DNA of 38,789 bases from a virus, in the IMG/VR virus record IMGVR_UViG_3300030106_001352, positions 1-38,789 of that record. One strand, 5' to 3'. Below are positions 1 through 38,789 of this stretch, in pieces. The notes beneath the pieces are model-generated. The model did no database searches and had not been told where the DNA came from. It saw nothing but the letters and a program-made list of their open reading frames with translations. Within the stretch, counting starts at the first letter, position 1, and every line of letters starts with the position of its first letter. Position numbers and translations under genes: made by a program.

Positions 1-77
1 TGAAAGTATCCTATAACTGCTACTGCTACTCCTCCTATAATAGATAATAAATTTCTTAAAGGTATAGTTATATCAGT
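1..77. repeat. Terminal overlap of the contig, left copy
   Basis: These 77 bases are identical to the last part of the window (38712-38788), and the match breaks at the 78th base (G here, A at the far end). An exact match of this size at both ends of a contig is the usual signature of a circular assembly graph. It is not necessarily the real terminal repeat of the virion DNA. One gene reads through the junction without a break, which confirms circular continuity. Confidence 0.95.
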
Positions 78-116
78 GCCTTCTCCTATTTTAAAATCTG
101 TATCATTTTTTGACAT
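1..116 (-). CDS. Single-pass membrane protein, spanin-like position (5' part; gene crosses the contig junction)
   Basis: This is the start of a 103-residue protein that continues into the right end of the window (stop at 38516-38518). The ATG at 116 has an AGGA ribosome site about 10 nt upstream and overlaps the end of the preceding 50-aa gene by 14 nt. Residues 1-22 are polar, about 23-38 form one hydrophobic helix rich in I, G, V and A, and the rest is acidic and helical (heptad-like LETRLEEL near the C-terminus). It lies between the small and large terminase genes, where T7 carries its Rz-like inner-membrane spanin (18.5). Topology and place suggest a spanin, but I see no Rz1-type lipoprotein partner, so this is inference. 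Confidence 0.8.
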   Translation of the reverse strand, partial: MSKNDTDFKIGEGTDITIPLRNLLSIIGGVAVAVIGYF

Positions 117-255
117 TTTTCTTAATTCCTGTTATTAAATAAATTATTGTACATAAAGCTACTAATGCACTTAATACTTCATTTACTTGTTGTAACCCTA
201 TACTAGATATAAAGCCTATAGTTCCTACTGATGTTCTTCCTATTATTTCATTCAT
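103..255 (-). CDS. 50-aa small membrane protein, possible holin
   Basis: The ORF encodes 50 residues starting MNEIIGRTSVG and ending GIKKNVKK. It has one hydrophobic stretch (about residues 28-43, rich in L, V, A, I) and a basic C-terminal tail, a layout seen in very small phage holins. The ATG overlaps the stop of the small-terminase gene by four bases (ATGA), and an AAAGG site precedes it, so translation is probably coupled. T7 has its holin (17.5) just before the small terminase; here the membrane gene follows it. The function is inferred only from topology and neighbourhood. Confidence 0.7.
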   Translation of the reverse strand: MNEIIGRTSVGTIGFISSIGLQQVNEVLSALVALCTIIYLITGIKKNVKK

Positions 256-500
256 TGACCTTTAACCAATCTGAGAAACTCTGAGTCCTCTTTGCTAATT
301 TCTTTTATTAAGTCACCTTGTACAGTTCCTTCACGAATTTCACAAGAGATATCATTGTCTTTTAAAAACTTAATAACTGCACTTAAAAATGCAGGAGGAA
401 GAACATAATCTTTATTTTCTCTAGCTTTTTGTAATTCCTTTGACATATATTCTGCTGTTTCGCAGTGTAACTCTTGTAATACTTTTTCTAAATTTATCAT
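252..500 (-). CDS. Terminase small subunit (DNA maturase A, T7 gp18-like)
   Basis: The 82-residue protein fits the size of T7 gp18 (89 aa), the subunit that recognises concatemeric DNA and loads the large terminase. The central segment 'LPPAFLSAVIKFLKDNDI' resembles the short helical DNA-recognition region of podovirus small terminases. It follows the last internal virion protein gene with a four-base ATGA overlap and precedes two membrane-protein genes, as in the T7 17.5-18-18.5 block. No enzymatic motif is expected. The call rests on size, the central motif and gene order, and a remote homology search would settle it. Confidence 0.72.
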   Translation of the reverse strand: MINLEKVLQELHCETAEYMSKELQKARENKDYVLPPAFLSAVIKFLKDNDISCEIREGTVQGDLIKEISKEDSEFLRLVKGQ

Positions 501-2752
501 TTTCTTAGTGCCCTTTTAATTATTGCAGCTTCTGATTTTGCTTCTTCAGAAATCTTACCTAGTTCTTTTTTTACTAATTTATTAGCTACCCCATATAAAG
601 TATCATGAAATGCTTTAATCATCATTTTAGCTTTATAAGGGTCTCTTTTATGTACTCCTAAATCTTTTAATTCTTGTACATAACTATTCATAGCTTCTGT
701 ATAAGTTTTACCATTAAAAGTTTTACTTGTTAATATCTTACCTAATTGCTCTGGATAATCTCTAGGAACTTCCATAACTAAATCAGGGTCTTTTCTTACA
801 GTATATTCTTTGTCATAATTAGGATATAAAATTAATCCTACTCCTCTAGCATATTGCTCAAAAGGTTCGTTACCAGTAATTTGATAAGTACCTTTACTAA
901 AAGTTCTTTTACCTATTATTGGGTTTCCTTTAACATCTATTTGTCTTTCAAAAGGTTCTATTAAACCAAAGTATTTACCTAATGCTCTAACAGTACCATA
1001 TCGTTGACTAATAGCATCATATCCGTCCATATAAACTTTAAATGTTTCTCTATCCATAACATTTTCTTCTTCAGTATCCATAATAAAACCAACAAAGTCT
1101 GTTACAGAATCCCAAGGCATGTGCATTAACTGAGTCATAAATACTGCAATATTTTGTTCTGCAGAATCTAGTTTATGTTCTAATTGAAAGAAGTTTCTAA
1201 AATGTTTATTAATAATAGATTGTGTAACATCACTTCCAGCTTCTACTAAATTATTTATTAAAGTTGTTTGCTCTTGTATTTGTTTTCTAAAGTCTTGAAT
1301 TACTTTAGAGTCAACACCTTCTTGTTCCATTGCTTTAATTATAGAAGGAGATATATCTCTAGTTGTTTGAGCTTTTTCCATTACGTCCATAGTAATATTA
1401 AAAACATTTAAAGCATCTTGGAGAGTAGGGTGAGTTCTTTTTAAGTCATATTTTTTATCATCAACTTGAATATAACTTTGTTTTGTTTTTTCATCAAAAC
1501 CTGTTTGTCCATTTTCTCTAAGACTATTTAAATAATACCAACCTGTAACAGCTAATCCTATTTCAGTAGCAGCTTCTACTCTTTCAAATGCAGTTTTCTT
1601 TGTTAACATTTTCTTAACTGAACCAAAAGGAAGTAGTAATTGAAAACCTTCTGAAGTTAAGTTTACTCCTGTTCGTAAGAAACCTGCTACTAATAAAGTA
1701 GAAGTAGTACTTTTTTGTCTTAAAAGTTTATCTAACTTACCTAGCATCTGTACAAGCTCACTTCTATTTTCGTTTATTAAATCTCTTTTAAACGTAAGAG
1801 AAGCCATTTCATCTAAGCCTTCATCTGCGTGTTTCTTCATAAGTTCGAAAAGCAACTCTGAATAATCCTCTACACTATCTTCAGTTACTTTAAATAAACG
1901 CTCTCCTATTTCTTTAGCTATATCATCATGTTGATGAGTTAGAGTTCTATAAAAGTAATCTGAGAATATATCTGTTAATTCTTCTACTTGTACAGGATTA
2001 AGACCTAATTGTTTTGCTGTTTTTTGTATTGACCCTTTAAAGACAGAAGTTTGTCTTGAAAGTATAGTAGTTATAGCTCCACTCTCTACTAGGGCATCAG
2101 TTAACATAGGTATGCCTCTTTCAGCAAACTGAAATAATTCAGAAGTATTATCCCATAATTTAGCAAAACTATTTTCATCTACACTTTTAGATAGTTTACC
2201 AAACGTAGATTGAAACTTACCACTTAGTAATGCTAGAGTATTTTCACCAAAATAAAGTTCTGCTTTCCAAGGGTTATCTGCTCCTACATCTATATCATAT
2301 CTTTCTTTTTTAACAACTTTAGCTGATGTAAAGAACTCAGCTAGAGTAACAGGTAGACCATTTTCTTTAGCTCTTCTTTTAAATTTTGCTCTAGATTTTT
2401 TATTTAATAATCTTGCAGCAGCATCTTTATAAGCACCTAGTACTTTAAAATGACTTAATAAAGCTAAACCTTCTTTTACATTTCCAGTTGCTATATTAGC
2501 TACTCCTGCACTTATTAATCTTTTTTCATAAGAAACAATACTAGCAAAGAACTCTCCACCCCTTTGTACTATATCTGCAAGAAGTCCTGCTCTAACTCTT
2601 AACCAGATTGTTTTTCCAGCAGTACTTTTTAACTCTTCTCTAATAGGACTTCCTAAAGCTTTGTTAAATGATTTAAGTCTTTTTTGTAAAACCTTTTTAA
2701 TTTCTTTAGCTACTGCTACTGGGTCTTTACCTGATAAATTACAATCTGCCAT
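497..2752 (-). CDS. Large internal virion protein (possible part of a split gp16-type core protein)
   Basis: A 751-residue, lysine-rich, mostly helical protein with a weakly hydrophobic stretch near residues 345-380. No catalytic motif is visible. It is the last large gene before the small terminase, following another 783-aa protein and a 208-aa lysozyme-like protein. In T7 this place is held by one gene, 16, for the 1318-aa DNA-ejection protein with an N-terminal transglycosylase domain. I infer that this protein corresponds to the C-terminal half of that function, ejected with the DNA to form the channel across the cell envelope. The start directly follows the upstream stop (TAA then ATG). 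Direct homology to gp16 is not visible by eye. Confidence 0.75.
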   Translation of the reverse strand: MADCNLSGKDPVAVAKEIKKVLQKRLKSFNKALGSPIREELKSTAGKTIWLRVRAGLLADIVQRGGEFFASIVSYEKRLISAGVANIATGNVKEGLALLSHFKVLGAYKDAAARLLNKKSRAKFKRRAKENGLPVTLAEFFTSAKVVKKERYDIDVGADNPWKAELYFGENTLALLSGKFQSTFGKLSKSVDENSFAKLWDNTSELFQFAERGIPMLTDALVESGAITTILSRQTSVFKGSIQKTAKQLGLNPVQVEELTDIFSDYFYRTLTHQHDDIAKEIGERLFKVTEDSVEDYSELLFELMKKHADEGLDEMASLTFKRDLINENRSELVQMLGKLDKLLRQKSTTSTLLVAGFLRTGVNLTSEGFQLLLPFGSVKKMLTKKTAFERVEAATEIGLAVTGWYYLNSLRENGQTGFDEKTKQSYIQVDDKKYDLKRTHPTLQDALNVFNITMDVMEKAQTTRDISPSIIKAMEQEGVDSKVIQDFRKQIQEQTTLINNLVEAGSDVTQSIINKHFRNFFQLEHKLDSAEQNIAVFMTQLMHMPWDSVTDFVGFIMDTEEENVMDRETFKVYMDGYDAISQRYGTVRALGKYFGLIEPFERQIDVKGNPIIGKRTFSKGTYQITGNEPFEQYARGVGLILYPNYDKEYTVRKDPDLVMEVPRDYPEQLGKILTSKTFNGKTYTEAMNSYVQELKDLGVHKRDPYKAKMMIKAFHDTLYGVANKLVKKELGKISEEAKSEAAIIKRALRK

Positions 2753-5104
2753 TTAACACGATACCTTTCCATTTTTAATTTTCATACCTCTATATTTATT
2801 TAATACTGTACGAATTTCTTTTGCTAACTCTTCAGGATTTACTTTTAAAGCTTTATCTGTATAGGTTTTTTTCCAAGTTTTATACTTAGCTCTATCTGTT
2901 ATTTTTAACTCATTTAGTCTTCTACCTATTTCACTTGTTGCTTCTTCCCATTCAGTTAAGTTTTTAGTTAGTCTTGTTATTTCTTCTTCAGGTAAAAGTC
3001 TGTTTATAAAGTCTTCGCCTTCAGTTATATTTCTCATATAAATTACGTCATCTATTCTACTAAGAAGTAAATTAAAATCTTCAGATATTAATACTTTAGC
3101 AGCTACATGTTTAGCAGCTCCTTCTTTAGTTAAGCTTCTTGATGCTACTAAATATTCTTCTATAAGTTCTTGATTAACACCTATAACTCTTCCTTTACCA
3201 TCTAGTTGTACTGCTTGATTAATATAAGAGTCTGCTTCAGCAGCAGTTTTAGCCCATGTTCTTACGTTTTGATTTTTTAAAAGAGCATGTTCTTGTGCTA
3301 ACTTATTTGCTATTTTTTGACTAGGATTTAATAAATCACCATATACTTGATTCCATCTAGTTAATAATGCTTTAGTAAAATCATCACTATTAAATACTTT
3401 ATCGTAATCAATTTTTAATTTAGTTCTAGCTCCTAAAACTTCTTGGCTCATTTCAAGTAATTCTTTATTATCTCTAATATATTTAGCTATAACTTCTGCA
3501 TCTCCTAAATCTAGTTTGTTTTTTAATTTACCAACTGATTCTTCTGCTGCTGATATGATAGCATAAGCAGTACGTCCTTCTTCTAAAAATTGTTTTTCAA
3601 ATTTAGTTAAAGGTCTTTTTAAAGCTCCTTTACCTACTGCATCTACCTGTTCATAAAAGAATTTAAATCTTTTTACATCTCCATAAGAAAGATTTTTAAA
3701 GTCCCCAACAGTTGTTTTATTAGCTGTATTTATTAAATTCTTAGCAGGATTTTTTATTCTTGAAAATAATTTAGCAGCTCCACCTAGTAATAAAGTTCCT
3801 CCTCCTGCAAGCACTATTTCTAAATTAGCTAAGTCTACTGCTTCTTCTTTTGTAAATACTCCATCTTCATCTAAATTAGCAAACTTTAAAGCATAACTAC
3901 CTATTGCAGTTTCTAAAGAGTTTTGATAAGTAGTTCTCATTAGATTATTTCTGTTATAATACTTTTGACCTTGATTAACTTTTGTTAAACCAAATGCTCT
4001 TGAACCTAATAAAAATTTTCTTCCAACACTTGTTCTGTTTATTTGATTTCTTATTTTACTTATTCTATTTAAAACAACTAAAGGTAATGTATACTTTTTA
4101 CCTACTTTCTTAAGTCCTTCTACTACTCCAACTCCTACTCCTATTTCAGGAACTATCTCATCTCTTAAGTTTCCTAAAGCTGGAAGTAATTGTTCCCAAT
4201 CAAAGTTATCTGTTTCATCTATTCTTTTAGCTAGTAATGAAGAATTTAATATAAACATTCCTGCAGGGTTTATATCATTTAAAGACGATAATTCATTTAA
4301 AGTAAAACTCATTGGGTTATTCATATCACTAACTAGTTGTGCCATTTTTTCTCTTTGGTTATTACCAGTATAAGTAGATAATAAATCAGAACCAAACAAA
4401 TCATTAAATACACTATTGTCTATTAAAAAGTTAAAATTAGATTCTGGTAAAGCTGAATGAGTTCTTGAAAAGTATTGTACTACATCTGCTTTATCTTCAG
4501 TAGGTTTTTTACCTGTAATTTTTTCATAAAGATAATTACCACCTTGTTCTACTTTTTGTTTTATAGTATTATCTATTATAAATTTTCCACCAACTATAGG
4601 AGGCTCTCCTCCAACAAGTATAGGGTCTTCATCAATAGTAGGAGAAATAACAGGATTTTCATAACCTAATTGCCAAGAGTTTATTACATTTGTTAAAGCA
4701 GCATTTCTACTTTTTCTTTCGTTTTTACTAAATTCGTTTACATCATATTTATCTATCCATTTATATATGTTATCGCCTGTCCCTCTAATTAGTTCTAGGT
4801 TAGTACTATTTATGTGGTCACTAAAGTATGTATAATAAACTGCTAAAGCTTCTTCTTTAGCATCTCCCTCAGGCATAGCAGCTATTTCTTTAATCATAGG
4901 AACATGCACTTCATTCCATCTGTCATTACTTTTTTGAAGTAAAGGGTCTTCGTTTAAGACACTAGCATTTTTACTAAGAATTTCATTATTAATATAACCT
5001 TGTGCATTATAACTATCTTTTCCTTTTATCAAAGAAGTAAGATTACTATTATCATCTGAACCTACATTAAGAAAACCATAACCATTTGTATTAACACTAC
5101 TCAT
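2753..5104 (-). CDS. Large internal virion protein (middle part of the gp16-like region)
   Basis: The protein is 783 residues from the start MSSVNTNGYG. I prefer this ATG because GGAG lies six bases upstream, while the in-frame ATG four codons earlier has no site. Its start overlaps the end of the lysozyme gene. The N-terminal half is rich in N, D and S, the middle has two glycine-rich hydrophobic stretches (GVGVGVVEGL; LAGGGTLLLGGAAKL) that could be membrane-active, and the C-terminal third is charged and helical. Placement between a separate lysozyme and a further large protein suggests a component of the ejected inner core. No enzymatic motif was seen. Confidence 0.75.
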   Translation of the reverse strand: MSSVNTNGYGFLNVGSDDNSNLTSLIKGKDSYNAQGYINNEILSKNASVLNEDPLLQKSNDRWNEVHVPMIKEIAAMPEGDAKEEALAVYYTYFSDHINSTNLELIRGTGDNIYKWIDKYDVNEFSKNERKSRNAALTNVINSWQLGYENPVISPTIDEDPILVGGEPPIVGGKFIIDNTIKQKVEQGGNYLYEKITGKKPTEDKADVVQYFSRTHSALPESNFNFLIDNSVFNDLFGSDLLSTYTGNNQREKMAQLVSDMNNPMSFTLNELSSLNDINPAGMFILNSSLLAKRIDETDNFDWEQLLPALGNLRDEIVPEIGVGVGVVEGLKKVGKKYTLPLVVLNRISKIRNQINRTSVGRKFLLGSRAFGLTKVNQGQKYYNRNNLMRTTYQNSLETAIGSYALKFANLDEDGVFTKEEAVDLANLEIVLAGGGTLLLGGAAKLFSRIKNPAKNLINTANKTTVGDFKNLSYGDVKRFKFFYEQVDAVGKGALKRPLTKFEKQFLEEGRTAYAIISAAEESVGKLKNKLDLGDAEVIAKYIRDNKELLEMSQEVLGARTKLKIDYDKVFNSDDFTKALLTRWNQVYGDLLNPSQKIANKLAQEHALLKNQNVRTWAKTAAEADSYINQAVQLDGKGRVIGVNQELIEEYLVASRSLTKEGAAKHVAAKVLISEDFNLLLSRIDDVIYMRNITEGEDFINRLLPEEEITRLTKNLTEWEEATSEIGRRLNELKITDRAKYKTWKKTYTDKALKVNPEELAKEIRTVLNKYRGMKIKNGKVSC

Positions 5105-5723
5105 TTGATTCTCCATCTATTATTTTTTGATACTCTAATTCTTCTTTTAAAAATCTTTTAAAGGTTGAGTTTCTTGGAGAAGTAGGATTAACCATGTTAG
5201 CATTTTCATTTCTTAATATATTTACATTATAAGATATAAGAGCTTTCATTGGGTCACTATCTTTATATCTATTATAGTCTGATTGAAAAGCATCTCTACG
5301 TGTACTTCCTACTCCTAGAACATCATCTGTTCCATTTATAACTGCTAGATTAAATAGTATTTGAGACTCTACAGTAAAAGGTTGGCTTGTTCTTTCTAAG
5401 TAACCAACATAATCTTTTTTATTATCACGACCACTAAGTTGATATAGACCATACCCTAAATAATCTTTAGTATTTATAGGTGGAACATATACCCCTCCAC
5501 CTTTTTTATTAATAACTTGTCGTTGATGTACATTATAGCTTCCCGACTCACCATGTATTGTTTGTCTATGAATAGCCCTCATTGTAGGCTGTTGTCTTAA
5601 TGAAGGAATTTTTCTAACTATATTTACAACTTTATTACTATTTAAATAAGTTTCACTTTTAGGTATAGCTGACAATAATCTATTATCATAAGGTAGACCT
5701 AACTTATCTACTGGTAAAGACAT
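5097..5723 (-). CDS. Virion-associated lysozyme / transglycosylase-like protein
   Basis: A 208-residue protein with a lysozyme-like block at about residues 55-110: a Glu in 'IHGESGSYNV' (E59, candidate catalytic acid) followed by 'GYGLYQLSGRD' (90-100). The latter resembles the G-x-x-Q-[WL]-[ST]-G-R signature of phage tail lysozymes and lytic transglycosylases. It lies between the gp15-like gene and the large gp16-like proteins. In T7 this activity is the N-terminal domain of gp16, so here it appears to be a stand-alone protein that locally opens peptidoglycan during DNA injection. The ATG has AAGGAAGGA upstream. It could instead contribute to lysis, since no separate endolysin was recognised. 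Confidence 0.7.
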   Translation of the reverse strand: MSLPVDKLGLPYDNRLLSAIPKSETYLNSNKVVNIVRKIPSLRQQPTMRAIHRQTIHGESGSYNVHQRQVINKKGGGVYVPPINTKDYLGYGLYQLSGRDNKKDYVGYLERTSQPFTVESQILFNLAVINGTDDVLGVGSTRRDAFQSDYNRYKDSDPMKALISYNVNILRNENANMVNPTSPRNSTFKRFLKEELEYQKIIDGESNE

Positions 5724-5726
5724 TAA

Positions 5727-8207
5727 TTAAAGTCCTTCCTTACGTATTCCGGGGTTAAAAAGAGTAGAGTTTCTTTGAGGGTCTCTTAATCTACTGTTTA
5801 CATATCTTTTAATTTCTTCTAAAGACTTTTCAAGAACTTCTGGAGGAAGAGTACGTCCTCTAAATGCACCCTCAAATCTTTCTAATTCTTTCTGTTTTAA
5901 CTCCTCATCAGTAGGCGTTGATGTCTCATCTACTGCTGTTGTTTCAACATCTTTATTTACTGGTAGGTCATCTGTATTAACTGGTTCTCTATCGCCACTA
6001 AAGTCTTCTGCAGTATCAAAGACAACTCCTCCTGAAGTACCTCTAGTAGTTCTAGCTATAGGAGATTCTCCTGCTTCATTTCTAATAAGAGCTTTTCTTT
6101 CTTCAGGGGTTTCTAGTCTTTGGAAGTCTTCAAAAGGAAATTGTTCTCCTCCACTAAAGATTATGTTAATTAAATCTTCTCTTTCTTCTAAACTTAAAGT
6201 ACTTATAAAGTTTTCATAAACTCCCATATTAGTGTCAAATTCTGAAAGCTCTTGATTTGCATTTCCTATAGCTAAAGAATATAATAAGTTTTGTTCAGCA
6301 GTTAGTCCTTCTCCTGCAATATAGCCATAATTTAAACCTCTTATTAAAGTAAGTGATTTCTCTTGTAAACTCATATTATCAAAAGAGTTAGCACTAGGAG
6401 GAACAATATAATCTGAATAATAAGTTCGTTCTATATTATCAAAATAACCTTCTGCAAGTTCTTTATCGAATTGTTCTTCTGCTTTTGTATATAAGAAAGT
6501 GTCAAGTGGTGTATCTGAAGCTGAATCTCTTGCTTTTTTAGCAGACTCTACTACATCTTTTAGAAAAGGTTCTGAGTTTAATAGCATATTTAAATCAACA
6601 GCTAAAGCTTTACCATCATTAGTAACATACTTACCTAAATTATTATTACCTACTAAATAATCAGTTAATACGTTAATTGATTGTTTTACCCAATCTTTAG
6701 TTGACTCTAAATTTAATAAAGCAGCAAAGCCTTCTTCACCAGAATTAACACCTATTGATGACATAATAGATTTTAAAATAGTTTCTCCTGCTCTTAAAGT
6801 ACCTCCGCTTTGAACATCTAATAAATCTGTTAAATCTTTATCTGTTAAGTAAGGCATGTTTCTATAAACTTCTTCTACCTCTAAATTACCATTTAATCTT
6901 TGAATACTTAATCTTCTTAATATAGTAGGGTCAGAAAAATCATTATCATATAAATCTCCACTAGCATACTTTTGTAATAAAACTTTGTACTTATCTACTT
7001 GTTGAGTATACTTTGTATTGTCTGGTAAACCATATCCATTTGCTGAAGATTCTTTCAATAAAACTGCTAATTGTACTTGAGATTTAGCTATTATATCTGC
7101 TCGTTGTTTATTAAAATGAGCAGAAACAGTAGGATAGTTTAGTCTGTAAATTTCAGCTTTATCTTCAGAAAGCGTTGCTAAGTATTCGTCATATCCAGAA
7201 TTTTCTGTAGATAATATTAATAGGTCATTTGTTATACCTTGAACTATTTTTCCTGTAGTATTTGTTAAATCATTAATTAAAGAAATTTGACTACCATTTG
7301 GATTAGCAGTATCTGAAACTTCAAGAGCACTTTGATAATCAAAAGTATCTTTTAAAGCTATTCCATTTTCATTTGTTATATTTTCTAAACTAGATAAAAC
7401 TTCAAACTGTTTAGTATTAACTAATGCTTGGACAACTTTTTTTAAACTTGTACTATGGTTATAATCTTCATCACCTAAAGCAACAAACTGTTTTCTTCCT
7501 AACTCTAATTTGTCATAAATTGCTTGTGCTTTAAATAAATTTGCAGCACCTTCACTTAAATCACTAGCTCCTTCTGGTAACGTAGGTTCTGATATTACTA
7601 TGTTTTCTAAACTATCAAAATAAGTGTTTTCAAAGTTCTGTAGTGTATTTGTAGTACGCTTTTTATTTCCATCTGATATTGCCTTATTCATTTTAGGCAT
7701 AACTTTACTAGAAAAAGCAGCAAACCAAATACCATCTGCTTGAGGAGATTCTTTTGTATAAGTATTAAATACTTGTTGAGGAATAGCATCAAAAGAATCT
7801 TGGTCATATGCTATATATTTAGGGTCATTTTTAGGAAGTTGAGATGATTTTAAGTAAGCTTCTTGTTTAGTGGCTACATCTACTTCCCATTTATAAGAAT
7901 CATTATTAGCTCTTAATTCACTATAAGCTCGCCATTTATTATCTGACCAGCCTTCTGGAGGATTATTATATTCACTTAAAGCTTCAATACCTCTTTTAGC
8001 TATTAGTTCCTGTAAATCAACTTTAGCTTGTTCGTCTTGTCTTTCTTCATAAACTTTTTTTATACCTAATGTAGCTTTAGTTGTATCATCTAATAAACTA
8101 GAAAAAGCTCTTATAATCTCAGGAGTTCTATCATACTCTTGCTCAGCTCGCACTTCAGGAGCACTAGGAGTTACTTTAAATTGTTCTGTTCTTTGTTGTG
8201 TACTCAT
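5727..8207 (-). CDS. Internal virion protein, T7 gp15-like
   Basis: An 826-residue, mostly helical, acidic protein, close to T7 gp15 (747 aa) in size and identical in gene order: directly after the 196-aa gp14-like gene (TAATG stop/start overlap) and before the peptidoglycan hydrolase. In T7, gp14, gp15 and gp16 form the inner core that is ejected and extends the tail into the cell. The C-terminal 150 residues are rich in E, T, R and P and probably flexible. There is no catalytic motif. The assignment rests on synteny and size. Confidence 0.8.
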   Translation of the reverse strand: MSTQQRTEQFKVTPSAPEVRAEQEYDRTPEIIRAFSSLLDDTTKATLGIKKVYEERQDEQAKVDLQELIAKRGIEALSEYNNPPEGWSDNKWRAYSELRANNDSYKWEVDVATKQEAYLKSSQLPKNDPKYIAYDQDSFDAIPQQVFNTYTKESPQADGIWFAAFSSKVMPKMNKAISDGNKKRTTNTLQNFENTYFDSLENIVISEPTLPEGASDLSEGAANLFKAQAIYDKLELGRKQFVALGDEDYNHSTSLKKVVQALVNTKQFEVLSSLENITNENGIALKDTFDYQSALEVSDTANPNGSQISLINDLTNTTGKIVQGITNDLLILSTENSGYDEYLATLSEDKAEIYRLNYPTVSAHFNKQRADIIAKSQVQLAVLLKESSANGYGLPDNTKYTQQVDKYKVLLQKYASGDLYDNDFSDPTILRRLSIQRLNGNLEVEEVYRNMPYLTDKDLTDLLDVQSGGTLRAGETILKSIMSSIGVNSGEEGFAALLNLESTKDWVKQSINVLTDYLVGNNNLGKYVTNDGKALAVDLNMLLNSEPFLKDVVESAKKARDSASDTPLDTFLYTKAEEQFDKELAEGYFDNIERTYYSDYIVPPSANSFDNMSLQEKSLTLIRGLNYGYIAGEGLTAEQNLLYSLAIGNANQELSEFDTNMGVYENFISTLSLEEREDLINIIFSGGEQFPFEDFQRLETPEERKALIRNEAGESPIARTTRGTSGGVVFDTAEDFSGDREPVNTDDLPVNKDVETTAVDETSTPTDEELKQKELERFEGAFRGRTLPPEVLEKSLEEIKRYVNSRLRDPQRNSTLFNPGIRKEGL

Positions 8208-8797
8208 TATCCTGTTCCTTTTGGTTTATTAGGTTCTACTGGTGTTGCTGTTGGAGAACCTGAAAAAGCAGTACCTATTGTGTATCCTTGCATAAATCCA
8301 CCTACTCCTGCTCCAAGAGCTTCCATTCCTATCTCTTCACCTGACTTAAAGTTTTTATTTAAATTATTTCTTATGTCTTGTAGTGTTCCTAAGTACTGTC
8401 CTTTATTATCAGAAAACTGACTAACTGCTTGTCTTCTTCTATTTTGTTTACTAGTAGCAATAGCAGATAAATCTAAAGCATTTTCTGCTACAACAGATTG
8501 AAATATTTTACTAGTAGAATTACCTATAGGTTGTTTATCTCCTATTGCTGTTAATATATCAGATTCTTCTGCAGCGTTTTTTCTATCAGCAATATTTTCT
8601 GTTTCTTCTAAACGCTCTAAATCCATTCCATAATTTAATTCTGTACGAACTCTATTATTATAGTATTGTTCTTTAGCTGCTGCAGCTTGTGCTCTAGCTA
8701 TTTTATTAGCTCGTTTGTTTGCTTTTGTATTTCCAAAAATACTTAGTCCAGTTTGAGTGGCTGCCATAGTTGCTGCTACAGTCATAGGTTCACACAT
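8207..8797 (-). CDS. Internal virion protein, T7 gp14-like
   Basis: 196 residues, the same length as T7 gp14. Like gp14 it begins Met-Cys and has an Ala-rich hydrophobic N-terminus (MTVAATMAATQTGLSIFG), an Ala/Arg/Gln-rich helix, and the feature 'ESDILTAIGDKQPIGNSTSKI', matching in kind the gp14 segment around 'SIRAAIGES...GSSMDRI'. A glycine-rich hydrophobic region (about 160-182) near the C-terminus could insert in membranes. In T7, gp14 forms the outer-membrane part of the ejection conduit. It overlaps both neighbours by one base (TAATG), so the gp13-, gp14- and gp15-like genes form one tight translation block. Confidence 0.85.
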   Translation of the reverse strand: MCEPMTVAATMAATQTGLSIFGNTKANKRANKIARAQAAAAKEQYYNNRVRTELNYGMDLERLEETENIADRKNAAEESDILTAIGDKQPIGNSTSKIFQSVVAENALDLSAIATSKQNRRRQAVSQFSDNKGQYLGTLQDIRNNLNKNFKSGEEIGMEALGAGVGGFMQGYTIGTAFSGSPTATPVEPNKPKGTG

Positions 8798-9264
8798 TAC
8801 TTACCTCTCTTTCCCAAGTAAAATTTATAAAATTTAGTTTCATGATAAAATTCATATTCCTTATTTTTTTCTACTACAAAACCTAACCTTTCAAGCCATT
8901 TTATAGTTTTTGTATTTTTATTCCATACGTAATTAATAACAGGTTTTTCGAAAGTTCTTAAAAGTTCTACAAATTTTTTACCTTCTTCTAACCAACTTCT
9001 TTTTTCATGTTTGCTTTTATCAGTACCTGCAAACCAAGGTATTACTGCGTCTGGTAAAATAACTACACCACCTACTGAAACTATTTCTTGTTTTTCATTT
9101 ACTCCTTTCCAAAGTAAATCACTAACTGAAATAGATTCTGATAATTCTTTTTGCCAAGGTTGTCCCGAAGCACCTGTAAATTCTATAATATCTGAAGGAC
9201 GTAATGTAATATTACTAGCTTCAAATTTATCTTCTGATGTAGTTATTAATTCTAATTTAAACAT
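8797..9264 (-). CDS. T7 gp13-like virion protein with GNAT-like fold features
   Basis: 155 residues from the start MFKLELIT, whose ATG overlaps the tail-fibre stop (TAATG). The C-terminal third 'VINYVWNKNTKTIKWLERLGFVV' parallels T7 gp13 'LWNYVWVGNTSHIRFLKTIGAVF' and resembles the last motif of acetyltransferase (GNAT) folds. T7 gp13 is needed for correct virion morphogenesis. Catalysis is not claimed, because the acetyl-CoA loop is not obvious. The order fibre, gp13, gp14, gp15 differs slightly from T7, where gene 13 follows gene 12 and the fibre (17) comes after 16. Confidence 0.8.
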   Translation of the reverse strand: MFKLELITTSEDKFEASNITLRPSDIIEFTGASGQPWQKELSESISVSDLLWKGVNEKQEIVSVGGVVILPDAVIPWFAGTDKSKHEKRSWLEEGKKFVELLRTFEKPVINYVWNKNTKTIKWLERLGFVVEKNKEYEFYHETKFYKFYLGKRGK

Positions 9265-10241
9265 TATGCTGTACGATACCAAAGACTTCCAACTATATAA
9301 GGTTGTAAGTTATTATGAGGTTGGTCTCCTCCAGTATTGGAAGTAGTAGATGAACCTCTCATAACTGCAGTATGTTTATTTTCATCATCATCTCTATCAG
9401 CAATTTCTGAAACTCCTAATGTATGATTGTGACTTGGCATCTCATCTACAGTTAAAGTATGAGTTTTAGAACCTCCAGTTTCTAGTAAGTTATCGAAATC
9501 TGTATCTGCAGTATTATAACCTACAACAACTTTTCCTTCTATTCTAGTCCAAGAACCAAAGCCTAGTAAAGTAGCAGGGTCTTGTGTATTTAACATATTA
9601 CAATAAACAGAACCTATAGGATATAAAACATCTCCTACAGATGCTTTTACACTTGTTATATTTAAATCTGTTGCTGTTATGCTTCCATCTTCAATTTCGT
9701 TTGTTCCTACTGCTCCAGTAGCTATTCTTGATTGAGTAACAAAATCATTAGCAGTTATTGCTGCTATACTATTTTTGTTAGAGTTAATAGTTCCTGTTAA
9801 TGCTAAAGCAGTTGTATCATAACCATCAGATTGTTGTTCACTTAACTCTTGAAGTTTAAATAAACTTTGTCTAACTGCTTGATTAAGATTAGTGTCTGTT
9901 AAAAGACTTGTATCTGCAAAAGATACTGAAGGACTACTAATATCTGTTGTTCTTAATAATGCTATTCTATCAACTGAAGTATCTATTGTAACTCCTGTTC
10001 CAGCATCACTTAATAATGTTATTACTTTATTAGAAGAATCATTTGTAAAGTGAGTTGTCTCTTCTAATATTGTTTCCGTTTGATTATTGTCTCCAGTTCC
10101 AGTATAATAGTTTTTAATATGCAAAACAGTAATAGTTGTTATATTAGGCAAAACGTCTAAACTACTATAATCTAAAGATTTATTTTGACCACTATTATTA
10201 ATCTCTGAGCCAGAGAACTCTTTAATTGACTTTGCCGCCAT
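9264..10241 (-). CDS. Tail fibre / receptor-binding protein
   Basis: A 325-residue modular protein. Residues 1-140 resemble the particle-anchoring N-terminus of T7 gp17: beta-rich, with 'FADTSLLTDTNLNQAVRQ' parallel to gp17 'FTDGSILRATDLNVAQ'. The centre is rich in T, N, A and I with short repeats (GAVGTNEIEDGSITATDL). Residues 205-325 form a tail-collar-like tip: 'YPIGSVYCNMLNTQDPATLLGF', 'GSKTHTLTVDEMPSHNHT' and the terminal 'NNLQPYIVGSLWYRT'. The His-rich HNH stretch often binds metal in such tips. It is compact compared with T7 gp17 (553 aa). It overlaps the tail tubular B gene by 20 nt. Confidence 0.88.
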   Translation of the reverse strand: MAAKSIKEFSGSEINNSGQNKSLDYSSLDVLPNITTITVLHIKNYYTGTGDNNQTETILEETTHFTNDSSNKVITLLSDAGTGVTIDTSVDRIALLRTTDISSPSVSFADTSLLTDTNLNQAVRQSLFKLQELSEQQSDGYDTTALALTGTINSNKNSIAAITANDFVTQSRIATGAVGTNEIEDGSITATDLNITSVKASVGDVLYPIGSVYCNMLNTQDPATLLGFGSWTRIEGKVVVGYNTADTDFDNLLETGGSKTHTLTVDEMPSHNHTLGVSEIADRDDDENKHTAVMRGSSTTSNTGGDQPHNNLQPYIVGSLWYRTA

Positions 10242-13200
10242 ATTTTATCTTGCTCCTATTTATGTAAGTTCCTTCATAAGCAATTCCCACGAACTGAGAC
10301 CTATAAGGACTATTATTTTTTAAAGTTAATGTTAAATTTTCTGTATTACTATTTACTCCAAATTTATGTATACCGCTTTCTTTTTGAGGTATATCAGAAC
10401 TAACTAGTCCTACTTTACCTGTAAATTGTTTTTCATAAGTTTCTCTACCTTTAGTTTTAATTTCTAATGAAAAGTTTACAGCATCTTGGAAACTAACGTC
10501 AAGTGATTTTAAGTTTAATCTTCCTGTAGGATAGTTTTTATTTTGTACTTGTAAAAAGTAAGGTGATAAAGTATAAGAACTTTCTACTGGATAACCAAAG
10601 AATAGCACTCTTCCGTAGTAAGTTATATTAGGAGGAAGTACCCAAACGTCAGTATACTTAGTTAACTGATTAATAAATAAAGTACCATGATAGTTATTAC
10701 TAGTATCATCTTTAACTCTACTTCCTACTCTAGTATTAAGTATATCAACAGATGCAGTAGGTTCTTCTTCTGTATTATCTACAAAGTTATAATTAATTAT
10801 ATCATTGTTAGTTTCTGTATTAGCAGTCCAAGCATAAGAACTAACATCACCAAGTATATTATAACTATTTGAGGGAAGTGGAGTATAAGGAGGATTAGAA
10901 TAAAAGTCACCTACTGTAGTACCTGACCCCTCTTGAAATCTTATATCAAATACATTAGTTTTATTTCCAAACGTATCTGTAGTAACTAATTTAAAATGAT
11001 TTAAAGAACTTTTAGTAGCAACTTCTGATACAGTAGTTGGTCGAATACCTTGAATAGTTACATTATTATCTATAGTGTAAATATCAGTATTCATTAGTCT
11101 TGCTCCTACTGAATCTCCTCTAAAGTTTTCAAACTTTGTTATAGTATTTTTAGTAGTAGCTTTGTCAGAATCATATAAAGTTTGTTCTACATTATCAAAA
11201 TATACTTTTACTGTGCCATCATTATATTCAACATCTAGTATTTTTTCTACTCCTGTCCAAAGGTTATTAAAGAATAAACTTTCACTACCATCAATATATT
11301 GTTTAATAGCAGCAGTAGAGTAAGTGTGAGATACTGTAACTTCACTTGTTATAACTTCTCCAGTATCATCTCCCCAATTAATAGGAACTCCTGTATTAGT
11401 AGAAGAATGAGTAAGACTAAGTCCTGTAATTTTTTCTCCTATTTGTCCATCATGAATCCAAAAGTAATTTATAGTTGAATCAAATTGTTCAAATACTTTA
11501 TGAGAAGTAGAAGAAGCAGGTATAAATTTTAATTTAGTCCAACTAGTACTACCGTCTTTTTGTATAGCAAATGTTCCTTTTGTATCAAAACCTTGAGTAT
11601 CTTTTTTATTACAATATATAACGGAGTCATCTGCAGTAGTACTATCAAAAGTTCCTCTAATAGTAAAATTAAATTTATCTCCTAAGTTATGTGTAGGTAA
11701 AGATATTGAACCATTAACTTGTGCTGCACCTTCAGTTTTAGAAGTAGTAGCTCCATTAAAAGTTAATTTACCATTAGTTTTATTTTCAGAGTGTTTAAAT
11801 TGTGAGATATAACCTTTTAATTGTATATTAGAATTTTCTTCATTTCCTATTTGAGAAACAACACTTCCTGAAGAAGGAGTTAAAGAACTAGCTAATTCTA
11901 CTCTATCTATAATAACTCTATCTCCAGAATCTAGTAATGACCTATCAAATAAAGGAATAGTTGTTCCATGATTACTTACACTAATTATACCATAATACCA
12001 AGTTATAATTAAGTCATGCCATTCGTTATTAAATAAATTATCAATATAAAACTTATTTCTCTTACTGTTTTTATATATTTCTAGCACTGCATGTTTAGTA
12101 TCTCTATCTCTATAAATATTTATTCTTTCATGAGTAGCTTGTCTGTTACCTCCAAAAGATAAAACTGGTACATTATTTTTACTTTCAGAAGATAAATATA
12201 TTTTTAAGTTAGTTGTAAATTCATTTAAAGCACTTAAAGTTATAGCAGGTATTTGTACATAGTTACCTTGTATTCCTGCTGCACCATTACCTTTAAACTC
12301 TAACATAGCTTTTCTAATAGATTCAGTACCATTAAAGTTTAAATTTAAATGCCAAGTATTAGTGTCTGTAGCACTTAGAATTTCTTGAGAGGGTAATATT
12401 CCTCCTACTTGTCTTGTATAAGTATTAGCTCCTCTGCTTGCTTGACTAACAAAATCAGGAAAATTACCATCATCTCCTAACCCTTTTATTTCGTAACGAC
12501 TATTAGTAGAGTCATAATCAATAATTTTTGTATTTCCTGTAGCTAATTTATATGCTTTATCATTACTAGTATTAGCGTCTACTGATTCATTATAGTTACC
12601 ATTATAAGCATCAATGTAAGAATTACTTAATATAATATCACTAGGAACATAAGGAGTTAATTCAGGTACACCTATTGTAGAAGTGTATGTTTCTCCTAGT
12701 GAACTATCAGGGTTATTTACTTCTAATACTTGTGTTGGAAATATTTGTTTTAATTCATTGTTTACAGTAGCTACTGTTAATAAAGTATTATCTAATTCAG
12801 CTCTAAAAGGTAGATTAAATTTTGTAATTTCTGTTGTATTATCTTCAGTTATATCATAATTAGGATTGTCTTTAAATACTTTTTGGTCTATTTGTAACTG
12901 TGACGAGTAATCAAATAAATCTAATTTAGCAATATTAACATTTAGTCCAGAATTTTCTACAAGATAAATTGTATTGTCAAAAACTACTGCACCAAATATA
13001 TCTGAATTAAAATTAAATTTAGACCACGCAGATTGTACTTGTTTTTTATTGGCTTCATAATAACTATAAACGTAAATATTTTTAGGTTCTGAAGTTGTTC
13101 CTAAGAATATCATATTTTTATTAGCTATACTAAACATATACTTTATATCTTTAGGAATATAAGTATCTACATGTGCAGTTATTTCTATTGCGTCTTTTAC

Positions 13201-14763
13201 TAAAGTATCATCTTTTACTACATACTTTCTAATAACAGCATTAGCACCTATATTATCTGCAAAGTATACGTTACTTCCTAATTTTTCAGGTCTAACAGTT
13301 TCATCTACACTATAAGAAGTAATTAATTCTGTTCTAACAGTAGAAGGACTTAAAGCTTCTGTAGATGAGTTTACTAAAAATTGTTGATTTTCTGTAAAGA
13401 CTATTAAGCCATTACCATATACTTCCATATATTTAGGTCTAACAGAAAAGTTACTTCCTAAGAAAATATCTATAGGATTATCTGCATTATTTATAATAGC
13501 AGAAGAAGCGAATAAATTAAAGTAGTCATTTGATTTTGACATTACTACACTATCTTGTCCTAAATAAACTAATCTATTTCTAAAGAACTGTACGTCAATA
13601 ATTGATTTTCCTATAAAAGAAGGAATAGGATTAGAGTCATTATCTCCTACTAATCTATTAGCATAAGATTGAGCTGACCTTTGATTAGTTAAACCAGTAT
13701 CACCAGCGACTACAAAACTAAATTCAGCTTTTCCATTAACGTCAGGTACTCCTGTTCTAATTAAAAAGTGTGGCATTGTATCAGGGTTTATTTCAAAGTC
13801 AATCCCAGGCTCTACTGTTTCTTCCCAAATTTGTTTAGTAGCATTCCAACTAACAAAATAATTTGCTAAAGTGTTTTGTTCATCTACTCCTACAACATTT
13901 AATACATATCCATCATAGCCACCGAGTTTAGGAAGTTGAGCTGCTGAAGCAACGTTTTGGTTAATAGCATTTATTTCTAACTCTATATCTTTACGAACAT
14001 AAATCTTTTGAGTTAATATATCTGTTGCATGAGTTATTTTTACAATATTATCATCTGTTGTAATTGTTAAATTAGTTAACGCAGCATTTCCTTCAATAGC
14101 AGTTTTAATTGCAGTTGCTATTTGTACAAAGGTACTAGAAGAAGTTACTCCACTTGTAGTACAAGTCTCAACTGCTGCTGCTCCTTGTTGTATAAATATA
14201 TCAAAATCTGCAGAAGGATTACCTTCAACTGCAATAATAGCAGTTTGTCCATTATTAGTATTAGTTGTTCCATTAGTTGTCATTGCTGTAACTTTATCTG
14301 CGTTACTTACAATAATGTAATCTTCTATTACAGCGGCTCTAATACTATCTCTAGGAGTTGTAGTAGCTACGTAAGCATTAGTAGTAGTACCTCCACCTGC
14401 ATTAGAACTTCCATATACAACATCTTGTTTTACTCCATCTTTGTTATAAACTTCTATAGGTTTAGTAGCACTATCAGTAAATACTAATATATAATCATCA
14501 GTTACTGCATTAACATCAGAAGCAGAAGCTTTATTATTCTTATCTATTTTAGTAATAAAAGAATTAGCATTTATACTAGTATCAACAGGGTCTAAAGAAG
14601 TAATTAATTCTGTACCATTTCTAGTTTCTAATCCTCTAGATATACTTGATACATAGTTTATTTGTTCTTCTGCTTGATTACCTAACCTTACTAAGTCAGG
14701 TTGAGTTGACACTCCGTTTGATAGTCCTGTTACTTGGTGACTAAAGAAAGATTTAGATGCCAT
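10222..14763 (-). CDS. Tail tubular protein B (nozzle, T7 gp12-like) with a very large lectin-type insertion
   Basis: 1513 residues from MASKSFFSHQVTGLSNGV, about twice T7 gp12 (794). I chose this start because the region matches tail-tube N-termini and its ATG overlaps the end of tail tubular A. Residues 1 to about 690 and about 1375-1513 look like normal nozzle sequence ('FFRNRLVYLG', 'RVLFFGYPVESSYTLSPYFLQ', 'GRLNLKSLDVSFQDA'). Between them, about 830-1000 has the features of a LamG/concanavalin-like domain (FTTNLKIYL, NEWHDLIITWY), about 1020-1100 looks like a second beta sandwich, and about 1125-1155 resembles a PKD-type strand set (INWGDDT...HTYS). The insertion probably decorates the outside of the nozzle and may bind glycans. 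Confidence 0.9.
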   Translation of the reverse strand: MASKSFFSHQVTGLSNGVSTQPDLVRLGNQAEEQINYVSSISRGLETRNGTELITSLDPVDTSINANSFITKIDKNNKASASDVNAVTDDYILVFTDSATKPIEVYNKDGVKQDVVYGSSNAGGGTTTNAYVATTTPRDSIRAAVIEDYIIVSNADKVTAMTTNGTTNTNNGQTAIIAVEGNPSADFDIFIQQGAAAVETCTTSGVTSSSTFVQIATAIKTAIEGNAALTNLTITTDDNIVKITHATDILTQKIYVRKDIELEINAINQNVASAAQLPKLGGYDGYVLNVVGVDEQNTLANYFVSWNATKQIWEETVEPGIDFEINPDTMPHFLIRTGVPDVNGKAEFSFVVAGDTGLTNQRSAQSYANRLVGDNDSNPIPSFIGKSIIDVQFFRNRLVYLGQDSVVMSKSNDYFNLFASSAIINNADNPIDIFLGSNFSVRPKYMEVYGNGLIVFTENQQFLVNSSTEALSPSTVRTELITSYSVDETVRPEKLGSNVYFADNIGANAVIRKYVVKDDTLVKDAIEITAHVDTYIPKDIKYMFSIANKNMIFLGTTSEPKNIYVYSYYEANKKQVQSAWSKFNFNSDIFGAVVFDNTIYLVENSGLNVNIAKLDLFDYSSQLQIDQKVFKDNPNYDITEDNTTEITKFNLPFRAELDNTLLTVATVNNELKQIFPTQVLEVNNPDSSLGETYTSTIGVPELTPYVPSDIILSNSYIDAYNGNYNESVDANTSNDKAYKLATGNTKIIDYDSTNSRYEIKGLGDDGNFPDFVSQASRGANTYTRQVGGILPSQEILSATDTNTWHLNLNFNGTESIRKAMLEFKGNGAAGIQGNYVQIPAITLSALNEFTTNLKIYLSSESKNNVPVLSFGGNRQATHERINIYRDRDTKHAVLEIYKNSKRNKFYIDNLFNNEWHDLIITWYYGIISVSNHGTTIPLFDRSLLDSGDRVIIDRVELASSLTPSSGSVVSQIGNEENSNIQLKGYISQFKHSENKTNGKLTFNGATTSKTEGAAQVNGSISLPTHNLGDKFNFTIRGTFDSTTADDSVIYCNKKDTQGFDTKGTFAIQKDGSTSWTKLKFIPASSTSHKVFEQFDSTINYFWIHDGQIGEKITGLSLTHSSTNTGVPINWGDDTGEVITSEVTVSHTYSTAAIKQYIDGSESLFFNNLWTGVEKILDVEYNDGTVKVYFDNVEQTLYDSDKATTKNTITKFENFRGDSVGARLMNTDIYTIDNNVTIQGIRPTTVSEVATKSSLNHFKLVTTDTFGNKTNVFDIRFQEGSGTTVGDFYSNPPYTPLPSNSYNILGDVSSYAWTANTETNNDIINYNFVDNTEEEPTASVDILNTRVGSRVKDDTSNNYHGTLFINQLTKYTDVWVLPPNITYYGRVLFFGYPVESSYTLSPYFLQVQNKNYPTGRLNLKSLDVSFQDAVNFSLEIKTKGRETYEKQFTGKVGLVSSDIPQKESGIHKFGVNSNTENLTLTLKNNSPYRSQFVGIAYEGTYINRSKIKYGGKVN

Positions 14764-15361
14764 AATTTGGATAATCCCTTGTTCTATGAAGTACTCCAAA
14801 GGAAGCTTCAGAGTCATATAATATGTTTGCTTGTTCTACGTCTATTTGTTCTCTACGAAATTCTATTCTAGCTTCTAGTTCATCTTGTTGTGTTAATTGG
14901 AATAAGTCAGTGTCTCCTACGACTTGTGCACCAAATTTTCTAGCAGTATTAATTGTTATATAACTTCTTACTACTTGAGGTAAATCTTCCCATTCTAAAA
15001 ATGAAACTAAAGTTACTTTTAAATCTTCATCAAATACATAAGTATTATTTTTTCTATCGTAAAGTTTTTGTCCTCTTTGTACTACATCTCTTTTACCTTC
15101 ATTAGTTTTTCTAGGTATATAAACTTTTAAAGTATTTGCAGGTAAATTAATATGATTAGAAGAGTCTCTAGCTATTGTTAGCTCGTAGTCAGTATTACAT
15201 ACTAAACCAATAGATTGTATCTTTCTTGAATTATCATGAAGCATTTGACGAGCCATTAATGCATCTGCAAATGCAGTATCAAGGCTGCTTACGGGACTTT
15301 CATTAATGTTTTGCAAACAAACATTTACTGCTTCTAATTCTGTTTGAGGTAATAAATTCAT
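14753..15361 (-). CDS. Tail tubular protein A (T7 gp11-like gatekeeper)
   Basis: 202 residues, close to T7 gp11 (196). The N-terminus 'TELEAVNVCLQNINESPVSSLD' is characteristic of this family, which forms the ring between portal and nozzle. It follows the capsid gene and its terminator, with an AAAGGAC ribosome site before the ATG. Its last 11 bases overlap the tail tubular B start, so the two ring proteins are probably coupled in translation. Confidence 0.92.
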   Translation of the reverse strand: MNLLPQTELEAVNVCLQNINESPVSSLDTAFADALMARQMLHDNSRKIQSIGLVCNTDYELTIARDSSNHINLPANTLKVYIPRKTNEGKRDVVQRGQKLYDRKNNTYVFDEDLKVTLVSFLEWEDLPQVVRSYITINTARKFGAQVVGDTDLFQLTQQDELEARIEFRREQIDVEQANILYDSEASFGVLHRTRDYPNYGI

Positions 15362-15380
15362 GTTGTCCTTTTAAAATTAT

Positions 15381-15405
15381 AAAAAACCCCTCACGAAGAG
15401 GGGTT
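15381..15405 (-). terminator. Rho-independent terminator after the capsid gene
   Basis: On the minus strand GAACCCCTC-TTCG-TGAGGGGTT is followed by TTTTT. This is a GC-rich stem with a stable UUCG tetraloop 14 nt after the capsid stop. T7 has its late terminator T-phi at the same place, which keeps capsid transcripts more abundant than tail transcripts. Confidence 0.92.
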
Positions 15406-15418
15406 CAAGTACTTAAAA

Positions 15419-16465
15419 TTAAGTAATATTAAGTTCTATAGCACACTCTGGTCTAAGTGAACCGATACCTACTGACTGACGAGCAACCATTAAAGTTCCT
15501 TGTCTTTCAACTTGGTAATCAGTTTGTACACCTAATCCAAGTAAACGTACTACACCGATAGCATCAGCAGAGAAGATAACACCAACAGTCTTACTGAAGT
15601 CACCATAATGGTAATAATCAATACCTGTTGCTGCACCACTTTGTGATACGTTAGTGCTTGGTACATTAGGGCTCTTAAGGATAGTAACTCCACCAATCTT
15701 AAGAACTGTTCCATCAGCATAAGAACCTGCTCCATCATAATCACGATTGATTACTGAGAAACCAGAATCTTGTGAAGCTGACAATAAGTCATAATAATCC
15801 TTAGGTCTTAAGATACAGATTTTTTCATCTGTTTCTGGAACGAAAGCATTATCGAATTTTTCTTGTGCTGAAAATATAGCTTCTGATAAAGCTCTTGCTT
15901 TAGCAGCTACAGTAGAAGCACCTCCTGCTAATAAATCACGACCACCATCTAATTGGAAATCTCCACTAGTAATTTGGTTGTCGCCAGCAGAAGCAGGCTT
16001 TTGTGTACCATCAACAGAGACAAGCTTATTAGCTTCTCTTGCTGTTAATATTAACTTTCTAAGCAAGTGTTGGTCATAAGTATAACCAAGAGTTGCACCT
16101 AGTTCTTTAGCATAAGCTGAACGAACTTCATAATGATTTAACATATCTTCAAAATCATCTACAAAAGTAGACGCATACATTAAACCATCAATAGATATTA
16201 CTTGCTCGTTATGAGCAATAGATGAAGGTTCGATTTCTGTACCAGCAGCATGATAGCCAGTAGTAGAAGCACGACCAATCATTGGGAAAGAAGCTGACTT
16301 CTGTCCACTAATTGTACGCTCTCTAACTTTTCCTTGCAATATTGTAGCTCGTTCAAAGCTTGCAAGTACTTCACCAGAGAACAACTCCAAGAACATTGCG
16401 TCAGTAGCACCAGCAGCATTTACCTGCCCGGGACGACCAAAGTTCGAATAATCGAGAGCTGACAT
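15419..16465 (-). CDS. Major capsid protein (HK97 fold, T7 gp10-like)
   Basis: 348 residues, matching T7 gp10A (345). The block 'SFPMIGR...AGTEI' and 'VISIDGLMYASTFVDDFEDMLNHYEVRSAYAKELG' aligns by eye with gp10 'VITIDGLLTADVLIYDIEDAMNHYDVRSEY'. It forms the icosahedral shell. The ATG follows a strong AGGAG. The gene is visibly less AT-biased than the tail genes, as expected of a highly expressed protein. It is preceded by a 110-bp intergenic gap and followed by a strong terminator. Confidence 0.97.
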   Translation of the reverse strand: MSALDYSNFGRPGQVNAAGATDAMFLELFSGEVLASFERATILQGKVRERTISGQKSASFPMIGRASTTGYHAAGTEIEPSSIAHNEQVISIDGLMYASTFVDDFEDMLNHYEVRSAYAKELGATLGYTYDQHLLRKLILTAREANKLVSVDGTQKPASAGDNQITSGDFQLDGGRDLLAGGASTVAAKARALSEAIFSAQEKFDNAFVPETDEKICILRPKDYYDLLSASQDSGFSVINRDYDGAGSYADGTVLKIGGVTILKSPNVPSTNVSQSGAATGIDYYHYGDFSKTVGVIFSADAIGVVRLLGLGVQTDYQVERQGTLMVARQSVGIGSLRPECAIELNIT

Positions 16466-16575
16466 TTTTTTCTCCTATGAGGTTAATAATTAATAATAAT
16501 AATCAATTATATATTTACTTACAAGTTGTCTTACGATTAACATACCTTAGTAGTTTAAAGTAAGGCTTTAAATAT

Positions 16576-17307
16576 TTATAGTCTTGACCGTTTAAGTTTT
16601 CTTTGAACTCTTTCACGTTCAGCGGGGTCTTTTTGGTAAAGCTTAGTGTTAATATCAGCAGTTAGCTGAGCCCAACTTTCATAAACATCACCAGCCTCAG
16701 ACCCTGAGACTCCATCAAGCAGTTGTGGCTCACCAGATGAGTACATGCTCTTTAAAGCTTCTATAGCCATTTGAGCTTTGTTCTTATCCATTGAAGCTAC
16801 TGCTTCGTCAAATTGTTGAGCAAATGCATCATCTACTCCCCCTTGACTTGCCCAATTAATTAGATTATCATAATCTTCTTTTGAGCCTGCCATTTCTACT
16901 ACGCTTGATTTCCATTGGTCTACTAATGCTTGTTGCCCTGCAACATAAGCATCAATCATAGGTTTACCAAAACCTAATTCTTCTAGTTCTTTATAACTAT
17001 CTTCTGATAATTCGCCTTTAGTTGCATACTCGTCTGAGTATTTATCAAAATTAAAATTACCTTCTTCACTAACAGTAGGAGTAGTTTCTACTTCTTTACT
17101 TCCTAATTTAGTTTCTAGTTCTTGATAAGCTTTTACAAGGTCATCTTGTGATTCAAACTTACCTAGAATTTTTTCTTGTGGTTCTTCTTTAGGTTTTTCA
17201 GGTGCTTTTTCTCCCATAGGTATATTAACACCATGAGGTATTGCTGTTGCTCCTTGTGGTTCTGAAACTCCTGTTACTATCTCCTCGCTTAATTTTTCTT
17301 CGCTCAT
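16576..17307 (-). CDS. Capsid assembly scaffolding protein (T7 gp9-like)
   Basis: A 243-residue acidic protein between portal and capsid genes, the fixed scaffold position. The N-terminal half is rich in E, P, K and T and probably disordered (MSEEKLSEEIVTG...). 'ILGKFESQDDLVKAYQELE' is the helix typical of podovirus scaffolds, and the basic C-terminus 'ERVQRKLKRSRL' fits the usual capsid-binding tail. It directs procapsid assembly and leaves before maturation. Confidence 0.92.
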   Translation of the reverse strand: MSEEKLSEEIVTGVSEPQGATAIPHGVNIPMGEKAPEKPKEEPQEKILGKFESQDDLVKAYQELETKLGSKEVETTPTVSEEGNFNFDKYSDEYATKGELSEDSYKELEELGFGKPMIDAYVAGQQALVDQWKSSVVEMAGSKEDYDNLINWASQGGVDDAFAQQFDEAVASMDKNKAQMAIEALKSMYSSGEPQLLDGVSGSEAGDVYESWAQLTADINTKLYQKDPAERERVQRKLKRSRL

Positions 17308-17310
17308 ATA

Positions 17311-18915
17311 TTACTCTTCTTCCTTAATTAATTCTCCTGCTATTTTACCTGCAGCTCCAGCAGTTCCTTGAGCAACAGCTTGTTGTTGCATCATAGCTTG
17401 CTGTTGTTGCATAGCAGCTTGTCTTTCTTGTTGTAATTGTTCTTCTGATTTAATTAAACCAGCCATTTCAACACCTTGAGATACTCCTATTCGAGTAATT
17501 AAATCAGGCATATTTATAAATGAACCAGCTTGTAAATTTATTACATCTCCAACAAATTGTTTTAATTTACCATAATCATATCCTCTACCTAATGCTTCTA
17601 GTCCTGCTATAATAGTAGGCTCTACTGAACCAGTTGGTAAATCTGGTAATCTATTTTGTGAAGCATACCTAGCCATCAATGCTTTTATTAAAGGTAACTG
17701 TAAAGTCTGTGAAAGTACAGAATATTCTCCACCTAAATTATCTTCTAAGTCTGCTGCTACGTATCTAATTTCTTCAGCAGTTACACGTTCAGCTTGTCTT
17801 CTTACTGCTACGTTAAGTAAGAAAGCATGTGATAAAGCTTCTTCTAATCCTACTTTAGTTTGATAAGCTACTTGAAAGTCATTAGCTTTTTGTACTTGTA
17901 ATGTAGAAACATCTTGAATATTTCCTACACAGAAATCTCCAGATTCTTTTCTAGCTAAATCTCTTACTTTAGTAGTACCATTAGGATTAACCATAAATAA
18001 AATCTTTGAAGATACTGCAGCCATTTGTACAATAGATTTAGATATAGCTTCTAATGAATTTAAATCTCCAAGATATTCTTCTACTAATCCTCTACCATAA
18101 TGCTCTCCTGCAATAGATGACCAACGTACAGGAATCCAAGGCATATCTTCAGTTTTATATTCTCCTTCTGTTCCAGCAATAACAGTACCATTCTTAAGTT
18201 CTTGCCAACCTTCATAAGTATTTTTATCTTTTCTAAGAACATAAGTAAATATACTTACTTCTGTTTTCTCTTGGTCTTTTTTACTTAAACTGTTATATGC
18301 TTCTTCTGGTAGAGCTTTAGGAGTTAATGTTTCACATACAATCCATCTAATAGGATTACCAGAATAGTCTCTTTCTATAACATATTTTTCTATTGAATAA
18401 ACTTTTACGTCACCTTTTTTAGGAACAAATAATAAAGCATTACCAGTAGCAATACATAATTTTAATGTATCAAACATAGGGACTCGTAAAGAATCTTTCT
18501 CTGCTTCTTTAATTAATATGCGTTCATATCTAGTCATAGCTTCTTCTAAACTAGATAAGAAAGATTTACCTTTTGCTAGTCCTAATTGGTTTGCTTGGTT
18601 TTGTAATTCTAAAGCTTCTTTGTCTGATAAAGATAATTTAAAGAAAGGAGTGTTAGGAGGAAACAAAGCTAATAGTAATTTAGAAGCTAAAGTATTAACA
18701 CCTCTTGCTCCTAAAGATTGGTAAGGAGTAGTTAATACATCTGACTCATTTGAATAGTCAGGAGTTAATAAAGCAGGTAATGTTAACTGACAACATCTTC
18801 GTGCTCTTTCTAATATGTTATGTCTTTTTCCAGACATAGAAGCATAATGTTTAGCAGCTTTACCTTTGTGGTTGCTAACATCTTCGACTGGTAGTGTTGA
18901 GTTTTTTTTATACAT
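17311..18915 (-). CDS. Portal / head-tail connector (T7 gp8-like)
   Basis: 534 residues, almost the size of T7 gp8 (536). 'ERARRCCQLTLPALL', 'YQSLGARGVNTLASKLLLALFPPN' and especially 'QAERVTAEEIRYVAADLEDNLGGEYSVLSQTLQLPL' are family signatures. It forms the dodecameric ring through which DNA is packaged and ejected. The C-terminus is Gln-rich (QQERQAAMQQQQAMMQQQ). The ATG overlaps the preceding stop (TAATG). Confidence 0.97.
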   Translation of the reverse strand: MYKKNSTLPVEDVSNHKGKAAKHYASMSGKRHNILERARRCCQLTLPALLTPDYSNESDVLTTPYQSLGARGVNTLASKLLLALFPPNTPFFKLSLSDKEALELQNQANQLGLAKGKSFLSSLEEAMTRYERILIKEAEKDSLRVPMFDTLKLCIATGNALLFVPKKGDVKVYSIEKYVIERDYSGNPIRWIVCETLTPKALPEEAYNSLSKKDQEKTEVSIFTYVLRKDKNTYEGWQELKNGTVIAGTEGEYKTEDMPWIPVRWSSIAGEHYGRGLVEEYLGDLNSLEAISKSIVQMAAVSSKILFMVNPNGTTKVRDLARKESGDFCVGNIQDVSTLQVQKANDFQVAYQTKVGLEEALSHAFLLNVAVRRQAERVTAEEIRYVAADLEDNLGGEYSVLSQTLQLPLIKALMARYASQNRLPDLPTGSVEPTIIAGLEALGRGYDYGKLKQFVGDVINLQAGSFINMPDLITRIGVSQGVEMAGLIKSEEQLQQERQAAMQQQQAMMQQQAVAQGTAGAAGKIAGELIKEEE

Positions 18916-19172
18916 TAGTACTGCATTCCTGTTGAATTGTTTATTTGTAACATACCCATATTAGTTCGAGTAGGTTTTATCTTTGGTATGTTTCTTTCTG
19001 TTCTACTTGTACTTGTAAATCCTAATTGTCTTATTCCCATTCCAGATTGTTGTTGTCTTTCTGGTGTATTTTGTCCTATCTGTAAATCTCCTAAACCAAT
19101 AAAATCTATGTTAGGCATAATGTCTGAACCTACTTGGTCAATAATTCTTGCCTTATTCATCTTAGTACACAT
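18915..19172 (-). CDS. Small protein just before the portal, gp7.3-like position
   Basis: 85 residues, rich in Q, N, T, R and G, and probably disordered (GMGIRQLGFTSTSRTERNIPKIKPTRTNMGMLQI). The start MCTK has AAGGAAGAAG before it and overlaps the previous gene; the stop overlaps the portal start. T7 encodes the tail assembly protein 7.3 at this place, also small and low in complexity. Homology is not visible, so the role is inferred from position only. Confidence 0.7.
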   Translation of the reverse strand: MCTKMNKARIIDQVGSDIMPNIDFIGLGDLQIGQNTPERQQQSGMGIRQLGFTSTSRTERNIPKIKPTRTNMGMLQINNSTGMQY

Positions 19173-19386
19173 CTTCTTCTTCCTTTTTAAGTTTGTTTTT
19201 TAAGAAAGTTATTATTTCTTGTTTACCTACTTCTATCCATATTTCTCTATCAGGTGTATTCTTATTAGGTAACGTATATGGATAAACTATTTCTAGTAAA
19301 TCTATTACATCTTGTAAGTTTCTAGGAAAAAACTCAGCTAATTTTTCTGCCGATATTTCTTTTAATTTGTTTTTTGTTGTTCTCAT
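19162..19386 (-). CDS. Small protein of unknown function at the head of the late operon
   Basis: 74 residues, charged, with 'EFFPRNLQDVIDLLEIVYPYTLP' and a very acidic/basic C-terminus (KNKLKKEEEDVY). It is the first gene after a phage-type promoter and a hairpin. Its only plausible ribosome site (AGAGGG) lies in the 3' arm of that hairpin, 11 nt from the ATG, so folding could limit translation. It overlaps the next gene by 11 nt. T7 genes 6.7 and 7 occupy this interval, but no homology is claimed. Confidence 0.75.
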   Translation of the reverse strand: MRTTKNKLKEISAEKLAEFFPRNLQDVIDLLEIVYPYTLPNKNTPDREIWIEVGKQEIITFLKNKLKKEEEDVY

Positions 19387-19396
19387 AATAAATAAA

Positions 19397-19425
19397 ACCC
19401 TCTTAAGATAGTCCTAAGAGGGTAG
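19397..19425 (-). terminator. Leader hairpin between phage promoter and late genes (terminator or RNase III-type site)
   Basis: On the minus strand ACCCTCTTA-GGACTATCT-TAAGAGGGT forms a 9-bp stem followed by TTTTATT. Placed after a promoter and before the first gene, it could be a weak terminator or attenuator, or the counterpart of the T7 RNase III processing hairpin R6.5 found after phi6.5. The 3' arm also contains the Shine-Dalgarno of the next gene. Confidence 0.7.
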
Positions 19426-19462
19426 ATTAAACTAATAAAGGAGGATAGTTTACGGGATTATT

Positions 19463-19485
19463 TCCCTATTAGGGAGCATGTTAAA
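19463..19485 (-). promoter_or_regulatory. Putative cognate T7-type RNA polymerase promoter (phi6.5-like)
   Basis: The minus strand reads TTTAACATGCTC, then CCTAATA, then GGGA. With GGG as +1, the T7 consensus matches at TTAA, A, G, C and ATA plus GGGA. A second element at 34575-34597 agrees at 19 of 23 positions. It starts on the stop codon of the exonuclease gene, where T7 has phi6.5, and faces the structural operon. Confidence 0.8.
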
Positions 19486-20257
19486 TCCAATAATCTATTT
19501 CTTTTGTAGTAAAATCGTACTCTTCTCCTCTTAATATTCGGACTGCTCTAGTGTTAGCTATTAAATACTTGTTAATAAAATTATCGCTAGCATCTTCATC
19601 AACATATTTTTTGTATTGTTTTTTATATACTTCTTCTATTTCTTTCCAAATTTCTTTATCCGACAACTGGTCTTCAATACACTTATCCAAAATTTTAACA
19701 GATTTAATCTTACCAATTTTAGGAGCACCTTTAATATTATCAGTTGGGTCTCCCATAAGTACTTGAGAGTAGAAGAAGTGTCTTGCTTGTAGTTCGTCGA
19801 TTTCATATATTTCCTTTTTATTCCAGTTAAAGTGCATGCCTTCTATTTGGTCTAAGTCTTTATCTATTGTACATATTATACTATTACTATCTTGAAGGAG
19901 ACCCATTAAATCATCAGCTTCTAATTTACTTTCTGTCCTAGCATTCCAAGTTTTAGTCATATATTTCTTTAATACATCTACTAAAGTGGGAACAGTAGAA
20001 GCATTTCTATTATCTTTATAACCTTCTAATTCTTTGTATCTAAAATTATCTTTACCTGATAAACAAACAACAGCTTCGTCTGCTCCAGTAGTATCGAGTA
20101 TCCATTGAATAAAATTATCTACATCTACCATAGCTTCTTCTGCTTTAGCTATAGTAATAATGCTAGGCTCTCCTTCGTCTCCAAAGTCAATATCAAACTC
20201 ATTAATAAAAGCAAACCTGTATGCTATAATATCTCCATCTATCAATGCTCTTTTCAT
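19481..20257 (-). CDS. 5'-3' exonuclease (T7 gp6-like, FEN/PIN-type nuclease)
   Basis: 258 residues. 'RALIDGDIIAYRFAF' gives the first metal-binding Asp residues (D7, D9), 'FRYKELEGYKDNRN' the helical arch start, 'LEADDLMGLL' and 'ICTIDKDLDQIEG' further acidic ligands, and 'GDPTDNIKGAPKIGKIKSVKIL' the helix-hairpin region of flap endonucleases. T7 gp6 removes RNA primers and degrades host DNA to feed nucleotide pools. The ATG overlaps the stop of the upstream 32-aa gene and has no strong ribosome site, so it probably depends on coupling. Confidence 0.93.
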   Translation of the reverse strand: MKRALIDGDIIAYRFAFINEFDIDFGDEGEPSIITIAKAEEAMVDVDNFIQWILDTTGADEAVVCLSGKDNFRYKELEGYKDNRNASTVPTLVDVLKKYMTKTWNARTESKLEADDLMGLLQDSNSIICTIDKDLDQIEGMHFNWNKKEIYEIDELQARHFFYSQVLMGDPTDNIKGAPKIGKIKSVKILDKCIEDQLSDKEIWKEIEEVYKKQYKKYVDEDASDNFINKYLIANTRAVRILRGEEYDFTTKEIDYWI

Positions 20258-20352
20258 ATTATTACTATCGTTATTAATTCCATAAGTAAAGCAAATACAA
20301 TAGATGCCATTATTATAATATATACTTTAAACATAATATCGTATTTTCTCAT
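20254..20352 (-). CDS. 32-aa single-pass membrane microprotein
   Basis: A 32-codon ORF (MRKYDIMFKVYIIIMASIVF...) that fills the exact gap between two genes: its ATG overlaps the upstream stop (ATGA) and its stop overlaps the exonuclease ATG. Residues 9-32 are almost entirely hydrophobic after a short basic start, so it probably spans the inner membrane once. The double overlap is the main evidence that it is translated. The function is unknown. Confidence 0.6.
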   Translation of the reverse strand: MRKYDIMFKVYIIIMASIVFALLMELITIVII

Positions 20353-20564
20353 TTGTCATCTTTCCTTATATCTCTTCTAATTTCACGTTCAAGTCTATTT
20401 AATATCTCTTCCATAAAAGTAACTAAATCTCTACGTTTAGATATTTTATGTGTAAATGAATTAGCTATCTCTTTTAATAAAGCTCTTACTGCTCTTATCC
20501 ATATTAATCTTTTTCTAATTCTAACTGCTGCAGGATTAATAATTTTCTTCTTCAGTGTCGTCAT
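20349..20564 (-). CDS. Small very basic protein, unknown function
   Basis: 71 residues from MTTLKKKIINPAAV. I prefer this ATG because GGAGG lies eight bases upstream, whereas the in-frame ATG four codons earlier has no site. The protein is dominated by R, K, I and L (VRIRKRLIWIRAVRALLKEI; EREIRRDIRKDDK), mostly helical and possibly nucleic-acid binding. It overlaps the preceding zinc-ribbon gene by 29 nt and the next microprotein by four, in the replication operon between polymerase and exonuclease. Confidence 0.68.
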   Translation of the reverse strand: MTTLKKKIINPAAVRIRKRLIWIRAVRALLKEIANSFTHKISKRRDLVTFMEEILNRLEREIRRDIRKDDK

Positions 20565-20754
20565 CTTCGCCTCCATCTATATGTATTGTTTTAGTAAAAC
20601 GTGCTCCACAATATGGACAATAAGTAGGGTCATTTATACCCGACATCATCTCTAGTATAAAGAAAAAATTCTTACAACTAGTACACTCTAAATAAGATAA
20701 GTCTTCCATTTTTGGAATATATATCTCATCTTCATTTCTTTCATCTTCTGCCAT
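20536..20754 (-). CDS. 72-aa zinc-ribbon protein
   Basis: It has two CxxC knuckles, C24-x2-C27 (LECTSCKNFF) and C46-x2-C49 (YCPYCGARF), between an acidic start (MAEDERNEDE) and an acidic end (GGEDDDTEEENY). The start is chosen for its GAGGA site 10 bp after the DNA polymerase stop; a longer in-frame ATG at 20808 lies inside the polymerase gene without a site. Small zinc ribbons next to replication genes often bind nucleic acid or polymerase subunits. The specific role is unknown. Confidence 0.75.
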   Translation of the reverse strand: MAEDERNEDEIYIPKMEDLSYLECTSCKNFFFILEMMSGINDPTYCPYCGARFTKTIHIDGGEDDDTEEENY

Positions 20755-20764
20755 AGCTTCCTCA

Positions 20765-22519
20765 TCAATGGGTCTCCGCCCAGTTATCTCCAACTTTATA
20801 TTCTCCATCTAATGGACATAAAAAGTTAAAGTCCTTACCTGCTTTTCTTATAGCTTGTACTGCATGTTGTCCTACAGTATCTGCATTATTAACAGGAACA
20901 TCTATTTGCCACTCATCATGTATGTTACCAACAAACTCTGCGTTGTTTTCATACACGTAAGGAGCTAGATTATGTAATGCTTGTTTCATAACTATAGCAC
21001 CTGCTGATTGTAGTAAGGTATTGAGAGCACTATGTGCTGACCTAATTGGTATCTTTCTTTTATCTAATCCATACAAGAAACCTCTTGTACTTGCTTCTCT
21101 TACTTTTGTTTGTAGTTCTCTTAATGCAGGTAATTTTTCTAAGAAAGATTCTTTCATAGTAGTAGCTTTATAACTGCTACAACCAAGAATAACTCCTAGC
21201 TTCTCTGCACCTGCTCCATATAAAAAAGCGTATATCCAAGTCTTGGCTATGTTTCTATCTGTAATACCTAAAGCTTCCATGTTAGTAGTATGTACATCTC
21301 CATGAACAACTACGTCTGCATATTGTCCATCATCATACTTACCCATATAGTGAGCCAAACACCTTAATTCTAAACCACTTGCATCACACCCTACTAGTTT
21401 ATTATTATTAGTAGCTTTAAATAAAGTCCTACACTCTTTACCATAAGGACTATAGCAAGCAGGTACTTGACTCATGTTTGGTTTTCTGTGTGTCATGCGT
21501 CCAGTAACTGCACCTATTGTATCTACTGCTCCATGTATACGTTCTTTTCTAGACATCTTAAGCCAAGCATTCTTGCCCTCGCCTACCATACCTAGTATCT
21601 TTTGTATTACAAAATACTCTCCGAGTTTTTGAGCACCTTCATATTTTAAAGATGCTAATACTCCTTCGTTAATCTTTGGTATACCAGTTTCAGTATACTC
21701 TTCTGGCTTCCAACCATACTGTTCTTGTAGTCCTCTTGCTATATGTTGTCTACTTCCACAATTAAAAGTAGTCATCTTCTTTTTAACAAAAGGTACACCA
21801 GCTTCATAACCTCTAGCTTTATTATTTACTTTAGGAATAAATACTTCTTCATCTACAAAGTCTGGAAAGAATTGTTTTACTTCTTCTTCTATTGTTATCT
21901 TTTTAATTAGTAAAGATTTATATAGCTTATCTGCTTCTTTATGATTGAATGACCAACCATTAAATGTTTGCCTACTAATTATCTTTCTAACACTGTGTTC
22001 TAAATTTAGTGCATCTTTAGATACTTCTTTCTCTTGTATCTTTTTATATAGTGTCTTTGTTACTATTACATCTTGTTCACAATACTCTACCATTTCATCA
22101 GTAAGTACTGACCAATCAGATTGAAAGTGTTGCTTATGTTCTCCAAGACGTAACCCAAAAGCTTCAAGACTATATGCACCTATGAGATTATTAGGAAGTG
22201 TACCTGCTTTTACTCTCCATATATCAGAATCTTTTATATCGGGAAAAGCTAACTTAGAAGCAGTTAAAGTATCATAGACTTTACTATAATCAAACTCCCA
22301 ACCTAATACTTTTTCGAGAACCAAACAATCATAGTCAATGACGTTATGACCAATCCACAAAGTAACATTTCTAAAAACGCTGTTGTAAAAGTTATCAAAC
22401 TGTTCCTCCGTTCTAAGTACCCATCTTCTATCAGAGTCAATATCTATAGCTACAATACAATGTATTTTATCTACATCTAGTTGTAATCCATTTGTCTCTA
22501 TATCAAATGCTACTCTCAT
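20765..22519 (-). CDS. DNA polymerase with 3'-5' exonuclease (family A, T7 gp5-like)
   Basis: 584 residues, shorter than T7 gp5 (704). The proofreading domain is intact: ExoI D6/E8 (FDIETNG), ExoII 'IGHNVIDYDCL', ExoIII 'EYCEQDVIVTK' (D150). Polymerase motif A is 'VGCDASGLELR' (D379), motif B 'RNIAKTWIYAFLYGAG' (R422, K426, Y430) and motif C 'HDE' (534-536). Y430 corresponds to T7 Y526, the nucleotide-selecting position equivalent to E. coli 762. The missing length lies mostly between exonuclease and palm, where T7 has its thumb and thioredoxin-binding loop, so the processivity factor may differ. It overlaps the helicase gene by 17 nt and has an AGGA site. Confidence 0.97.
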   Translation of the reverse strand: MRVAFDIETNGLQLDVDKIHCIVAIDIDSDRRWVLRTEEQFDNFYNSVFRNVTLWIGHNVIDYDCLVLEKVLGWEFDYSKVYDTLTASKLAFPDIKDSDIWRVKAGTLPNNLIGAYSLEAFGLRLGEHKQHFQSDWSVLTDEMVEYCEQDVIVTKTLYKKIQEKEVSKDALNLEHSVRKIISRQTFNGWSFNHKEADKLYKSLLIKKITIEEEVKQFFPDFVDEEVFIPKVNNKARGYEAGVPFVKKKMTTFNCGSRQHIARGLQEQYGWKPEEYTETGIPKINEGVLASLKYEGAQKLGEYFVIQKILGMVGEGKNAWLKMSRKERIHGAVDTIGAVTGRMTHRKPNMSQVPACYSPYGKECRTLFKATNNNKLVGCDASGLELRCLAHYMGKYDDGQYADVVVHGDVHTTNMEALGITDRNIAKTWIYAFLYGAGAEKLGVILGCSSYKATTMKESFLEKLPALRELQTKVREASTRGFLYGLDKRKIPIRSAHSALNTLLQSAGAIVMKQALHNLAPYVYENNAEFVGNIHDEWQIDVPVNNADTVGQHAVQAIRKAGKDFNFLCPLDGEYKVGDNWAETH

Positions 22520-24119
22520 TGTAATCCTTTAGTCCTAACTTATCAAAGTCATCTTGCCAACTAGGAAGTAACCTACCCGTCTCCTTATTAAATGTCAACT
22601 TATCAGCAACACCAACTTCTCCAGTAGTACGATTCTTTAGTACTCGAAGTCTTGCAAGGTTACCATACTCAGCATGTTGTTGGTTTCTTTCTATTGCTAT
22701 CACTGCATCTGATAATTGTTCTAATGAACCCGAGCCACGTAAGTCACGAAGACTAATCTGTCCTCCTTCATTAGCATTATTACCCGACCTATTAATATGT
22801 ACTACACATAATAAACAAGCTCCAGTTTCTTCAGCCAAACTTCTTAAGTCTGTCATCAACCTATCAATAGCTTTACGTTCATCTCCAATAGGCATACCAC
22901 TGATAACAATACTTAAGTGGTCAAGTATAATATATTTACAACCTAAAGATACAATCATAAATCTTATCTTGCTCATTAAGTTATCACTATCAAGTGAACC
23001 AAAGTGGTCGTACAAATGAAACTTGTCATTGTTAATAGTAGCTTCATAAGCATCACGGAGTAGTTCATTATCTACTGGGTCTAGTTCTAATCTTTTATTT
23101 AAATACAAACTAGGATAACGAAGTGCAGTCTTTTGTGTACTGTCTTCTAATGCAACAACTCCCAAAGGAACTTTATGATGTTGTATTATATGGTAACCAA
23201 TCTCATGTACAAAAGTTGATTTACCTGCACCCGAACCTGCAGTAAACATATACACTCCCTTTTGCAATCCTCGTAGCATGTGGTTTAGTTCGGGATAAGG
23301 AATAGCTATACCATCTTCTACTGGAGTAGAAACATAAGACCATAGTTCTTCACCAGATAAAATGCCGTCGGGTCTATATTGTCTAGCTTGAAAGATAGAA
23401 GCAACTAACACTGCAGCTTTACCATTCACTAACATATCGTTAGCATCTTTATGTCCATCAGAGTATTGCATGACTCTTATCTTTCCACATGATATTAGAT
23501 TAACTGCTTCTTGTACTCCTTGTCTGCCTGCTTCATCATTATCAAAAGCTAATACAATATCATCAAAAGATTCTATAAACTCTAAATTCTTTTTAATATA
23601 CTTACTAACAGATGATGCACCATTAGGAATAGAAACTACTGCCCACTTATTATTAAAGACTTGACTAATAGACATAGCATCAATCTCTCCTTCTGTAATA
23701 ATAAGTCTAGGGTTTTCCCCTTGAGGTGTCCAAAGGTGTTGACCAAATAATTCTATGTCGTCGGGTTCTCCAGTCCAAGGAAATTGCTTGTCGGGTGTTC
23801 GGATATGTTGTGCTACTTCGCTTCCATTTTTATAGTAAGATGCTACATGACAAGGGTGTCCTCTCCATGTCCCTACTTTATAATTAAACTTTCTGCAGGT
23901 TTCTTCTGTAATACTACGTTTAGTTAACGCTTGATATTTTCCTTCAATTAAATCTAATCGTTTTGGTTCTTGTACTTCCATATCTTTATTATCCCCTTTT
24001 GTATAAGTCTTACATGAGAAACAATATGTGCCATTAGAATATACAGCAAGAGCATCACTACTACCACAGTCACTACAAGGTAAATGTGTTTGTATTGCTC
24101 CTCCCCTACATTCCATCAT
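22503..24119 (-). CDS. Primase-helicase (T7 gp4-like)
   Basis: 538 residues from MMECRGG, the start with a GGAG seven bases upstream; an in-frame ATG at 24137 has no clear site. In order: a four-Cys zinc-binding module (CSDCG...CFSC) for template recognition, a TOPRIM primase core (ITEGEIDAMS; 'VLAFDNDEAGRQG'), a linker, and a RecA-like hexameric helicase with Walker A 'GSGAGKST', Walker B 'YIILDHLS' and sensor 'LLCVVHINR'. It unwinds DNA ahead of the polymerase and makes primers. It lies directly upstream of the polymerase with overlap, giving a compact replisome block. Confidence 0.96.
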   Translation of the reverse strand: MMECRGGAIQTHLPCSDCGSSDALAVYSNGTYCFSCKTYTKGDNKDMEVQEPKRLDLIEGKYQALTKRSITEETCRKFNYKVGTWRGHPCHVASYYKNGSEVAQHIRTPDKQFPWTGEPDDIELFGQHLWTPQGENPRLIITEGEIDAMSISQVFNNKWAVVSIPNGASSVSKYIKKNLEFIESFDDIVLAFDNDEAGRQGVQEAVNLISCGKIRVMQYSDGHKDANDMLVNGKAAVLVASIFQARQYRPDGILSGEELWSYVSTPVEDGIAIPYPELNHMLRGLQKGVYMFTAGSGAGKSTFVHEIGYHIIQHHKVPLGVVALEDSTQKTALRYPSLYLNKRLELDPVDNELLRDAYEATINNDKFHLYDHFGSLDSDNLMSKIRFMIVSLGCKYIILDHLSIVISGMPIGDERKAIDRLMTDLRSLAEETGACLLCVVHINRSGNNANEGGQISLRDLRGSGSLEQLSDAVIAIERNQQHAEYGNLARLRVLKNRTTGEVGVADKLTFNKETGRLLPSWQDDFDKLGLKDYNESSI

Positions 24120-24513
24120 AAGCTTGCTCCATGTCATTTATTTCTGAACCAGTAGGTTCTTCATCAGTATTTAATATTTTAGTCTCTGTTGTTTCATGAG
24201 CAAGAATATTAAACATAACTGCTGACGCATGGTCTTCATCAGTTGCTCCACTTAACCACTGTACTAAATGTCTAAATGCAGATTCTTTATATCTTTCTAA
24301 TTCTTCTTCTGAGTTTGCTTTTTCCCAATTACGAGGTGTATATTTCTCTCCTCCTCTTGTTAGTAACTCTGCAAACCTAGTAAGCATTTGCTCTTCGTAT
24401 CTAATACCTTTTGGAATAAGAAGATTAAAGTTAGCTTTACCTTTATTAGTATCTCTGACCATACCAGAGTTAAACTCTATTCTCTCCCCACTATCATTAG
24501 TTTCATAATCCAT
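24106..24513 (-). CDS. dATP/dGTP diphosphohydrolase-like protein (DUF5664 / MazG-like)
   Basis: 135 residues from MDYETNDSG, the ATG with a strong AAAGGAG; a GTG six codons earlier is less likely. 'RFAELLTRGGEKYTPRNWEKA' and 'RYKESAFRHLVQWLSGATDEDHASAVMFNILAH' match the helical GxxKYxxxNW ... YxxAxxRHxxxW motifs of this family, in which Glu, Asp and His ligate metal. Relatives hydrolyse dNTPs to dNMPs and shift nucleotide pools; some members belong to phages with modified adenine. I see no PurZ or other base-modification gene here, so a pool-balancing role is more likely. Confidence 0.82.
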   Translation of the reverse strand: MDYETNDSGERIEFNSGMVRDTNKGKANFNLLIPKGIRYEEQMLTRFAELLTRGGEKYTPRNWEKANSEEELERYKESAFRHLVQWLSGATDEDHASAVMFNILAHETTETKILNTDEEPTGSEINDMEQAYDGM

Positions 24514-24515
24514 AA

Positions 24516-24941
24516 TCACTCCTTTAACCACTCGTCTGGCATAATAGTTTCGGCATATTTGAAGCCATGTCTTTCACACCATTCTCCATAAGTAGTTTTG
24601 CTACGTTTACTTAATCTTTGTTTAACTTTACCAAATACGAAACGAATGTCAAGGTTTGGGTATTGTCTTTTAATAAGTAGATGTTTAACTCTATCTGATG
24701 AAACAAACCTACCTTTAGTTTCTATTATAATAGTTTTACCCGATTTAGTTTTTACAATAAAGTCGGGAGTATACCTATGATTAGACTCGGGTTTTACATA
24801 AGTAATAACTTCTGATTCATAACCATACTCAACATTCTTTTCGTCAAGGTCTTTTGCAAAAGAATGCTCCAAGCCCGAGCGATAACCATGCTTCAGACTT
24901 GGGTCATTTCTTTTAAACTTCTTTGGTTTCTTAGAAGTCAT
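24516..24941 (-). CDS. Endonuclease I (Holliday-junction resolvase, T7 gp3-like)
   Basis: 141 residues from MTSKKPKKF. All active-site elements of T7 endonuclease I appear in order: 'YRSGLEHSFAKDL' (Glu), 'HRYTPDFIV' (Asp), 'IIIETKGRF' (Glu and Lys). They are followed by 'RQYPNLDIRFVFG' and 'YGEWCERHGF'. It resolves branched DNA before packaging and helps degrade host DNA. The ATG lies inside the last codons of the ssDNA-binding gene, so the two are coupled. Confidence 0.96.
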   Translation of the reverse strand: MTSKKPKKFKRNDPSLKHGYRSGLEHSFAKDLDEKNVEYGYESEVITYVKPESNHRYTPDFIVKTKSGKTIIIETKGRFVSSDRVKHLLIKRQYPNLDIRFVFGKVKQRLSKRSKTTYGEWCERHGFKYAETIMPDEWLKE

Positions 24942-25533
24942 CAGGGTTACTTTCAACTGCTGAAATTTTTTCTTCAGCAATCGCAGTGCTAACGAATCCT
25001 TCTTCTTCTGCAAAGTCAGATACGTCTACCCCTTTCAATTCAATTACTTGAACTGCTGATAAGAAACAAGATACACCATAAGCATTAGCAGATGGCATAT
25101 AGTATGGACGTGCATTAAATGCAACTTTTAGTTTAGAACCACTACCAACTATTTCGTTAACAGTATTTCTTTTAGTGTCAACTATGGTAGGCTTACGCTC
25201 TCTTACTTCTCCATCTCGTGTAGTATACTTAGCAGTCATCTTGAATTTAAATTCAATGTTGCCTGTCTCTACACCATTGTCATCATACTCTCTAGTGTAT
25301 GGTTTGTTAATACTTAAGCTATCTCTCTTCTGAGGTTTAGCAGTTTCTAGTGCTTGCGTTTTTGCAAGTTCTAGTTGTTCATCTAATGTAGTCATTAATG
25401 GACTAGCGTCTTTCTCTGACATAACTAGACTAACGTTGTACACCCCATTAGGGTCGAACTTTGTTTGTGGTTCATTAATGAACACGTATTTACCTACACC
25501 CACTGGTGTAACTAATCGAACTATGTTGCTCAT
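24931..25533 (-). CDS. Single-stranded DNA-binding protein (T7 gp2.5-like)
   Basis: 200 residues with an OB-fold-like beta-rich core (VGKYVFINEPQTKFDPNGVYNVSLVM; KLKVAFNARPYYMPSANAYGVSCFLSAVQVIEL) and an acidic tail ending ESNPDDF. A terminal Phe after acidic residues is the hallmark of gp2.5, whose tail docks on polymerase and helicase. Position directly after RNA polymerase and before endonuclease I fits T7 order (2.5, 3). It has a strong AAGGAG site. Confidence 0.92.
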   Translation of the reverse strand: MSNIVRLVTPVGVGKYVFINEPQTKFDPNGVYNVSLVMSEKDASPLMTTLDEQLELAKTQALETAKPQKRDSLSINKPYTREYDDNGVETGNIEFKFKMTAKYTTRDGEVRERKPTIVDTKRNTVNEIVGSGSKLKVAFNARPYYMPSANAYGVSCFLSAVQVIELKGVDVSDFAEEEGFVSTAIAEEKISAVESNPDDF

Positions 25534-25584
25534 ACTTATTCTCCTTATAAGTTTATATTTAAGTAGTTATTATAACTACTACTT

Positions 25585-28056
25585 TTAATGGAAGAAGTAT
25601 TTACTTTTAAGTACCTCTTCAATATTTAACTTGCCAAGTTTAGGAGGTTCTGTTTTAGCTCCTAATTGACTCTTAATACTTTGAAGTATATCACCATTTT
25701 TATAGATGTCAACAAAAACTTTTCGTAAAATTTTATGTAAATCATCTACATGGTTTGCATGAGTACCATAAGAGTCATGTATTAAACTAAACTCTCGTAC
25801 TCCTTTATCTTCAAATAGTCTTATTAAAGTTTCCATTAACATACAAGCATCTATACTATGTACAAAGTTAGGTGAGAAGCCAGACTTCTGTTTACCTTCG
25901 GCAGCTATATCTACTCTTTTTTGTATATGTAATTGTACTCTTTGATTACCAATAAATAAACTTACCCTTTTCTTTTTACTCTTCTGATAACTTTGAATTA
26001 CTGGGAAGTTTGTTAATGGAGTATACCATTTAATAAATTGTTGATTACTTTCTTCTACTATAGTATCAAACCAGTCCATTGTTTTTCTCGCACCCACAAC
26101 GACGTTTCTAATAGACTCGCCTAGTTTATCTGCTAAGTACACTGACGCTCTGAATTTGTCTACTGTATATCCTTCTAGTTTTTCTTTAGCTTGTTCTAGT
26201 ATTTGGTCTTTTAATCCATAGTGACTTACACCATAAGGAGTAGTCATAGTACCAGACTTAACTAACTTTCTATCTATTTTATCTTGCCACATTTGACAGT
26301 AGTTTCTTTCTACTCCTGCTTCATCATCTAACTTTAATTGTTCTTTTAATTCTTCTGCTACTTCTGTATAAATATCTTGTGGTTCTTTTGAGTCTAATAA
26401 GTTTACTGCTTTACCTCCTATGTCGTCAAGTGTCATAGCAGATAAATGTTGTAACCCATTACAAGTTCCGTCCATATTAATTGGTAAGTAAGATATGTTA
26501 TTTCTTTTTGCATACTCTAAACAAAATCCAAGAAATTGAAAAGGACTATCAGCATTACACCAATAAGAACACTCTAAAGGTTTTTGTCCACACTCAAGAA
26601 TCCATTTTTTATTTTCTTCAAACCATTCTACTCTTGAATTAAAATCTATTTTATCTTCTCCATAAGCATTAGCACACCCTACTTTCCACCAATACATTCC
26701 TCTTTCTGTTAGTTTATATCCTCTAGAAAATTTTAGTAATGACTTACCTATATCATTTGATTGAGGATTTAATGTAGTAGGTATAGGATATATTCTTCCT
26801 CTAAAATCTAAATTCCATGGGAAGTATATCTCTTTATATTTAGAATAGTCTTCTGCTATTTGCATTTGTGAAAGTAAAGCTATACGTTTAGAGGACATCT
26901 CTCTATTCTCTGTATATACATTAGCACAAGCTTTACTATATCTAGAAACTAAATCTTTATTTTCTTTTTTAAATTCTATCCATTGTTCTTTAGACATTTT
27001 ATCCCAAGGTCTTGGAGGAAGTTCAGTGTTTTCTGTAGTAGGTAATCCTGCTATACCACCACACTCTGCCCACAACGTCTTCATAACCTTAAGCACCTCT
27101 GTGTTTATTGACCAAGAAGTTTGTTGTGCTGTGTTGACAGCTTTCATTGCTATGGTTAAATCCTCCTGCCCCAAATCTCTGTGTTGTTTAATAGTCATAC
27201 GCCTAATAAAATCAGGCTTCCAATTTGGGTGTTGACTTAAGTAGCCACCAGAATATAAGCTTGTCCAATTCACAGGAGGAACAACCATAGGTCTATATGT
27301 TGGAGTAAAAAATGCTAATAGTTCTGAGCTTTCGTTTAGAAATTTTTTAATTTTTTCTGATAGCGTAACCACAAAGCTAGATTTATTTTTACCTACTCTT
27401 ATTCTTTTGCTTTCAAACATTCCCGTTTGCTCAATAGCTAGCTCTAAAAGTTTGTGTCCTAGTCGTAGTTTATCTTCTTTATCAAGTGTGTGTTTTAACA
27501 TTCCTCTTTCACTCATGCACTTCTCTACAAATTCTAATTCTTTATTCTTGTATGCATCTATATGTTTAACATGAGTTTGAATTGAACGCAACATTTTTGG
27601 TTCTTGTTTTTTAAATTTTCTATAGTTAGCTTCGTGTATTAATGTTTCTGCTAACGCTATACATATAGAAGTTTGTTTTGCTAAATCATTATTAGTAGTT
27701 ACTATATGATTAAACACAACCTTTAATGTACAGAAAGCATATTCAAATGGGGATAGTTCAAGGCTTTTAAATATAGAACGAGTAGTAGCTTTTCTACCTG
27801 CATTCCAGCCTCTTTCTTTTGTTGAAGGATAAATCCAGTCTTCGATTGATTTGGATAGTTGTTGAGTAGAGCGAGAAATAAGAAGTATAACTGGTTTTGT
27901 TTCACCAGCTCTACCTCTTTTCTCCATATCGGAAAGAGCTTTTTGATACCTCTCTACAGTTATTTCTATAGATTGGTTCTCTAACTCTTTTTGTTGTTTG
28001 TATAAAGGTTCTATGACAGTGTCATAGAAAGTATTGAAGGACTCATTACTGCTCAC
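25585..28056 (-). CDS. Single-subunit DNA-dependent RNA polymerase (T7 gp1-like)
   Basis: 823 residues (T7: 883). Palm motif A is 'NMDGTCNGLQHLSAM' (D529), motif B 'KLVKSGTMTTPYGVSHYG' (K600, Y608, equivalents of T7 K631 and Y639), motif C 'FVHSIDACML' (D736), then 'IHDSYGTHA' and a C-terminal aromatic end (YFFH; T7 ends FAFA). It transcribes middle and late genes from phage promoters. The start is GTG, supported by GGAGAG eight bases upstream and overlapping the zinc-ribbon gene; there is no nearby in-frame ATG. A copy of the CTATGACA palindrome lies within codons 10-16, inviting control of polymerase production. Confidence 0.97.
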   Translation of the reverse strand: MSSNESFNTFYDTVIEPLYKQQKELENQSIEITVERYQKALSDMEKRGRAGETKPVILLISRSTQQLSKSIEDWIYPSTKERGWNAGRKATTRSIFKSLELSPFEYAFCTLKVVFNHIVTTNNDLAKQTSICIALAETLIHEANYRKFKKQEPKMLRSIQTHVKHIDAYKNKELEFVEKCMSERGMLKHTLDKEDKLRLGHKLLELAIEQTGMFESKRIRVGKNKSSFVVTLSEKIKKFLNESSELLAFFTPTYRPMVVPPVNWTSLYSGGYLSQHPNWKPDFIRRMTIKQHRDLGQEDLTIAMKAVNTAQQTSWSINTEVLKVMKTLWAECGGIAGLPTTENTELPPRPWDKMSKEQWIEFKKENKDLVSRYSKACANVYTENREMSSKRIALLSQMQIAEDYSKYKEIYFPWNLDFRGRIYPIPTTLNPQSNDIGKSLLKFSRGYKLTERGMYWWKVGCANAYGEDKIDFNSRVEWFEENKKWILECGQKPLECSYWCNADSPFQFLGFCLEYAKRNNISYLPINMDGTCNGLQHLSAMTLDDIGGKAVNLLDSKEPQDIYTEVAEELKEQLKLDDEAGVERNYCQMWQDKIDRKLVKSGTMTTPYGVSHYGLKDQILEQAKEKLEGYTVDKFRASVYLADKLGESIRNVVVGARKTMDWFDTIVEESNQQFIKWYTPLTNFPVIQSYQKSKKKRVSLFIGNQRVQLHIQKRVDIAAEGKQKSGFSPNFVHSIDACMLMETLIRLFEDKGVREFSLIHDSYGTHANHVDDLHKILRKVFVDIYKNGDILQSIKSQLGAKTEPPKLGKLNIEEVLKSKYFFH
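28011..28027. repeat. CTATGACA palindrome, copy 1
   Basis: CTATGACA-G-TGTCATAG, perfect 8-bp arms, within codons 10-16 of the RNA polymerase gene. It is the lowest-coordinate member of the family and is encoded in frame as amino acids. Confidence 0.95.
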
Positions 28057-28261
28057 GTTTAGCTCTCCACTCGTCTAAACCATCTTCATGGCTAGGGTCA
28101 AGGAGTAAAGTTCCACACCTTCCACAGTTAGTTCCTATTTCTAACATACCATACATAAGACCACAATTAGTACAGTTACCTGCATGTTTTCCCAAACTTT
28201 TTGTTTGACAAGTATCTTTTTCTACTAAATAGTTGTAGGGTCGTAATTTAAATATACTCAT
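28046..28261 (-). CDS. 71-aa zinc-ribbon protein upstream of RNA polymerase
   Basis: A small protein with C30-x2-C33 (NCTNCGLMYG) and C46-x2-C49 (NCGRCGTLLL), then an acidic segment and a basic end (WRAKREQ). The ATG has a very strong GGAGGTGG site that sits between 8-bp inverted arms (TATAACCA / TGGTTATA), so the site may be hidden in a hairpin. It overlaps the RNA polymerase gene and shares its host-type promoter. It may be a nucleic-acid-binding or transcription-modulating early protein; the function is unknown. Confidence 0.8.
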   Translation of the reverse strand: MSIFKLRPYNYLVEKDTCQTKSLGKHAGNCTNCGLMYGMLEIGTNCGRCGTLLLDPSHEDGLDEWRAKREQ

Positions 28262-28291
28262 ATAACCACCTCCAATTAAGTTATGGTTATA

Positions 28292-28321
28292 AGAGTATCA
28301 TTATTTTTTAATAGTTGTCAA
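28292..28321 (-). promoter_or_regulatory. Host sigma70-type promoter for the RNA polymerase operon
   Basis: On the minus strand a consensus -35 TTGACA (28321-28316), an 18-nt spacer and TACTCT preceded by TG (extended -10). The -35 lies inside a perfect palindrome, AATAGTTG-T-CAACTATT (28310-28326), a candidate operator. Transcription would begin just before the 71-aa gene. Confidence 0.7.
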
Positions 28322-28330
28322 CTATTATTT

Positions 28331-28684
28331 TTATTTTTCTATATCTAATTCTAATTGATTAGCGTTAGTATCATTATCTAAATACCAACCTTTGTCTTTA
28401 CATCTTAATATATATTCAGCATACTCTCTTCTGCCTTCAAATATTTGTTCGCTTCCATCAGTTACTTCATTGACTGCTTTGTTACAATCATCTATCTCAT
28501 TGTTACAAGCATCTTCAATAAATTTTTCTATTTTAAATATTCTAGATTCTAACCACCTAACGTAGTTTTCATTAAAAGAATATTGTACTATTGGCTGAAA
28601 CGACTTCTCACATTCTACAATTTTTTCTTTCATTGGTTGTTCTCCAGTGACTGCTGTGAATGTATCATATATTTTTTCTTTCAT
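28331..28684 (-). CDS. 117-aa early protein of unknown function
   Basis: An acidic, helical protein (MKEKIYDTFTAVTGEQPMKEK...WLESRIFKIEKFIEDACNNEIDDC) ending NQLELDIEK. No domain was recognised. The ATG has AAAAGGAAAG upstream, preceded by a T-run and palindrome copy 2. It is isolated between a 235-bp structured intergenic region and the RNA polymerase promoter, in the place where T7 encodes host-takeover proteins. A takeover or anti-defence role is only a guess from position. Confidence 0.75.
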   Translation of the reverse strand: MKEKIYDTFTAVTGEQPMKEKIVECEKSFQPIVQYSFNENYVRWLESRIFKIEKFIEDACNNEIDDCNKAVNEVTDGSEQIFEGRREYAEYILRCKDKGWYLDNDTNANQLELDIEK

Positions 28685-28714
28685 AATTACTTTCCTTTTA
28701 GTTGTTAAAAAAAG

Positions 28715-28731
28715 CTATGACAGTGTCATAG
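28715..28731. repeat. CTATGACA palindrome, copy 2
   Basis: CTATGACA-G-TGTCATAG, 30 nt upstream of the 117-aa gene's ATG. On the minus strand it is followed by C and seven T, so this copy could also act as a weak terminator. Confidence 0.95.
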
Positions 28732-28825
28732 GATTTTGGGTTAACCTATACACCCAAAGGTCTCTCATCACAAACGGATTATTTCATAAAAGGTTATTGT
28801 CTCCTTTCTTTGTTTTTAGGTTAAT

Positions 28826-28912
28826 AAAAAAGTGAGTGTTTTTAACTAGGAAACAGAACACTCAAACTGCCTACAAAGGCGTGAAAATGAATAAGGAAAC
28901 ACTCCTTTGTAT
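28826..28912 (-). ncRNA. Candidate phage small RNA or attenuator leader
   Basis: On the minus strand a promoter-like sequence ends at 28919. It is followed by stem 1 (TACAAAGG at 28911-28904 with CCTTTGTA at 28879-28872) and stem 2 (GAGTGTT at 28863-28857 with AACACTC at 28840-28834) closed by ACTTTTTT, a rho-independent terminator. A second GAGTGTT (28904-28898) next to stem 1 could pair with the same AACACTC, giving mutually exclusive folds. This would be an RNA of about 85 nt, either released as an sRNA or controlling read-through from the GAT genes into the 117-aa gene. Confidence 0.5.
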
Positions 28913-28918
28913 ATGTGT

Positions 28919-28947
28919 ATTATACTATATCTGTAAAGTGTGTGCAA
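28919..28947 (-). promoter_or_regulatory. Possible host-type promoter at the end of the second GAT gene
   Basis: On the minus strand TTGCAC (28947-28942), a 17-nt spacer and a perfect TATAAT (28924-28919) that overlaps the stop codon of the GAT gene. The -35 is only half consensus. Its placement immediately before the two-hairpin unit makes it worth noting. Confidence 0.5.
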
Positions 28948-29777
28948 CAACAGTGGCAAGTTATAATACTTTGCTTACTTTTTCTTTCTCCTAAAAATGC
29001 CAAACAATAAGGACAAGTATCATCAGCTAAATCTATCTGTGCTTGTGTACTTAATTCTTGTACATTAGTAGTAGTATAGTGGTTTCTTAAGTAAGTGTCA
29101 TTACTTTTATTCTTCTTTTTCTTTTTATTCTTACCACCATATAAGTAACTATCATTGAAGCCCCAATTATTGAAGCCTCTATTATAGTAACCCATATTGC
29201 ACCCATAACTATAAGTAGAATTAGAATACCAATTCCCGTCACTAGCATTAGTCCAACCACTACCAATCATAGTAATACCTTTGTTAGTAAGTATAGCAAC
29301 TTTGTTCGAGCCACTTACAACTGTATTCATAATAGATTTGAAACCTTTACCATAGTTACTAAACCTAGCTTCGTCAATATACTTGGTAAGTACCATAGTA
29401 TCTGATACTCCTTCTTTAGCTTCATCTCCAAACTTACCCCCCAATACACCATTGTGAATAAGTATTCTGTCTGTCTTACCTTCTGTTTTTCTCATCTTCT
29501 TGTAAGAGTTAGTAATCGGAAAAGGGTGGCAACATTCTTTAGACGTACCACCATGAGTAGTAATCCTCATGTGAATGAGAGCCTCATCTTCTTTTCTGAT
29601 ATTCTCTTGTAATACTTTGTAGTATTCATCTACATCAAAGTAACCTTTGGCATACTTGATATAGCCATTACGTTTAACTGCATACCCACCCCCGTCGGGA
29701 TTGTTGTCAAAAGAATTTTCTATATACTCTTTTGATGGTATGTCTTTACCTTTCGGTTTGATTATTGCAATACACAT
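28920..29777 (-). CDS. Class II glutamine amidotransferase with C-terminal zinc ribbon (second GAT)
   Basis: 285 residues. The N-terminal Ntn-hydrolase domain (1-175) has the full class II set: nucleophile C2 after Met (MCIAIIKP), NPDGGGYA, RITTHG (R71-G76), HNG (108-110) and SDTM (S125-D126). Such domains release ammonia from glutamine for a partner enzyme. Residues 180-222 are low in complexity (Y, N, G, S then poly-Lys). The C-terminus has C255-x2-C258 and a C274-x-C-C-C cluster, a probable zinc ribbon absent from the other GAT. It follows the amidoligase gene by 24 nt, with a palindrome copy 13 nt before the ATG and AGGAAAGG between. Confidence 0.9.
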   Translation of the reverse strand: MCIAIIKPKGKDIPSKEYIENSFDNNPDGGGYAVKRNGYIKYAKGYFDVDEYYKVLQENIRKEDEALIHMRITTHGGTSKECCHPFPITNSYKKMRKTEGKTDRILIHNGVLGGKFGDEAKEGVSDTMVLTKYIDEARFSNYGKGFKSIMNTVVSGSNKVAILTNKGITMIGSGWTNASDGNWYSNSTYSYGCNMGYYNRGFNNWGFNDSYLYGGKNKKKKKNKSNDTYLRNHYTTTNVQELSTQAQIDLADDTCPYCLAFLGERKSKQSIITCHCCCTHFTDIV

Positions 29778-29790
29778 AATTTACCTTTCC

Positions 29791-29806
29791 TATGACACTT
29801 GTCATA
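29791..29806. repeat. CTATGACA palindrome, copy 3
   Basis: TATGACA-CT-TGTCATA, 7-bp arms, filling the intergenic space between the amidoligase stop and the GAT start, 13 nt before the ATG with the ribosome site in between. Confidence 0.9.
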
Positions 29807-31691
29807 TACATATATTTTTCCTAAAGTAACTATCATTGTTCAACACTTTGTATAGTTGTTTGTACTTCTTTGCTCTGTTATCAACAAACGCTTTGTAGTA
29901 ATCCCAAGCAGTAGTATTCATAACTTCTTCTTTCGTGGCTTGCATTGACCAATGCACAAGGGAATCTACAAAGTCAACATACTTCATCATGTGAATCCCA
30001 TCATAGTTTGGTGTAGCAAAGATACGAAACTCAACAGTATGTTCATTCTGAAAGTTGAGTGCTTGATACCTACTATCAATGGAATCCCAACCAAAGTAGT
30101 CCCAAGAATCTTTAGAATAGTCTTTACTAAACCTTGCCCAATTTGCACTACGTCTGCCTGCAATCCTACATACAAAAGGTTTGTACCTATGACAAAACCA
30201 ATCCATTTTACGTAGGGTACTATTGTCGTTCCCCATACCTACATAACTTCTGTTGATATGAATATGAACACCACAATCATTATCCTCATTGTCAGGGTCA
30301 TGATATTTCTCCAACATATCTTGAGAGAATTGTGGTAAATGCTTGTCGTGAAATCTATGACTTGAAGGGTGTGTAATAAATTCACAACCCTCTGATAGAC
30401 TTCCGTCGTGTTGAATGTCGCCAAGTATTCTATAGTTCCTACGAATGCTATGACAGTCGTCATAGTCGGGTCTACCATACCCGTCAACCTCCAACTCCAC
30501 ACCCATAAGCAATGTTTTGTGTGGGTCTTCTTTACCTATTGTACGCATAATCCAAGTATTGAAGTTGTGATAACTGTTGACTTCATGCCCCATAGCATGT
30601 GCAATAGCTTTGTCCCCACAAGAAATACATTTACTAATATACATAGAATGTTTTTCTATTAAAGCACCACAACTAGTACAGAATTTAACACCAATAGAAA
30701 GTAACCCCGACCTACTACACCTCCTACCTTCATGATATATTAAGTCCCTATTGTGATGAAGTGTATTAGTAATTTCACACAAGCCATAATTCTCTTGTAC
30801 ATGTTCGGGTTTGTATCTACTGCCATTGATAATTGGTGCTTCCCACCTATGACCCACGACTCTATCATTAGAGTAATCACAACGCCACCACTGTGGTATC
30901 TGAACATAACAATCTTTATACAACTCTTCAAAGAACTCTGGCATTACACAAAGCGTACTTCTGTCTTGAGAATCTGCAGGGTCTGAAACAACTAGTATCA
31001 AGCTAGAGTCCATATCATTAAACCAACTGCTCATTCTATCACAAGGATATATTTGAGATTGACAAGTTCTCATGTGAGTAAAAGTCTCTCTATAGAGTTT
31101 GTCTAATACTCGCATTTCTTCAATGTGTTGATTTAATCTAGCCAAGTCTTCACGTGATGAGCGACTTGGGTTTATCTCTAGTCCCTCTGCTAGTATGTCT
31201 TTCTCTTCTTGATACGCTTGTTTGAAGTTTGCTCTTATCTCCATGTTACAAATATTGAGAGCTTCTTTACAAGCATAAGAGTGTATCTCATAAAACCAAT
31301 CATGATTACGTTGACTATACAAACCTAGTAACTCTACTTGTCTACCTTCACACCTTGCAACTGACCTAGACCAAGAGTCATAGTGTCTTACTCTGCAGAT
31401 ATACTTTCTTTCTCGCATTGTAAAGAAAGCTCTAACTCTACGCTTTCTACCCACATCAACCCTTATCCTAGTACCCGTTGCATTCCCTTGATTGTCACAG
31501 TCTTGCACACATGGAAGTTTCAAGAAGAGATACATGTCTTCTAGTGTAGTAATATTTACTTTGACTTCGGGATACTCACAACACTCTTCATAACTTGGAA
31601 AGTTTTTATGAAACTCATACCAACCTTTCTTGTCATTGTTTACTCGTATCTCTTCAACAAGTTTTCTGAGTCTTTCTTCACTGTTACTCAT
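29802..31691 (-). CDS. Amidoligase (glutamine-synthetase-like COOH-NH2 ligase) with N-terminal extension and zinc ribbon
   Basis: 629 residues. The C-terminal 230 residues carry the Amidoligase_2 pattern: 'GVELEVDG' (397-404; E399, E401), 'HDGSL...CEFITHP' (428-441; D429, E437), 'CGVHIHINR' (473-481; H476, H478), an Arg-rich stretch 'RIAGRRSANWAR', and 'TVEFRIF' (552-558). In the glutamine-synthetase fold these bind Mg-ATP and the acyl phosphate. A zinc ribbon (C338/C341, C355/C358) directly precedes the core, and residues 1-330 (Arg, Cys and aromatic rich) are unrecognised, perhaps for substrate binding. GAT genes flank it on both sides, the upstream one by ATGA overlap. It probably joins an amine, or ammonia from a GAT, to a carboxylate; the substrate is unknown. 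Confidence 0.9.
   Translation of the reverse strand: MSNSEERLRKLVEEIRVNNDKKGWYEFHKNFPSYEECCEYPEVKVNITTLEDMYLFLKLPCVQDCDNQGNATGTRIRVDVGRKRRVRAFFTMRERKYICRVRHYDSWSRSVARCEGRQVELLGLYSQRNHDWFYEIHSYACKEALNICNMEIRANFKQAYQEEKDILAEGLEINPSRSSREDLARLNQHIEEMRVLDKLYRETFTHMRTCQSQIYPCDRMSSWFNDMDSSLILVVSDPADSQDRSTLCVMPEFFEELYKDCYVQIPQWWRCDYSNDRVVGHRWEAPIINGSRYKPEHVQENYGLCEITNTLHHNRDLIYHEGRRCSRSGLLSIGVKFCTSCGALIEKHSMYISKCISCGDKAIAHAMGHEVNSYHNFNTWIMRTIGKEDPHKTLLMGVELEVDGYGRPDYDDCHSIRRNYRILGDIQHDGSLSEGCEFITHPSSHRFHDKHLPQFSQDMLEKYHDPDNEDNDCGVHIHINRSYVGMGNDNSTLRKMDWFCHRYKPFVCRIAGRRSANWARFSKDYSKDSWDYFGWDSIDSRYQALNFQNEHTVEFRIFATPNYDGIHMMKYVDFVDSLVHWSMQATKEEVMNTTAWDYYKAFVDNRAKKYKQLYKVLNNDSYFRKNICI
30448..30465. repeat. 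CTATGACA palindrome, degenerate copy 4
   Basis: CTATGAC-AGTC-GTCATAG inside the amidoligase core. The 7-bp arms are intact but the spacer is four bases and the inner A/T pair is lost. It may be a coding coincidence or a decayed copy. Confidence 0.6.
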
Positions 31692-32629
31692 TTCTTAGCC
31701 TCCTTTTCTATGACACTTGTCATAGGTTGTCTACTACTCACAACATCATACGCTTGTGAACTACTTAATCCTTCAAGCATCAACTCGGTAGTAGTAGCTT
31801 TGTTAAGCCACTTGACTATATTGTCATAAGAATACTTACCACAATGCGAAGTATTGTTAGCCTTCAAAGGTTTGTTACTGTACACACAAACTCCTTTAGA
31901 TACCAAGTACAAGTCATCTCCTTCCAAGTGTTCAAAGTCTTCGTTGTAGTGATTACCTACTTTAGAATAACCATAACAATTTACCCACTTCTTGTTTGCA
32001 GTGAGAACAACACATGGTGCTAATGCTCGTTCATAGCTGTCATTGGAATACAAACAATCTTCATGTTCTTCCCAAGTACCCACAGTAACCCATTCTTCTT
32101 GCCCTTTATCAACTCGCATGTAAGCAAGTCTGCAAGGGTCGGAAGCCAATGCAAGCATACGCCTTGACTCTTTCTTGAAAGGGTCTAGACCACACTTCAT
32201 AGTCATACGATTGAATGTCATTGTATCACTTACATCATCACCTTTGTAAGTTTCAGTTTCAATATCAATCATGCCATTGTGCATGAACACAGTACCCACA
32301 GTGTTAGAAGTTTTACACATTTGAAAATATGACATTGTCATAGGAAATGGGTGACATTGTTCTGCTACTGCGTACAACTTACCAGCTTTGTTAACGCCAT
32401 GAGTAGCAATTCTCATATGAATAAATGCTACATCATCAGTGCTTACATTAGCAAGTAAGTGTTTGTAATAGGCTTCAAAGTCAAAGAAGCCTTTTGTTAT
32501 CTTGAATCTACGTCTGCTTTTATCTAACGTAGCCAACCCACCACCATGTCGATTGTGCATAAAACATCTTTGCAACACTTCACGTCTTGGTAGCTCGACT
32601 CCATTAGGTTTGATAATTGCTACACACAT
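31688..32629 (-). CDS. Class II glutamine amidotransferase (first GAT)
   Basis: 313 residues with nucleophile C2 (MCVAIIKPNG), 'NRHGGGLA', 'HMRIATHG' (R73-G78, the spacing of GlmS), 'MHNG' (116-119) and 'VSDTM' (D135). All class II signature residues are present, so glutaminase activity is expected. The C-terminal 140 residues contain no sugar-isomerase, synthetase or zinc-ribbon module, so it must work with another protein, most likely the adjacent amidoligase, whose ATG overlaps its stop. It shares the opening 'MC-AIIKP-G' and overall plan with the second GAT, but the two are clearly diverged, suggesting an old duplication or separate acquisition. Start follows AAGGAGG and overlaps the 31-aa ORF. 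Confidence 0.9.
   Translation of the reverse strand: MCVAIIKPNGVELPRREVLQRCFMHNRHGGGLATLDKSRRRFKITKGFFDFEAYYKHLLANVSTDDVAFIHMRIATHGVNKAGKLYAVAEQCHPFPMTMSYFQMCKTSNTVGTVFMHNGMIDIETETYKGDDVSDTMTFNRMTMKCGLDPFKKESRRMLALASDPCRLAYMRVDKGQEEWVTVGTWEEHEDCLYSNDSYERALAPCVVLTANKKWVNCYGYSKVGNHYNEDFEHLEGDDLYLVSKGVCVYSNKPLKANNTSHCGKYSYDNIVKWLNKATTTELMLEGLSSSQAYDVVSSRQPMTSVIEKEAKK
31708..31725. repeat. CTATGACA palindrome, copy 5
   Basis: CTATGACA-CT-TGTCATAG inside the last codons of the first GAT gene (encoding part of PMTSVIE), 16 nt before the amidoligase ATG, with AAAAGGAGG between. Confidence 0.95.
32328..32343. repeat. CTATGACA palindrome, copy 6
   Basis: TATGACA-T-TGTCATA followed by G, within the first third of the first GAT gene, encoded in frame. 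Confidence 0.9.
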
Positions 32630-32724
32630 TACTTAACCTCCTTGTTTACAATTAGATAAAGTATTAACTTCTTACGAATAGATAATATCTTTATCCAATC
32701 TATTATTAGATAATCTATATTCAT
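32629..32724 (-). CDS. 31-aa ORF at the head of the GAT-amidoligase operon
   Basis: A short ORF (MNIDYLIIDWIKILSIRKKL...NKEVK) with its own AAAGGAAAG site, lying 15 nt after palindrome copy 7. Its stop overlaps the GAT ATG (TAATG). The peptide is hydrophobic with a basic middle. It may be a leader peptide that controls GAT translation or a real membrane-associated microprotein. Codon-level conservation would be needed to decide. Confidence 0.5.
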   Translation of the reverse strand: MNIDYLIIDWIKILSIRKKLILYLIVNKEVK

Positions 32725-32739
32725 AATACACTTTCCTTT

Positions 32740-32756
32740 CTATGACAGTGTCATAG
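32740..32756. repeat. CTATGACA palindrome, copy 7
   Basis: CTATGACA-G-TGTCATAG, 15 nt before the 31-aa ORF, with AAAGGAAAG between. Confidence 0.95.
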
Positions 32757-32801
32757 GTTTTGTTTACAATACACACAGTACCCACAAAATAATATAATGT
32801 G

Positions 32802-32877
32802 CCTTGCTACTCGTAGCTCATATTGACACAGTCTTTCAAAGCGTAAAGTTCGCCACAAGACTACGAGTAAGGCAAGG
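32802..32877 (-). ncRNA. Structured leader RNA of the GAT-amidoligase operon
   Basis: A long inverted repeat: CCTTGC...TACTCGTAG (32802-32816) and CTACGAGTA...GCAAGG (32861-32877). It gives about 15 bp with a two-base bulge around a 44-nt loop, which itself has GCG/CGC and AGTCTT/AAGACT pairing options. It lies in the leader downstream of the strong host promoter and before the first ORF, with no U-tract. It could be a cis-regulatory RNA, a protein-binding site or a processing site. I could not match it to a tRNA or known riboswitch. Confidence 0.5.
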
Positions 32878-32910
32878 TTTGGTCTGTAAGAATCGCACCT
32901 ATTAAAATTC

Positions 32911-32928
32911 CTATGACAAGTGTCATAG
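32911..32928. repeat. CTATGACA palindrome, copy 8
   Basis: CTATGACA-AG-TGTCATAG, about 45-60 nt downstream of the presumed start point of the strong early promoter, a classic place for a roadblock operator. Confidence 0.95.
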
Positions 32929-32977
32929 AAAAGTATTAGATACGTAGTAGATATATTTCTCTACTGTTAATATAAAT

Positions 32978-33006
32978 AGTATATCATAACAAATATAATA
33001 TGTCAA
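32978..33006 (-). promoter_or_regulatory. Strong host sigma70 promoter of the GAT-amidoligase operon
   Basis: On the minus strand a perfect -35 TTGACA (33006-33001), a 17-nt spacer ending TGA and -10 TATACT (32983-32978) with extended TGn. It is the closest to consensus in the window. Palindrome copies lie on both sides (copies 8 and 9). Confidence 0.85.
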
Positions 33007-33058
33007 TCAAGACAAGAAACTTTTTTATTGTACCCACAAACTTTAAAATCTGAAAAAA

Positions 33059-33074
33059 TATGACAATGTCATAG
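33059..33074. repeat. CTATGACA palindrome, copy 9
   Basis: TATGACA-A-TGTCATA followed by G, about 55 bp upstream of the -35 of the strong early promoter. Confidence 0.9.
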
Positions 33075-33094
33075 AAATTAAATCAGGAAGAAAA

Positions 33095-33231
33095 GTTACA
33101 AAATTGTAGTTTTTAATCCTGATGAAAATGTTACAAAATTGTAATTGTTACAAAATTGCCATGAGCTCTGGAAGCGAGCAAAAAAAAACCCTTACAAGTT
33201 TGTAAGGGTTTCAATGTTACATTTTTGTAAC
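33095..33231. repeat. Cluster of GTTACAAAATTGTAAC-type palindromes
   Basis: Four related sites in 137 bp: 33095-33109 (GTTACAAAATTGTAG), 33130-33144 (GTTACAAAATTGTAA), 33147-33160 (GTTACAAAATTGCC) and 33216-33231 (GTTACATTTTTGTAAC). The terminator stem between them, CTTACAAGTTTGTAAG, has the same pattern. They lie between the 181-aa gene and the early promoter: a second operator-like or iteron-like family, distinct from the CTATGACA one. Confidence 0.75.
33181..33210 (-). terminator. Rho-independent terminator after the 181-aa gene
   Basis: On the minus strand AACCCTTACAA-AC-TTGTAAGGGTT followed by eight T, 22 nt after the stop codon. It insulates the 181-aa transcript from the GAT operon promoter. 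Confidence 0.9.
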
Positions 33232-33777
33232 TTATGCAACTAATTTATTTTTCTTCTTTGTAACTTTCACGTCATACAATTTTACTAAGTCTTCTGTATG
33301 ACCGAACAACTCGCCTACTGCTACGACTGTTCTTATTTCGTCGTCTTCTGTTAGTATTGAATCAACTGTAAGAGAATCAATATATTTTCCTAATGCCTTG
33401 ACGATTTTCTCAATTTCAAGCGTATCGTCAATTTTAGTTATTTTATAACTTAGAGATTTTTTCGCTCTCTCTAAATGTTTATTAACTAGGTTATATTGCT
33501 TACGACCCAAAGAGCCTTCTTCTAATTCAGCTTGCTTCTTTTTGCCATGTCTAGCAATAATTTCTTTCCTAGCTAATCTTCCTACTTCGCCAATAATTGA
33601 AAGCCCTTGTTCTTTAATTTCCTTTGCTTTCTTTTCGCTCATAGAACTAGTTACTGTTTTACAGCCTAACTCTTTTAAGTATCCTAATAATGTAACGTCT
33701 TGGTTAGCAAGATTTTCTACACTATTAACTATTAGCTCTTTTGCTTTATTTCTTATGTTGTCTAGTTTATTACTCAT
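33232..33777 (-). CDS. 181-aa early protein of unknown function, candidate regulator
   Basis: A lysine- and glutamate-rich helical protein starting MSNKLDNIRNKAKELIVNSV. This ATG has AGGA nine bases upstream. An in-frame ATG at 33948 would give 238 aa, but it has no ribosome site, would put a host-type promoter and a palindrome inside the gene, and so is rejected. The C-terminus is basic (VKVTKKKNKLVA). It is the first substantial gene after the genome-end region, monocistronic with its own promoter and terminator, and surrounded by both palindrome families. It is the natural candidate for the factor that binds one of them. No helix-turn-helix could be assigned with confidence. Confidence 0.72.
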   Translation of the reverse strand: MSNKLDNIRNKAKELIVNSVENLANQDVTLLGYLKELGCKTVTSSMSEKKAKEIKEQGLSIIGEVGRLARKEIIARHGKKKQAELEEGSLGRKQYNLVNKHLERAKKSLSYKITKIDDTLEIEKIVKALGKYIDSLTVDSILTEDDEIRTVVAVGELFGHTEDLVKLYDVKVTKKKNKLVA

Positions 33778-33842
33778 TTTATTTTTTCCTAATGGCAAGG
33801 CTAATTCAACTGTAGAATTAACAAACCTTGCAAAATCGTTTT

Positions 33843-33859
33843 CTATGACAGTGTCATAG
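33843..33859. repeat. CTATGACA palindrome, copy 10
   Basis: CTATGACA-G-TGTCATAG, between the promoter and the start codon of the 181-aa gene, 65 nt before the ATG. Confidence 0.95.
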
Positions 33860-33909
33860 GTTTTTTGATTTCTCTTACTTAGGATATATTTCTCAACTAA
33901 CATAAATAG

Positions 33910-33938
33910 ATTTTCGCATATTTTCGAAAATACGTCAA
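33910..33938 (-). promoter_or_regulatory. Host-type promoter of the 181-aa gene
   Basis: On the minus strand TTGACG (33938-33933), a 17-nt spacer containing the palindrome ATTTTCGAAAAT, and GAAAAT preceded by TGC (extended -10). It is moderately close to consensus, and its position supports the downstream start at 33777. Confidence 0.6.
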
Positions 33939-33971
33939 CACAAGACATGAAAAAAGATTAATTAATTTTTT

Positions 33972-33988
33972 CTATGACATTGTCATAG
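33972..33988. repeat. CTATGACA palindrome, copy 11
   Basis: CTATGACA-T-TGTCATAG, about 35 bp upstream of the -35 of the 181-aa gene promoter. Confidence 0.95.
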
Positions 33989-34049
33989 GTTTTTTATGAG
34001 CTCTTCAAAAACCTCGAAAGTTGAAAAAAAATAGGCAAAAATGAACAAT

Positions 34050-34090
34050 GCCTTTTAAACGCCCATATTTGCCTTTTAAAGCCTTTTAAG
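34050..34090. repeat. Short GCCTTTTAA repeats near the presumed genome end
   Basis: GCCTTTTAAA at 34050-34059 and 34071-34080 and GCCTTTTAAG at 34081-34090, with related TTAAAAGG at about 34220 and 34284. T7 has arrays of short CCTAAAG-type repeats just inside its terminal repeats, and these look analogous. Confidence 0.6.
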
Positions 34091-34365
34091 GCTTAGCAAG
34101 GTTATCATATTACTTACAAGGCGTTCGTTTAATATACGCAATCCTCGAAGGCACAATATGTTGTGTCTTAAAAAATAACGCATACCATATATTGTGGTGT
34201 GACACAATGACTCTCAAAGACTTAAAAGGCTTACAAGTTCTACGTATTTAAATACCTATAAACTGTAAGGTTTTTAAGTAATTAAAAGGGGTAATTTTTT
34301 TACGTGATGTAACGAAACACCCCTCATATTTTTGTAACATTTTTTCAAACGCTACTCACAAACTT

Positions 34366-34425
34366 TTAAGACTTTTTAATTGTCTTTTTGTAAGTTTGAC
34401 CTCTGTAATTAAGGGTAACTTCCAT
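34366..34425 (-). CDS. 19-codon ORF in the leader, YRG-type micropeptide
   Basis: MEVTLNYRGQTYKKTIKKS with AGGAG seven bases before the ATG, a better site than many real genes here. 'LNYRGQTY' recalls the L-x-YRG-x-x-Y core of small DUF4278-type proteins. It lies about 150 nt downstream of a phage promoter. It could be a genuine micropeptide or a leader. The evidence is the ribosome site and the motif only. Confidence 0.45.
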   Translation of the reverse strand: MEVTLNYRGQTYKKTIKKS

Positions 34426-34484
34426 AGTAATCTCCTATGTTAAGCGTTCCTTCCCTACACTTTGTAGGTACTTCCGAGGTATTT

Positions 34485-34501
34485 CTATGACAATGTCATA
34501 G
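34485..34501. repeat. CTATGACA palindrome, copy 12
   Basis: CTATGACA-A-TGTCATAG, about 75 nt downstream of the phage promoter behind the large terminase and 60 nt upstream of the 19-codon ORF. It is the highest-coordinate copy. Confidence 0.95.
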
Positions 34502-34574
34502 CCTTGAACGTATTTTATATAGTAGTTATAATAATAACTAAATTAAGGGACTTTAAAGTAAGGATATTCCTCTT

Positions 34575-34597
34575 CCCCTTCTAGAGAGCATGTTAAA
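34575..34597 (-). promoter_or_regulatory. Putative cognate T7-type RNA polymerase promoter (phiOR-like)
   Basis: The minus strand reads TTTAACATGCTC, then TCTAGAA, then GGGG. The first 12 bases are identical to the element at 19463-19485, with 19 of 23 matching in all. It starts 14 bp after the large terminase stop, where T7 has phiOR, and faces the genome-end region. In T7 that promoter helps replication and packaging. Confidence 0.78.
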
Positions 34598-34611
34598 CTG
34601 GCGTATAAGAC

Positions 34612-36270
34612 TTACATGCCTATCCAATTTAAAGGTTTAGAGGTTCTTCTCCCCGACATCCATTCAGTAGACTTCTCCATTTCATCTATTATCCAGTCAT
34701 ACTTCTGTTTGTCTTCTGCTTCTTTCTCGTCTGTAGCTAATATGTCCTGCCAGTATTGGATTGCTAAAGAAAGAGCGTCGATAAGGTCATCATGCTTTAA
34801 AGCCCTCTTAGACCTATTCATTCTTGTGAACTGATAACTAAAAGAATGAAAGTATTCTAGAGGGTCTCTTGCAACTTGGACATCATCTTCTATTACTTTT
34901 CTACTAAAAACTAACCTATGACCTGATACTACTGGTTCAAGAGTGTTAATTATTCGTAGTTCTTTCTGACCCTTGACTGTTGTTTCTTGTATTGTGCAAG
35001 GGTGCGTTCTAACTAGAAATGGAGTGAATAACTTTGTAAACATTCCGTTACCAAAGTTAGCCTCTAGATAGACTGCATTTACTTTATGTTGTTTTGCTAT
35101 ATTAGCAAGCTTCTGTAGTGCTCCATCAGAGTATCCTCCTCGGATTCCTCCAAGGGCTGTTACATAAAGCTTGCCATGAAGAGTCTTTACGACTGCATAG
35201 CCAGTCTTATCAGCTCCTCTACCAGATGGGTCTATAGCTAAGACGCTACCTTCAAAGTCAATCCATTCACTTGAGGTGTTAATTGGACTGTACCAAGCGT
35301 CATTACCCATTCCTACTGTAGGTAGTTCTTCTATACAAGTACTTTTATTAGCTCCCCATTGTACACTTGTAGGAGCTTTATCGCCATCTAGGCTCATTAT
35401 TATTAGGTCTTCTGTTTTAAGTGGGAATCTATCTTCATCAGATAAGGAAGTATCTAACATAAACTGTAATTTAAAGGTAGACCTACCCATATTACTTTCT
35501 CTATCTCTTAAATCTTCTTCATCAAACCTCATTGGGTCTATAGGTTCTCCTTCATCTTTCTCTGACTCTACAATCATAGGTGCAAGACAACCTTTATAAT
35601 CGATTATTTTTTCTACTGCTGGCATTCTAGCTGTCCATACTCGTAGTTTATAATCTCTTTCTGCTAGTTTATTATAAATTGTTTCATAGTTTTGTGGTGT
35701 TCCTAGATATTTAATCTTACCATTAGGTAATAATACTGATTCAAATTCTCCACATCTATGTAAAAGTTTAGCTCTCATGTCATTTGTAAGTGAATTTGAG
35801 ATTACCTCTATATCGTCTGCAATTACCTCTGAAGCACGACTACCTGTTAACTGACCTGTGATACCAACTGACTTAACAGAAGGGGCGTGTGAAGCTCCTG
35901 AGCCTGCTACATCAAACGCTACGTTAGAGTCTCTAAATCCACCACGCAAAGGTGTTAACATTTCTACTTCATTAATTAATCTTTTAGTAAAAATGGAGAA
36001 CTCATCAGCCCTAATTTTAGAAGCAGATACAATAAGGAATTTTTCTTCAGGGTTGTTGAAGAGTCTCCAGAGAACATAAACACTTGTAAGATAAGACTTA
36101 CCTACTCCACGAAAGGCTTCGATAATAATTCTATCTCCACCATGTTGCAGGTAGTCCATAATATCTATTTGAACATCTGTTGGTCTAGGCAATTCAAGGT
36201 GCTTCCAAATAACCCAAGTAAATAACTTTAAGTTATCTTTACAGTCTTGAACACTTACATTCATTACCAT
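34612..36270 (-). CDS. Terminase large subunit (T7 gp19-like)
   Basis: 552 residues (T7: 586). ATPase Walker A is 'FRGVGKSY' (G55-K58-S59), Walker B 'SEVIADDIE' (D152, D153), and the nuclease domain opens with 'VLAIDPSGRGADKTG' (D347) and ends with an acidic stretch 'HDDLIDALSLAIQYW'. It pumps DNA into the capsid and cuts concatemers. It starts at the end of the upstream basic-protein gene; a second ATG two codons in (36264) overlaps that stop as TAATG and is equally possible. Confidence 0.97.
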   Translation of the reverse strand: MVMNVSVQDCKDNLKLFTWVIWKHLELPRPTDVQIDIMDYLQHGGDRIIIEAFRGVGKSYLTSVYVLWRLFNNPEEKFLIVSASKIRADEFSIFTKRLINEVEMLTPLRGGFRDSNVAFDVAGSGASHAPSVKSVGITGQLTGSRASEVIADDIEVISNSLTNDMRAKLLHRCGEFESVLLPNGKIKYLGTPQNYETIYNKLAERDYKLRVWTARMPAVEKIIDYKGCLAPMIVESEKDEGEPIDPMRFDEEDLRDRESNMGRSTFKLQFMLDTSLSDEDRFPLKTEDLIIMSLDGDKAPTSVQWGANKSTCIEELPTVGMGNDAWYSPINTSSEWIDFEGSVLAIDPSGRGADKTGYAVVKTLHGKLYVTALGGIRGGYSDGALQKLANIAKQHKVNAVYLEANFGNGMFTKLFTPFLVRTHPCTIQETTVKGQKELRIINTLEPVVSGHRLVFSRKVIEDDVQVARDPLEYFHSFSYQFTRMNRSKRALKHDDLIDALSLAIQYWQDILATDEKEAEDKQKYDWIIDEMEKSTEWMSGRRTSKPLNWIGM

Positions 36271-36554
36271 TTAACCTTGTTAGCCCAATAAGCAGCAGAC
36301 ATTTTACCTTTAGCAATATTTTTTGCATGTCTAGCTTTGAAGGATTTACGTTTTGCTTTCATTCTTGCAGACTCACCTGCTTTAGGTTTACCTGCAGTCT
36401 TAGCTCCCTTCTCTCCAAAACGTATAGTCTTAATTTTATCCCCATCTTTAGCTACAACTATGTGTGATTTTTTAGGGTGACTAGGAGTACGTTTAGGTTT
36501 ATTAAAACCAGAAACCCCTGCTCTTGCTAATCTAGGGTCTTTTTTTGCTGGCAT
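36264..36554 (-). CDS. 96-aa basic protein next to large terminase (DUF6321-like)
   Basis: A Lys/Arg-rich protein: PAKKDPRLARAGVSGFNKPKRTP, 'HIVVAKDGDKIKTIRFGEKGAKTAGKPKAGES', 'KRKSFKARHAKNIAKGKMSAAYWANKVKW'. I recognise this as a conserved small phage protein common beside terminase in marine podoviruses; the family number is from memory. The charge suggests DNA binding or packaging in the capsid. Start and stop overlap both neighbours. Confidence 0.82.
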   Translation of the reverse strand: MPAKKDPRLARAGVSGFNKPKRTPSHPKKSHIVVAKDGDKIKTIRFGEKGAKTAGKPKAGESARMKAKRKSFKARHAKNIAKGKMSAAYWANKVKW

Positions 36555-36673
36555 TATTTCTTACCTTTTTTTTTCATAGCCATTAACTTTTTCTTTTGAG
36601 CTGGAGTTAATGGTTTCTTTTTAGTAGAAGGTCTGCCCCTTTTACTACCATAAGTACCTTTTCCCATTGGCAT
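36554..36673 (-). CDS. 39-aa highly basic protein
   Basis: MPMGKGTYGSKRGRPSTKKK then PLTPAQKKKLMAMKKKGKK: more than a third Lys/Arg with an SKRGRP patch like an AT-hook. It has an AGAGG site before the ATG, and its stop overlaps the ATG of the next gene (TAATG), which strongly supports translation. Probably a nucleic-acid-binding accessory protein of the packaging cluster. Confidence 0.78.
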   Translation of the reverse strand: MPMGKGTYGSKRGRPSTKKKPLTPAQKKKLMAMKKKGKK

Positions 36674-36692
36674 AATACTACCTCTTTCTTTG

Positions 36693-37004
36693 TTAATTAT
36701 AAATAATTACTGCACACTTACGATTTGCTCTAATTTTATCACCTGCTTTTAGTACAAATATTTCAGATTTAGTTAATGGTGCTAGGAATACGTTACCATT
36801 TCCCCATTGTGGGTCTCCTAAAGCAGTCATTTCACTATCTGTACCTATTTGAAACCAAGTGGATAAATTTTCTGTTGCTACTACTTGAGCTAATCTTTCT
36901 ACACTCTTAGCAGTAGTCTTTTGGTTAGCATTTCTAACTTCGCATTCTGATACATTTACAGTATAACACGTGCCATTTTCTGCTGCAATTTTTGCTATTG
37001 CCAT
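36693..37004 (-). CDS. 103-aa protein of unknown function, possible virion decoration protein
   Basis: A beta-rich protein with Gly, Thr and Asn and no long helix: MAIAKIAAENGTCYTVNVSE, 'TWFQIGTDSEMTALGDPQWGNGNVFLAPLTKSEIFVLKAGDKIRA'. It resembles small one-domain virion proteins in composition, but no family was recognised. Strong AGGAG before the ATG. It sits in the late cluster between a holin-like gene and the basic proteins. Confidence 0.78.
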   Translation of the reverse strand: MAIAKIAAENGTCYTVNVSECEVRNANQKTTAKSVERLAQVVATENLSTWFQIGTDSEMTALGDPQWGNGNVFLAPLTKSEIFVLKAGDKIRANRKCAVIIYN

Positions 37005-37018
37005 TATTTTCTCCTAAT

Positions 37019-37444
37019 TTATTTAACTTGTGAACTTCCAAAATAAAATCCTACAAGAGCTAGCATTGTTTGTCTTACTTCTGGTAACAATACATAACCT
37101 TGTAACTCTATCCAACCGTTACCTTTTGCAAATATATCACCAAATAAAAATCCAAAGATTCCTCCAGCTTTATTTGCTTCAATAGTAACTGGTTCATTAA
37201 AGAATGCAAGAATAAAAGGTGCAAAGATAACAGCAAACAATGTACATATAGCTATAACTCTTCTTACTATAGCTCCTGCTTGTCCTGTTCTTGCCATTGC
37301 TTTATCAGCAGACTTATCTGCTATACCTTGTTTCTTTAATATTCCATCTAATTGTGCTGCTTGTGCTTGTGACTGAGCAGCTATAAGTTTCATTACGAAA
37401 CCTGATAAACTTCCACCTAACATTGCTAATAATTCTACACTCAT
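37019..37444 (-). CDS. Membrane protein, candidate holin
   Basis: 141 residues. An amphipathic Ala/Gln-rich N-terminus is followed by a strong transmembrane helix (about 62-83, VIAICTLFAVIFAPFILAFF), a Gly/Phe-rich loop (GGIFGFLFGDIFAKG), and a second hydrophobic helix (about 125-137, TMLALVGFYFG) with a basic end. The plan resembles three-helix holins. It is in the late region close to the spanin-like gene, which supports a lysis role. Strong AGGAG site. Confidence 0.78.
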   Translation of the reverse strand: MSVELLAMLGGSLSGFVMKLIAAQSQAQAAQLDGILKKQGIADKSADKAMARTGQAGAIVRRVIAICTLFAVIFAPFILAFFNEPVTIEANKAGGIFGFLFGDIFAKGNGWIELQGYVLLPEVRQTMLALVGFYFGSSQVK

Positions 37445-37452
37445 ATTTTCTC

Positions 37453-38133
37453 CTATTGTACTCCACCAAATTCAACTGTAATACCTCTAGCTACTAAAGT
37501 ATCTTTAGCAGTAGTTCCTGCACTATTTAAAGTATCTCCTCCATTTTTTTGAAATCTTACATCTACTGTACCTGTAGTAAAAGAAGATTGAGCAACACAA
37601 GCTTCTAACACTTTAGTAACTTCTGCTGCACTTAATCCATTATATCTTAAATCTATAGTAGTTATTGTAGCAGGTAAAGCAAAGTCACTAGCTACTGCTG
37701 TTATTCCTTCATAAGAAGTAGTAATACTATGTCTACCTTTTAAATGTGCTCTCCAACCAGTGACATGTGCATTAGTTGTATTACCTTCAAATTGCACAGC
37801 CTTTAAACTTGTAAGATTACTAAGGTTAGGTATAGTACCTTTTATTCCACTATTAGATAAATTTAAGTTTCTTAAATTAGTATAACTAACAAAAGATGAA
37901 GGCAAAGACATATTATAGAAATCATTACGAGCACATTTTATTTTTATAATAGTATTAGGAAAAGTACTTAAAAAACTTAAAGATGATAACTTACTTGCAC
38001 TCATTTCACATTCTGTTAAAGCTGTTAAAGTAGAAAAATCTAATTCACCACTTACTTCATCATCACCATTGTTAGTAGCGTTATAAGCAAACTTAGTTAT
38101 TGTTTCAGGATTACCTAATGTCATTCTTCGCAT
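37453..38133 (-). CDS. Leucine-rich-repeat protein
   Basis: 226 residues with several LRR units: 'LDFSTLTALTECEMSASKLSSL', 'TNLRNLNLSNSGIKGTIPNLSNLTSLKAVQFEGN' and 'ATITTIDLRYNGLSAAEVTKVLEAC'. They follow the LxxLxLxxN pattern of bacterial surface LRR proteins. There is no signal peptide or membrane anchor. It is a late gene among packaging and lysis genes. A virion surface or host-attachment role is plausible, but so is interference with a host protein. Its ATG overlaps the preceding stop (TAATG), with AGGAG 10 bases upstream. Confidence 0.82.
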   Translation of the reverse strand: MRRMTLGNPETITKFAYNATNNGDDEVSGELDFSTLTALTECEMSASKLSSLSFLSTFPNTIIKIKCARNDFYNMSLPSSFVSYTNLRNLNLSNSGIKGTIPNLSNLTSLKAVQFEGNTTNAHVTGWRAHLKGRHSITTSYEGITAVASDFALPATITTIDLRYNGLSAAEVTKVLEACVAQSSFTTGTVDVRFQKNGGDTLNSAGTTAKDTLVARGITVEFGGVQ

Positions 38134-38369
38134 TATCTATATCTCCTAGTTTTCTTTGCAATCTTTTTAGGTTGTGCAACATGTTGTTTACCTTTTCTAT
38201 TTCCTTTAGCTTTTGCAGCATTAGTTGCTCTACGTTCAGCTATAGTTAAAGCTTTCCAAGCAGCATCAGGTAAATATCTTTTCTTTCCTTTACTAGGCTT
38301 GCCATCAGAAGTTCTCCACTTTTGTTTAGTCCATTTACTTAAAGACCTTTGAGATTTAGCTTTAGCCAC
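38133..38369 (-). CDS. 78-aa basic protein (DUF5872-like)
   Basis: The start is GTG with GGAGG eight bases upstream; an in-frame GTG three codons earlier lies on that site and is unlikely. 'LSKWTKQKWRTSDGKPSKGKKRYLPDAAWKAL' and 'ATNAAKAKGNRKGKQHVAQPKKIAKKT' match a small conserved family found in many marine phages (family number from memory). Very basic; it probably binds DNA. It overlaps both neighbours. Confidence 0.85.
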   Translation of the reverse strand: MAKAKSQRSLSKWTKQKWRTSDGKPSKGKKRYLPDAAWKALTIAERRATNAAKAKGNRKGKQHVAQPKKIAKKTRRYR

Positions 38370-38544
38370 GATAACCACCTCCAGCAGCTTTATATGCTTT
38401 AGCTAACATCTGTGCTTTTCTAGCTGACCATTGACCAGCCTTTCCACCTTTAGAACCTGCTTTTATTCTATTAAATAATCTTTTACGCATAGTAGGTTTA
38501 GTATAATTACCAGCTTCATTTACTCTGCTCTTTGATTTTGCCAT
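38362..38544 (-). CDS. 60-aa basic protein conserved in marine phages
   Basis: MAKSKSRVNEAGNYTKPTMR, then 'KRLFNRIKAGSKGGKAGQWS' and 'ARKAQMLAKAYKAAGGGYRG'. I recognise this as a widespread small protein of marine podo- and myoviruses with no assigned function. The ATG has GGAGG nine bases upstream inside the end of the spanin-like gene; the TTG one codon earlier is not needed. With its neighbour it forms a pair of small basic proteins upstream of the LRR gene. Confidence 0.85.
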   Translation of the reverse strand: MAKSKSRVNEAGNYTKPTMRKRLFNRIKAGSKGGKAGQWSARKAQMLAKAYKAAGGGYRG

Positions 38545-38789
38545 CAAGTTCCTCCAATCTAGTTTCTAAAAATTGTATTTTCATATTTTGTTCTACATCT
38601 AAAGGTAATATACCATCAGACTCCCATTCGTCAATCCATATTTCATTAGCACTTATATCGTCTAGCATTCTAACTTGCTCGTGTTCTAATAACATAATAC
38701 GTTCATCTATATGAAAGTATCCTATAACTGCTACTGCTACTCCTCCTATAATAGATAATAAATTTCTTAAAGGTATAGTTATATCAGTA
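38516..38789 (-). CDS. Single-pass membrane protein, spanin-like position (3' part, cut by the window end)
   Basis: This is the remainder of the gene that starts at 116. Read across the junction (position 1 continuing at 38711) it gives a 103-residue protein with stop TGA at 38516-38518. The downstream half is acidic (DERIMLLEHEQVRMLDDIS; EWESDGILPLDVEQNMKIQF; LETRLEELDGKIKEQSK) and likely a coiled coil outside or along the membrane. The stop lies 29 nt inside the next gene. The last base of the window changes GGC to GGT, both Gly. Confidence 0.85.
   Translation of the reverse strand, partial: TDITIPLRNLLSIIGGVAVAVIGYFHIDERIMLLEHEQVRMLDDISANEIWIDEWESDGILPLDVEQNMKIQFLETRLEELDGKIKEQSK
38712..38788. 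repeat. Terminal overlap of the contig, right copy
   Basis: Exact copy of bases 1-77. The following base, 38789, differs from base 78, and the change is synonymous in the gene spanning the junction. One of the two copies should be removed to give the 38,711-bp circular unit. Confidence 0.95.

Follow-up and report, generated by a model that had tools for sequence, protein, structure and literature searches.

Two elements in the window, the whole 38,789-nt stretch of viral DNA analyzed here, are very probably promoters of the phage's own T7-type RNA polymerase (RNAP). This reading, put forward in the initial annotation, is supported by the position, strand, layout and conservation of the elements, as well as by T7-type contact residues predicted in the polymerase.

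Probable promoter elements at two gene borders

Promoter 1 (TTTAACATGCTCCCTAATAGGGA; 19463-19485, minus strand) occupies the position of T7 phi6.5, overlapping the stop codon of the exonuclease gene (19481-20257, minus strand; phrog_107) located directly upstream. Promoter 2 (TTTAACATGCTCTCTAGAAGGGG; 34575-34597, minus strand) occupies the position of phiOR, which in T7 is the right-end promoter and a secondary origin. Separated by 14 nt from the stop of the large terminase gene that immediately precedes it (34612-36270, minus strand; phrog_38), it is directed at the genome end, followed by a 600-nt gap and the early genes in the end-joined assembly. Both elements are on the strand that carries all main predicted genes. 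The two share 19 of 23 bases, including all of the first 12, confirming the pair as originally described. A scan of the window with their joint consensus returned two matches at ≤3 mismatches, compared with 0.01 expected from 100 shuffles, and none of the 100 shuffled windows reached two such matches.

Eight distinct sites from the phage family define the consensus rTTAACmTGCTCyCTAwTAGGGr. The layout of this ~23-bp element fits that of a T7-type promoter, with an AT-rich segment at -17 to -13, a specific block at -12 to -7, an A/T-rich stretch at -4 to -1 and a purine-rich start. Together with the gene borders and the strand, it bears out the proposed T7 promoter layout and the assignment to the phi6.5 and phiOR positions.

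The initial annotation had further placed GGG at +1. The start layout is indeed T7-like, but the start itself is probably one base off. The start of the family consensus is AGGG, not GGG, and aligning CTC to -9 to -7, its place in T7, makes the A preceding GGG the more likely +1 at both promoters (19467 and 34579, respectively). Anchored in this way, the sites read CTCCCTAAT and CTCTCTAGA, each followed by AGGG. The T7 phi2.5 promoter (CTCACTATT followed by AGGG) shares this start, and its +1 is annotated at 9107 in the T7 record, with the same placement on the A before GGG.

Site 1 might also be taken for a host sigma-70-type promoter, given that it reads TTAACA-16-AATAAT, a 10/12 match. The second hexamer, however, is missing in site 2 and in the relatives, the conserved bases fall in the would-be spacer, and sigma-70-like matches are no commoner in the window than in shuffles, making host promoters an extremely improbable explanation for the elements. 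A conserved operator or an RNA-processing hairpin would account for the inverted repeat in the element core (TCCCTAATAGGGA), which is perfect at site 1 and recurs as an inverted repeat in the variant found in one relative, contig L006 (CTCCTTAATAGGAG). Yet the DNA palindrome is interrupted in site 2 (CTCTCTAGAAGGGG), and the non-palindromic TTAAC-TG to the left of the core is kept at both borders. A T-run directly after the core is missing, which also speaks against the palindromic core as a terminator. We hence consider an operator or processing hairpin very unlikely, and favor the interpretation of both elements as phage promoters.

A T7-type RNA polymerase and its predicted promoter contacts

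The presumed reader of both promoters is encoded in the same genome. It is a single-subunit T7-type RNAP of 823 aa (25585-28056, minus strand; phrog_414, E=1e-224), which matches T7 RNAP among solved structures (E about 1e-112) and keeps the catalytic equivalents of D537, K631, Y639 and D812.

The codons of the specificity loop (25912-25989, minus strand) include those for R697 (T7 R746), S699 (N748), R706 (R756) and Q708 (Q758). Compared with T7 RNAP, the loop lacks one residue, and the equivalence of R706 with R756 was assigned by R-x-Q spacing, in our judgement. T7 RNAP contacts its promoter at -10/-11 through N748, at -9 through R756 and at -8 through Q758 (PMC5937735). The CTC at -9 to -7 of the two promoters fits the R746, R756 and Q758 equivalents, through which the polymerase would read it, together with the AT-rich segment near -17 to -13. 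Among 14 aligned RNAPs, Q at position 758 occurs only in T7, T3 and this phage family. Sampled phages with other promoters differ there, the residue being K, Y, M or A in K11, SP6, Syn5, roseophage CRP-125 and four pelagiphages. A point against the fit is S699 of the window RNAP, which stands at the T7 N748 position where its relatives have N, a difference accompanied by no matching promoter change.

Conservation and promoter number

Relatives of the RNAP are few, encompassing contigs L003 and L004 at 97-99% identity and L005, L006 and L014/L015 at 72-73%; scanning genome contigs with the RNAP alignment identified no relative. The elements are kept in relatives, contrary to the loss that would have refuted the initial annotation: contigs with 68-85% identical genes hold promoters at the same places, in a comparison where all genomes come from one small group. 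The motif is present at the exonuclease border in all examined contigs covering that border (the window, L004, L005, L014, L015, L017 and L062), and at the terminase border in all examined contigs covering the latter (the window, L007, L087, L009, L010 and L011). In L005, the 21-base core TTAACATGCTCCCTAATAGGG is unchanged despite a 68% identical exonuclease, and the upstream sequence has diverged. Sense-strand copies are repeated at gene borders, with two in the window, two on the L014/L015/L056 contigs and three positions used across the family.

A strict pattern searched over all viral contigs matched 14 stretches, 13 of which belong to this phage family and lie at these gene borders. The fourteenth (L066) comes from a contig unrelated to the family, where it runs antisense within a predicted gene, and was discarded as a chance match. 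A looser pattern added the L006 site and eight contigs without detected relation to the family, which were taken as chance or unrelated matches.

The third position lies over the RNAP stop codon, before the ssb region, where L014/L015/L056 carry a motif copy and L006 a diverged form. This post-RNAP site is absent in the window, L003, L004 and L005, which have inverted repeats there instead (in the window, within the gap at 25534-25584, minus strand). L005 and L006 are closer to each other (84% identity) than to the window, yet differ at the post-RNAP site, pointing to a likely gain or loss of this promoter within the group. The presence or absence of the site among close relatives suggests that promoter number changes within one phage group.

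The initial annotation had reported no further clear copies in the window, and our searches agree. In the weight-matrix search it had suggested, a matrix built from the promoter sites of the phage family scored promoters 1 and 2 at 36.1 and 30.6 bits, with the next best place at 12.9, inside the null range. Mismatch scans found nothing else in the genome within 5 mismatches, and the runner-up (17/23 matches) lies inside a gene. Candidate promoters at 6148-6170, 2083-2105 and 20595-20617 (plus strand) were rejected as intragenic and scoring at chance level. Of the 17 phage promoters annotated in T7, a like scan run as a positive control recovered 16, each at ≤5 mismatches.

Bases 1-78 of the window match bases 38712-38789 as a direct repeat at 77 of 78 positions. 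End repeats of this kind typically mark complete, end-joined assemblies. No completeness value is given in the collection record, but the assembly appears closed and the genome complete, so two is probably the count for the whole genome and not for a fragment. It had been proposed that the polymerase either serves very few promoters or that others have diverged. The former fits better, because the genome appears closed and because the post-RNAP position used by some relatives has no site here. It is nevertheless conceivable, if rather unlikely, that in addition to these two promoters the RNAP uses strongly diverged sites missed by similarity searches, for instance after the RNAP gene or before the capsid gene. 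Some phage RNAPs accept unrelated sequences, with two used by KP34 RNAP (PMC6834552), and the replication genes and the capsid gene have no recognizable phage promoter of their own in the window. Against such diverged sites, the weight-matrix and mismatch scans returned nothing above chance even though the same scan finds the weaker T7 promoters, and the relatives that do have the third site carry a clear copy of it. A polymerase serving very few promoters remains the preferred reading.

Predicted transcription and comparison with known systems

The order of genes on the minus strand (terminase, early genes, RNAP, single-strand binding protein, primase-helicase, DNA polymerase, exonuclease, portal, scaffold, capsid, tail and internal virion proteins) is the same as in T7. 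One early gene (29802-31691, minus strand) weakly matches an amidoligase family (phrog_7469, E=1.5e-8), unexpected in a T7-like early region.

In the simplest model, the host RNA polymerase would continue from the early genes across the replication genes up to a hairpin past the exonuclease gene, and the phage RNAP would take over for the late genes, starting transcription at or beside the A of AGGG. Promoter 1 would open the late operon, comprising the structural genes from portal, scaffold and capsid onward. Like phiOR in T7, promoter 2 would be directed toward the joined ends of the genome and the early region, and it may additionally supply early-region transcripts when the DNA is end-joined. 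Transcription of the replication genes (ssb to exonuclease) would fall to the host RNA polymerase or to read-through starting at promoter 2, since neither a phage promoter nor a terminator-like site was found on the gene strand (minus) from the RNAP gene to the end of the exonuclease gene. A terminator-like hairpin with a T-run (19397-19423, minus strand) separates promoter 1 from the first late ATG and has counterparts in L005, L014 and L017. In these three contigs a terminator-like hairpin stands immediately before the promoter at the exonuclease border. Another terminator-like hairpin follows the capsid gene (15384-15406, minus strand), at the position of T7 Tphi.

Just past promoter 1 there is a conserved leader (AAACTATCCTCCTTTATTAGTTT; 19425-19455, minus strand), with equivalents in L004, L005, L014 and L017, in which complementary ends flank a pyrimidine-rich stretch that we take to resemble the anti-Shine-Dalgarno end of 16S rRNA. 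We considered a stable 5' stem immediately past +1 as a special feature and rejected it: several leaders show one, but z < -2 was obtained in just one of the seven promoter leaders.

Downstream of promoter 2, 67 nt from its predicted +1, lies a glutamine riboswitch (Rfam RF01739; 34441-34512, minus strand), with stronger matches at the same place in L087 (11755-11812) and L009 (3040-3097); L010/L011 have promoter 2 without a riboswitch. The riboswitch is followed by a short ORF, MEVTLNYRGQTYKKTIKKS (34366-34425, minus strand), kept in L007, L087 and L009. In the window, L087 and L009, this sequence and its variants correspond to a conserved 18-19-residue peptide with a YRGxxY motif. Glutamine riboswitches are already known in the marine phages Melnitz and Mosig (PMC9004378), and in cyanobacteria the related Downstream-peptide motif precedes short ORFs (PMC2864571). 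The riboswitch beside promoter 2 suggests a nitrogen input. We tentatively propose, as a possibility we hold to be less than even, that the promoter 2 transcript leader (riboswitch and YRGxxY peptide) gates output by host nitrogen status, with the replication genes left to the host RNA polymerase. Such gated output would either cross the junctions between genomes of a concatemer or enter the early region. A host-type promoter could also lie between promoter 2 and the riboswitch.

The early region additionally harbors an array of 15-16-bp palindromes that is confined to it (window positions 28012-34500). The 11 copies, some of them intragenic, with one in the RNAP start, are located at 28012, 28716, 29791, 31709, 32328, 32741, 32912, 33059, 33844, 33973 and 34486, and one copy forms a stem within the riboswitch. 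Relatives carry palindromes at L087:12215-14685, L005:1048 and 5056, L056:222 and 1030, and L010:7937 and 8744. The forms are TATGACA-N(1-2)-TGTCATA in the window group, GTAGACA-N-TGTCTAC in the L005/L087/L009 group and TTGACA-N-TGTCAA in L056/L010, with the core GACA-N-TGTC common to all groups. The palindromes resemble operators for a putative regulator whose specificity shifts.

The search of open-licence papers found no description of this promoter, and the polymerase-promoter pair is ordinary in kind and apparently undescribed. It supplies an RNAP with its promoters from an uncultured marine T7-like phage group, the polymerase sharing ~32% identity with its counterparts in cultured phages. 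What limits the use of such enzymes, according to a published account, is the prediction of their promoters (PMC11475235).

T7 itself is among the closest known models. The likeness to T7 phi6.5, phiOR and phi2.5 extends to the gene borders (after the exonuclease and after the terminase), the strand, the AT-rich -17 region, CTC at -9 to -7 and CTA at -5 to -3. In contrast, T7 has 17 phage promoters versus two here, bases -14 to -10 differ, and the two RNAPs are 32% identical.

The closest cultured terminases (48-50% identity) are those of pelagiphages HTVC121P, HTVC120P and Bylgja and of roseophage CRP-125, whose genomes each hold a handful of repeated promoter-like motifs, in many cases behind the RNAP and terminase genes. 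A quick search suggested about five promoter-like sites each in CRP-125 (3390, 5931, 7555, 16905 and 36549), Bylgja (14338, 23365, 28742, 31274 and 40646) and HTVC120P (4271, 6804, 16177, 31793 and 41626), as opposed to two in the window; HTVC121P has motifs at 7503 and 13526. In these cultured marine autographiviruses the motifs are mostly at RNAP, terminase and late-gene borders. The CRP-125 (TTAGGTTGCACCATAG) and Bylgja (CCCCTTATTAGAACCA) motifs differ from the window promoters, and the RNAPs of all four phages lack Q at 758.

Cyanophage Syn5 has two RNAP promoters in its genome (ATTGGGCACCCGTAA), one of them directly after the terminase (PMC3950665), and our analysis re-found them after the terminase and inside the RNAP gene. 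The Syn5 promoter sequence is unrelated to that of the window, its other copy lies within the RNAP gene, and its RNAP has E at the 746 position and K at the 758 position, unlike the window RNAP. The phage analyzed here is the second marine T7-like phage, after Syn5, with two recognized promoters.
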